A program made the translations under genes and the position numbers. The notes under the pieces are model-generated. The model saw only the letters and a program-made list of their open reading frames with translations, did not search any database and had not been told where the DNA came from. A DNA stretch of 41,415 nt from a virus. Location of the stretch: IMG/VR virus record IMGVR_UViG_3300042362_000346, positions 1-41,415 of that record. The stretch is one strand, 5' to 3'. Positions 1 through 41,415 of the stretch are shown in pieces (the stretch's first letter is position 1; each line of letters begins with the position of its first letter).

Positions 1-74
1 GGGGGGGGAGGGGGGTCGGTTCGCTGGCTCCGCAAATTTCACCCCACTCGTCCAGCCCCCGAAAAATTTTATGA
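1..74 (+). CDS. 3' end of small junction-spanning protein (partial copy)
   Basis: This is the C-terminal part of the 51-residue reading frame that is seen whole at 41207-41362. Its TGA at 72-74 overlaps the ATG at 71, the same ATGA arrangement used throughout this genome, which supports it being translated. It is cut only because the contig was opened here. No function recognised. Confidence 0.45.
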   Translation, partial: GGRGVGSLAPQISPHSSSPRKIL

Positions 75-127
75 AAAAAGCCCAACCTAACAAGCAAGAA
101 ACGAAGCAAGAGCAACCCCCTACCCCG
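1..127. repeat. Terminal direct repeat, left copy
   Basis: Identical base for base to 41289-41415, including the opening run of eight G, A, six G. The offset is 41288, which is then the unique circular length. A length of exactly 127 equals a common maximum assembler k-mer, so this is most likely contig circularity rather than a biological terminal repeat. The G-rich start may explain where the assembly opened. Confidence 0.95.
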
Positions 128-349
128 CCCGAGTGGCCGAGGATGGGAAAGACCGCGCCAGGGAGACAGCCGCAGAATCCGAGGATTTTGCGGGTCGTCC
201 TCGAGGAGGAGGTCGTCAATGTGCAGGTCCGATCGAATACCTTCTACCGGGCAAACGAGCCGGTCTTGGTCGGAGTGGACGCCGGCGGAGCATTGGTGGC
301 GGTGAAGCCGAAGACGAACCCGCTGTTGCACGGGGGGTATGAGGGATGA
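71..349 (+). CDS. Hypothetical protein, packaging-region small gene
   Basis: A 92-residue protein of unrecognised family. The first 40 residues are rich in Lys, Gln and Pro and probably disordered; residues 38-80 look like a small beta-rich domain (hydrophobic stretches around RVVLEEEVVNVQV and EPVLVGVDAGGALVAV). It lies between the small terminase gene and the large terminase gene on the circular map and overlaps both neighbours by ATGA. The start is preceded by an AT-rich GAAAAATTTT leader with no Shine-Dalgarno motif, so it probably depends on coupling to the gene before it. Function unknown. Confidence 0.6.
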   Translation: MKKAQPNKQETKQEQPPTPPEWPRMGKTAPGRQPQNPRILRVVLEEEVVNVQVRSNTFYRANEPVLVGVDAGGALVAVKPKTNPLLHGGYEG

Positions 350-564
350 CGCCGAACGAATTTCTCTCCATGATCGCGCAGTTACGGCGCGAGCGCGACA
401 AGGCGAGGCACGAAATCGAGGGATTGAAAAACAAGTGGAATGCCGCCGTAGAGATGGCCGCAAGGGCAGAGAATGAGCGCGACGAGGCGCGGGGCCAAGT
501 GGACGAACTCACTGCCGTCATCAAAGGGCTCCGCGCCATCATGCGCCAGGAGGCCGCTAAATGA
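346..564 (+). CDS. Small coiled-coil protein
   Basis: A 72-residue, highly charged, almost entirely helical protein. Residues 10-65 form a heptad-like Arg/Glu-rich coiled coil (MIAQLRRERDKARHEIEGLK and onward) with no Cys. The ATG overlaps the stop of the preceding gene (ATGA) and its own stop overlaps the next start. Its place just before the large terminase suggests an accessory packaging or structural role, but this is only context. Confidence 0.6.
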   Translation: MTPNEFLSMIAQLRRERDKARHEIEGLKNKWNAAVEMAARAENERDEARGQVDELTAVIKGLRAIMRQEAAK

Positions 565-812
565 CCTGCCCCACCTGCCAAGCCCCTACCCGCGTCGTCT
601 CCTGCCGGTTGGTCGGCGAGGAGTTTTTCCGCCGACGCCGGTGCGAGAACGGCCATCGCTTCAATACCTCTGAGGATTTTCGCCCCGGCCCCTTCCCCTG
701 GGCGAAGAAACCCGCCCCCAAACCCACCAAACGCCCCAAACGCACCCCCAAGGCCAAGCCTAAGCCCTCCGATTGGCTCACCCGCATAACCGACAAGCTC
801 GCCGCCCTATGA
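561..812 (+). CDS. NrdR-like zinc-ribbon protein without ATP-cone
   Basis: An 83-residue protein. Residues 1-37 match the zinc-ribbon of the ribonucleotide reductase repressor NrdR by eye: CPTC at 3-6, a RRRRC block, and CENGHRFNTSE, comparable to the NrdR pattern C-P-x-C ... R-R-R-x-C-x-x-C/G-x-R-F-x-T. The second metal pair is C-x-x-G-H, so His may replace a Cys. The ATP-cone that makes up the rest of NrdR is absent; instead residues 45-72 are Pro/Lys-rich and basic, followed by a short C-terminal helix. A good CAGGAGG ribosome site precedes the ATG. A DNA-binding role is likely; regulation of nucleotide metabolism is not shown. Confidence 0.6.
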   Translation: MTCPTCQAPTRVVSCRLVGEEFFRRRRCENGHRFNTSEDFRPGPFPWAKKPAPKPTKRPKRTPKAKPKPSDWLTRITDKLAAL

Positions 813-2419
813 CATTCACCCAAACGCCCCACCCGCTACTGCCCTTTATCCCGCCGGAGCACTTTGTTGCCGACTTCGAGGCGGCGAAGGCCCTGCTTGC
901 CGAGCGCGAGCGCCGCATTGGATTGGAAAAAGAGGATCCGATCCGCTACGGCTACGAGCCCGAGCACTGGCAGAAGGCCGAAAAGATCGCCAAACGCTAC
1001 CGCGACCTCTTGGTGCTCGGCGGCAACCGCTCCGGCAAGTCCACATGGGCGGGAAAAATGGTCGTCCGCACCCTGCTGGAGAAGCCCGCGAGCCGCGTGT
1101 GGTGCTTCCAGACCACAAACGACAACAGCATCAGCATGCAGCAGCCGATTGTGTGGAATTTCATGCCCGCCGAGCTGCGAACGGCCAAGCGCAGCAAGAT
1201 CACCAACATTTCCTACACGCAGAAGAACGGATTTTCCGAAAATACCGCCGTCCTTCCGAACAAATCACAGGTCTGGTTCCGCAATTACGCCCAGGACATC
1301 ACGACAATCGAAGGCGGCGAGATCGATCTCGCCTGGTGCGACGAATTAGTCCCCCTCGACTGGCTCGAAACCATCCGATTCCGCTTGTTGGACCGAAATG
1401 GCATCCTCCTCGTCACCTTTACCCCAATCGAAGGCTACTCGCCCACGGTAAAAAACTACCTCCAAGGCGCCAAGACGCTCGAGGAGTGCGATGCCGAGCT
1501 TTTGCCGAGAAAAAGCGGCAAGGGATTTGAAAAAGTCCCCGTCGTGCAGGAATGCACCACCCGCCACGCCGGCATCATCTATTTCCAGACAAAAAACAAC
1601 CCGTGGGCAGGCTACGGCCGCATGAAGACCGAGCTCGCCAAGCAACCGCGAGAAAAAATCCTCTGCCGCGCCTACGGCGTCCCCGTCAAGGCCGCCGCGA
1701 CGCGCTTTCCCCGCTTCCGCGAGTCGGTGCATGTCGTCAAGGCCGACCAGATTCCCCAGGAAGGCACGAACTACCTCTTCTGCGACCCCGCAGGCGGGAA
1801 AAACTGGTTTATGGTGTGGGTCCGCATCGACGCCGCCGAGCGGGCGTGGGTCTACCGCGAGTGGCCGCAGACCGATACCTACATCGAAGGCGTCGGCTAC
1901 GCCGGACCGTGGGCGATCAGCAGCGGCAAGAAAGCCGACGGCGAAGCCGGTGAAGGGCAGAAATCCTTCGGCTTCGGCCTGCTCGCCTACAAGGCCGAAA
2001 TCGAGCGCATGGAAGCCCTCGACGGCGTCAAGATTTTTGAGCGCTGGATAGACTCGAGGTATGCCAACACGACCGTCGCCGGCACCCGCGAGCAATCCAC
2101 CACTCTCCTCGAGGAGCTCGAAGATGTCGGCATGTCCTTCCGATCCTGCCCTGGCGAGAACATCGAGGAAGGCGTCGGCCTCATCAACAACGCACTCTAC
2201 TATGACGAAGAAGCACCCATCGACCACACCAACGCGCCTCGGCTCTATATCGCCGAGTGCTGCACCAACACCATCTGGGCCCTCAAGGAATGGACCGGAT
2301 CCGACGGCCAGAAAGGCGCCAGCAAAGACCCCATCGACTGCCTCCGCTACCTCCTCACTTCTGGAGTCGGCAATGTGGAAGGAGGTCGGCTCCATGTTAC
2401 CGGAGGAGGTGCCTATTAA
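809..2419 (+). CDS. terL: Terminase large subunit
   Basis: The motor ATPase and nuclease that drives DNA into the procapsid. Counting from the ATG at 809 (536 residues), the Walker A loop is GGNRSGKST at 71-79, the Walker B with catalytic acid is IDLAWCDE at 172-179, and a C-terminal RNase H-like nuclease domain begins near YLFCDPAGG (Asp326), with a later acidic DSRYANT segment. This length and order are usual for TerL. The start at 809 is chosen because it forms ATGA with the stop of the upstream gene; an in-frame ATG at 773 lies inside that gene. The candidate small subunit lies 1.6 kb upstream across the junction. Confidence 0.93.
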   Translation: MTFTQTPHPLLPFIPPEHFVADFEAAKALLAERERRIGLEKEDPIRYGYEPEHWQKAEKIAKRYRDLLVLGGNRSGKSTWAGKMVVRTLLEKPASRVWCFQTTNDNSISMQQPIVWNFMPAELRTAKRSKITNISYTQKNGFSENTAVLPNKSQVWFRNYAQDITTIEGGEIDLAWCDELVPLDWLETIRFRLLDRNGILLVTFTPIEGYSPTVKNYLQGAKTLEECDAELLPRKSGKGFEKVPVVQECTTRHAGIIYFQTKNNPWAGYGRMKTELAKQPREKILCRAYGVPVKAAATRFPRFRESVHVVKADQIPQEGTNYLFCDPAGGKNWFMVWVRIDAAERAWVYREWPQTDTYIEGVGYAGPWAISSGKKADGEAGEGQKSFGFGLLAYKAEIERMEALDGVKIFERWIDSRYANTTVAGTREQSTTLLEELEDVGMSFRSCPGENIEEGVGLINNALYYDEEAPIDHTNAPRLYIAECCTNTIWALKEWTGSDGQKGASKDPIDCLRYLLTSGVGNVEGGRLHVTGGGAY

Positions 2420-2585
2420 ACGCCGCACGCTCCGCAAGCGCGATGTCATGGACCTCCTCGGCATAAGTGATCAAACCTACAGAACCTACATCGAGGTCGG
2501 CCTCCTGCGACCGATTGCCGCACCCAAGCAGAAACGCCACAGCTTTTCACTCCCTGACATCATCAAAAAATTCCAACTTGCATGA
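2394..2585 (+). CDS. MerR/excisionase-type helix-turn-helix protein
   Basis: A 63-residue DNA-binding protein candidate: RRTLRKRDVMDLLGISDQTY is a typical winged-helix first motif, followed by a wing-like GLLRPIAAPKQKRHSFSLPD and a last helix. The start at 2394 has AGGAGG 8-10 bases upstream and lies inside the end of terL (26-nt overlap). An ATG at 2373 is in frame but lacks that spacing. Similar short HTH proteins occur next to terminases and may act in packaging-site recognition or in transcription; neither is demonstrated here. Confidence 0.6.
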   Translation: MLPEEVPIKRRTLRKRDVMDLLGISDQTYRTYIEVGLLRPIAAPKQKRHSFSLPDIIKKFQLA

Positions 2586-2767
2586 CCTCCCTCGCCCCCA
2601 TGCCGAAGCGTCTCCCCGCCCGATGCCCATCAGGCAAGGTCCGCTATCTCACCGCCCAGGATGCCGAGCGAGTCGCCATCCGCCTCTTCCACGAAAAATC
2701 CGAAATCCACACCGTCTACCAGTGCCCCCATTGCGGCAACTGGCACCGAACAAACGCCCAAAAATGA
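2582..2767 (+). CDS. Small zinc-finger-like protein
   Basis: A 61-residue basic protein whose C-terminal part carries CPHCGNWH, a C-x-x-C-x-x-x-H metal site, and a Cys at 15 (ARCPSGKVRY) that might complete it. The ATG overlaps the preceding stop and the TGA overlaps the following ATG, so it is part of a tightly coupled run after terL. Small proteins ending in a C-P-x-C-G-x-W-H motif recur in phages; the role is unknown. Confidence 0.55.
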   Translation: MTSLAPMPKRLPARCPSGKVRYLTAQDAERVAIRLFHEKSEIHTVYQCPHCGNWHRTNAQK

Positions 2768-3045
2768 TCACCCTAAAAAAAACCACCCGCTACATCCTCC
2801 CAGACCGCCTCGACGACGACGACATGACGACCGCGCTCTGCATGCCCGGCAGCAAACCGCTCGTCGTGCAAGCCGTCCTGCAAGTCCTTCGCGACCACAT
2901 CGACGACGCCGTCGAGTTGGTCGGCAGCATCAAGACCGCCACCGAGCACGGCCAGCTCGCCCACTGCGCCGGAGCCCTTGACGCCCTCCGCGGCTTTGAG
3001 TCTGACCTCCTCCAGCGCATCGACGAAGCGAGCAAGAAGATGTAG
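2764..3045 (+). CDS. Hypothetical helical protein
   Basis: A 93-residue acidic protein, start chosen from the ATGA overlap with the previous gene. It opens with a strand-like ITLKKTTRYILPD, then an Asp-rich turn, then long helices containing Ala, Leu, His and Cys (HIDDAVELVGSIKTATEH). No family recognised. It is the last gene of the packaging run: a 283-nt gap with a terminator follows. Confidence 0.55.
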   Translation: MITLKKTTRYILPDRLDDDDMTTALCMPGSKPLVVQAVLQVLRDHIDDAVELVGSIKTATEHGQLAHCAGALDALRGFESDLLQRIDEASKKM

Positions 3046-3052
3046 AAAACTT

Positions 3053-3139
3053 TCCGGCGGTCATTGAGGGCATGCCGTCTCGCCGTTCCCAAGGGGTAAG
3101 CGAGGCGACCGTGAGCGACCTGAGCCGTCGGACCTTTTT
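3053..3139 (+). other. Structured intergenic RNA candidate
   Basis: An outer helix can be drawn between TCCGGCGGTCA (3053-3063) and TGAGCCGTCGGA (3121-3132) with one bulge and one G-U pair, followed by TTTTT at 3135-3139. Inside are further short complementary pieces (CGCC/GGCG and TTCCC/GGGG around 3081-3106). It may be a first terminator, a structured leader or just the folded 3' end of the upstream transcript. It is not a tRNA: no T-arm or anticodon arm is seen. Confidence 0.3.
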
Positions 3140-3144
3140 CAACC

Positions 3145-3184
3145 AAGCGAACCGTTAAGCATTCCTTAGCGGTTCGCTTTTTTT
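3145..3184 (+). terminator. Rho-independent terminator after the packaging genes
   Basis: A 15-bp stem, AAGCGAACCGTTAAG (3145-3159) with CTTAGCGGTTCGCTT (3165-3179), has one G-U wobble and a CATTC loop, and runs into seven T (3178-3184). It separates the packaging genes from the scaffold/capsid genes. Confidence 0.9.
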
Positions 3185-3186
3185 CT

Positions 3187-3242
3187 GCTGATATCTGTTG
3201 ATCGGCGTTGATTCATGTTGATCTGGGTGCGGCTCTATAGAT
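3187..3242 (+). promoter_or_regulatory. Phased G[TC]TGAT repeats with a -10-like box
   Basis: The hexamer GCTGAT (3187) and three GTTGAT copies (3197, 3207, 3217) are spaced exactly 10 bp apart, one helical turn. A TATAGAT box lies at 3236-3242, with no good -35 at 17 bp. The arrangement fits an activator binding one face of the helix at a late promoter that reads the scaffold and capsid genes. A 10-bp palindrome CAGAATTCTG follows at 3246-3255. The rest of the gap to 3328 shows nothing else. Promoter function is inferred. Confidence 0.4.
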
Positions 3243-3328
3243 TTCCAGAATTCTGTCGTCATTCTGAATTTCAACGAGCCCCTGTGCCGCTCGCCCCAGA
3301 AGGCACTGACCCACTTGGTTGGATTACC

Positions 3329-4351
3329 ATGACGACAGACACACAAGACACCCCACTATCGCTCACCGACATTGCAGCCGAAATCGGCTTCGATCTCGAG
3401 GAGATAACCCCGCAGGAACAACCCGCCGCCGAGGAGACCGAAGCCGCGCCAGAAGCGCAGCCAGAGGCCACCGAGACGGAGGACACCTCAGCGGAAACTG
3501 ATCTTTCACCAGATACCGACGAAAAGTCTGAAGACGACAGCGACGCCGAGTCCGAAGAGGACAAAGACGACGCCGAGCCGGAAGAGGAAAAGAACCCCGT
3601 CCCCGAGAAGCTCCTCAAGCGCATCGACAAAATCACGGCCAAGCGCCGCGAGGCTGAAGAACGCGCCGAGACGCTCGAGAGCGAGGTCAGCGAGCTGCGA
3701 GCCAAACTCGACGCCACCGTTCCCATCCAAGTTACACCCACCGCGAGCGACCCGCTCGCCGATGTGGAAACGCCCGAGCAACTCGAAGACCGGGTTGCCA
3801 CCGCGAAGAAAATCCGCGCTTGGGCGATTAAAAATTTGGAAGGCGGCACCGTCCAGAATGCCGCCGGCGAGGATGTCTACTACGAGCCATCCCAGGTTCG
3901 TGAATACCTCGCCACCGCCGACGAGCTACTCACCGAGCACGCCCCCAAGCGCAAGGAATGGATCTCGCAGCGCAGTGCCGTCATGCAAGAAGCCAAGGCC
4001 GTCTACCCGGCCCTCTTCAAAGCAGGCACCCCCGAGCACGAAAGCCTCGTAGCCACGCTCAAAGCGCACCCCTACCTCAAAGGTCTCCCTCAACTCGAGA
4101 TGATCGTAGGCGACGCCATCGAGGGCCAGAAGCTCCGCTTCGCCCGTGCCGAGGCCGCCCAGAAAAAAGCCGCATCGTCCAAGACCGAGTCGAAATCCCC
4201 CGTGAAAGCCAGCAACCCGCCGAGTCCCGCAAAAGGTGCCCGAGTGCCCGCCCAAACCATAGCGACCCGCGAAGGAGCAAAAAACCTGTTCTCTCGAGGA
4301 TCCTCGCTCAAGACCGACGACATCGCAGCGTTCCTCGAAGGAGCGCTCTAA
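3329..4351 (+). CDS. Scaffolding-like protein
   Basis: Placed directly before the major capsid gene, where head scaffolds usually sit. From the ATG at 3329 it has 340 residues. Residues 20-95 are extremely acidic and low in complexity (Glu, Asp, Ala, Ser), 95-145 form a coiled coil with many Lys/Arg/Glu heptads, the middle is helical, and residues 285-315 are a basic, Pro/Ser-rich linker. This layout is typical for scaffolds. An in-frame ATG exists at 3215, but its first 38 residues have a different, hydrophobic/aromatic composition and overlap the phased repeats, so 3329 is preferred. The assignment rests on position and composition rather than on a recognised domain. Confidence 0.65.
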   Translation: MTTDTQDTPLSLTDIAAEIGFDLEEITPQEQPAAEETEAAPEAQPEATETEDTSAETDLSPDTDEKSEDDSDAESEEDKDDAEPEEEKNPVPEKLLKRIDKITAKRREAEERAETLESEVSELRAKLDATVPIQVTPTASDPLADVETPEQLEDRVATAKKIRAWAIKNLEGGTVQNAAGEDVYYEPSQVREYLATADELLTEHAPKRKEWISQRSAVMQEAKAVYPALFKAGTPEHESLVATLKAHPYLKGLPQLEMIVGDAIEGQKLRFARAEAAQKKAASSKTESKSPVKASNPPSPAKGARVPAQTIATREGAKNLFSRGSSLKTDDIAAFLEGAL

Positions 4352-4385
4352 CCCCCCAAATCCAAACCAACCCCCCCCTTAACAT

Positions 4386-5402
4386 ATGCCCGCAACACTC
4401 ATCACCTCCCAAACTGGCATCCGCCAGGACCTCTCCGACCTCATCGCAGTCGTGGACGCCAAATCATGCCCCGTCGTCTCCATGGCGAAGAAGGGCGCAG
4501 AACCCATCAACCCCCTCACCCAGTGGCAAGCTGACGCCTTCGGCACTCCCTCGCTGACCGGCGTCCTCTCCAACTCGGATGTCACCGATTCCGACTACGA
4601 AGACCAAGCCGCGAATCGCGTGCTGTTAAGCGCTCGTATTCAGAAGTTTCGGCGCGTCCCGTCAGTGGACGATCTCGCGAATACCGTTTCTGAAGTAGCA
4701 GGTATCGGCAAAAAGAAAGAAATGGCCCGCGCCGTCAGCAAATCCCTCGAGATGCTCAAGCGCGACATGGAAGCCACCTTCTGCTCGGACCAAAACTCCC
4801 GCGAGCAGAGCGGTGCGAATAGTTACCTCACCCGTGGCCTCGGTCGTTGGATCCAGAGCACTGCGCAAGGTGACCTCCCCGTCAACGCCAACTACCTGAC
4901 CCCTGCTGGCTCGATCAACGCGACTGCGACCGCATCGCTCACCGAAAACAACATCCAGGACATGCTCCAGAGCATCTACTCCCAGACCGGCAAGGTTTCG
5001 ACCTACAGCCTCGTCTGCGGACCGACGCTCAAGCGCCAGTTCACATCCTTCACCCGCACTCAGTTCGCTTCGACGAATGTCGCCAGCGCGATCCGCGTGT
5101 TGAACCAGAAGGACGAGAACAAAATCGTCTCGACGGTGGATATCTTCGAGGGCGACTTCGGCACTCTCGAGCTCATCCCATCGCTCTTCCTGGCCGCTGA
5201 CGCGACCACAAACGCAGCCGCTGTGCAAAACGGCCGTGGCTATGTCCTCGATATGGACATGGTCGAGCTCCGCTACAACCGCAAGCCCCGCTTCCAAGAA
5301 CTGGAAGACCGTGGCGGTGGACCACGCGGCATCGTGGACGCGATCTGCGCCCTCTGCGTCAAGAGCCCTCTGGCTCTCGGCAAGTTCGCACCGACAGCCT
5401 AA
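4386..5402 (+). CDS. Major capsid protein, SU10-like (DUF5309-type)
   Basis: A 338-residue protein with the order of features of the phage SU10-type major capsid family (HK97 fold): an N-terminal segment ending in a conserved V-x-D-x-D-Y-E stretch (SDVTDSDYEDQAANR), a long helix with VSKSLEMLKRDMEATF, the NIQDMLQSIYSQTGKVS block, a VCGPTLKRQF loop, and a C-terminal strand-rich part ending in RGIVDAICALCVKSPLALGK. It follows the scaffold and is closed by a strong stem-loop, as expected for a highly expressed gene. The leader is AT-rich (TTAACAT) without a Shine-Dalgarno site. Confidence 0.85.
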   Translation: MPATLITSQTGIRQDLSDLIAVVDAKSCPVVSMAKKGAEPINPLTQWQADAFGTPSLTGVLSNSDVTDSDYEDQAANRVLLSARIQKFRRVPSVDDLANTVSEVAGIGKKKEMARAVSKSLEMLKRDMEATFCSDQNSREQSGANSYLTRGLGRWIQSTAQGDLPVNANYLTPAGSINATATASLTENNIQDMLQSIYSQTGKVSTYSLVCGPTLKRQFTSFTRTQFASTNVASAIRVLNQKDENKIVSTVDIFEGDFGTLELIPSLFLAADATTNAAAVQNGRGYVLDMDMVELRYNRKPRFQELEDRGGGPRGIVDAICALCVKSPLALGKFAPTA

Positions 5403-5412
5403 TCCAGCCTCC

Positions 5413-5490
5413 CCCGCATAGGCCCTACGGAGGGGCGCTCACCACCCTCCAGATAAACCCTGAGCGCCCCTCCCAATGCGGGACAATTTT
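5413..5490 (+). terminator. Long stem-loop after the capsid gene
   Basis: An outer helix CCCGCAT (5413-5419)/ATGCGGG (5476-5482) encloses a perfect 13-bp inner helix GGAGGGGCGCTCA (5429-5441)/TGAGCGCCCCTCC (5461-5473). ACAATTTT follows. This may be a partial terminator, or a 3' stabiliser of the capsid mRNA, since the next gene starts at 5495. Confidence 0.75.
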
Positions 5491-5494
5491 CTAA

Positions 5495-5827
5495 ATGTCC
5501 GACCTCGCAGTAGAACTCGAAGCCGATCTTGGTGACCTCGCCCCGCTGGTCACTGAGGAACTCCGCACCGGCTGGCACGCCAGCATGGTCAATGCCGAGA
5601 TGCGCCAGCAGCGCATCAAAGCCGCCAGCGACCGCATCGCCGCAGCACGCAGCACGGTGGAAGGAATCGGCCAGCACACCATGTCCGTCGATTTCGACAG
5701 CTACATCTACTGGAACAACCTCTACCCCGGTTGCTGGAAGGACAAAGGATTCCGCGAGGAATTCAAAAAAGCCAACCCCCACACCGTCGTCACCACCACC
5801 GCCAAGCCGACCATCGTCGTCCAATGA
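5495..5827 (+). CDS. Hypothetical virion-region protein
   Basis: A 110-residue protein between capsid and portal. Residues 1-60 are helical and Ala/Glu-rich; residues 62-90 contain many aromatics (DFDSYIYWNNLYPGCWKDKGF); the C-terminus is a Thr/Lys/Val-rich tail. Its TGA overlaps the portal start. Position suggests a head-completion or capsid-decoration role, but no family is recognised. Confidence 0.6.
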   Translation: MSDLAVELEADLGDLAPLVTEELRTGWHASMVNAEMRQQRIKAASDRIAAARSTVEGIGQHTMSVDFDSYIYWNNLYPGCWKDKGFREEFKKANPHTVVTTTAKPTIVVQ

Positions 5828-7905
5828 AATCCTCCGCCATTTCAGAAATCATCGGCCTCGTCGAGGAAGCGGAGACCGACGCGGCAAACTACTGGTCGCG
5901 CAAAAATCTCAACTACAACCAGAGGTTTTGTCTCTGGCCAGGGCAAGACGACACAGGCCGCAAAATCTCGTCGAACCTCGGCAAGCAAGCCTTCCCCTGG
6001 GATGGCGCCTCCGACTCCCGAATCCGCCTTTCCGACATGCTCATCAATGAGCGTGTGCGCTTGATGAAGAATTCCTTCACCCGCGCCCGTCTCGCTGTGA
6101 TGCCCACCGAGACGACCGACATCATGGCCGGTCGCAAAGTCGAGACCGTCATCCAGTGGCTTCTCAACTCCCACTGCGCCGCCATGACGAAGCGCGAGGT
6201 CGAACTCGCCGCAAACATCCGCGAGACCTACGGCCTTGCTGTGATGGGCGTCTTCTGGCGCCGCACTACTCGCAACGAAAAACTCACCTTCACGCTCGAG
6301 TCTCTCCAGATGCAATACATGGAGACCGGCGACCCCCAGCTTGCCCTCATCATCGAGGCCATCCTCGACCCCACGCAGGAAGAAGCCGTCGCCCGCGAGA
6401 TGGATCTCCTGCTCCCAGGCCAAGGCACCGCTGCCAATGTCCGCAAGCTCCGCGAGACCGGAGCGTTTGAATACGACTCGCCCTACATTTTTGAGAACCT
6501 CCCCGATTGGCAAGCCTACGAGCCATGGGAGGACATCATTTTCCCTCCATCCACCTACGACCTCCAGCGGGCTCCTTTTATCGCCTGCCGCGAACTCCTC
6601 CGCGAGGACGAGCTCCGCGAGCGCGAAGTCACCGAGGACTACGACCCCCGCTGGATCGATGAGGCCGTAAAGCACAAAGGCATCTCCCGCCGCACCGGCC
6701 GGAACATGTATCGCATCACCGATACATTCCTGCTCTCCGACGACCGCGACATGATCGAGGTCTGGCGCGTTTATCAGAAGAAGTGGAACGAAAAAATCGG
6801 CGCCATGGAGGTCATCTGCACCCACATTCAGCCCAGCGTCGTGGACCGCGTCGCCAAGTCCGAGGCCATGGGTTACGAGCACGGTCAGTATCCCTTCATC
6901 GAGCTACCACTCGAGCGCACCAGCCGCCCGCTCATCGAGGCCCGAGGCGTGCCCGAGCTCGTCGCCAGCCAGCAAAGCGAGATCAAGGTGCAACGCGACT
7001 ATCGCAGCGACCGCGCCTCGCTCACCATTCTCCCCCCGCTCAAAGTTCCTGCCAATCGCGGCAAAATGGAAATCGTCCTCGGCCCCGCCAAGCAGCTCCC
7101 AGAGCGTCGCCCCGGCGAATTCCAATGGATGGCCCCGCCGGTGAATGACATGGGCACCATCGAAATCGAAGCCGCCACCCGGCGCGATGTGGACGAGTAT
7201 TTCGGCATTCCCCGCGCCGACATGGCCCCGCAGCGTGCTCTCCTCGCCCAACAGGATCTGGTCGATACCTGGCTCGCCGACATGGCCCTCATCCTCGGCC
7301 AGACCTTCCAGCTCTGTCAGCAATACCTTGACGACATCCAGTTCGTGCGAGTCGCCGGCGGCCTGCCCACCCCCTTCCGCGCCAGCCGCCAGGATATCCA
7401 GGGCAAATACGACCTCCGCCTCGACTTCGACGCCCGCACGCTCGACTCCGAAGCGCTCAAGATCAAGCTGCAAGGGCTCACCCAGCTCATCCCCCTCGAC
7501 ACGCAAGGAGTCATCGACCGCGCTGGGCTCGTCAAATTCCTATTCGGTTCCATCGACCCAAATCTCTCCGAGCTCCTCATCCGCGACGCCGAGGCCGCCA
7601 GCCAGCAAGAGATCGACGACGAGCAAGTCCAGTTCACAAAAATCGCCGCCGGCACCGAGCCTCCTCTCAAAGGCGAGGGCCAAAACTTCCAGCTCCGCCT
7701 GCAAACCCTCCAAAACATCATCCAAAGCAACCCAGCCATCCAGCAGCGCCTGCAACAAGACCAAATCTTCGCCGCCATGTTGAACGCCCGCATGGAATCC
7801 TTCGCCTTCCAAGTCCAACAACAGCAAAACGCCCAAATCGGCCGCGTCGGCGCCCAACCGGGCCTCCAAAAAGTCGCCGAAGAAATGCAAGGAGGCGCGC
7901 AATGA
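5824..7905 (+). CDS. Portal protein
   Basis: The dodecameric DNA gate of the head. The start at 5824 forms ATGA with the upstream gene and gives 693 residues, in the range of large podovirus portals. Early motifs include FPWDGASDSRIRLSDMLINE and a helical stem-like region; the middle has aromatic/charged segments (DSPYIFENLPDWQAYEPWED) and a metal-free clip-like region; the last 120 residues are Gln-rich helices (QQQQNAQIGR), like a barrel. The N-terminal block resembles portals of T7-like/SU10-like phages from memory. The adjacent SU10-like capsid and connector genes agree with this. The next gene has a strong AAGGAGG site inside the end of this one. Confidence 0.82.
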   Translation: MKSSAISEIIGLVEEAETDAANYWSRKNLNYNQRFCLWPGQDDTGRKISSNLGKQAFPWDGASDSRIRLSDMLINERVRLMKNSFTRARLAVMPTETTDIMAGRKVETVIQWLLNSHCAAMTKREVELAANIRETYGLAVMGVFWRRTTRNEKLTFTLESLQMQYMETGDPQLALIIEAILDPTQEEAVAREMDLLLPGQGTAANVRKLRETGAFEYDSPYIFENLPDWQAYEPWEDIIFPPSTYDLQRAPFIACRELLREDELREREVTEDYDPRWIDEAVKHKGISRRTGRNMYRITDTFLLSDDRDMIEVWRVYQKKWNEKIGAMEVICTHIQPSVVDRVAKSEAMGYEHGQYPFIELPLERTSRPLIEARGVPELVASQQSEIKVQRDYRSDRASLTILPPLKVPANRGKMEIVLGPAKQLPERRPGEFQWMAPPVNDMGTIEIEAATRRDVDEYFGIPRADMAPQRALLAQQDLVDTWLADMALILGQTFQLCQQYLDDIQFVRVAGGLPTPFRASRQDIQGKYDLRLDFDARTLDSEALKIKLQGLTQLIPLDTQGVIDRAGLVKFLFGSIDPNLSELLIRDAEAASQQEIDDEQVQFTKIAAGTEPPLKGEGQNFQLRLQTLQNIIQSNPAIQQRLQQDQIFAAMLNARMESFAFQVQQQQNAQIGRVGAQPGLQKVAEEMQGGAQ

Positions 7906-8843
7906 AAACCGTCGCCTACAAATCCCTCCGCGACGGCGTCATTACCCGCATGGGCATCGACGCCGCGCAACCCTTGATGCCAAGCCAATCCGCAGCCATC
8001 GCTGAATATCTCAGCTCCGCCGCATTCACCGCATGGACATTTTTTGACTGGCCAGAAATCTACCTCACCGAAGAGCGCACGCCCAATGGCGCAGACTTTG
8101 TGGAAGGCGGCTTCACATACGAGCACGACTACATCGGCACCACCGCCTACATAGGCCGAGCATTGGCAAACTCCGACTACGCAGATTCCGTCTGGCGCAT
8201 CAAACGCATCACCACCACTGCGTCTGGAGATGTCCAGAATATCGACACCGCCATCGATGTCGCGTGGAACGACCGCCTCACCGCCACATACATCGAGAGC
8301 ACTGCTAACGAGACCACCGAGATCCCATACATTCTTTTCAATCAACTCGGTCAGACCCCCATCGGCGAAGTCCTGCACATCTACGACCGCGAGCCAAACG
8401 GCCTGCAAAATTCCATCTCGCTTAAATACCTCATCGCTGAAGACCGAGTCCTTATCACTGACTCCGCTTACGCCGGCGGCACCGTCTTCGTCCAATTCGC
8501 CCTCCCACTCCCCGTCTTCACCTCCAGTGATTACTTTCCTGGCACGGCCTACAACGCCGGAGACCTCGTCTACTACCCCACCACAGGCGATTGCTACCGT
8601 GCGCTCCAAGCATCCACCGGCATCCTTCCTACCAACGGTGAATACTGGCTTCGTCAGCGTGCGCCACACTTCTTGGCCGAATACCTCAAGGCCACCGCTT
8701 TTGCCGAGACCCTTGCCGAAGACGGCCAGATGGATAAATCCAGCTTCCACCTCGCCAAAGCCGAATCCCACCTCCTTAAGGCCATGGACGACGCCTGGCT
8801 TCGCCGAGGCGAAGTCCGACGCTACTCCGCCAGCTTCCAATAA
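7902..8843 (+). CDS. Virion connector-like protein with a CBM-like insertion
   Basis: A 313-residue protein directly after the portal, where head-tail connectors sit. Residues 1-60 and 255-313 are helical, the last containing HFLAEYLKATAFAETLAEDG, a pattern seen in phage head-tail proteins. Residues 214-249 (GTAYNAGDLVYY ... GEYW) match the short chitin/cellulose-binding CBM5/12-type pattern G-x-x-Y-x-x-G-D-x-V-x-Y ... Y-R-A ... W, so the protein may also display a sugar-binding loop. Start: ATGA overlap and AAGGAGG seven bases upstream. The connector role is inferred from position; the CBM resemblance is a pattern match only. Confidence 0.6.
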   Translation: MKTVAYKSLRDGVITRMGIDAAQPLMPSQSAAIAEYLSSAAFTAWTFFDWPEIYLTEERTPNGADFVEGGFTYEHDYIGTTAYIGRALANSDYADSVWRIKRITTTASGDVQNIDTAIDVAWNDRLTATYIESTANETTEIPYILFNQLGQTPIGEVLHIYDREPNGLQNSISLKYLIAEDRVLITDSAYAGGTVFVQFALPLPVFTSSDYFPGTAYNAGDLVYYPTTGDCYRALQASTGILPTNGEYWLRQRAPHFLAEYLKATAFAETLAEDGQMDKSSFHLAKAESHLLKAMDDAWLRRGEVRRYSASFQ

Positions 8844-8882
8844 TCACCCCTTGACACCCTCTCCCATAATTAAATTAACGAC

Positions 8883-9170
8883 ATGAGTAACCCCACAATT
8901 CAGATCGCCGCCCGCTCCTCTGCTGGCATCGTGCAGCCCGTCCAAGCCACATCAGATGGGGCTCTGCGAGTCACCACCGGATTTCCAGTTCCTCTCTACG
9001 ACAAGTTTGAAATTTTCCGCGTCGGGGCCACCAACAACACCGATTACACCGAATACAGCTTTGGCGGAACCGCAGTCGCCCGCATCCGCATGACCTATTT
9101 CGGCGGCGTTCCCGCGACCGACAACGCCCAACTCAAAACCTCCTTCGTTCAGTATCCTCCATTCGCGTAA
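8883..9170 (+). CDS. Hypothetical small structural protein
   Basis: A 95-residue protein rich in strands and small residues, with a Thr/Asn/Tyr-rich centre (GATNNTDYTEYSFGG). No family recognised. It begins after the only AT-rich gap in this stretch (8844-8882), which contains TTGACA but no well-spaced -10 box. It sits between the connector and the fibre genes and is probably a minor virion protein. Confidence 0.55.
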   Translation: MSNPTIQIAARSSAGIVQPVQATSDGALRVTTGFPVPLYDKFEIFRVGATNNTDYTEYSFGGTAVARIRMTYFGGVPATDNAQLKTSFVQYPPFA

Positions 9171-9172
9171 CC

Positions 9173-9445
9173 ATGTCGCAAGTTTCGTTCGATCCCCTCA
9201 CCGGAAACATGATTTCGACCACCGCTCAGGTGGCGCAGCTCGACTCCTCGGGCCAGATCAGTGGCACGATGATCCCGGACGATTTCGACGATGTGCAGCG
9301 TTTCCCGACTCTCGCCGATTTCCCCGCCGAAGGCGTCGTAGCCCGCATCTATTTTTCAGCCGACAACAATGTCCCACATCGTTGGGATGTCGAAACCCTT
9401 TCCTACATACCCATCGTCGCCGATTCGGACGGCGGTGAGTTTTAG
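9173..9445 (+). CDS. Hypothetical tail-region protein
   Basis: A 90-residue, acidic protein with VAQLDSSGQISGTMIPDDFDDV, a sequence style common in fibre N-termini, and then FPAEGVVARIYFSADNNVPHRWD, which resembles short phage proteins that cap fibre genes. It starts two bases after the previous stop. Function unknown; a fibre-attachment role is plausible from position only. Confidence 0.5.
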   Translation: MSQVSFDPLTGNMISTTAQVAQLDSSGQISGTMIPDDFDDVQRFPTLADFPAEGVVARIYFSADNNVPHRWDVETLSYIPIVADSDGGEF

Positions 9446-9489
9446 GACTAACCCCGCAGTAACAACCCCCAATACCCCCTAATAACATC

Positions 9490-10260
9490 ATGGCAAATAT
9501 CAGAATCAAACGCCGCTTGACCGGCGCAGCAGGAGCCCCCGCAAGTCTTCTTTCGGGTGAGCCAGCGTATAACGCCGTAGACGGCGTTCTCTACCTTGGA
9601 ACCGGCTCATCGGTGGTGCCAGTGGGCGGAAGCCACTACGCGACCGCAGCCGCTCTCGCTACCGAGACCAGCAATCGCACATCGGCAATCTCCTCGGAGA
9701 ATTCCCGTGCAGTCGCCGCAGAGCTCGCACTCGGAACCCGCATCGACAATGTTCTCTCGAATGTTGACGGCGCAGCCCTCGACTCCCTCACGGAAGTTGT
9801 CTCGGCCTTCCAGAGCGCAGACAGCACTCTGAATGGTGCTATCACCAGCCTCGCTTCCAGCGCCTCCTCGGCCCTCACAGCCGAAGTCAACCGCGCCACA
9901 GCAGCCGAAGGCGTCATCGCCGCCAATCTCGCCACCGAGATCAGCGACCGCGCATCAGCGATCACGACCGTCCAATCGAACATCAACACCGTTGCAGGCA
10001 ATCTCTCCACCGAGACATCCGCTCGCACGAGTGCTGATTCCACATTGACATCGAACCTCTCCAGCGAAATCTCGCGTGCGACCGCCGCTGAAGGCGTCAT
10101 CGCCGCTAACCTCGCCACCGAGATCACGGATCGTGCCTCAGCAGTGACCGCAGTGACCAACTCGCTGAACAGCGAGATTTCCCGCGCCACAGCAGCCGAA
10201 AATTCTCTCGATTCGCGTTTGGACGCCATCGAGGCAGAAATCGACGGCGGCAGCTTCTAG
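9490..10260 (+). CDS. Fibre-like protein with repeated coiled-coil modules
   Basis: A 256-residue protein. Residues 1-48 (MANIRIKRRLTGAAGAP ... GVLYLGTGSSVVPVGG) resemble the N-terminal attachment domain of phage fibres of the Mtd-N type. Residues 50-250 are low-complexity Ala/Ser/Thr/Glu, with a 30-residue module at 131-160 repeated at 192-221 (EISRATAAEGVIAANLATE) and started a third time at 228-240. Such regions usually form trimeric coiled coils. No receptor-binding head follows, so it may be a short stalk or an adaptor for another fibre. Confidence 0.65.
   Translation: MANIRIKRRLTGAAGAPASLLSGEPAYNAVDGVLYLGTGSSVVPVGGSHYATAAALATETSNRTSAISSENSRAVAAELALGTRIDNVLSNVDGAALDSLTEVVSAFQSADSTLNGAITSLASSASSALTAEVNRATAAEGVIAANLATEISDRASAITTVQSNINTVAGNLSTETSARTSADSTLTSNLSSEISRATAAEGVIAANLATEITDRASAVTAVTNSLNSEISRATAAENSLDSRLDAIEAEIDGGSF
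9880..10152 (+). repeat. Intragenic repeat in fibre gene (two 90-bp modules)
   Basis: Bases 9880-9969 and 10063-10152 encode nearly the same 30 residues, 61 codons apart, and share long identical runs such as GAAGGCGTCATCGCCGC. A third partial unit follows at about 10171-10209. Duplication within a coiled-coil stalk is the likely origin. Confidence 0.8.
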
Positions 10261-10279
10261 TAGCTCCCTCCCTCCCACA

Positions 10280-10310
10280 GCGGCGGTGCGGTTCCAGCCC
10301 GCGCCGCCGC
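10280..10310 (+). other. Strong intergenic hairpin
   Basis: GCGGCGGTGCGG (10280-10291) pairs with CCGCGCCGCCGC (10299-10310), 12 bp with one G-U and a 7-nt loop. No T-run follows, so it is not a classic terminator; it may slow transcription or protect the 3' end of the fibre mRNA. It lies between two fibre-type genes. Confidence 0.55.
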
Positions 10311-10323
10311 CACGGGGCCACTG

Positions 10324-10353
10324 CTTAAAACTTAATTCTTAAAACTTAAAACT
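10324..10353 (+). repeat. Tandem heptamers, copy 1
   Basis: Four tandem 7-mers (CTTAAAA, CTTAATT, CTTAAAA, CTTAAAA) plus CT form a 30-base AT-rich element. An exact second copy lies at 13452-13481. Each sits just upstream of a start codon, here the ATG at 10359. It is a candidate protein-binding or promoter-like site or an AT-rich translation enhancer. Confidence 0.7.
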
Positions 10354-10358
10354 TCTCC

Positions 10359-10727
10359 ATGGCCACGGTCTTCAAGCTCCTCCGCAGCACGGTTCCAGGC
10401 CGAGTCCCCACCGCCGCGCAAGTGGCCGAAGGGAGCCTCGCCCTCAACCTCGCCGACCGGCGCTTGTATTCCAAGGACCACACCGGAGAAGTCTTCCGCC
10501 TCGCCCGCCCCCGCGACCCCAGCGACTACCTGCAACTCAGCGCCACCGACGGCACCACCCTCTACATGGGCCGCCTCGCCTGGGCCGACTACCCCTCAAG
10601 CGGCCCAGCCGAGGACGCCCCATCCTGGACCATCTACAAAATCACCACCGACGCCGCAGGCAATGTCTCCTCCGAGCAATCCGCAGTCGGCGCGTGGGCT
10701 TTCAAAGAGTCCCTCCAATTTTCTTAA
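10359..10727 (+). CDS. Small fibre-attachment-like protein
   Basis: A 122-residue protein. Residues 15-50 (PTAAQVAEGSLALNLADRRL, then HTGEVFRLA) follow the same pattern as the N-terminal fibre domain seen in the gene at 9490: small residues, then L-N-x-A-D-x-x-L-Y. The rest is strand-rich with several aromatics. It probably belongs to the fibre or baseplate-like apparatus. Preceded by the heptamer element; no Shine-Dalgarno sequence. Confidence 0.55.
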   Translation: MATVFKLLRSTVPGRVPTAAQVAEGSLALNLADRRLYSKDHTGEVFRLARPRDPSDYLQLSATDGTTLYMGRLAWADYPSSGPAEDAPSWTIYKITTDAAGNVSSEQSAVGAWAFKESLQFS

Positions 10728-10748
10728 AACATCAAACCCACCACCACC

Positions 10749-11036
10749 ATGACAGCCACAACCCCACTCCAAATCGACTCAAAATCCTACGACCGTTATT
10801 CTCTCCAACTGGCGATCACTGGATTTTACAAACCCGAAACCGGCCAGCCCGACGCGAATGTAGCCATGTCCCTCATCCCGACCCGAGTCGAAGACGGAGT
10901 GGTCGAGCAAGCAGGCATGGAACACCGCAAAGCCGTCGTCCTCGGATCGCTCTCCCAAGCCTCCGCTGAAGAGCAAGCTGCCATCGGCGCGATCCAAGCT
11001 GCCCTCCAAGCCTACCTCAGCGCGAAAGGACTCTAA
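10749..11036 (+). CDS. Hypothetical fibre-region protein
   Basis: A 95-residue protein with a strand-rich first half (SYDRYSLQLAITGFYKPETG) and a helical Ala/Gln-rich C-terminus ending in AYLSAKGL. It starts after a short CTTAAAAC-containing gap and ends three bases before the large fibre gene. No family recognised. Confidence 0.5.
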   Translation: MTATTPLQIDSKSYDRYSLQLAITGFYKPETGQPDANVAMSLIPTRVEDGVVEQAGMEHRKAVVLGSLSQASAEEQAAIGAIQAALQAYLSAKGL

Positions 11037-11039
11037 GCC

Positions 11040-13268
11040 ATGGCAACCTACTTTGCCCGCAAGGCCGGAAACATCAACGCCGCCGATGTCTGGGCGACCG
11101 CTCCCGCCGGAACGGCATCGGCTGTCACATTTGTCGCAGGAGATGTCCTCATGGCCAATTCCTTCGCCATCACGGTCAATGTCTCGACCAACCTCGGCGC
11201 GACTGGCGAGGTGCGTAATGACACATTTGGCGGAGCCACCGCAAACGGGTCATTCACGCTTTCCAATGGCGTGACGCTCACGGCCAATGTTTTTGGGGGG
11301 TCTACTGCTAGTGTTGTAACCGTTGTTTTTTCTGGCACATCTGGAAACTCTGCACAAATTGTTGGGAATTGTCTTGGCGGAAGCGCAAGCAACGCATTTG
11401 CAGCTAGTAATACATCTTCAGGAATACTGAATATCAGCGGTAATTGCACTGGGGGAGCCAATGGTGCTGGCGTGAATAACAACTCAGCTGGCACTATAAA
11501 CATCACCGGAACTTGCACTGGGGGAACTTTTAACCCCGGAGCGCAAAACAACTCCACCGGCACGATGAATGTTACTGGAAATTGCTTGGGCAGTGCAGGT
11601 AGCAACTCTACTGGAGCAACGAATGTATCAACTGGCACTCTGAACATTACAGGAACTTGCACAGGGGGAACTTCCGGGCCTGGAGCAATCAATGCATCCA
11701 CCGGAACCATGCTTATCGACGGCGTGATTCAAGCGAGCGAGACTGTCGGAGGGGTTGGAGGAAGCAACCGCGCCCAAGTCACGCTTCTGACCGGCCCATT
11801 CCTCATCTCGACCACATTCGGCGTCAACCCCATCGGTTGCACCGCATGGCGCTGGGCCTCCGCGCTCAACAACCAGACTTACATCGAGGTCGGCACGCAG
11901 ACGCTGCTGCAAAAGCGCAACCTCGTCACCCCCGACAACGCCACAAACTTCCCCGCCGCCAGCGATGTCCGCAGCGGCACCCCTTACGGCATCGGAGGAG
12001 TCGTCACCGGAACTTGTATCGTCCCAAGCCCGGCAGCGGTGGCCATGGGAACGCCCGTTGACAATACGGTCGGAACCCTAACCATTTCAGTGCCCACCGC
12101 TTCAGAAATCGCTACAGCGGTATGGGGAGCTTCGACCAAGACCATCACCGGCGGCGTAGTTGACACCCTCACCAACGCGCCGACCGTGCCGACGCCAAGC
12201 CAAATCGCCAGCCAGGTGAGAACGGAGCTATCCACCGAGCTTTCGCGCTTGGATGTCGCCACCAGCACCAGATCGACCCTCACGACCGGCGACCTGCCGA
12301 GCGTGCCTAGTGCCGCTTCGGTAGCCTCCGCCGTCCGAACGGAATTGACCGAGCTTTCCAATCTGGATGCCTCCGTCTCAAGCCGTCTGGCCTCGGCAGC
12401 CTACACCGCCCCGACCAGCGCCCCGACAGCCGCCGCTGTGGCTTCAGCCGTTCGCACAGAGCTGACAGAGCTCAGTAATCTGGATGCCACGATTTCCAGC
12501 CGTTTGGCAGATGCAGACTACACAACTCCGCCGACCGCCGCGCAAATCGCCACCGCAGTCGAAGGAAGCCTCCTCAACGAAGCCGACGGCTCAGCCGTGC
12601 TCAACGCCATCGTGGGCGCAATCGGGAACACCAACCTCAGCGAAGTCTCCCTCGTCGCCGCGATCCGCTCGGACCTTGAGCGAGCAGGCGGCAAGCTCAT
12701 CAACTTGGATGCCTCCGTTTCGAGCAGGCTCGCATCGGCAGACTACAATGCACCGACCAGCGCGCCAACCGCAGCCAGCGTGGCAAATGCCGTGTGGAGC
12801 GCCGCCACGCGCACCACAACCGGCGGCACGGTGGACACGCTCACCAACGCACCAGCAAGCGTCACGCCAACTGACATCTGGAGCCACGCCACCCGCACGC
12901 TCACCAGCGCCAGCGGCCCGACAGCCATCGAGATTCGCCAAGAACTCGATAGCAACTCGACCCAGCTTTCGGCGATCAAATCGAAGACCGATGCGCTGCC
13001 GAGCGATCCTGCCGACCAAAGCCTCCTTGAGGCCGCCATCGCCGGAGTCACTGCGCCGTCCGCCAGCACGGTGGCAGCAGCCGTGCGTTCCGAGCTTTCG
13101 GTCGAGTTGGCCCGAGTAGACCAAGCCGTGAGCAGCAGACTCGCTGCCTCCGAAGCCTCGAAGCTCGACGCGGTGAAAGCCAAGACCGACCTACTCCAGA
13201 CCGACAGACTCGCGCAATGCAGCACCGTGGCCACCACCGGAGCGCAGCTCGCCGCCGCCCTCAGCTAA
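11040..13268 (+). CDS. Large fibre/adhesin-like protein
   Basis: A 742-residue protein in clear blocks. Residues 1-105 form a Gly/Thr/Val-rich N-terminal domain. Residues 107-224 hold five 23-25-residue repeats each with one Cys at the same place (around C111, C136, C159, C182, C207) in GNC[LT]GG or GTCTGG and ending in STGT, the look of a beta-solenoid. Residues 225-345 are a globular part. Residues 350-742 have alternating modules: AVRTELTELSNLDASVSSRL repeats and VW/IW-x-x-A-T-R-T segments, typical of trimeric stalks. The solenoid block is visibly more AT-rich than the rest. Probably a receptor-binding or enzymatic side fibre; the order (head before stalk) is unusual. Confidence 0.65.
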   Translation: MATYFARKAGNINAADVWATAPAGTASAVTFVAGDVLMANSFAITVNVSTNLGATGEVRNDTFGGATANGSFTLSNGVTLTANVFGGSTASVVTVVFSGTSGNSAQIVGNCLGGSASNAFAASNTSSGILNISGNCTGGANGAGVNNNSAGTINITGTCTGGTFNPGAQNNSTGTMNVTGNCLGSAGSNSTGATNVSTGTLNITGTCTGGTSGPGAINASTGTMLIDGVIQASETVGGVGGSNRAQVTLLTGPFLISTTFGVNPIGCTAWRWASALNNQTYIEVGTQTLLQKRNLVTPDNATNFPAASDVRSGTPYGIGGVVTGTCIVPSPAAVAMGTPVDNTVGTLTISVPTASEIATAVWGASTKTITGGVVDTLTNAPTVPTPSQIASQVRTELSTELSRLDVATSTRSTLTTGDLPSVPSAASVASAVRTELTELSNLDASVSSRLASAAYTAPTSAPTAAAVASAVRTELTELSNLDATISSRLADADYTTPPTAAQIATAVEGSLLNEADGSAVLNAIVGAIGNTNLSEVSLVAAIRSDLERAGGKLINLDASVSSRLASADYNAPTSAPTAASVANAVWSAATRTTTGGTVDTLTNAPASVTPTDIWSHATRTLTSASGPTAIEIRQELDSNSTQLSAIKSKTDALPSDPADQSLLEAAIAGVTAPSASTVAAAVRSELSVELARVDQAVSSRLAASEASKLDAVKAKTDLLQTDRLAQCSTVATTGAQLAAALS
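11358..11711 (+). repeat. Five Cys-bearing repeats in the large fibre gene
   Basis: Tandem units of about 69-75 bp encode residues 107-224. Each has the pattern hydrophobic-x-G-[NT]-C-[TL]-G-[GS], a loop of variable length, then [SV]-[SA]-[ST]-[GT]. Phrases such as ACTGGAAATTGC and ACCGGAACTTGCACTGGGGG recur. Base composition here is closer to even than in the GC-rich flanks. Confidence 0.75.
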
Positions 13269-13270
13269 CA

Positions 13271-13456
13271 ATGGACACGCACCAAGCCGCCGCCTCCTTC
13301 ACCGGCCTCGTCGCTACGGCGACGGGGCTCGGGGTGTCGATGCTTCCCGAGATCGAAGCCTGGCTGCGCATCGCCTCGCTCCTAGTCGGCATCGCGGTCG
13401 GCCTGGCCTCCCTCTACGCCATCCTCAGAAAGAAGTCCCCGCCCCACGACCCTTAA
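13271..13456 (+). CDS. Holin-like membrane protein
   Basis: A 61-residue protein with two hydrophobic segments, about residues 8-25 (ASFTGLVATATGLGVSML) and 30-52 (LRIASLLVGIAVGLASLYAI), a short polar turn, and a basic tail (LRKKSPPHD). This is the plan of a small class II holin, which makes the inner-membrane hole that releases the endolysin. It opens a compact cassette with a second membrane protein, a lipoprotein and an M15 peptidase. The ATG at 13271 lies just after the stop of the fibre gene; longer readings start inside that gene. Confidence 0.7.
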   Translation: MDTHQAAASFTGLVATATGLGVSMLPEIEAWLRIASLLVGIAVGLASLYAILRKKSPPHDP

Positions 13457-13481
13457 AACTTAATTCTTAAAACTTAAAACT
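13452..13481 (+). repeat. Tandem heptamers, copy 2
   Basis: Identical over 30 bases to 10324-10353: heptamers CTTAAAA, CTTAATT, CTTAAAA, CTTAAAA, then CT. It fills the gap between the holin-like gene and the next start at 13493, overlapping the TAA stop of the former. Confidence 0.7.
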
Positions 13482-13492
13482 CTCTCCCCCCC

Positions 13493-13657
13493 ATGAATAA
13501 AATCCTCTCGCACCTAAAACAAAAATCGACCTGGGCTGGCATCGCCTCGCTCGTAGCCCTCACCGGTTGGCAAGTCAGTCCCGACCAATTTTCGGCCATC
13601 AGTGCGGTTGTTATCGCGCTCGTGGGAGCCTACGAGGTTTTCCGCGACGAGAAATGA
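13493..13657 (+). CDS. Second small membrane protein of the lysis cassette
   Basis: A 54-residue protein: a basic start (MNKILSHLKQKSTWAG), hydrophobic segment IASLVALTGW, a polar QVSPDQFS turn, then a second hydrophobic helix ISAVVIALVGAYEVF and a charged end RDEK. The sequence style (K-S-T-W-x-G ... V-S-P-x-Q ... E-V-F-R) is that of a common short phage holin family from memory. It could be the true holin, with the protein before it as antiholin, or the reverse. Its TGA overlaps the next ATG. Confidence 0.65.
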   Translation: MNKILSHLKQKSTWAGIASLVALTGWQVSPDQFSAISAVVIALVGAYEVFRDEK

Positions 13658-13821
13658 CCTCGCCCGCCCAGATCGCCGCCACCGGCCTGCTGCTCGGCTA
13701 CATCTTTCTCTGCATCTCCTTCCTCACCGGCTGCAGCACACTCGGCATCTCCCTCGAAACCGACTACGGGCGCTTCAGCTACACCCTCCCCGAGCTGCCC
13801 AAGCCGTCCTCAAGCAAATGA
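13654..13821 (+). CDS. Small lipoprotein, outer-spanin (Rz1-like) candidate
   Basis: A 55-residue protein with a hydrophobic signal (ATGLLLGYIFLCISFLTGC) and a lipobox LTGC, giving a mature lipoprotein of about 29 residues ending in LPELPKPSSSK. Size, Pro-rich tail and place between holin-like and endolysin genes fit an outer-membrane spanin subunit, which would fuse the membranes at lysis. No obvious inner-membrane coiled-coil partner is seen, so it may be a plain lipoprotein. Start is set by the ATGA overlap. Confidence 0.6.
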   Translation: MTSPAQIAATGLLLGYIFLCISFLTGCSTLGISLETDYGRFSYTLPELPKPSSSK

Positions 13822-14270
13822 CCTTCGACGAGCGCACCGAGCGGAATATCTCGACGCTGCACCCGGCTGTTCAGCCTAAAGCGCGAGAGTTCATGCGACT
13901 CGCGCTCGACCTCGCAGGCAAGCATAGCGTAGTGGTCCGCATCATCAGCGGCCTGCGTAGCTACGCCGAGCAGGATGCGCTCTACGCCAAAGGCCGCACC
14001 ACCGCAGGCCCGAAAGTGACCAACGCCCGCGCTGGCTTTTCCAATCACAATTTCGGCACCGCCTGGGACATCGGCCTCTTCAAAGACAAAGCCTACCTAA
14101 CCGACTCGCCTATCTACACAGAGATCGGCCAAGCCTCCCGCAGCCTCGGCCTGACATGGGGAGGGGATTTCAAGAGCTTCAAAGACACACCGCACTACGA
14201 AGTGCCCACCGGCCTCACCCTCGCCCAAATGCGCGAGCGCGTCGCCGCAGGGAAAGACATCTTCGCATGA
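13818..14270 (+). CDS. Endolysin, M15-family peptidase
   Basis: A 150-residue peptidoglycan peptidase of the M15 (VanY / L-alanyl-D-glutamate endopeptidase) type. The zinc site is visible: SNHNFGTAWD at 75-84 (His77, Asp84) and HYE at 126-128 (His126), with the usual SGLRSYAEQDALY block at 44-56. There is no signal peptide or wall-binding domain, so export must depend on the holin. Single-domain size is normal for phages of Gram-negative hosts. Start from the ATGA overlap with the lipoprotein gene. Confidence 0.9.
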   Translation: MTFDERTERNISTLHPAVQPKAREFMRLALDLAGKHSVVVRIISGLRSYAEQDALYAKGRTTAGPKVTNARAGFSNHNFGTAWDIGLFKDKAYLTDSPIYTEIGQASRSLGLTWGGDFKSFKDTPHYEVPTGLTLAQMRERVAAGKDIFA

Positions 14271-14515
14271 GCCGTCTCCGCAAACCCAAAACCTCCCCAC
14301 CCAAAGACCGCGAAGCCATCATGCTCCAGGTGCGCTCCTTGCTTGCCGAGCATTTCGATGTCGGCATTGCCGTGGTGAGTTGGGAGGACGAAGGCACGAC
14401 CTACTACATGGACATAAAGTATGGCAACGACTACGCAGCAAAATCTCTTTGCCGCGAAGCCGAAGACATGCTCTGGCCCTACGAGCCAGACGAAGACGAG
14501 GAGGACGAAGAATGA
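14267..14515 (+). CDS. Hypothetical acidic protein
   Basis: An 82-residue protein: a basic N-terminus (SRLRKPKTSPPKDRE), a small domain with strands (DVGIAVVSWEDEGTTYYMDIK) and helix, and a very acidic end (PDEDEEDEE). It overlaps both neighbours by ATGA. No family recognised; it is co-transcribed with the endolysin and the phosphoesterase. Confidence 0.55.
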   Translation: MSRLRKPKTSPPKDREAIMLQVRSLLAEHFDVGIAVVSWEDEGTTYYMDIKYGNDYAAKSLCREAEDMLWPYEPDEDEEDEE

Positions 14516-15498
14516 AAACCAACAAACTGCAAAACATCGTTCACGCCAGCCAAGTCACCGCCGCGCAGAACGAAGCCGCACAAGCCCGCTCCCAGCTCGA
14601 AGCCGAGCGCCGCGCTCACGCCGAGACGATCAAAGCTCTGGAGCGTTCGCGTTTCACCAAAGCCCCGCGCAAGGTCACGCCCGCCACATCGAAGGCCGGG
14701 ACCGGCGACATCATCGAAGTCATTTTCTCCGATGTCCACGGCAACAAACACGACCCCGCCGCGATGGCTGCTTTCCTCGGTGATCTCAAATCCCTCAACC
14801 CCGACCGACTCATCATCGGCGGCGATTTCATCGACTGCGGCGGCTTCCTCGCCGAGCACCACACGCTCGGCTATGTCGCCGAGACCGAGGATTCCTACGA
14901 GGACGACATCGCCGTCAGCAATTCCCTGCTCGACCAAATCCTCGCCGCTGCCTCGCCCTCCGAGGTGCATTATGTAGAAGGCAACCACGAATGGCGCGTC
15001 GAGCGCTGGGCGCTCACCCAACGCCTCGCGCACCACAAAGACACCGACCTGCTTCGCCGCACCTTCTGCCCCGAGCATGTGTTGAGGCTCAAAGACCGAG
15101 GCATCCGCTACTACCACCAGGGAAAAACCCACGGCGATTGCGACACGCCTGGCTGGGTCAAAATCGACAAGGCGTTTTTCGTTCACAAGATCAGCAACGC
15201 CCGCGACGCCGCTGGACAAGCCATGGCCAAGGCCGCTGCGAACATCGTTTTCTTCGACACCCACCGCGCCGCCTACAAGCCGATGCACCTCCCCGGCGTC
15301 GGCCTCATTTCCGCATGGAACCCCGGCTGCCTGTGCAAACGCCAGCCCCTTTACGCCAACACCCGCCCCACCGAGTGGACGCACGGCTACCTCGTCCGCT
15401 TCATCAGCAAAAAGACCGGCAACTTCCAGATGGTGAATGTCACCATCAACGAAGGCACCAGCTACGCCAGTCTCCTCCTCAAACCCAAGTCCGCATGA
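14512..15498 (+). CDS. Calcineurin-like metallophosphoesterase
   Basis: A 328-residue protein. Residues 10-45 form a coiled coil; from about 66 the metallophosphoesterase signatures appear in order: FSDVHGN (D-x-H), IIGGDFIDCGG (G-D), EGNHEWR (G-N-H-E), and later His residues (VHK, DTHRA) consistent with the last metal ligands. Such enzymes cleave phosphomono- or diesters with two metal ions; the substrate here is unknown. It lies between lysis and tail genes, an accessory position. The start at 14512 follows the ATGA rule. Confidence 0.8.
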   Translation: MKTNKLQNIVHASQVTAAQNEAAQARSQLEAERRAHAETIKALERSRFTKAPRKVTPATSKAGTGDIIEVIFSDVHGNKHDPAAMAAFLGDLKSLNPDRLIIGGDFIDCGGFLAEHHTLGYVAETEDSYEDDIAVSNSLLDQILAAASPSEVHYVEGNHEWRVERWALTQRLAHHKDTDLLRRTFCPEHVLRLKDRGIRYYHQGKTHGDCDTPGWVKIDKAFFVHKISNARDAAGQAMAKAAANIVFFDTHRAAYKPMHLPGVGLISAWNPGCLCKRQPLYANTRPTEWTHGYLVRFISKKTGNFQMVNVTINEGTSYASLLLKPKSA

Positions 15499-15941
15499 AC
15501 AAACTCGCTGCAATCGCCCTCAAGCACAAAGCCCTCAAATACGGCATCCCCGCAAACCAAGGATGGCTCACCCGCCAGCAAGCCGCCCGCCAACTCGGCT
15601 GCCCCGAGCGCAATGTCCACGACCTCCTGCGCGACGCCATCGAAGCCCGCGACATCGAGACCAAAAAGTTCAGCGATTGGGACGCCGCCACCATGCGCCC
15701 CGTGCAAGTCACCTGCTACCGCATCATCGAGCCCGGCACCCCCAAGCCCGCCAAATCCTCGCCCCAAGCCATCGCAGGCATTCCGGCCCATTTGCTCGAC
15801 CGGGTGCAAGCCGTCCTCGCCCGCCATCGCGGCAAGACCCCCAGCCAACTTGCAGACCTGATGCGATTCAAAGGCGAGCCGCGCATCAGCGCTAAAGCCA
15901 TCCGCGCCCTCCTTGACAACCATCCGCAGAATAGAAGGTAG
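15495..15941 (+). CDS. Putative DNA-binding protein with two helix-turn-helix-like parts
   Basis: A 148-residue basic protein. Residues 23-48 (GWLTRQQAARQLGCPERNVHD) look like a helix-turn-helix; residues 95-145 are helical with KTPSQLADLMRF and ISAKAIRALLD, which could be a second one. A strand pair VQVTCYRII sits between. It is coupled by ATGA to the phosphoesterase gene and abuts the tail hub gene. The function is unassigned; a regulatory role is possible. Confidence 0.5.
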   Translation: MNKLAAIALKHKALKYGIPANQGWLTRQQAARQLGCPERNVHDLLRDAIEARDIETKKFSDWDAATMRPVQVTCYRIIEPGTPKPAKSSPQAIAGIPAHLLDRVQAVLARHRGKTPSQLADLMRFKGEPRISAKAIRALLDNHPQNRR

Positions 15942-17843
15942 ATGCCCGACGATCAGACCATAGTCGAAGGCGATGCTGGATTTATCGGCATGGCCTCCCG
16001 CCTCAACCCGCTGCAGTTGCAAGCGGGCATGGTCCAATACGCCGAAAACATGCGACTCGACCGAGGCGTCGCCCAGACGCGCAAAGGGGCCAAACGCCTG
16101 GGCGACGGGATCGCGGCGGGCACCCAGCCAATGGTCATGCCGTTTTTGATTGATAATTCGGCCATCATCGAAACGATTTACGAGGGCGGTATCCGCGCTT
16201 CGGGAACCTTTTCCTCGCCGAATTATTTCGATGCGAGCGAATACATTGTCCTGTGCGGGCCGACCTCGGCGTTTCTCTATCGGCAAGATGAGCCGATTGT
16301 CGAAATCCAATACCCCAACAACGGCACGGCGGCGGATGAGGTGATCGAATTGAGCGATACGGTTTCGACCGTGCAGGCTTTCAACCGATTTTACATTCTC
16401 CGCGAGGCCGATATGAGCGTGCCGGGCTGGGATTGGCAATACACCACCACCTCTGGCATCGCGGTCTCGGGGACAACGGCCACGGTCCACATCACCGCTC
16501 ACGGCTATGTCGCCGGGATGCGGGTGCGGATAGAGGAGGGCAGCCAAGCGGCTTTCCAAGGCCATGAGTTCGACATCCTCGCCGCGACGGCCAATGCCTT
16601 CACCATCGCCGTGCCCGCTGGCACAGCGCCCGATGTCGCCGCCGACATCGCAATCCGCCGTGTCAAGCCGCCGCTGTGGTGGGATGGTTCGACGATGGAG
16701 TTTCAACGCGCCGCCTCGGGCGTGCCTGCCGAGGGAGTGAGTTTCAAGACCCTGCGCTCCACCGGCTGGGCCAGCTATATCGGAAACAGACTCTGGATTC
16801 CTGATGGCCGCGATGCCGTGGCCATATCCGATGTTCTCGACCCCGACCTCTACGATCCGTTTTTCCAGAGCTTTCGCGCCAACCAGGGCTCGAACGACTA
16901 CCTCGTCGCCATTCACCCATGGGTCGAAGGCCAAGCGCTGGTCTTCCTGCGCAACTCGATCTGGATTGCCAATCTCACTGACACGAGCAACGCGACCGGC
17001 ACAGATTTCGCGGTGGACTCTGCCATTTCCAAGCTAACGCTCCTGACTGACGAGATCGGCTGCGTAGCCCGCCGCTCGATCCAGACGGCAGGTCAATTTG
17101 TGTTTTTCCTCTCCGATGCCGGAGTTTACCGCCTCGATACCCAGCTCGACCTCAAGCTCCGCGCCAACACCCAGCCGCTCTCGGACCCCATCGCCGACCA
17201 GATCGACGAGATCAACAGCGACTACGCGCACCTCGCCGTAGGCCGTTGGTGGAACAACCGCTATTACCTCGCGGTCCCAATCGGCGAGAACGCCACGGCC
17301 AACAACACCCTTTTCTTGTGGAACGCCCTGAACTCGCAATGGGAAAGCCGCGACACCTACGCAATCAACCTCGACGAGCTACTGGTCGCCACCTACTCCA
17401 GCCAGCGCCGCCTCTTTGCCGCCAGCCGCGCCGGAACGCTCTTCCTTCTCGACGAGCTCGACACCGGCGACGAGGTGCCATTCGCCAACGACGAAGACCT
17501 CTACACCGACATTCCCGGCTATCTCCTGACGCGCCGCTACGGCTGGGGAAGCCTCAACACCAAGCGCCTCACCCGCGCCAAAGCCTCCCTGCTCCTGCCC
17601 GCCGAAGCCTCCTGCGAACTCCGCGCCATCACCACCGACTACGACGCCGACTACCAAATCGCCACCCTCGCCAATACCTCGGGCGAGCAAGAGGACTACA
17701 CACTCAAAGCCCCCCTCCGCACGAAGGCGACCGGCCTCGACCTCGAATACCACACGCTTACAGGCCGCCCGACCCTCCGCCAAATCAGCGCCGAAGCTAC
17801 CCGCTCCGCCCTCGACCCCACCGAAACCCGCACCCTCAATTAA
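15942..17843 (+). CDS. Tail hub / nozzle-like structural protein
   Basis: A 633-residue, strand-rich protein with the look of podovirus tail hub proteins (P22 gp10 or T7 gp12-like): early NPLQLQAGMVQYAENMRLDR, a segment often seen in such proteins, then repeated propeller-like blades (RLWIPDGRDAVAISD, ALVFLRNSIWIANL, QFVFFLSDAGVYRLD, RYYLAVPIGEN, TLFLWNALNSQW, RRLFAASRAGTLFLLDE). It has no signal or membrane segment. It directly precedes a fibre with an S74 chaperone. In a short-tailed phage it would form the tube end below the portal. Assignment by motif style and order, not by search. Confidence 0.68.
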   Translation: MPDDQTIVEGDAGFIGMASRLNPLQLQAGMVQYAENMRLDRGVAQTRKGAKRLGDGIAAGTQPMVMPFLIDNSAIIETIYEGGIRASGTFSSPNYFDASEYIVLCGPTSAFLYRQDEPIVEIQYPNNGTAADEVIELSDTVSTVQAFNRFYILREADMSVPGWDWQYTTTSGIAVSGTTATVHITAHGYVAGMRVRIEEGSQAAFQGHEFDILAATANAFTIAVPAGTAPDVAADIAIRRVKPPLWWDGSTMEFQRAASGVPAEGVSFKTLRSTGWASYIGNRLWIPDGRDAVAISDVLDPDLYDPFFQSFRANQGSNDYLVAIHPWVEGQALVFLRNSIWIANLTDTSNATGTDFAVDSAISKLTLLTDEIGCVARRSIQTAGQFVFFLSDAGVYRLDTQLDLKLRANTQPLSDPIADQIDEINSDYAHLAVGRWWNNRYYLAVPIGENATANNTLFLWNALNSQWESRDTYAINLDELLVATYSSQRRLFAASRAGTLFLLDELDTGDEVPFANDEDLYTDIPGYLLTRRYGWGSLNTKRLTRAKASLLLPAEASCELRAITTDYDADYQIATLANTSGEQEDYTLKAPLRTKATGLDLEYHTLTGRPTLRQISAEATRSALDPTETRTLN

Positions 17844-17845
17844 CC

Positions 17846-18874
17846 ATGGCAACCATCACCAAAGGCAAAACTTTCGTAAACGGCGAACTCGTCACCCCAG
17901 AGAAAATCCACCAGCTCGTCGATGCCGCGACACTCTCGCCGCTCGTCAATGCCGACATCGCCTCAAATGCCGCCATCGCCGACACGAAGCTCGCCACCAT
18001 ATCAACGGCCAACAAAGTCGCCCAATCTGCGGTTGCAAACCTCACGACCGACCTGGCTGGGAAAGCTGCTTCTTCGCACACGCACACGATTGCCAATGTG
18101 ACGGGCTTGCAAACGGCGCTGGATGGCAAGCAGGCGTCTGGAAGCTATGCGCCTGCAACGGGTATCGCGCCAAGCGCCATCACTGGAACGGCCGTCATCA
18201 CGACCGACTCCCGCCTCTCGGATGCGAGGACGCCGACCACGCATACGCATGATGATCGTTACTACACAGAGACCGAGGTCAATAGCCTGCTCGCAGGCAA
18301 GCAAGCGTCTGGCTCTTATGCCGCTGCCACGCATACGCATTCCGCCGACAACATTACCAGTGGGACTCTTGCAAACGCCCGCACCACCGCCACGAGCAGT
18401 AATTTACCCAATACTATTGTAGCTCGTAATAATTTTGGCGCCATACATATAGGTCTTATAACAGGTTTTTCGCCTGGGCCTAATAGTGGAATATACAATA
18501 TAAATACATCGGAATTTCAATACATCGGCGGAATTTTAACCAACAGCACTAACACTGGCGTCATTTATAGCACTGGCTCCGACCACCGGCTCAAAACCGA
18601 CCTCGAAAAACTAACCGGCGCATTGGATCGCTTGTCGGCCTTGCCGGTCCATCGGTTCAAGTGGGTTGGCCATCCCGCCGCACCGAAAGTCGATGGCTTC
18701 CTAGCCCACGAAGCGCAGGCCGTCGTGCCCGAAGCCGTCACCGGCACTAAGGATGCCGTGGATGCAGACGGCAAGCCAATCTACCAAGGCATCGACCAAT
18801 CCAAACTCGTCCCCCTCCTCGTTGCCGCCGTCCAAGAACTCGCCGCCCGCGTCGCCGCCCTCGAAGCCAAATGA
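17846..18874 (+). CDS. Tail fibre with C-terminal S74 chaperone
   Basis: A 342-residue fibre. Residues 1-60 are an attachment part; 70-170 contain stalk repeats with HTH triplets (78-80, 133-135, 163-165) and two GKQASGSYA copies (94-102, 151-159). Residues 183-243 are a distinct Asn/Ile/Gly-rich tip encoded by AT-rich DNA. From 245 an intramolecular chaperone of the Peptidase_S74 type follows: SDHRLK (Ser245 as cleavage nucleophile, Lys250 partner), a GFLAHEAQAVVPEAV block and a final coiled coil. The chaperone drives trimer assembly and is then cut off. Likely the main receptor-binding fibre. Confidence 0.85.
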   Translation: MATITKGKTFVNGELVTPEKIHQLVDAATLSPLVNADIASNAAIADTKLATISTANKVAQSAVANLTTDLAGKAASSHTHTIANVTGLQTALDGKQASGSYAPATGIAPSAITGTAVITTDSRLSDARTPTTHTHDDRYYTETEVNSLLAGKQASGSYAAATHTHSADNITSGTLANARTTATSSNLPNTIVARNNFGAIHIGLITGFSPGPNSGIYNINTSEFQYIGGILTNSTNTGVIYSTGSDHRLKTDLEKLTGALDRLSALPVHRFKWVGHPAAPKVDGFLAHEAQAVVPEAVTGTKDAVDADGKPIYQGIDQSKLVPLLVAAVQELAARVAALEAK

Positions 18875-19269
18875 CCCCCGCCCCCACCATGCTCCGCCCC
18901 GAGCCCTACCACGCGACCAAGCTCGCCGTGCGCCGGTCTCCCTTGCACCGGTGGGGCGTCTTCGCCACGGCTCCCATCGCCAAGCACGAAGTGCTGGAGG
19001 AGGCTCCCTACGCCACCGTGCCCAAGAAGCAACTCGCCAAAGCCCCCGCCTGCGAGACCTACAGCTACTACCTCGACGACGCCACCAGCATCATCGGCTT
19101 CGGCCTCGCTCCCCTCTACAACCACCACGACACCCCCAACGCCTGCCATGAGATCGATGCGGTGAACGAACTCATGCGGCACTACGCCCTGCGCGACATC
19201 GCCCCAGGCGAAGAGATCACCCTCAACTACGGCGCAGAAAACGCCAAGCACTTCTTAGAAAAGGAATAA
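18871..19269 (+). CDS. SET-domain protein (putative protein-lysine methyltransferase)
   Basis: A 132-residue protein that is almost only a SET domain. Visible hallmarks: RWGVFATAPIAKHEVLEE (27-44, the entry motif G-x-F-A), NHHDTPNA (84-91, matching the N-H-x-x-x-P-N core that binds S-adenosylmethionine), and RDIAPGEEITLNYG (108-121) with the catalytic-type Tyr120. No pre-SET or post-SET Cys cluster is present, as in the small viral vSET of chloroviruses. It would methylate a lysine of a phage or host protein; the substrate is unknown. The ATGA overlap with the fibre gene sets the start and suggests co-expression with late genes. Confidence 0.85.
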   Translation: MTPAPTMLRPEPYHATKLAVRRSPLHRWGVFATAPIAKHEVLEEAPYATVPKKQLAKAPACETYSYYLDDATSIIGFGLAPLYNHHDTPNACHEIDAVNELMRHYALRDIAPGEEITLNYGAENAKHFLEKE

Positions 19270-19273
19270 TTCT

Positions 19274-21421
19274 ATGGCAATGAACATGAGCAACAGCGGC
19301 GGAGGAGGCGGAATGTCCGGCGGCGGTGGCGGTGCCATGAGCCAAGCTATGAGCGCACCCGCCATGAGCGCAGCCATGTCCGGCAACAACGCCATGTCAA
19401 CAGGGTCAACCGGGTCAGCTATGTCTGGCGGGGGTAGCGCCATGTCCAGTGGCGGCATGGGAATGGGCGGCATGAGTGCGCCTCCAGCACCTCAGCCACG
19501 CAGCCTTGCTCAAGAATTAGGCGACATTTCGCAATACTCCTCCCAAAACGCGCAGTCGCAAGCCGACGCCGCGATTCGCACCAACGACGCCTTCCAAGAC
19601 CAAGCGCAGGAATCGACCCGCGACATCGCCCGCCAGCTCGACAACGACTACACCCGCGCCGCCCGCGCCAATCTGGATCAAGCCCAAAGCGGCATCAACC
19701 AAGTCAACGCCGCCAATACCGGCCTCGGCCAACTCCGCGACCAATACGCCGCGCAAGGCCAAGACCCCGCCATGCGCCGTCTCAACGACATGGCCGCCGG
19801 ACAACTCTACCGCCCCGACCAAATCCGCGCCGGTCAAGTCGCAGCTGATCAAGTCCGAGGGGCGCAAGTCGCAGACATCGGTCGCATGGAGGCCGCGCAG
19901 GCTGGCCCAGTTGCCGATGTGCAAGCGCGGCGCGTGCTTGCCGCTCAGGGTATTGCGTCGCAAATGGGACAAGTCGCCGATGTGCAGGGACCGGCAGGCT
20001 ACGACCCCAATCAAGTTCGCGCTCAACGCATGAGGGCCGCGCAAATGGATCAGATCGGCGAAGTCGGAGTCGGGAACATCCGCGCCAGCGCCGCCGAGCG
20101 TAGCCTGATGAACGAAGCCAGAGGAGGCGGACTCCTTGGCCAACTGGAATCCCGCGCCGCCAGCGACCTTGCTCTCGGGGGTTCTCTCTCCGCCGAGCAA
20201 AGCCGAGACGCCACGCAGAGCGCTCGCGCCGCCGCCGCTGCCCGTGGCCTTGGCCTCGGCCAATCCGCCGTGGCTGCCGAACTCCTCAACCGCGACCGCT
20301 TCACCTCGCAGCGTGAAAACGAGCGCCTTGCCTTTGCCCAGCAAACCCTCAACCAAGGCACCGGCATCCGCCAAGCCGCCAACCAAGCCTACGCCACCCG
20401 CATGGAGGGAAATACCGCCCGCAACCTCCAAGCCCAACTCGCCAACCAGCAGACCGCGTTTGGCATTGGCCAGCTCAATACCCAAAGCCAGCAACAAACC
20501 GCCCTCGCCAATCAAGACGCCAACCTCCGCGCCGCGCTTGCCAACCAATCTGCCAACGCCCGGGCCGCCGAATTTCAACAGCAAGGAGGGCTCCAAGCCG
20601 CCCTTCAAAATCAACAAGCCGCCCTTCAAACAGGTCAATACAACGCAGGCAACCAGCAGCAAATGGCGCTGGCGAATATGCAAAACCGCCAGCAGGCCAG
20701 CCTTTCCAACCAAGACGCCTTCCTCCGCGCCGGGCTCGCCAACCAAGCCGCCGCCCTCCAGCTCGGCCAGACCAACGCCAATCTCCAGCAACAGGCCAAC
20801 GCCGCGACCTTCGCCAGTGCCGACCAACGCGCCACCAACAACGCCCAATTCGCCCAGCAGGCCGCGCTCGCCAACCAATCCGCGAATCTCAACGCCGCGC
20901 AATACAATGTCTCGCAAGACATGTCGGCCCAGGCCCAGAACCAAGCCGCCAACCAGCAGCAAGAGCAATACAACCGCGCCTTCCTCGGCTCGGTCGCCGG
21001 GATGAATTTCGATCAAAACCAAGCCCGCACCTCCATGCTCTCCGGCCTCTACGGCCAGCAGGCGGGACTCGGCCAGACCAGCGCCGCCCTCGCGCAAGGC
21101 ATGGCCCAAAGCCAAGTCGCCCTTGACCCCTACCAACGCGCCCTCGGCAGCAGCATGCCAATCGCCACGATCTCCCCCAGCGCCGGACTCATCGGCCAAG
21201 CCTACGGCCAGACCATGAGCTACGGCCAAGACCTCTTCAACACGAACACCAACATGCAGGCCAGCATCTACAACAGCTTCCAAAACAACCAAGCCGCTCT
21301 GCAAGGCGCCGGACTTCAAGCCGGTGCTGCAAGAGCTGCCGGACAATCCTCCATGATGGGATCAATCGGTGCCGGTGGTTTGGCAGCCGGAGGCATGATT
21401 GGAGCCGCCGTTATTATCTAA
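19274..21421 (+). CDS. Putative internal virion protein with 11-residue repeats
   Basis: A 715-residue protein. Residues 1-68 are built of Met/Ser/Gly/Ala (MSGGG, AMS) low complexity. Residues 80-380 are helical, Ala/Gln-rich. Residues 389-553 are fifteen consecutive 11-residue units such as LANQDANLRAA, LANQSANARAA and LSNQDAFLRAG. The end is a hydrophobic Gly/Ala stretch (GAGGLAAGGMIGAAVII) able to enter a membrane. This suits an ejection protein stored in the head and delivered into the host envelope with the DNA. AAGGA at 19261-19265 is a normal ribosome site. No sequence family recognised. Confidence 0.6.
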   Translation: MAMNMSNSGGGGGMSGGGGGAMSQAMSAPAMSAAMSGNNAMSTGSTGSAMSGGGSAMSSGGMGMGGMSAPPAPQPRSLAQELGDISQYSSQNAQSQADAAIRTNDAFQDQAQESTRDIARQLDNDYTRAARANLDQAQSGINQVNAANTGLGQLRDQYAAQGQDPAMRRLNDMAAGQLYRPDQIRAGQVAADQVRGAQVADIGRMEAAQAGPVADVQARRVLAAQGIASQMGQVADVQGPAGYDPNQVRAQRMRAAQMDQIGEVGVGNIRASAAERSLMNEARGGGLLGQLESRAASDLALGGSLSAEQSRDATQSARAAAAARGLGLGQSAVAAELLNRDRFTSQRENERLAFAQQTLNQGTGIRQAANQAYATRMEGNTARNLQAQLANQQTAFGIGQLNTQSQQQTALANQDANLRAALANQSANARAAEFQQQGGLQAALQNQQAALQTGQYNAGNQQQMALANMQNRQQASLSNQDAFLRAGLANQAAALQLGQTNANLQQQANAATFASADQRATNNAQFAQQAALANQSANLNAAQYNVSQDMSAQAQNQAANQQQEQYNRAFLGSVAGMNFDQNQARTSMLSGLYGQQAGLGQTSAALAQGMAQSQVALDPYQRALGSSMPIATISPSAGLIGQAYGQTMSYGQDLFNTNTNMQASIYNSFQNNQAALQGAGLQAGAARAAGQSSMMGSIGAGGLAAGGMIGAAVII
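20438..20932 (+). repeat. Fifteen tandem 33-bp units (hendecad coding repeat)
   Basis: The stretch encodes residues 389-553 of the internal virion protein without a break in the 11-residue register. Unit starts are usually Leu-Ala-Asn-Gln or Gln-Tyr/Leu-Asn; Gln, Asn and Ala dominate. Hendecads favour right-handed or straight helical bundles. DNA is similar but not identical between units, so it is old or selected at protein level. Confidence 0.85.
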
Positions 21422-21423
21422 AT

Positions 21424-22497
21424 ATGAAGGAACTCATCGCGGCAACCGTAAATCGAATTCACGCCTGGCACGCCCGTTGGCCGAACGCCGCCGTGCTTTG
21501 GAGCGGAGGCAAGGACAGCACCGCTATGCTCCATTTGCTGCTGCACTACTGCGGGCTGGATCTCCCGATTGTGCAATACCGCGAGCCGAAGCTCCGCGAG
21601 CGTTATGCCTACAGCGACCGGCTCATCAAGGAATGGGGACTCACGATCTACGACTACCCGCCGACCCGCATGGCCATCGCCGATGGGCCTGATGTGGAAA
21701 ATGGCACCATGCGTTTTGACATGCTCAAATACTACCAATGGGGCGAGACCGCTGTCGTGATGAGCCTCGGCACCGAGCGCCCCAAGCCGGGCGAGAGATT
21801 CCTCTGCGGAGTCACCGATTTCTTGCAACGCCCCACCGGCAACTTCAACTGGCCATGGGAAGCCGTGTATATCGGCACGAAATACGAAGACACCGACCTC
21901 ATCAAAGGCCATGTCCCTCTCGCCCTCGACATACGCAATGTCCCAGGCGGCCCCGTGAGCCTCTACCCGATGCGCGATTGGAGCGACAAAGACATCTACA
22001 CCTACCTCGAAGACCACGGCGTTACACCCGACCCCACCCGCTACATCAAGACCGAGGCGGGCTGGGTCAACAACCCCGACAAATCCCTTAACGCCGACTT
22101 CTACCCCGTCTGCTTCAACTGCGTGGACCGCCACCAAGGCCCGCATGTGGATTGCCCGAAGCTCAAAGCCCGCATCAGCAACATCAGTCACCTCGCCCCC
22201 TACGAAGACATCGTTTTCCCCGACCTCGGATTCAAACCCATATGGAATACGACTGCCAACGGTGTGGAGCCTGTTGCTCCCACAAATGGAGCTGGCCCGT
22301 GCTCAAGCGCGACCGCTCCGACGCCACCGGCATCCCTGCCGAATACCTCCGCACCGACTACCCTTTGCTCAAAACCTCGCCCTGCGGACGCTGCATCGCT
22401 CTCCGTGGCGAGGTGGGCCGAGGAGTCGCCTGCGCAATATACCAACACCGTCCGAATGCCTGCCGGTCCTTCCAGCCTGGCAGCCCACTCTGCCTAG
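21424..22497 (+). CDS. PAPS-reductase-like PP-loop protein with an overlapping C-terminal extension
   Basis: An adenine-nucleotide alpha-hydrolase of the phosphoadenosine phosphosulfate reductase family: the PP-loop is LWSGGKDSTAML (SGGKDS at 27-32), followed by typical REPKLRERYAYSDRL and later MRDWSDKDIYTYLEDHG. A Cys cluster CFNCVDRH ... VDCPKL (about 226-244) may bind a metal or sulphur centre. The recognisable domain ends near residue 272; the last 85 residues are low-complexity Pro/Ala/Ser/Thr and coincide with another gene in a different frame, so they look like read-through past a lost stop. The reaction in a phage is uncertain (sulphur transfer, nucleotide or tRNA chemistry). Confidence 0.75.
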   Translation: MKELIAATVNRIHAWHARWPNAAVLWSGGKDSTAMLHLLLHYCGLDLPIVQYREPKLRERYAYSDRLIKEWGLTIYDYPPTRMAIADGPDVENGTMRFDMLKYYQWGETAVVMSLGTERPKPGERFLCGVTDFLQRPTGNFNWPWEAVYIGTKYEDTDLIKGHVPLALDIRNVPGGPVSLYPMRDWSDKDIYTYLEDHGVTPDPTRYIKTEAGWVNNPDKSLNADFYPVCFNCVDRHQGPHVDCPKLKARISNISHLAPYEDIVFPDLGFKPIWNTTANGVEPVAPTNGAGPCSSATAPTPPASLPNTSAPTTLCSKPRPADAASLSVARWAEESPAQYTNTVRMPAGPSSLAAHSA

Positions 22498-22529
22498 AAG
22501 CCCGTAAATCCCAAAACCTCCCCACCTAA
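22242..22529 (+). CDS. YkgJ-like Cys-cluster protein
   Basis: A 95-residue protein starting MEYDCQRCGACC, the hallmark of the YkgJ/UPF0153 family (C-x-x-C-x-x-C-C), with later CGRCIAL, ACAIYQHRPNACRSFQPG and a final Cys, all as expected for this metal-cluster family. Third codon positions are strongly G/C, as in the rest of the genome, which supports this frame over the overlapping end of the PAPS-reductase-like frame (256-nt overlap). No Shine-Dalgarno sequence is seen, so translation may be coupled. The cluster and its exact role are unknown; the pairing suggests a joint redox or sulphur function. Confidence 0.78.
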   Translation: MEYDCQRCGACCSHKWSWPVLKRDRSDATGIPAEYLRTDYPLLKTSPCGRCIALRGEVGRGVACAIYQHRPNACRSFQPGSPLCLEARKSQNLPT

Positions 22530-22530
22530 T

Positions 22531-23070
22531 ATGCCCTACGCCCCCACCGTCAACGACCGCTCCGGCGAAATCCTCGGAGAATACACCGCTAACGCCGCCA
22601 ACATTCGCGCCCAAGGCATGGCCAACATGGGCCAATCCATCGGCGAAGGACTAAAATCTATGGGGTCCAGCATTGCCACAGGCATTACTAAAGCCGCTGA
22701 AAACCGGATCGCATCCGATGGTGTCAACGCCAAGTTCGACATGCTCAAGGACTACAAATTGACAGACGGCCAACCTCTCTTCAGCCAAGAGACTATCGAC
22801 AAATTCGACACCATGCCGCTCGGCAAGCGCCAAGGTATTGTCTCGACGGCAGAATCATTCATGGATCACGACCTAAAGCGCTGGATGTATCAGACCCAAT
22901 ACAACGCCCAAGCCAACCGCGTGAACGCTAACATGCTCGCCCAGCAACCTGCTCCGAATCAGCAGCCCTACACCGGAGTGCCAGCAGCCGCCCCCACAGC
23001 CCAGCCACAGGCCAACCCCGCCGGCAATATCAACATGAAATTTGTGACGGAGCCGAAACAGCAACAATAA
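22531..23070 (+). CDS. Putative internal virion protein
   Basis: A 179-residue protein: an N-terminal helical, Gly/Met/Ala-rich part that could touch membranes (MANMGQSIGEGLKSMGSSIA), a middle helical domain, and a Gln/Pro/Ala-rich tail (150-179). It begins right after the YkgJ-like gene with an AT leader (CTAAT) and no Shine-Dalgarno site. Position in a block of ejection-type proteins supports a virion role; no family is recognised. Confidence 0.5.
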   Translation: MPYAPTVNDRSGEILGEYTANAANIRAQGMANMGQSIGEGLKSMGSSIATGITKAAENRIASDGVNAKFDMLKDYKLTDGQPLFSQETIDKFDTMPLGKRQGIVSTAESFMDHDLKRWMYQTQYNAQANRVNANMLAQQPAPNQQPYTGVPAAAPTAQPQANPAGNINMKFVTEPKQQQ

Positions 23071-23074
23071 TAAT

Positions 23075-23929
23075 ATGGACCCCTCCGAACTCGAAGCCTT
23101 CGCGCAAAACTATCAGATCGCCGGCGCCGTGCCTCCACCGCCGCCCAAGGCATCCAAAGGCAACAGCTTTGACTTTGGCAGCATCGTCGTGCAATCCGCC
23201 GAGGATTTCGCCCGGTTGCCAGAGTCCCAAAAGCAACTCCTGCGAAACATGAAGCAGGGCATCCAATACACCCCGCAAGCCGCAGCCGAATTCGTCGAGA
23301 CCTTCAACACCCGCGTCATGGAGCAGTCCACGCCAAAAGCCCAAGCGGAGATGAAAGCGGCCCAACTCTCCGCAGAAAAATCCGCTCTAGAAAAAGCCAA
23401 GCTCGAGCAGGAGGCCATCGCCAAGGCCAAGGAGCAAGCCGAGATCGCGACCCGCAAGCAGCTCGTCCTTGAAAAGATCAACAAATACACAACCCCAACA
23501 GGCCCAAACTCAACGCTTTTGACAGACCTTGTGGGCAAGTGGGACGGCACGGCCGGCGCTGCGATAGATTCTGCTGGCTGGGATGACCAACGCGCCGCCC
23601 AACGCGCCGAGCTTGAGCGCCTCGTCAACAACGATGTCCTAGAGCTCACCAAATTCCTCAAGCCCGTTTCGCAGGACGAATTGAAATTCCTCAAAGGCAT
23701 GAGCCCCCGCCTGCACCAGAACGATACCATTTGGAGGGAATACCTCCTCGACGCCAAGTCCCGCATCGAAGGCATGGGCGGATCTGCTTCTGCTCCCCAA
23801 GCCGCTCCACAACCCGCCACCGCACAACCCCAGCAACCCGCCCCGCAAAGCATTCGCAAAACTCCCGCAGGCGACCTGATCCAACTTCCCAATGGTAAAT
23901 ATTATCCCGCCCAATTCTACCGCCCTTGA
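23075..23929 (+). CDS. Coiled-coil virion-region protein
   Basis: A 284-residue protein. Residues 18-28 are Pro-rich, 95-140 a long Ala/Lys/Glu coiled coil (AEKSALEKAKLEQEAIAKAK), 145-230 a helical domain, and 232-284 a Gln/Pro/Ala linker ending in DLIQLPNGKYYPAQF, a short motif often seen at ends of phage internal proteins. Its last 38 bases overlap the start of the giant gene. It is probably a partner of that protein in the internal core. Confidence 0.5.
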   Translation: MDPSELEAFAQNYQIAGAVPPPPPKASKGNSFDFGSIVVQSAEDFARLPESQKQLLRNMKQGIQYTPQAAAEFVETFNTRVMEQSTPKAQAEMKAAQLSAEKSALEKAKLEQEAIAKAKEQAEIATRKQLVLEKINKYTTPTGPNSTLLTDLVGKWDGTAGAAIDSAGWDDQRAAQRAELERLVNNDVLELTKFLKPVSQDELKFLKGMSPRLHQNDTIWREYLLDAKSRIEGMGGSASAPQAAPQPATAQPQQPAPQSIRKTPAGDLIQLPNGKYYPAQFYRP

Positions 23930-26900
23930 GGACAGGGAATATTCCCAAGATGAAGTTGACGCTCTAGCAGCCGCCGAGCTGCCGGTGCAGGACGCCCCTA
24001 TTCCCCCAAACGCCTCTACGGCCTCAGCCGCCGCAAGCGGAGCACCTGAACCGACAGGATCTGCCGGACTGATCACCGGCGAGGGGGCGCTGCCTGCCCG
24101 CGGACCCGCCATAGGCCCCGTTGCCCAGCTTGAAGATCGTGAATACACGGCCGAAGAAATCGACCTACTTGAGCAAGCCAACCGACCCAAAGGTTACACT
24201 CAAGACGAGGTGGACAAAATGGTCATGGAAGCCCTCGAAGATCCAAACTACATCCCGACTCGCGACGAGTATTTCGACCAAAAGGCCACCAAGGAGCGCC
24301 TCAAGGCCCAAGGCAAAATCCCTGGCAATGGCGAACTCGCAGCCAAGGCCGTCGGAGGGTTGTTCGTCACCGCAGCGGATGTTTTTTACACACTGGCGGT
24401 AGACCCAGAGGGAAGCGTGACACGCATCCCAGAGACATGGGACCGAATCAAAGCAGACACCCTCAAGGAGCCAAAATCAGAGGCTCTTGCCAAAGCCCCC
24501 GCCACACTCCAGACCGGCATCGGCCGCGCTGCCTTGAGCGCCATGCAGCTCGGAGGCTGGGCCAAGCAGGCTCTGGAAGGCCAACCTAAATATATCAACG
24601 AGGCCACGGGAGAGTTTTTGTTTGCCGAGGCGCAAAACCCAATGATCCTCGCCGGGTTCCAAGAGCGATATCCAAATCAACCGATCCGCCCAACCAACGA
24701 GGAGGATTTGAAGGATTACGAATTCAAAAACCATCTTTGGGAAAAAGGCATCGACGCCCAATATCAAGAGCTCGGGCAAAAGACCGCGCCCACCGAGCTA
24801 CTCACCCGCGTGCTCACCGGCCGCAACCAGCAAGAGACGCCCATCGAGTCCCAGGCTCAGGTGCTCGAGATCGCCACCGACCCGACCAACATCATCCCCT
24901 TCAGCGCTGGCGCAAAACCCCTCGGCCTCTCCCGAGGCATGAAGATCGTCAGTGCCAAGACCGCCAGCGGCATCGAAAAACTCGCAGGCGGCCTTGTCAA
25001 AGGCAACGACATCCTCGCCGAGCGTTTCGCCAGAGTCGTCACCGAAAAGACCGGCGTGAGCCCGCAAAACATCTCCGCCGCGGCAAACGCCATGACCTTT
25101 GGGCGCAATGTCGGCATCGGTGGCGGTATCGCTGCAGGAGCCGCCGCAGTGGGCGCCCCTCCAGAAGTCACCGCCACCATTGCCGGGTTCTACCCCGCCT
25201 ACAAAGCAGGGCTCGGCGTGCTCCGCAAGATCGAGACCGGAGCAGGCACAGCTAAAATCATCCTCCGCGAATCCGCCGACGCCACCAATGGCCTCGACCA
25301 AGCCGCCCGAGCCGCCGTATTGGCGAACCCCGCGGTGCCCTCCATTTTCAAAGAAGTCCTCGAGCGCCCAAGCCAGTTCGTAAGCATCGAGAGCACACCC
25401 GCCCGCCTCGCCGCGAATCAAGCCCTCTCGCCGCAGATGCGTGCATTCATGGGCAAGCTCTCGAATCCCGCCATCGTCCAAGCCGTCCGCGGATCCAGCG
25501 CCCTCGCCACAGGTGCCGCAAAAGGTGCCGCCGCAAATGTTCCCTTCGCCCTCCTCGCCGCCAATGCCGGTCAGGATGAAGACGCCGCCGCCATGCTCGC
25601 CATGGGCGGCACCTTCGGCGCCCTCGGCGGAGGAGTGGACCGTTTCACTGGCCTCCAGCAACGCCGCCAGCAAGCCGCCCTCAGCGATGTGTCCCGCATG
25701 CTCGTCGATATCGAACTCAACGCCGGAGATGTCGGAAAAATGATGGCCACGCAGACGCCCGACAACCTCGTCAGGCTCGCCGCCATGCAGGGCACCTTCC
25801 GCAACAACCTCGATTTCGTTCCCCTCAGCGCCGAGGAATACGCCAAAAATGTAGACGCCCAAGGCGGAGCCGGAACCGCCGGCATGTTTGTGCAGGCCCC
25901 ACTCGGCGAACGCGCCAAGGTCTTCATCAACCTCGACGCCCGCCGTGGAGGAGTCGAGCCTCATGAATTCGGCCACGCCCTCCTCGCCAGCGGAGCCCTT
26001 GATGGCCAGCAGAAATACGCCGCCCGAGCCTGGGTGGATAAAACCTACGGCCCCGAAGGCGTCCAAGCCCGCGCCCGCGAATACGCCAGCAATATCATCC
26101 GAGGCAAAAACGCCAGCGCCTTCCCCGACGGCAACTTCGAGATCAGCCCCGGCACACTCACCGCCGAGATGGAGAACCTTAGCCAAGGCGGACTCGCCCG
26201 AGGCGACATGGACGGCCTCGATTGGGCCCGCGACGAGATTTTCGCCGAGACCTTCGCCAAGGCCAGCAACACCATGGATTTCGCCGCCATCCGCCGAGGA
26301 GCCCCCGCCGGCGGCAATATGCTCACCTTCGCCGAGAGCGTCCTCGGTGCCCAAGCCCGCGCCCTCAGCGCCAGCGGTGTGCGCATCGACCCGCAGACCG
26401 GCCAAGCTCTCGACACGCCCGGCAGCCTCTTCAAAGAGAACCCAATCCTCGCTACCGACAAAGCCCTCCTCAACCAGCTCGGCACCTACATCAACAACTA
26501 CCGCCAGTGGGCCAACGACCCCACCCACGAAAAACCCCGCCCAAACCGCATCGCCCCCAGCGGCCGCGCCAGCGACATCGCCAACAACCCCCAGGTCACA
26601 TTCTACGACCGAGGCGACGGCGTGAAGGCCACCACCTTCGCCACGCAAGACCCCGCCACCGGCCAAGCCATCCTCCGCGACCAGCGCGATCTCAACAAAG
26701 AACACGCCAAGGTCAAAGAGCAGATCCGAAACATCGTCGGCTCCAAACTCATCGACCCCACTAACCCCGTCCTCGGCCCCAAGAAGACCGCAGACGGCCG
26801 CGTCACCGTGCGAGGCCGCGTCCTACCGCCCAGCTTCGATTTTCTCAACGGCTTCATGCCGCACATCCGAGCCTTCGCACGCCAGTTTGAGGCCCTCGGA

Positions 26901-29900
26901 GCCGCTGGCGAGAGCATGCAGGTCCGCTACCACGCCATCGGCAGCGGAGACACCGGCGCCTTCCGAGTCAACCGCCTCGGCAACCTCGAAGCCATCACCC
27001 GCGAGGTCATCCCCTGGGGATGGGAACTCACCAAAGCAGGCAACCTCAACGCCACCGTGCTTGACCTCTCGCAATTCCGCAACCGCGCCATGCGAGGCAT
27101 CGCCGAGCGCAACCCCGCCCTCGCCCCCTTCGACTACGACATGGGCAAGATCGAAGCCGACCTCAAGACCTACATGGAGAACCACCGGCAAGAACTCCCC
27201 GGCAACACCAAGATCGGCGACGAGAAGCGAGACGCCATCAACGCCATCCTCGGCATCGCCACCACCAAAAACCGCGAGCGCAACGCCCTCTCCGGTAGCT
27301 TCGGCCCCGGCAGCGCCATCAAACAATTCCGCCTCGACCGCGTAGACGCCGCCGTAGGCACCGGCCGCACCGGCTTCCACTTCGACTACGACCGCGCCAA
27401 CCGCAACTTCATGCCCGACAAGCCAGCCCCCATGCCGGACTTGTCAAGGGACCTGCCAACCGCTAAAGGTCAAGCCATGCCCGAAGACCAACGGGCCGCC
27501 GAACAATCTGGGCAACCTTCGCGTGGCGGTTCAGATGCGAAGGTTTTAAAAACGGTTTTGCAGTCCATCCCTATGCAAGCAAGAGGGGAATATAGTCTTG
27601 CAATTGTTGACGGATTACAGGGTAGCCCGTTCGCGTTTCGACATGGCGATGGGTTTGTTGCTGTGGTTGATGTTTCATCCGAAAGGATGTCGCAGTCAAA
27701 AAGCCAAGCACAAAGGTTTCGGTTGTTTCAACAAGTAATTGGTAAAGAAACTCTCCCGCCGAATACTTTCATTCGCGTTACAAATTCCAAAGATGATTAT
27801 CATCATATTAAAAACGGAACGCATCGTGGTAGCCGAAACCATGGGTTGAATGATTTTGATACCGAAACAAACGCAGATGAGGGAGGGTTAAGCGTTGCTT
27901 ACGATTTTGAGTTCCCAGCAAAATACGCATATCTTGTAAGTGGTGAAATTGCAAAAACAGGCACAGATGGAGAGCCAATTCTTGCGATGGATTCTGTAAA
28001 GGTTGCTGGCCCTCTTATGCAGTTTGAGAAATTGGCTGAAAAGATTAAAATTCCAAGCTCATCTGTAACAGAGAAAAACAGATTCTATTTTTCAAATTCT
28101 GAAAGATCAATTCCTTACCGATTCGGAATCGTTAATTCACAACCCGATTTACAACCGATACCTTTTAATTCTCCCGCGCCAGCCACCGGCGCGACCCCCG
28201 GCCAAGCCATGCCGAATGCGGTGGCTGGAAGGGCAAAAGACATGCCGATGTCAGCTTTGAAAGTGTTGCACGCAGATAGTTCAACACTGCCGAAACCTGA
28301 TAAAAAGACAACGAACGCGAAGGTGGCATTGCAGTTGGCAGACGCCGCTGAAAAGCATTACGGCGGCAAGGTCACCAGCAGCAATATTACGCCAGAAATC
28401 GAGTCTGATCTAATTATCGTAGGATCGGATGAGGCTGAAGCGGCGCTTAAAGCAAGCGGCAAAAATGCCGCCAACTGGTATTCCACCGCAATCCAAGCGG
28501 CTTTGGCGGTAGCGGGAACAATTCATAGGTCTCTTTCCGATTTGAATGTCGCCAAACAAAACAAATTCTTTGCCAAGGAAAGCGATCCGGTAAAAGCGGC
28601 ACAGTTTGCTCTTAGAATTCCCCTGGCAATCACATCGCAAAACATGACCGTGCCGCTCAATGCGAGATACGCAAACGAGCAGTTCGATATTTTTTCAAAA
28701 ACAGGAAAGTTCGACCCGTCGAAATCTTACGGAGAAAAAGCAAAATCCATCAGCGGGAATCTTCAATTAGCCAATGACATGATTGATGCCTTTGGCGGAA
28801 TCACTGCATTAGAAGCATTCGTATCAAAGGAATTTACCGTTCGAGACCTGGAAGCCGTGGCGTCGAAAGCTGCCGGCCGTAAGGTTACCATCGCAGGGCG
28901 GAAAGAAGATATGGTCAATGGTGCGGCTATCTTTGGACCAAAGATTGGACAAGGTTTTCTGCAAAACCTCATGGGCAACTTCGACCCGGTCACCATTGAT
29001 CTTTGGATGCGCCGAACATGGGGTCGCTGGACAGGCGATGTTGTTGGAGATGGAGTCACAGCCACTCGGCTTGGCCGAATCATTCAAGAATATCGCAACT
29101 CTGGAAGGAAACTCCCTGACTTGATCAAGCGGCTCCGCACCGTGGAAAGAAGCACTGGGGTCACAAGCACTGGCAAACCCAAAAAACCAGAACTCACGGT
29201 TTCTGAAGATGTGGAGGCTCGCATCGATAATGATCCCGCATTCCGAAAAGAAATTGAGGCGTTCGCCAAAGAGGCCAACGCAGAGTTCCAAGGCTACTAC
29301 AAACTCATCAGCCAACCCATGTCCCTTGATGAAGTAAAACGCATCAACAAGGCATTCCAAGACGCGCAGGCCAACCAAGACAAGGCCGATAGTATCATCC
29401 AAAACGCTTTCACAACGACCGTCCGCAGGCAGCAAGCTATCAAAACCATGCTTGACCAGAAATGGGATGGCATGTCTCCAGAGCAAAAGAAAAAACTCAA
29501 CGAACAAAACCCGCAGAAAGCCATTGCCAAAGATGCATGGGTGGCAATGCAACACGCAGCGCAAAAAAGGACTGAGGTCCTTCCAAACGAAATCAAAAAC
29601 GCATTGAAGCCAAACTGGGCCAATGCAGCAAAATCCATTGTCTCCGAACTAAACCCCATCGACATCCCATCCGATCTCGACCGCCGCGTTATCAGTCGCG
29701 TTGTAAACGGCATTCGAGAAGAAATGGGCCGTCGCGGATACAGCCTCACAAACGCAGATGTCCAAGCTATTTTGTGGTATCCAGAAAAAGATTTGTGGGC
29801 TAAATTACGAGGTGAACAAGAATCAGGTCTCAAACAAAGCTATGACGACGAATTCATCAAAATCGCAGAAGACCTCGGGCTTGGATCAGAAGCCCGAGAG

Positions 29901-29927
29901 GTTGCAAACCGAATCAGAGGCTATTGA
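23892..29927 (+). CDS. Giant multidomain ejection/polyvalent protein
   Basis: A 2011-residue protein, the largest here. N-terminus: three copies of L-E-D-R-E-Y-[ST]-x-[DE]-E-[VI]-D or a shortened form (12-23, 80-91, 101-109). Around 691-695 HEFGH, with DEIFAETFA near 781, fits a zinc metallopeptidase (H-E-x-x-H plus downstream Glu). Residues 970-1170 hold a large domain (FDFLNGFMPHIRAFARQFEA). From about base 27535 (residue 1215) the DNA is visibly more AT-rich to the end; residues 1215-1425 form an unrecognised domain. The C-terminal block includes GPKIGQGFLQNLMGNFDP, DLWMRRTWGRWTGD and LTNADVQAILWYPEKDLWAK, seen from memory in large phage polyvalent proteins. It probably enters the host with the genome, acting as peptidase and effector carrier. 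Confidence 0.75.
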   Translation: MVNIIPPNSTALEDREYSQDEVDALAAAELPVQDAPIPPNASTASAAASGAPEPTGSAGLITGEGALPARGPAIGPVAQLEDREYTAEEIDLLEQANRPKGYTQDEVDKMVMEALEDPNYIPTRDEYFDQKATKERLKAQGKIPGNGELAAKAVGGLFVTAADVFYTLAVDPEGSVTRIPETWDRIKADTLKEPKSEALAKAPATLQTGIGRAALSAMQLGGWAKQALEGQPKYINEATGEFLFAEAQNPMILAGFQERYPNQPIRPTNEEDLKDYEFKNHLWEKGIDAQYQELGQKTAPTELLTRVLTGRNQQETPIESQAQVLEIATDPTNIIPFSAGAKPLGLSRGMKIVSAKTASGIEKLAGGLVKGNDILAERFARVVTEKTGVSPQNISAAANAMTFGRNVGIGGGIAAGAAAVGAPPEVTATIAGFYPAYKAGLGVLRKIETGAGTAKIILRESADATNGLDQAARAAVLANPAVPSIFKEVLERPSQFVSIESTPARLAANQALSPQMRAFMGKLSNPAIVQAVRGSSALATGAAKGAAANVPFALLAANAGQDEDAAAMLAMGGTFGALGGGVDRFTGLQQRRQQAALSDVSRMLVDIELNAGDVGKMMATQTPDNLVRLAAMQGTFRNNLDFVPLSAEEYAKNVDAQGGAGTAGMFVQAPLGERAKVFINLDARRGGVEPHEFGHALLASGALDGQQKYAARAWVDKTYGPEGVQARAREYASNIIRGKNASAFPDGNFEISPGTLTAEMENLSQGGLARGDMDGLDWARDEIFAETFAKASNTMDFAAIRRGAPAGGNMLTFAESVLGAQARALSASGVRIDPQTGQALDTPGSLFKENPILATDKALLNQLGTYINNYRQWANDPTHEKPRPNRIAPSGRASDIANNPQVTFYDRGDGVKATTFATQDPATGQAILRDQRDLNKEHAKVKEQIRNIVGSKLIDPTNPVLGPKKTADGRVTVRGRVLPPSFDFLNGFMPHIRAFARQFEALGAAGESMQVRYHAIGSGDTGAFRVNRLGNLEAITREVIPWGWELTKAGNLNATVLDLSQFRNRAMRGIAERNPALAPFDYDMGKIEADLKTYMENHRQELPGNTKIGDEKRDAINAILGIATTKNRERNALSGSFGPGSAIKQFRLDRVDAAVGTGRTGFHFDYDRANRNFMPDKPAPMPDLSRDLPTAKGQAMPEDQRAAEQSGQPSRGGSDAKVLKTVLQSIPMQARGEYSLAIVDGLQGSPFAFRHGDGFVAVVDVSSERMSQSKSQAQRFRLFQQVIGKETLPPNTFIRVTNSKDDYHHIKNGTHRGSRNHGLNDFDTETNADEGGLSVAYDFEFPAKYAYLVSGEIAKTGTDGEPILAMDSVKVAGPLMQFEKLAEKIKIPSSSVTEKNRFYFSNSERSIPYRFGIVNSQPDLQPIPFNSPAPATGATPGQAMPNAVAGRAKDMPMSALKVLHADSSTLPKPDKKTTNAKVALQLADAAEKHYGGKVTSSNITPEIESDLIIVGSDEAEAALKASGKNAANWYSTAIQAALAVAGTIHRSLSDLNVAKQNKFFAKESDPVKAAQFALRIPLAITSQNMTVPLNARYANEQFDIFSKTGKFDPSKSYGEKAKSISGNLQLANDMIDAFGGITALEAFVSKEFTVRDLEAVASKAAGRKVTIAGRKEDMVNGAAIFGPKIGQGFLQNLMGNFDPVTIDLWMRRTWGRWTGDVVGDGVTATRLGRIIQEYRNSGRKLPDLIKRLRTVERSTGVTSTGKPKKPELTVSEDVEARIDNDPAFRKEIEAFAKEANAEFQGYYKLISQPMSLDEVKRINKAFQDAQANQDKADSIIQNAFTTTVRRQQAIKTMLDQKWDGMSPEQKKKLNEQNPQKAIAKDAWVAMQHAAQKRTEVLPNEIKNALKPNWANAAKSIVSELNPIDIPSDLDRRVISRVVNGIREEMGRRGYSLTNADVQAILWYPEKDLWAKLRGEQESGLKQSYDDEFIKIAEDLGLGSEAREVANRIRGY

Positions 29928-30012
29928 GCCACACGAAATCGCAGGCAGCATGACGCCTGCGCAGATCAAGGTATTCGCAGCCGAGCTGGCCAATTTAATG
30001 GCGAAAAAGTAG
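29842..30012 (+). CDS. Small hypothetical protein overlapping the giant gene's end
   Basis: A 56-residue frame that starts inside the giant gene in another frame (86-nt overlap) and runs past it. The distal part IAGSMTPAQIKVFAAELANL is a plausible helix. There is no Shine-Dalgarno sequence. It may be a real short gene, a shorter one beginning at the ATG at 29950, or a remnant. The integrase gene ends convergently seven bases later. Confidence 0.3.
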   Translation: MTTNSSKSQKTSGLDQKPERLQTESEAIEPHEIAGSMTPAQIKVFAAELANLMAKK

Positions 30013-30019
30013 CCTGAGC

Positions 30020-31024
30020 TCACAACCCCCAAAACCTCTCTGCCTCCGCCTGGCGCACTGCACGGGCATAGGTTTTGTTCACCATCTGCGGCGACGAGTG
30101 ACCGAGAAAAAACGCCGTCTTCCCCGCATCCTGCCACCTTGCCAAGTGCATCGAGGCCGCTGTGTGTCTCAAACAATTTTGCGGCCATTCCTCCCACTTC
30201 ATTTTCTCTGCCAGCGCCGTCCGCCCGCGCTTGATGAAATCCTCCTCCAAGCAGTCCCAATCCGCCGGCAGATGCCGCCGCAGGGCAGGCAGAATCGGCA
30301 CATAGCGCTTCCGAGGCACCGGATCCGTGGACTTGATCTGCGGCACCAAAATCTCCGCCTCCTCCACATGCTCCGGCTTCGCCCGCCACACCTCGCTCGT
30401 CCGCATCCCCCCAAAAACTCCCAGCACCAACCACGCCCGTAGCCGGTCATTCTGCGCCGTCAAGTCCAGCAGCCGATTCACATTTTTCACCGTGAGCAAA
30501 TGGTGCTCGGTCGTCCGCGCAGGCACATCAATCTTGAGCACCGGATTCCGCTCCGCCAAATCGTAACGCACCGCCCAGTTCCAAACCAGCCGCAAGTAAT
30601 CGAAGCCCTGCTTCGCCGTCGTGCCGGTCCACTCTGGGCGGGTAAGGAACCTGTCGATGTGCCCCGGCTTGATATCGCACAGATCCATCGGCCCATACTC
30701 CGCCACAAATTTCCCCCACCACCAAAGCAACAGCCGCTTGTGATTTCCCTCCTTCAGCTTCGGCATGCGAACCAGATTAAACTCCCGCCAAACCTGCGCC
30801 ACGGTCATCCCCGCCGCCTGCTCAAAAGCCTCCGTCCCTCGGGCCTGTAGCTTCGTCAAAAGAGCATCCCGGTGCAGCGACGCCTCCAAGCGCGTCGGAA
30901 AAAAAGTGCGTTTCTCGATGCCATTGATTCGGGAAAAAACCACATGCTTGGCCTCCCCCCGCACCGTGGCCTCCCGAAGAGTGATCAAGGGCGTGTTGCG
31001 TCCTGTTGCGTCCGTTGCGTCCAT
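30020..31024 (-). CDS. int: Tyrosine recombinase integrase
   Basis: A 334-residue phage integrase. Residues 73-165 form the core-binding SAM-like domain (TVAQVWREFNLVRMPKLKEG); the catalytic domain shows GGMRTSE with Arg208, a beta-hairpin Lys (QIKSTDP, Lys231), NCLRHTAAS with Arg286 and His287, LGHSSPQM with His309, and nucleophile Tyr319 in KTYARAV. The first box position is Asn283 instead of His, a common variant. Residues 1-60 are a likely arm-binding domain. The first codons contain three GTTGCGTC repeats on the opposite strand that may be its own arm sites. It catalyses insertion and excision at the tRNA-like core just upstream. Confidence 0.93.
   Translation of the reverse strand: MDATDATGRNTPLITLREATVRGEAKHVVFSRINGIEKRTFFPTRLEASLHRDALLTKLQARGTEAFEQAAGMTVAQVWREFNLVRMPKLKEGNHKRLLLWWWGKFVAEYGPMDLCDIKPGHIDRFLTRPEWTGTTAKQGFDYLRLVWNWAVRYDLAERNPVLKIDVPARTTEHHLLTVKNVNRLLDLTAQNDRLRAWLVLGVFGGMRTSEVWRAKPEHVEEAEILVPQIKSTDPVPRKRYVPILPALRRHLPADWDCLEEDFIKRGRTALAEKMKWEEWPQNCLRHTAASMHLARWQDAGKTAFFLGHSSPQMVNKTYARAVRQAEAERFWGL
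30995..31021 (+). repeat. Integrase arm-type sites, three copies
   Basis: GTTGCGTC occurs at 30995, 31005 and 31014, spaced 10 and 9 bp, about one helical turn, in the first codons of the integrase gene. Two more copies in the same orientation lie on the other side of the tRNA-like core. The arrangement fits arm-type binding sites in attP; binding is inferred. Confidence 0.6.
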
Positions 31025-31079
31025 TTACCCATTTTCAGCCATTTCCACGAATTTTCAAACATATTGACGAAGAAAGCAG

Positions 31080-31122
31080 AAAAGCCCGCCGAACCAGTCT
31101 CCATGGGGTTCAGCGGGCTTTT
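31080..31122. terminator. Bidirectional terminator between integrase and attP core
   Basis: AAAAGCCCGCCGAACC (31080-31095) pairs with GGTTCAGCGGGCTTTT (31107-31122) except at one position. T-runs flank both ends in either reading direction. As it lies directly behind the tRNA-like 3' end, it may be the terminator of the host tRNA gene carried along within the attachment region. Confidence 0.85.
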
Positions 31123-31130
31123 AGAAGGGG

Positions 31131-31175
31131 AGCCGACGACGAGATTTGAACTCGTGACCTATCGATTACGAATCG
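31131..31175 (-). other. attP: attP core: 3' part of a tRNA-Thr(CGT)-like gene
   Basis: Read on the minus strand, this gives the 3' half of a tRNA: anticodon loop TTCGTAA (T33, anticodon CGT), the 3' side of the anticodon stem TCGAT, variable AGGTC, T-arm ACGAG-TTCAAAT-CTCGT, acceptor strand CGTCGGC and discriminator T. The 5' half is missing: the 5' anticodon strand matches for only three bases and no D-arm follows. Phages that use tRNA genes as attB carry just such a fragment, so this is the likely crossover site, 107 bp upstream of the integrase start. Confidence 0.75.
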
Positions 31176-31211
31176 CAGATGGAGGATTGGTTTTCATTGT
31201 TTTGCGAGGGC

Positions 31212-31230
31212 GTTGCGTCGGTGTTGCGTC
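31212..31230 (+). repeat. Integrase arm-type sites, two copies
   Basis: GTTGCGTC at 31212 and 31223 (11 bp apart), same orientation as the three copies at 30995-31021, so that the core is flanked on both sides. They lie next to the 3' end of the lipoprotein gene. The 30-base stretch between core and repeats shows nothing else. Confidence 0.6.
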
Positions 31231-31236
31231 GAGTGG

Positions 31237-31644
31237 TCAGTTTTGGCTGAGGGTGGGAAGGGCTTGGCGCATGTAATTTTGGGCGTGGGGGTGGAGGTAG
31301 GCGACTTGCTGGGGCGGGGTGGCGGTGGTGAAGAAGTGCTGCTCTTGCACGGTGCCGTCGAGCCAGCGGGCTCGGAGGATTTGGACGACATTGCCGTTGA
31401 GGGGCCAGCTGCCTTGGTAGCAGCGCTTGAGCTCGAGCACGCAGGGGGTGACGCCGACGACATCGCCGTTGAGATCGATCATGGCGCCGCTGGGGGCGCT
31501 GTGGATGGTGACGGTGCGGTCAGTGAATTTGGCTTCCCACTCGGCGTTAAACTTGGCTTTGCGGGCGGCTTCGCGTTCTGCGGTGGCGCAGGCAGTGAGG
31601 AACATGGCCGCGAGGGCGATGAGGAGGATGGTGGGTTTTTTCAT
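31237..31644 (-). CDS. PEGA-domain-like lipoprotein
   Basis: A 135-residue lipoprotein: MKKPTILLIALAAMFLTAC is a clear signal with lipobox LTAC (Cys19), followed by a charged helix (AEREAARKAKFNAEWEAKF) and VTIHSAPSGAMIDLNGDVVG, the core pattern of a PEGA domain (beta-sandwich in surface lipoproteins). The start at 31644 puts the signal at the N-terminus; an upstream in-frame ATG at 31716 adds a non-signal stretch. It lies four bases after the RHH gene, probably one operon, so it may be made in the lysogen and act at the cell surface, for example in superinfection exclusion. That role is inferred. Confidence 0.75.
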   Translation of the reverse strand: MKKPTILLIALAAMFLTACATAEREAARKAKFNAEWEAKFTDRTVTIHSAPSGAMIDLNGDVVGVTPCVLELKRCYQGSWPLNGNVVQILRARWLDGTVQEQHFFTTATPPQQVAYLHPHAQNYMRQALPTLSQN

Positions 31645-31648
31645 GTGG

Positions 31649-31999
31649 TCAGGTCGTGGATTTGCGCCGTCCACCCTTCTGGTAGCGTGTCGTCTCGGGA
31701 GTTGAGGATCCACCACCGGAGGTCTCGGTAGAGGGACGGATCAAGTTGTCCTGGGGCGGGGTGTTTCCCGGCTCGTTGAGGGTCCAACGGGGGAGGTCGG
31801 GCATGGCTTGGCCGGTTTTGGATTTGCGGTCTTCGGCCATCATTTGGCGGATGGCTTTCTGGACCATCTTGGAAAAGTCGGTGGGGCAGTATTGGTTTTC
31901 GGGTTGGGCGTTGTGCTCTTCGACCATTTTTTTCAAATAGTCGTGGAGCTCTTTTGGCATCGAGATGTTGACCTTCGATGCTCCGGTTTTCGTTTTCAT
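31649..31999 (-). CDS. Ribbon-helix-helix DNA-binding protein, repressor candidate
   Basis: A 116-residue protein. Residues 8-53 have the RHH plan: strand KVNISM, helix PKELHDYLKKMVEEHN, a loop, and helix TDFSKMVQKAIRQMM. Residues 60-116 are a disordered, Pro/Ser/Thr-rich and finally basic tail (YQKGGRRKS), unusual for such small regulators. The start at 31999 is chosen because the RHH strand then begins near residue 8; an ATG at 32035 is also in frame. It is divergent from another RHH gene over a region with GTAGCACC repeats, the arrangement of a phage switch, so it may be the lysogeny repressor. Confidence 0.72.
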   Translation of the reverse strand: MKTKTGASKVNISMPKELHDYLKKMVEEHNAQPENQYCPTDFSKMVQKAIRQMMAEDRKSKTGQAMPDLPRWTLNEPGNTPPQDNLIRPSTETSGGGSSTPETTRYQKGGRRKSTT

Positions 32000-32009
32000 A
32001 TTCCCACTA

Positions 32010-32157
32010 GTAGCACCAAATACCACCGAGTGCAAAAATAATTTTTGGCCCGCCGAGCTAGTGTTTATGGGCGTGTCAAGTGTTTTTTTCGTATGGGGTG
32101 ATCACCCCATTTATTTTTTTTCTTTACCGAGTAGCACCAGTTTTATTCAGTAGCACC
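32010..32157. promoter_or_regulatory. Divergent control region with GTAGCACC operators
   Basis: GTAGCACC occurs at 32010-32017, 32131-32138 and 32150-32157, all in the same orientation; the first lies just before the leftward RHH start and the last abuts the rightward ATG. A perfect palindrome sits between them. AT-rich DNA at 32036-32047 and 32077-32150 could hold promoters: a leftward TTGACA (complement of 32074-32079) is present, but no good -10 at 17 bp was found. No gene is visible in the gap. Confidence 0.6.
32093..32110. promoter_or_regulatory. 18-bp perfect palindrome in the switch region
   Basis: ATGGGGTGATCACCCCAT is its own reverse complement. It could be an operator for a dimeric regulator. 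Read rightward as RNA it makes a 6-bp stem with a TGATCA loop before TTATTTTTTTTC, so a terminator is the alternative. Confidence 0.5.
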
Positions 32158-32158
32158 C

Positions 32159-32332
32159 ATGCAAGGTGCATATGTGAAAATCTCGGTGAGCATGCCGGAC
32201 GAAATCTACGGCTTTCTCAAAACGAAAAGCAAAGCGGGCGGGACTCCTATTAGTCGGCTGGTGGCTCAAGCGGTGAGCCGCATGGCGGTGCGGGAGACCA
32301 AAGCCAAAACCAAAGGGGGGGCGAGCAAATGA
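32159..32332 (+). CDS. Small ribbon-helix-helix protein (Cro-like position)
   Basis: A 57-residue RHH protein: strand VKISVSM (6-12), helix PDEIYGFLKTKSK, a GGTPIS turn, helix RLVAQAVSRMAV and a basic tail. It is the first gene of the rightward early run and faces the other RHH gene; its ATG directly touches an operator-like GTAGCACC. By position it may act like Cro. It overlaps the next gene by ATGA. It is too small to judge the family further. Confidence 0.7.
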   Translation: MQGAYVKISVSMPDEIYGFLKTKSKAGGTPISRLVAQAVSRMAVRETKAKTKGGASK

Positions 32333-32517
32333 AATCTGCGGGGGAGATCGCAAGTGCTTTGGGTGTGGCGAAGGAGACGATTGAGGCGTGGGCTCGGGAC
32401 TCAAAGATTCCGGCGTTTAAGGTGGGTCGGAGCTGGAAATTTATCGAGGCGGATGTGCTGAAGGCTCTGCGTCTTTCAGGGAATGACTTGTCTCGAGCCA
32501 TGGGGAGGGCGGCCTAA
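32329..32517 (+). CDS. Excisionase-type helix-turn-helix protein
   Basis: A 62-residue protein with the excisionase/MerR-like winged HTH: SAGEIASALGVAKETIEAWA for the recognition part, then KIPAFKVGRSWKF (wing; the G-R-x-W-K/R-F signature) and IEADVLKALRL. Proteins of this type act as phage excisionases or as small regulators. Being in the early operon beside the switch and 1.3 kb from attP, a directionality factor for the integrase is likely. ATGA overlap with the RHH gene sets the start. Confidence 0.78.
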   Translation: MKSAGEIASALGVAKETIEAWARDSKIPAFKVGRSWKFIEADVLKALRLSGNDLSRAMGRAA

Positions 32518-32657
32518 TGAAACTCTGGCACTGCCTGGCGAATGGGATCTTCGGGCCTTTTGGGGACTACATACTGGCGGCGACCCCTGCGGAGGCGCGG
32601 CTGAAATTTTACAGGGAACACAAATGCACCCCCACTCGGGTGGTGCTGGAGAGATAA
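32517..32657 (+). CDS. Small hypothetical protein
   Basis: A 46-residue frame beginning in the stop codon of the preceding gene (TAATG). Sequence MKLWHCLANGIFGPFGDYIL then AATPAEARLKFYREHKCTPT resembles short phage proteins of the type Y-I-x-A-A-T-P-x-E-A (conversion of an environmental signal is not known). High G/C third positions support coding. Function unknown. Confidence 0.5.
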   Translation: MKLWHCLANGIFGPFGDYILAATPAEARLKFYREHKCTPTRVVLER

Positions 32658-32660
32658 TTT

Positions 32661-32783
32661 ATGGAACACGAAGTCATCGTCCGACAAATGCAGTTCGCGT
32701 GGGAGTTTGCCTGCGCTTTCGGCCCAGCCGTTGTTTTGGCTGGGGTCACAATGTGGGTCACGAGCTGGGGGAGGGCGAAATGA
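32661..32783 (+). CDS. Small one-helix membrane protein
   Basis: A 40-residue frame with one hydrophobic helix (FACAFGPAVVLAGVTMWV) and charged ends. It starts three bases after the previous stop with an AT leader and ends in an ATGA overlap with the next gene, which supports translation. Function unknown. Confidence 0.4.
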   Translation: MEHEVIVRQMQFAWEFACAFGPAVVLAGVTMWVTSWGRAK

Positions 32784-33007
32784 GCGGGATTAACCACAGA
32801 GGACACAGAGAACACGGAGGGTGGACTCCCGTTGTGGAGGAGCTGCCGGATGAGGAGACGAGTGTGATCGTGGCTACGGATGATGGGCATGTGGATGCCG
32901 GTTTCTTGCTCGAGGGCAAATGGCGCTGGCTGGATGCGGGGCTCATCAAGGTGGGTGTGTCGCATTGGATGGATTTCCCAGAACCGCCGCGGGAGGTCTC
33001 GAAATGA
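32780..33007 (+). CDS. DUF551-like protein
   Basis: A 75-residue protein with the DUF551 pattern known from many phages: GWTPVVEELPDEETSVIVAT, then GFLLEGKWRWLD, and SHWMDFPEPP near the end (W-x-x-V-x-x-x-L-P ... V-x-H-W-x-x-x-P-x-P-P). Its role is unknown. ATGA overlaps at both ends. Confidence 0.75.
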   Translation: MSGINHRGHREHGGWTPVVEELPDEETSVIVATDDGHVDAGFLLEGKWRWLDAGLIKVGVSHWMDFPEPPREVSK

Positions 33008-33171
33008 GTGGCTGGGCGGCGATCTTGTTGGCGGTGCTGACGCTGGGCAGTTGCTGGGCCAGCTACTGCCTGGGCCAACGCGACATTCTGATTCGGCTCC
33101 GCAAGCTGCGGGAGAAGGAAGACCGCTGGCGTGAGTGGGATGCGAACAACTTGGAGGATTTTGAGGACTGA
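33004..33171 (+). CDS. Small membrane protein
   Basis: A 55-residue protein: one N-terminal helix (AAILLAVLTLGSCWASYCL) followed by a charged helix (LRKLREKEDRWREWDA) and an acidic tail. It starts in an ATGA overlap. The plan, one membrane anchor with a cytoplasmic coiled coil, is compatible with several functions; none is assigned. Confidence 0.5.
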   Translation: MSGWAAILLAVLTLGSCWASYCLGQRDILIRLRKLREKEDRWREWDANNLEDFED

Positions 33172-33201
33172 TTTTTTAAAAACAACAGCAGGAGTCAAAC
33201 A

Positions 33202-33537
33202 ATGAGAAAAATGAAAAACACAACAGGTAATAACCACAACAGGTTACATGGTCATCAAATCCACAAATTAAACATGTGGGTAGAGCAAAACAAGGAGTTA
33301 GTAGTGAATAGCATCTTGGAGCATTCAGCAGCCAAAGCATCGGAAGTCCTTGGTTTTCAAATAACAAAATTCAACATTAGCCATGCGCGTGAGAATTGCG
33401 GAATTGTAGGGCGGCGTGGCAAAAAAAACAGCCAAAAACTCAGCACCGCTGAGTTGGCTACCTATGTCTTAGAGCTTTATCAGCGCATTGGAGAGCTAAT
33501 TCCTTCAGGCTTAATTGAATTGGCAAAACGGCAATAG
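33202..33537 (+). CDS. AT-rich hypothetical protein, possible regulator
   Basis: A 111-residue basic protein whose codons are much richer in A/T than its neighbours, suggesting recent acquisition. Residues 35-68 (VNSILEHSAAKASEVLGFQI, then SHARENCGIV) look like a helix-turn-helix in style, with a helical C-terminus. AGGAG about 9 bases upstream of the ATG is a fair ribosome site. No family recognised. A T-run and A-run (33172-33185) precede it. Confidence 0.55.
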   Translation: MRKMKNTTGNNHNRLHGHQIHKLNMWVEQNKELVVNSILEHSAAKASEVLGFQITKFNISHARENCGIVGRRGKKNSQKLSTAELATYVLELYQRIGELIPSGLIELAKRQ

Positions 33538-33560
33538 CGCCGGTGGAAGGATTTTTATAA

Positions 33561-34490
33561 ATGAAACTGAACATAGTAACAGGAAAACTACAGCGGGCCC
33601 AGCGGGTCTGCTTTTATGGGGTGGAATCCGTGGGCAAAACCACGCTGGCCGCCAAAATGCCGCAGCCGGTCTTTCTCGATGTGGAGAAGGGGACGGCGCA
33701 CCTCGATGTGCCTCGGCAGGAGATCGGGTCTTGGGCGGAGCTGCTGGAGGTGGTGCGGGAGCTGGCCTCGGGGAGCTATGGCTACAAGACCGTTGTCTTA
33801 GACTCTATCGACTGGGCAGAGCGGCTGAACCACTCCGATCTGTGTGAGCAGAAGAAGATCAAAAGCCTGGAGGAGATTCCCTACGGCAAGGGATTCACCA
33901 TGGCGGCGGAGCGCATGGCTCGATTCCTCAATGATCTGGACCGTCTTGTGGATGCGGGCATCCATGTCGTTTTAATCGGCCATGCTCAAGTGCGACGCCA
34001 AGAGCCGCCGGATCAGGTGCAGGCATTCGACCGTTACGAGTTGAAGCTATCAAAGCAGGCTTCTCCGCTGGTGAAGGAATGGGTGGACCACCTGTTTTTC
34101 CTCAACTTCAAGACTCGGATCGTGGAGTCGGAATCTGGCAAGGCCAAGGGCCGCGGGGGCAAGGAGCGGGTGCTCTTCACAACCCATGCGGCGGCTTACG
34201 ATGCGAAGACTCGCTCGGAGCTGGCGGATGAGTTGCCGCTCGAATACTCGAGCATTTCCTCCCTTTTCGGGGGGGTGAAGGCTCCGGTGGTGGCGGCGGC
34301 GCAGGCTTATGCGGCGGCGGAACCTTTGGAGACTTACCTGGAGCCGCATGAGGAGGCGGTGAATGCCTGGCTCTTGGCGAAGGGCAAAATCTCGGAGGGC
34401 CAGACTTGGCGGGATATGCCGCCGGCGCTGCGGGACCAGGTCTCGGCGAGGCCGGAGGATTTCGTAAAAGCCGTAACGAAGGCGGCATAG
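33561..34490 (+). CDS. Sak4-like RecA-fold ATPase
   Basis: A 309-residue phage recombination ATPase of the Sak4/AAA_24 type: Walker A GVESVGKTT (20-28), Walker B TVVLDSID (77-84), a HVVLIGHAQVRRQ block, and a helical C-terminus. Sak4 proteins help single-strand annealing and replication with a phage SSB. A nuclease, an SSB-like protein and a resolvase follow on the same strand, forming one recombination module. GGAAGG 8-10 bases upstream of the ATG is the ribosome site. Confidence 0.82.
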   Translation: MKLNIVTGKLQRAQRVCFYGVESVGKTTLAAKMPQPVFLDVEKGTAHLDVPRQEIGSWAELLEVVRELASGSYGYKTVVLDSIDWAERLNHSDLCEQKKIKSLEEIPYGKGFTMAAERMARFLNDLDRLVDAGIHVVLIGHAQVRRQEPPDQVQAFDRYELKLSKQASPLVKEWVDHLFFLNFKTRIVESESGKAKGRGGKERVLFTTHAAAYDAKTRSELADELPLEYSSISSLFGGVKAPVVAAAQAYAAAEPLETYLEPHEEAVNAWLLAKGKISEGQTWRDMPPALRDQVSARPEDFVKAVTKAA

Positions 34491-34492
34491 CT

Positions 34493-34756
34493 ATGACTCT
34501 GGAGAGGGCATGCCGGGAGGCTTTGGGGGAGGTGGGTGATTTGTTTCACACCAAAACCTCCCCCGAGGGGTGGCTCAAACGAAGGCTGCGGGTTGAGACC
34601 TACTCGCCGAGCGATATCCGGGCGCTGCCTCCCTACCTCTCGGTGACGAGCTGCGAGGAAGTGAATGCGGCGTGTGACCGGTGGCTGGCCTCTCGAGGAA
34701 AACTGACAGGAAAAGACTACGCAAAACACATCAACAAAACACATCATGACATCTAA
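34493..34756 (+). CDS. Hypothetical protein between Sak4-like and nuclease genes
   Basis: An 87-residue protein: helix ERACREALGEVGDLFHTK, then a middle RRLRVETYSPSDIRALPPYL, and a basic end. It begins two bases after the Sak4 stop and overlaps the nuclease start by 11 bases, so it is part of the operon. No family recognised. Confidence 0.5.
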   Translation: MTLERACREALGEVGDLFHTKTSPEGWLKRRLRVETYSPSDIRALPPYLSVTSCEEVNAACDRWLASRGKLTGKDYAKHINKTHHDI

Positions 34757-35780
34757 CATACGACACAGCATGCTGCCGAAGCTGGCGGCTTGCCCGAAAT
34801 ACACACCGAAGCCGGGGGATGCGGGGCCAGCGGCCCAGCGGGGGACGGTGATGGATGAGGCTTTTCGTTTGGGGTTGCAGGGCGACCGCACCAAGATCGA
34901 CGCGCTACCGGCGGAGGACCGCCCAGCCGTTCTGTGGGCGGTCGCCCTTATGGAGGACTACAAGCGGACGGGGACCATTGAGGCTCGGGAGGAGTATCTG
35001 GCGATGCATACGCCGGGGATCGCCCACATCGGCACGGCGGATGCGCTCTGCGAGAAGTTGGGATGGGTGGCGGATCTGAAGACGGGGCAGCTGCGGAACT
35101 ACATGGAGCAGCTGGCGGCCTACGCTTATGCGATGATGCACAGGACTTTTGAGCAGGAGTATGCGGCGCATGTGCTCTACTGCGACCATCAGGTGGTGAA
35201 GAGCTACCGATTCACGCTGGAGCAGGCGAAGGGGATCGTGGAACGGATTATCGCCGAGGTGAATGACCCATCCGCGGAGCCTCGGGCGTCGGAATACTGC
35301 GGGTGGTGTGCGAATCAGGATTCCTGCCCTGCCGTGGTGAAGCCGGTGGAGCAGGGGCTGGCGGTGATCGCGGCGGAGTCCCCTACCCTGTCGGCGATGC
35401 TGGAGCGGGTGCTGGAGTCTCCGGAAACTTTGGGGCTTTTTGTAAGCCAATGGAAGGCAGTCGAAAAAGCCATCGCGGAACCTGCTCTCGATGCACTCAA
35501 ATCGATGCTCGAGGAGGGCCGCGAGGTGGATGGCTGGAAGCTGACCGAGGTCAAGGGCCGCGAATACTTTGATGTCGAGGGGATTCTGTGGGTGGCGCGG
35601 GAGACGAATGCGCCGGTGGAGTCCATCATCTTGGCACTCGGCGGAAAGATGTCCGGCAAAGCCTACCGCGAGTGGGCGGCTCAACTGGGCCGCGAACCGC
35701 TGAACGCGCATGTGCGCACCGGATCGACAACAAAACAACTCAGACAAGTGAAAACCAAACAAACCAAACAACTAAACTAA
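34746..35780 (+). CDS. PD-(D/E)XK nuclease, Cas4/DUF2800-like
   Basis: A 344-residue protein with the RecB/Cas4-type nuclease signs: an early Cys (LAACPKYT, about 16), RGTVMDEAF, the active-site strand pair GTADALCEKLGWVADLKTGQ (Asp and Lys with the TGQ), Gln-Tyr motif YMEQLAAYAYAMM, and a Cys group YCGWCANQDSCPA that together with the early Cys may bind an iron-sulphur cluster. Such proteins act as exonucleases in phage recombination. It follows a Sak4-like ATPase and precedes an SSB-like gene. The last 60 residues are Lys/Thr/Gln-rich. Confidence 0.82.
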   Translation: MTSNIRHSMLPKLAACPKYTPKPGDAGPAAQRGTVMDEAFRLGLQGDRTKIDALPAEDRPAVLWAVALMEDYKRTGTIEAREEYLAMHTPGIAHIGTADALCEKLGWVADLKTGQLRNYMEQLAAYAYAMMHRTFEQEYAAHVLYCDHQVVKSYRFTLEQAKGIVERIIAEVNDPSAEPRASEYCGWCANQDSCPAVVKPVEQGLAVIAAESPTLSAMLERVLESPETLGLFVSQWKAVEKAIAEPALDALKSMLEEGREVDGWKLTEVKGREYFDVEGILWVARETNAPVESIILALGGKMSGKAYREWAAQLGREPLNAHVRTGSTTKQLRQVKTKQTKQLN

Positions 35781-35783
35781 TAT

Positions 35784-36278
35784 ATGGATAACGAAAATAG
35801 ATATGTGAACGAGTCGGGCCGCTACCTTTGCAAGGTGAAGGCGCCGGGGAATGGCTGGATCGGGGTGTCGGGGAGCGGGAGCGAATTCATTCGCATTCCA
35901 TTGCTTGTGACCGATGCGGGCTCGCAGGAGGGGCGCGAGATCGTGTGGCGGGGCTACCTGACGGAGGCCGCGGCGCGGCGGACGATACAGACGCTTGACG
36001 ATTGCTTTGGCAAGAACTGGGACATCAAGTCCTTGGCCAGCGGGGCGGCGAGCTTTGCGGGTCAGATGGCTCGGATCACGGTGGACTCCGAAGAATACAA
36101 CGGGGAGACTCGGCACAAGGTGAAGTGGCTGAACCCTGCGGAGATGGCTCCGAAGAACGAGGTGGATGCCACGGTGATCGAGGCGCTGGCCGAGCGGGTG
36201 GCGAAGATCGACCGGGGCGATGATGTGAAGGCGCCAACGAAACCTGCACCCAAAACCTCGGACGACATTCCGTTTTAA
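35784..36278 (+). CDS. Single-stranded DNA-binding-like protein
   Basis: A 164-residue protein with a strand-rich N-terminal domain of about 120 residues (YLCKVKAPGNGWIGVSGSG, MARITVDSEEYNGETRHKVK) followed by a flexible Lys/Pro/Ala linker and an acidic-hydrophobic tip DDIPF, the usual C-terminus of SSB proteins that recruits partners. It probably covers single strands for the Sak4-like ATPase and the nuclease. The AT-rich leader (CTAATAT) has no Shine-Dalgarno site. Confidence 0.75.
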   Translation: MDNENRYVNESGRYLCKVKAPGNGWIGVSGSGSEFIRIPLLVTDAGSQEGREIVWRGYLTEAAARRTIQTLDDCFGKNWDIKSLASGAASFAGQMARITVDSEEYNGETRHKVKWLNPAEMAPKNEVDATVIEALAERVAKIDRGDDVKAPTKPAPKTSDDIPF

Positions 36279-36280
36279 CC

Positions 36281-36508
36281 ATGAAGGGGATTTTGGAATT
36301 CGACTTGCCGGAGGACGAGGCCGAGATGCGCTACGCCCAATCAGGGCTCGACGCCCTGCTGGTGCTTAACGACCTGGACCAAGAGTGCCGGAGCCGTCTC
36401 AAGCACGGCGCCGGCGCGTTTGCCGACCTCGATGAGAAGACCATCGAGGCCGTGCGGGATTGGGTGAGAGGCGCCTCGCAGCGTCGGAATTTGCCGGACC
36501 TCATATGA
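36281..36508 (+). CDS. Small acidic helical protein
   Basis: A 75-residue protein opening with ILEFDLPEDEAEMRYAQSG, a pattern recurrent in small phage early proteins, then helices with many Asp/Glu and Arg. It overlaps the next gene by ATGA. No function is assigned; its place between SSB-like and resolvase genes suggests a DNA-metabolism accessory role. Confidence 0.6.
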   Translation: MKGILEFDLPEDEAEMRYAQSGLDALLVLNDLDQECRSRLKHGAGAFADLDEKTIEAVRDWVRGASQRRNLPDLI

Positions 36509-36942
36509 CCATCCTTGCCCTCGACCCCGGCACTACCGAGACGGCGTTTGTCCTTTGGGACGGGCGCCGGATCCTCGAGGCCGACCACCTGCCGAATGCG
36601 GAGATCCGCCAAATCCTCATCGGTCGCGAATATGACGCGGTGGCGTGCGAGATGATCGCCAGCTACGGCATGGCGGTGGGCAAGGAGGTTTTCGAGACCT
36701 GTGTCTGGATTGGGAGATTTGTGGAAGTGGCTCGGGTGGAGCCGCGCTTGGTCTACCGGCGCGATGCGAAGCTGCACCTGTGCCACTCGCCCAGGGCAAA
36801 GGATGCCAATGTGCGGCAGGCGCTCATCGACCGCCTCGGGCCGCAGGGCACGAAGAAGAACCCCGGCCCAACCTACGGCATGCGCTCCCACCTGTGGGCG
36901 GCGCTGGCTGTGGCGGTGTATGCGGGGGATGTGAAGGAATAA
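36505..36942 (+). CDS. RuvC-like Holliday junction resolvase
   Basis: A 145-residue RNase H-fold nuclease: ILALDPGTTETAFVLW with Asp7, CEMIASYGM with Glu49, KDANVRQALIDRLG with Asp100 and HLWAALAVAVYA at the end give the four acidic/helix landmarks of phage RuvC-like resolvases. It resolves branched DNA made during replication and recombination. The gene overlaps its upstream neighbour by ATGA, and a GAAGGAATAA at its end carries the ribosome site of the next locus. Confidence 0.85.
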   Translation: MTILALDPGTTETAFVLWDGRRILEADHLPNAEIRQILIGREYDAVACEMIASYGMAVGKEVFETCVWIGRFVEVARVEPRLVYRRDAKLHLCHSPRAKDANVRQALIDRLGPQGTKKNPGPTYGMRSHLWAALAVAVYAGDVKE

Positions 36943-36949
36943 AAATGTG
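36934..36949 (+). promoter_or_regulatory. Shared ribosome site with overlapping ATG and GTG starts
   Basis: AAGGA at 36934-36938 lies six bases before ATGTG: ATG at 36945-36947 begins one 497-residue frame and GTG at 36947-36949 begins the other of 502 residues. A single site can thus serve two starts that share one G. Confidence 0.7.
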
Positions 36950-38438
36950 GATACTACCAAAGAATTTACAGCTATCGAGTGGTGCGCCGGATACGGCGGG
37001 ATTCATCTCGGACTTAAACGAGCAATCCCAAATCTGCGCGTCATCTCTTATGGTGAGATCGAAGCCTTCTGCTGCGCGAATTTGGTTGCAAAAATGGAAG
37101 CGGGACTCTTGGACCCAGCACCTCTCTGGACGGATATTAAGACCTTCCCATGCGAGGACTTTCGTGACCGAGTGGACCTCCTTGTGGCCGGTTACCCCTG
37201 CCAGCCATTCAGCGCAGCCGGAAAGCGACTCGGCACAGAAGACCCTCGCCACCTCTGGCCACACATCGCCAGATCAATACGAGTTATTCGACCTCGACTA
37301 TGCTTCTTTGAGAATGTCGAAGGACACATCAGCCTCGGACTCCGAGAAGTCATTGGAGAATTGGAATCAATCGGTTATAAAAGCTCGTGGGGAATATTCT
37401 CGGCGGCTGAAGTCGGCGCACCGCACCAACGCAAGCGGGTCTTCATCTTGGCCTACGATCAGAGCCAGCGAATACAAGGACACTGGGCCGATTGGCTCCA
37501 AGAGTCACGACCACATGCTGGGCAAGGGCTACCTCTGCGCGGTGGTGACGCAGGATGCGGCGAATTGGCCGACGCCGGACGCATCGAACCACAGGGATGG
37601 GGAAGTGCTACGCAAGGACAACAATCTGGAGCAGGGAGGATTCCACGGAGTCAGCCTGCACCATGCCATGACCAAGTATGGCCAAGCCGCCCCGGCGAGC
37701 AGCAGTTCGCTTGGGAGCCGCCAAGGGTTGTCGGAACAGTCCCAAAGAAACTGGCAGACTTTTGCTCACGGGACGCACAACAGGGGCGAGACACCGCACA
37801 GGCAGGTGGTGAAGGCACTTGTGAACGGGGACAAGGCGAAGACGCAATGCCTCACGGTGGATCAAGTCTTTGCGGAGGAGATCAAGGGGACGAGCCGCCA
37901 AGAGTCGTGGGCAACACCAAATGCGTTTTGCTACCAGCCGCCGGAGAACACGGAGAAATGGACGAAGCGAGCGGAATACCAGCAGACGGAGAAGGGAGTG
38001 AACCTTCACAAGCCGATTCAGACGCAAGTCTTGCACGAAGTGGAGAAGCAATGGGCAACGCCTCAGGCACACGATGCCCAAGGCCCGAAGACGCCGGAGC
38101 AGATCGAAGCAATGAGGGCCAAGGGCCATGGCGTGAAGAATTTGAACGAGATGGTGACATGGCCAACGCCGAGTGCGAGTTGCGACCAAGGCGGACCGAG
38201 CGGCCTAGCCGGCGGATCGGGCAACCGGAAGAAACTGAACTCCATGCTGTCGAGGGAGGAGGCCAAGGCAATGGGTTGCGGCAAGCTCAACCCGCGATGG
38301 GTCGAGACGCTGATGGGGCTTCCGGTGGGCTGGGTTATGCCGAGCTGCAAGTCTCCTGTGACAATCGAACCGACGAGCTGCGCCTCCTCGGCAACGGAGT
38401 CGTGCCTGCCACCGCCGAGCGAGCTTTTCGCGTTTTAA
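36945..38438 (+). CDS. WPTP-repeat protein, out-of-frame with the methyltransferase
   Basis: A 497-residue frame that covers nearly all of the methyltransferase gene. It starts MWILPKNLQLSSG and carries five W-[PA]-T-[PI] units: 169-172, 208-211, 322-325, 370-373 and 406-409, mostly followed by [RDNQS]-A. Near the end is LNPRWVETLMGLPVGW (448-463). Proteins with these repeats and such an ending recur in phages from memory, sometimes as separate genes. In the second half the third codon positions of this frame are mostly G/C, as in ordinary genes here. The ATG has the better initiation site. Function unknown; a link to DNA modification is suggested by the shared locus. Confidence 0.72.
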   Translation: MWILPKNLQLSSGAPDTAGFISDLNEQSQICASSLMVRSKPSAARIWLQKWKRDSWTQHLSGRILRPSHARTFVTEWTSLWPVTPASHSAQPESDSAQKTLATSGHTSPDQYELFDLDYASLRMSKDTSASDSEKSLENWNQSVIKARGEYSRRLKSAHRTNASGSSSWPTIRASEYKDTGPIGSKSHDHMLGKGYLCAVVTQDAANWPTPDASNHRDGEVLRKDNNLEQGGFHGVSLHHAMTKYGQAAPASSSSLGSRQGLSEQSQRNWQTFAHGTHNRGETPHRQVVKALVNGDKAKTQCLTVDQVFAEEIKGTSRQESWATPNAFCYQPPENTEKWTKRAEYQQTEKGVNLHKPIQTQVLHEVEKQWATPQAHDAQGPKTPEQIEAMRAKGHGVKNLNEMVTWPTPSASCDQGGPSGLAGGSGNRKKLNSMLSREEAKAMGCGKLNPRWVETLMGLPVGWVMPSCKSPVTIEPTSCASSATESCLPPPSELFAF

Positions 38439-38455
38439 TAGAGGAACTTATTTAA
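36947..38455 (+). CDS. C5-cytosine DNA methyltransferase
   Basis: A 502-residue enzyme from a GTG start. Ordered motifs: I EWCAGYGGIHLGL (11-23), II SYGEIEA, IV GYPCQPFS with catalytic Cys85, VI FFENVEGH (ENV 122-124), VIII GAPHQRKRVF (161-164), and IX/X LLGNGVVPATAERAF near 480. The region 170-470, which should hold target recognition, is unusually long, low-complexity and rich in Gly, Arg, Gln, Asp, Glu; there the other frame reads as WPTP repeats. The enzyme would methylate cytosine in phage DNA, probably against host restriction. The TAA stop overlaps the helicase start. Confidence 0.88.
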   Translation: MDTTKEFTAIEWCAGYGGIHLGLKRAIPNLRVISYGEIEAFCCANLVAKMEAGLLDPAPLWTDIKTFPCEDFRDRVDLLVAGYPCQPFSAAGKRLGTEDPRHLWPHIARSIRVIRPRLCFFENVEGHISLGLREVIGELESIGYKSSWGIFSAAEVGAPHQRKRVFILAYDQSQRIQGHWADWLQESRPHAGQGLPLRGGDAGCGELADAGRIEPQGWGSATQGQQSGAGRIPRSQPAPCHDQVWPSRPGEQQFAWEPPRVVGTVPKKLADFCSRDAQQGRDTAQAGGEGTCERGQGEDAMPHGGSSLCGGDQGDEPPRVVGNTKCVLLPAAGEHGEMDEASGIPADGEGSEPSQADSDASLARSGEAMGNASGTRCPRPEDAGADRSNEGQGPWREEFERDGDMANAECELRPRRTERPSRRIGQPEETELHAVEGGGQGNGLRQAQPAMGRDADGASGGLGYAELQVSCDNRTDELRLLGNGVVPATAERAFRVLIEELI

Positions 38456-39969
38456 TGCAATACCCCGAAAAAGAGAGCGCCGTCGTCGGCTATATTAGTG
38501 TCGCTGGCTTTGCCGGCGTGCCGAGGTCGGCGATTGTGGACCCCGATAGTTTTGTCTCGGTGCTGAATGGCGTTTACTACGCCGCAGCGCACCGGCTGCA
38601 CTATGCCAAGAAGGCCACGACGGGCACGACGATCCTCGAGGCGATTGAGAGGGATCCGTTTTTGCTGAAGGTGGCGGAGCGGACGGCGCAGGAGTCGGGG
38701 ATGGTGTGCTGGCGCGATGGCTTGGTGATGGCCGACAGCTCGCTGGCTTACAACCCGGCGGGTGGCGCCATCGTCTCGGAATACTTGGCGGACATCGCCT
38801 CGGCGGCCGCGCAGCGCAAGGCGACTAAGATCGGTCAGAGGTTGGCCTCGGGGGATATGCCTGTGGCGGAGGCTCTGGAGGAGCTCAAGACACTGGCGAA
38901 GCCTCGGGCGTCGATGGTGGGCGTGGAGATGCATACTTTTGAGGAGCTGTGGAGTTACAAGGCGGAGGACGACTCAAGCACGCTGGTGGGCAACCGCTGG
39001 CTGTGCCGTGGCGGCCAGCTCCTGCTGCTGGGGCAGTCTGGCATTGGCAAATCCTCCTACACCCTGCAACAAGCGATGACTTGGGCGCTGGGGATGCCGT
39101 TTTTTGGGATGAAGCCGAAGCGGCGGCTGCGGTGCCTGATCGTGCAGGCGGAGAATGATATGGGGGACATGGCCGAGGTGGTGCAGGGCGTGATGTCGTA
39201 TGTAGTAGCCCAATCCAAGATGACGCAGCGCGAGGCGGTGGATATCCTGCGGGAGAATGTGATCGTGGCGCGGGTGACGGCTCAGACGGGTGAGGCGTTC
39301 ATCGAGGTGATCCGGGAGCTGATTGCGAAGCACGGGCCGTTCGATCTGGTCTACGGGGATCCGTTGCTGTCATTCATCGGCGACGACATTTCCCAGCAGG
39401 CTGTGGCCAGTCACTTCCTGCGCGAGCTGTGCAACCCGTTGGCGTTCGAGCATGGGTTTGCGTGGGTGTGGAGTCACCACACCGGCAAGCCGCAGAGCGA
39501 CTCGAAGAGCCGGGCGCATTGGAATGCGAATGACTATGCCTACATCGGGCTGGGATCGAGTGAGCTAACGAACTGGGCTCGGGCGATCTGTGTGCTCCAG
39601 ACCACGAAACACGAAGGAATCTTCAAAGTTTTATTGGCCAAGCGGGGCAATCGGGCCGAGGCGATGGATGAGCACGGGCATCCGACGACGGATATCATTA
39701 TCAAGCACGCGGCGAAGGGGCTGCATTGGGAGCCCGCGGAGCTGCCCGAGGAGACGGAGGAGCAGACACAATCCAAGGGCAAGGCGGGACGCACGCCCAA
39801 AATCTCGGCCTACGATGAGGCGGAGATCGTGGCGAAGCATGCGACCTGGCCGCAGGGCGCTCGGGGTTTTTATACCGAGATGCAGGGCAAATACGGCGTG
39901 AGCCGAGACACTATCGAGAGGATCCTGCGCCGGTCCAAACAGGGCGCACAAAACCTCAAGGCGGCGTGA
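38455..39969 (+). CDS. RepA/DnaB-like replicative helicase (AAA_25 type)
   Basis: A 504-residue protein. Residues 1-145 resemble the DnaB N-terminal helical domain (FVSVLNGVYYAAAHRLHYAK, ILEAIERDPF). The RecA-like core has Walker A GQSGIGKSS (193-201), RCLIVQAEND, Walker B FDLVYGDPLLSF (Asp302), and WSHHTGKPQSD as a late motif. Residues 430-504 are a linker and a small helix-turn-helix-like end (GVSRDTIERILRRS). It unwinds DNA at the phage origin; nine iteron-like repeats lie directly downstream. GAGGA about 10 bases before the ATG serves as ribosome site. Confidence 0.82.
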   Translation: MQYPEKESAVVGYISVAGFAGVPRSAIVDPDSFVSVLNGVYYAAAHRLHYAKKATTGTTILEAIERDPFLLKVAERTAQESGMVCWRDGLVMADSSLAYNPAGGAIVSEYLADIASAAAQRKATKIGQRLASGDMPVAEALEELKTLAKPRASMVGVEMHTFEELWSYKAEDDSSTLVGNRWLCRGGQLLLLGQSGIGKSSYTLQQAMTWALGMPFFGMKPKRRLRCLIVQAENDMGDMAEVVQGVMSYVVAQSKMTQREAVDILRENVIVARVTAQTGEAFIEVIRELIAKHGPFDLVYGDPLLSFIGDDISQQAVASHFLRELCNPLAFEHGFAWVWSHHTGKPQSDSKSRAHWNANDYAYIGLGSSELTNWARAICVLQTTKHEGIFKVLLAKRGNRAEAMDEHGHPTTDIIIKHAAKGLHWEPAELPEETEEQTQSKGKAGRTPKISAYDEAEIVAKHATWPQGARGFYTEMQGKYGVSRDTIERILRRSKQGAQNLKAA

Positions 39970-40000
39970 TCTTTTCTTATTACATCCACATGAAACCAAG

Positions 40001-40176
40001 TGCCGCAAAATTACCGCAGAATGACCGCAGAATGGAAATTATGCGGCACAGGATAACTGCCGCAAAATTACTGCCGCATAATCCCCCCTTAAAGGGGGGG
40101 GATAATTATGCGGTAGTTAATTTTTCGGCGTCGTTATTTCCGTCCTGCTTTTACCGCAAAATAGATTTGTGCGGCA
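40001..40176. promoter_or_regulatory. Iteron cluster, candidate replication origin
   Basis: Nine copies of an 11-mer T[GA]CCGCA[ATG]AAT or close variants fill an AT-rich gap between helicase and packaging genes. Forward: 40001, 40012, 40023, 40058, 40072, 40152. Inverted: 40038-40048, 40105-40115, 40166-40176. The first three are spaced 11 bp. Some continue as TGCCGCAAAATTA. Iterons beside a helicase gene suggest an origin; an operator array for the next operon is the alternative. The rest of 39970-40183 shows no gene. Confidence 0.65.
40072..40115. other. Hairpin within the iteron cluster
   Basis: TGCCGCATAAT (40072-40082) is nearly the complement of ATTATGCGGTA (40105-40115), with CCCCCC/GGGGGG arms and a TTAAA loop between them. 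The long cruciform-capable element is made of two inverted iterons and a C/G tract. It may be a primosome or unwinding element, or a terminator of the helicase transcript, though no T-run directly follows. Confidence 0.6.
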
Positions 40177-40183
40177 TTTCACT

Positions 40184-40438
40184 ATGAACACCCCAAGAAA
40201 AGAAACCGACCCGCTCATCGCTTGCCAAGCCTGCGGCCGCGAATGGCAAGACCACCCAGGCGTCGCCCACACCTGCCGCATGGCCTCGGACCTCGCCGAC
40301 TACCTCCGGTGGGCGCTCAACCACATCGAGCCGCCCGAATACACCCGCGATATCACCGAGCAGGAGGTCTACTTCCACTCCCTCGAGGAAGCCCGGCGAC
40401 TCGTCGTCGAGGCCAGCAACTGGAAGGCCCGCTTATGA
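40184..40438 (+). CDS. Small Cys/His protein
   Basis: An 84-residue protein with ACQACGREWQDHPGVAHTC (about 18-36), a C-x-x-C ... H-x-C arrangement able to bind zinc, and a helical second half with many acidic residues. It starts at 40184, eight bases after the last iteron, and overlaps the small terminase gene by ATGA. Function unknown; the place between origin and terminase suggests early control of packaging or replication. Confidence 0.6.
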   Translation: MNTPRKETDPLIACQACGREWQDHPGVAHTCRMASDLADYLRWALNHIEPPEYTRDITEQEVYFHSLEEARRLVVEASNWKARL

Positions 40439-41223
40439 AACCCAAACGATCTGCCAAACCAGAAACCAAACACTCCATCGCCACCAAGCTGGCCGCTGAT
40501 TTCCATGTCAGCGTCCAGACCGCCACGCAGTGGTTCGACGCCGGTTGTCCCATGGATTACGAGGAGGCCAAGGAATGGAAGCTCCAGAAACGCGCAGAAG
40601 CCCCGATCAAGTCAGAGATGGGGTCAAGGCCCAATAAGCTGGAAAAAGCCCTAGAACAGGCCGCTGCGTGCGAAGAAACGGTCAACTGGGATGCGATGTC
40701 CACGCAGTTCCGCCAGATGTGCGATATCGTGGCCGACTTCTACCTCATGGGCATGACGGTCTCCGCCATCAACACCAAGCTGGGCGTCAAGCCTGCGGTC
40801 ATCTCTCGCATCATCGCTAACCACCCCGACACCAAGGACAAGGAAGCTCAAGTCGCCGCCTCAAGCTGGAAAGATGTCCGACGCCTGGCCGTCGATGCCC
40901 TCCGCGACAAGCTCAACGACCCCACCCAAGTCAGCAAAATGAAAGCCGCAGAGCTCAACTTCGTAGCCGGAACCGCTCAAGACAAGATCCGCGACAGCGA
41001 AGGCGGCGCACAGCTCACCATCAACATCAACCAGAAGATCAATGCTTTGTCGTTCGAGGAACTCATCAACAGCATTCCGAAGAAAGTCGATGACATCGAT
41101 GGCGAGTTCGAGATCGAGACCCCCTCGGGAACCAGTAGCGAGGTGGAGAAGCCCCCGGCAAACACCCCGCTCAGTCTCAATAACAAGGCTAAAAACGAGG
41201 AGGATAATGGCTCGAATGAGTAA
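40435..41223 (+). CDS. terS: Putative terminase small subunit
   Basis: A 262-residue protein. Residues 10-45 have a helix-turn-helix style (KLAADFHVSVQTATQWFDAG), and 88-135 another (MGMTVSAINTKLGVKPAVIS), as in DNA-recognition domains of small terminase subunits; the middle is a helical oligomerisation part, and the last 70 residues are polar and disordered. On the circle it precedes the large subunit by only small genes, the usual order. A replication initiator that binds the nearby iterons is the main alternative. Start from the ATGA overlap. Confidence 0.6.
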   Translation: MKPKRSAKPETKHSIATKLAADFHVSVQTATQWFDAGCPMDYEEAKEWKLQKRAEAPIKSEMGSRPNKLEKALEQAAACEETVNWDAMSTQFRQMCDIVADFYLMGMTVSAINTKLGVKPAVISRIIANHPDTKDKEAQVAASSWKDVRRLAVDALRDKLNDPTQVSKMKAAELNFVAGTAQDKIRDSEGGAQLTININQKINALSFEELINSIPKKVDDIDGEFEIETPSGTSSEVEKPPANTPLSLNNKAKNEEDNGSNE

Positions 41224-41362
41224 GCCATTGAACATCAACAACCGCCCACTATCCATTAGAGTGGTTATTGGAAGTTATAGCCTCGACAGGGGGGGGAGGG
41301 GGGTCGGTTCGCTGGCTCCGCAAATTTCACCCCACTCGTCCAGCCCCCGAAAAATTTTATGA
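41207..41362 (+). CDS. Small junction-spanning protein (complete copy)
   Basis: A 51-residue basic frame that starts inside the end of the small terminase gene behind GAGGAGG and runs through the G-rich tract of the repeated end. Its TGA overlaps the next ATG (41359, equal to 71). The Ile/Val/Ser-rich start and a Ser/Pro-rich end show no family. The overlaps at both ends and the ribosome site are the evidence; the homopolymer run makes the exact frame sensitive to sequencing error. Confidence 0.45.
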   Translation: MARMSKPLNINNRPLSIRVVIGSYSLDRGGRGVGSLAPQISPHSSSPRKIL

Positions 41363-41415
41363 AAAAAGCCCAACCTAACAAGCAAGAAACGAAGCAAGAG
41401 CAACCCCCTACCCCG
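41289..41415. repeat. Terminal direct repeat, right copy
   Basis: Exact copy of 1-127. Removing one copy gives a 41288-bp circle in which the small terminase gene leads directly into the genes at 71 and beyond. Confidence 0.95.
41359..41415 (+). CDS. 5' end of the packaging-region small gene (second copy, partial)
   Basis: The first 19 codons of the gene complete at 71-349, present again only because of the repeated end. It is not a second gene. Confidence 0.85.
   Translation, partial: MKKAQPNKQETKQEQPPTP

Follow-up and report, generated by a model that had tools for sequence, protein, structure and literature searches.

A repeat array directly 3′ of a DnaB-type helicase gene is a candidate replication origin that is probably read by the helicase's own C-terminal HTH domain

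The window, that is, the whole stretch of DNA analysed here, is a complete IMG/VR virus record (IMGVR_UViG_3300042362_000346; 41,415 bp). It carries an exact 127-bp terminal repeat, so the assembly is circular or circularly permuted. In the window, the stop codon of a replicative helicase gene ends at 39969 and the next gene, encoding a Cys/His protein, starts at 40184. The stretch between them, with a GC content of 43.6% versus approximately 60% for the genome, contains nine copies of T[GA]CCGCANAAT within 40001–40176, six direct and three inverted, of which seven are exact and two carry one mismatch (Table 1). A degenerate tenth copy, I3, keeps its position in relatives and its sequence follows the repeat class (CTCCGAAAAAT in class 2). 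The remaining ~41.2 kb of the window hold only ten other sites with at most one mismatch, none of them exact, which corresponds to ~0.04 expected sites in a 176-bp stretch. Additionally, 200 dinucleotide shuffles of the intergenic sequence gave no 7-mer as frequent as the repeat. No credible open reading frame was found in the repeat stretch. The AT-rich, gene-free array of six direct and three inverted repeats proposed by an earlier sequence-only reading is thus confirmed by the counts, the shuffles and the base composition; the degenerate tenth copy had escaped that reading.

Table 1. Features of the helicase gene and of the repeat stretch that follows it in the window.
Feature	Position	Strand	Sequence	Remark
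DnaB-type replicative helicase gene, 504 aa	38455..39969	+		DnaB-N-like N-terminus, AAA_25/RecA core
C-terminal DNA-binding domain (predicted)	39787..39966	+		GRTPK arm, then three-helix HTH
Iteron D1	40001..40011	+	TGCCGCAAAAT	
Iteron D2	40012..40022	+	TACCGCAGAAT	11-bp phase with D1
Iteron D3	40023..40033	+	GACCGCAGAAT	11-bp phase with D2
Iteron I1	40038..40048	-	TGCCGCATAAT	
Core imperfect palindrome / stem-loop (~90 nt)	40051..40140	.		Holds D4, D5, hairpin, I2 and I3
Iteron D4	40058..40068	+		Core palindrome, outer left arm
Iteron D5	40072..40082	+		Core palindrome, inner left arm
C/G hairpin	40083..40099	.	CCCCCCT-TAA-AGGGGGG	Tip of core palindrome; kept in relatives
Iteron I2	40105..40115	-		Core palindrome, inner right arm
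Degenerate tenth iteron I3	40120..40130	-	CGCCGAAAAAT	Core palindrome, outer right arm
Iteron D6	40152..40162	+		
Iteron I4	40166..40176	-	TGCCGCACAAA	

The C6/G6 hairpin noticed in the same reading is present and turns out to be the tip of a longer palindrome. As DNA, this palindrome folds with -28.6 kcal/mol (z -6.74), and none of 200 shuffles folds as well. The hairpin shows compensatory changes in relatives, with ACCACCCT/AGGGTGGT in L031 and CCCTCCCC/GGGGAGGG in L054, and relatives of other repeat classes have a stem-loop at the same place (z -2.7 to -8.6). A search of the stretch against Rfam returned only sub-threshold eukaryotic snoRNA and miRNA families, that is, the hairpin matched by chance. 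No sigma-70-like promoter was detected in a scan that covered this promoter type, and no AT-rich melting element separate from the iterons was found. The stretch shows one of the hallmarks of an iteron origin, namely clustered short direct repeats in an AT-rich intergenic stretch directly after a helicase gene, and has in addition what marks the pRN1 origin and the predicted BIP-1 origin, a stem-loop of ~100 nt immediately 3′ of the replication gene.

The helicase itself matches PF13481 with an E-value of 1.2e-15. The best PDB matches of its AlphaFold model, the confidence of which is moderate (mean pLDDT 64), are DnaB chains (E 5e-10, ~464 aligned columns, TM 0.3–0.4). From the Pfam match and these structural matches, whose overall TM is low, we assign the protein to the DnaB type (SF4); no match to a primase domain was found in it. 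Across relatives, the last ~60 residues align as a GRxPK arm followed by a three-helix HTH, and the window protein has the recognition helix GVSRDTIERIL. The HTH helices are modelled by AF2 with a pLDDT of 84–88. Pfam HTH_7, HTH_32 and HTH_28 match weakly in 7–10 of 21 members (best E 0.002–0.006), Foldseek of the HTH gives only weak homeodomain- or Tc3-transposase-like matches, and sequence-profile searches of the PDB returned no relative of either the HTH or the whole helicase. The weak Pfam match and comparison by eye hint at a Hin/resolvase-like HTH.

Relatives of the helicase were collected from IMG/VR, with 70 loci in one scan and further loci by profile, and four more came from genome records; tblastn against the 50,697 deposited phage records of INPHARED returned none. 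The AAA_25 core is constant among them and the N-terminus varies: it resembles DnaB-N in the window's group and PriCT in L075, and in L051, L131 and L153 it is a CHC2 zinc-finger primase part, which L054 shows more weakly. The C-terminus is an HTH in most relatives and, by eye, apparently a winged helix in L075. At L075 (4584–4730, from a Proteobacteria MAG), a perfect hairpin with 12-bp arms, TCAAGATCCCCC/GGGGGATCTTGA, and repeats of identical sequence stand 3′ of this related helicase with its different C-terminus.

In every HTH-bearing relative with downstream sequence, a repeat cluster lies 3′ of the helicase stop codon; a few of the most A-rich clusters of class 5 exceed shuffles only modestly (p 0.02–0.045). 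The repeats fall into at least seven classes, TGCCGCANAAT, CTCCGCAAAA, GTCCA[AG]AAT, CCGAAAAAT, GGAAAAAAT, CCCACAAAAAA and AACGCCAAAAAA, in which the 5′ half varies and an A-rich 3′ half is common to all. Measured from the hairpin centre, the copies stand at -90, -80, -68, -52 (minus strand), -34 and -20 on the left and at +16 (minus), about +29 (minus), +60 and +76 (minus) on the right, positions that are about equal across classes 1–3 and largely so in class 5. The gene 3′ of the repeats differs among relatives (the Cys/His gene, a 40435-type gene, NrdR-like, RuvC-like or a methylase), so the repeats belong to the helicase. That they lie beside the helicase, as the sequence-only reading had it, holds; their adjacency to packaging genes, which it also pointed out, is incidental because the following gene varies. 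In L038, L039 (6482–6740) and L153 (5041–5290), a second repeat set lies ~150–250 bp upstream of the main hairpin array and is separated from it by a repeat-free AT-rich stretch.

The repeat class goes with the recognition helix of the upstream helicase. Specifically, TGCCGC repeats (TGCCGCANAAT), those of class 1, pair with SRDTIER (SDDTIQR in L115), CTCCGC repeats (CTCCGCAAAA) with SHDTIKR or SGDTIKR, GTCCA repeats (GTCCAGAAT) with SKSTIYE, SKSKIYD or SRSKIYE, and CCGAAAAAT repeats with SADTIKN, and within a cluster all copies change in concert with the helix. Mapped onto a helicase-core tree of 426 columns, the three main classes require nine changes, versus two, the lowest number possible, on a tree of the C-terminal domain. 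In the reverse direction, 2.9 million viral contigs were scanned for class-1 and class-2 arrays alone, which returned 19 and 16 contigs, respectively. A matching recognition helix lies just upstream of the array in 18 of the 19 and 15 of the 16, that is, in 33 of 35, the match being drawn from the comparison of relatives for three of these 33 (L005, L007 and L033). As for the two exceptions, one contig ends before the gene and the other is an unrelated AT-rich contig. The genome G012 has class-1 repeats like the window, yet has only about eight genes in common with it; within this set, the helicase C-terminus is the one part by which class 1 and class 2 can be told apart, and the match shows clearly in the recognition helix, not in the identity of the whole segment.

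Three candidate binders had been put forward, namely the C-terminal HTH of the helicase, the Cys/His protein at 40184 and the HTH protein at 40435, and only the first survives the comparison: it co-varies with the repeats, unlike the helicase core. G002 has a different repeat class, yet its Cys/His protein is 88% identical to that of the window; this protein also does not follow the repeats in L046–L050 and has another location in G008. For the 40435 protein, the identity between the window and G002 is 96%, again despite the different class. The conserved layout, the stem-loop and the near one-to-one co-variation of helix and repeat are established at the level of sequence, and we strongly infer from them that the repeats and the helicase C-terminal HTH form a protein–DNA pair in which the HTH binds the repeats directly. 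That the cluster would function as a replication origin is a good reading, one step behind the binding. Taken together, the repeats are probably origin iterons directly 3′ of the helicase gene, with the helicase's own C-terminal HTH as the binder.

The GC skew bears on the origin part of this reading. The cumulative maximum lies 0–126 bp from the helicase stop codon in five of seven genomes (the window, G001, G002, G008 and G010), within about 600 bp in G009 and 3.4 kb away in G005. For a bidirectional origin, a skew sign opposite to that at the repeats is expected. At the repeats the skew switches from positive to negative, a terminus-like polarity on the assumption that forks diverge there; the cumulative-skew check suggested with the earlier reading thus came out against it, with the repeats at the maximum and not at the minimum. 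Third-position skew flips as well: it is approximately +0.3 in most early genes and approximately -0.4 in late genes, both sets lying on the plus strand. The minus-strand genes near 31 kb are consistent with an effect of the DNA strand in which the other skew switch lies near 31.1 kb. The terminus-like skew may reflect a terminus or genome end at the repeats, a start near 31 kb, or a composition set otherwise than by fork direction. Its polarity lowers confidence in the origin, not in the helicase binding site. Of the iteron-regulated origin first proposed, then, the tie between iterons and helicase stands through the co-variation; the sign of the skew speaks against the origin, which is still the best reading of the sequence.

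Several observations were made elsewhere in the window. The cumulative GC-skew minimum (~31,101) falls in 31,025–31,236, between the integrase gene and the minus-strand genes, and adjoins a sequence that resembles a tRNA in its 3′ part (GATTTGAACTCGTGACC...) and is probably attP; ARAGORN found no complete tRNA. The DNA methyltransferase gene (36947–38455) has a third-position GC skew of -0.19, unlike other early genes; most near relatives lack it or match it poorly, which makes it a probable recent arrival. In 7902–13268 and 15942–29927, relatives that are otherwise almost identical differ strongly in several late genes (11040–13268, for example, at 6–28% identity), a pattern that tail or host-recognition genes would be expected to show.

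The alternative that fares best keeps the helicase HTH as the binder and takes the repeats as an operator or control region at the early–late boundary, through which early genes would be turned off or late genes controlled. In the window the repeats do separate early from late genes, at a point where both skew and codon composition shift. However, the next gene is RuvC-like, of replication type, in L115–L119 and a methylase or another gene elsewhere, so the repeats go with the helicase and not with the late genes. The lack of a sigma-70-like promoter in the stretch (the one promoter type covered) and of any exact site elsewhere in the window also speaks against an operator, for which a long stem-loop would be unusual, and we consider this alternative unlikely.

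Less probable still is a cosB/pac-like packaging site bound by the small terminase, presumably the 40435 protein. The repeats stand just upstream of this putative small terminase, which is so named from its position only, and the skew maximum would be consistent with a linear genome that has its ends here and is replicated from about 31 kb. Repeats of such a site should track the small terminase gene as well as its specificity, and these repeats do not: the 40435 protein is nearly unchanged in G002, with its different class, and only 71% identical in G006, with the same class, the cluster is kept in relatives with other genes directly after it, and the repeat class follows the helicase HTH.

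We give similarly little weight to mere physical linkage in recombined segments, by which class and C-terminus would travel together and the true binder would be another, unrecognised protein. The HTH is encoded only ~60–200 bp from the repeats, so that part of the co-variation is possibly linkage. L029 and L030 have a common linker sequence and differ in both HTH and repeats, which suggests that the two were exchanged as one cassette. On the other hand, SRDTIER and class-1 repeats are still matched in L038–L040, which have diverged to 70% helicase identity, no other common protein separates the classes, and a trans-acting binder is needed for all copies to change in concert.

Least probable is a replication terminus or fork barrier in place of an origin, which the skew polarity would favour; we know of no terminus that is bound by the tethered HTH of a replicative helicase. 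The layout and the neighbouring gene instead match known helicase-recognised origins (PMC7581432, PMC4234260).

Distant relatives appear to have the parts of the putative origin-reading helicase as two proteins. In L055–L070, the helicase ends early without an HTH and a gene of ~100–114 residues comes next; beyond it, most of these loci have GGATGA repeats spaced at 11 bp and a hairpin whose tip is CTAAAG. L059 and L060 have no clear GGATGA repeats, and some other clusters in this group do not exceed shuffles. The small protein has no significant DNA-binding match in Pfam and looks winged-helix-like by eye. The arrangement suggests a split version of the helicase/HTH/repeat module, possibly with a split initiator.

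The same logic is known from other replicons. In SaPI Rep and SCCmec Cch2, the C-terminal domain recognises iterons directly 3′ of its own gene, and Cch2 is a 3′-to-5′ helicase that is discussed with the D5 helicase family (PMC7581432). The window helicase likewise has a C-terminal domain, by all indications DNA-binding, and repeats directly 3′ of its gene; unlike these proteins, it is DnaB-type (RecA core, AAA_25), its C-terminal domain is an HTH and its core repeats lie in a long C/G-tipped stem-loop. Being AAA_25/DnaB-like, it is not a member of the SaPI Rep/Cch2 family. In pRN1, a 100-bp stem-loop 3′ of the replication gene is the origin and is required for replication, and in phage BIP-1 a stem-loop 3′ of the replication protein gene is the predicted origin (PMC4234260). 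The window resembles both in its ~100-bp-scale stem-loop 3′ of a replication gene, which in pRN1 ORF904 and BIP-1 encodes a protein with a C-terminal winged-helix domain. However, those proteins combine an SF3 helicase with an archaeo-eukaryotic type primase, and pRN1 has no iterons (PMC4234260), whereas in the window the helicase is DnaB-type and the iterons build the stem-loop. By analogy, the window origin would work like those of SaPI Rep/Cch2 and pRN1/BIP-1 without being a member of those families.

Two further systems share single traits. RSF1010 oriV comprises iterons and the hairpins ssiA and ssiB and is served by the RepA helicase, RepB′ and RepC (as described in PMC4234260). The window has iterons and a hairpin as well, and the split version in L055–L070 resembles the division of labour between RepA and RepC; the RSF1010 iterons are bound by the separate RepC, whereas the binder of the window phages is apparently fused to the helicase. 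The alpha protein of phage P4 acts as a helicase and also binds the repeats of its origin through a winged-helix domain (as described in PMC4234260), and so would resemble the window protein in joining helicase and repeat-binding domain. It differs from the window helicase in the fold of its C-terminus and in carrying a Toprim primase as well, and the searches made returned no homology between the two. What appears to be new here is a DnaB-type helicase as the origin-reading helicase, self-recognition being already known in the SaPI Rep type. Literature searches gave no account of these phages as a family, nor of any DnaB-type helicase whose HTH binds iterons, a negative that does not prove absence.

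DnaB-family ring helicases normally reach the origin through separate initiator and, often, loader proteins. For the window phages, we propose that several helicase subunits would use their tethered HTH domains to bind the direct copies, phased at 11 bp, as well as the inverted pairs, and so gather the helicase over the AT-rich stretch, and that the ~90-nt palindrome with its C6/G6 hairpin would open or extrude, providing single strand for ring loading and priming. A role of the hairpin as a loading or priming site is a weaker suggestion, and helicase loading without a separate loader is speculative. More broadly, and tentatively, a DnaB-family helicase may here be its own initiator and loader: a swappable HTH would read class-specific iterons, the ring would load on the iteron stem-loop with no separate initiator or loader, HTH and origin would be exchanged as a cassette to give mutually blind replicons, and distant relatives would keep the parts as two proteins.

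In this family the replicative helicase seems to carry the domain that reads the origin; at least seven repeat specificities occur naturally, cassettes appear to have been swapped, and relatives show what looks like a split version. The family would be a natural set for asking whether a DnaB-type ring loads itself at a specific duplex site, useful also for reading the recognition code of the HTH, and would offer a handle on replication in an uncultured phage family for whose helicase no relative was found among the deposited phage records.
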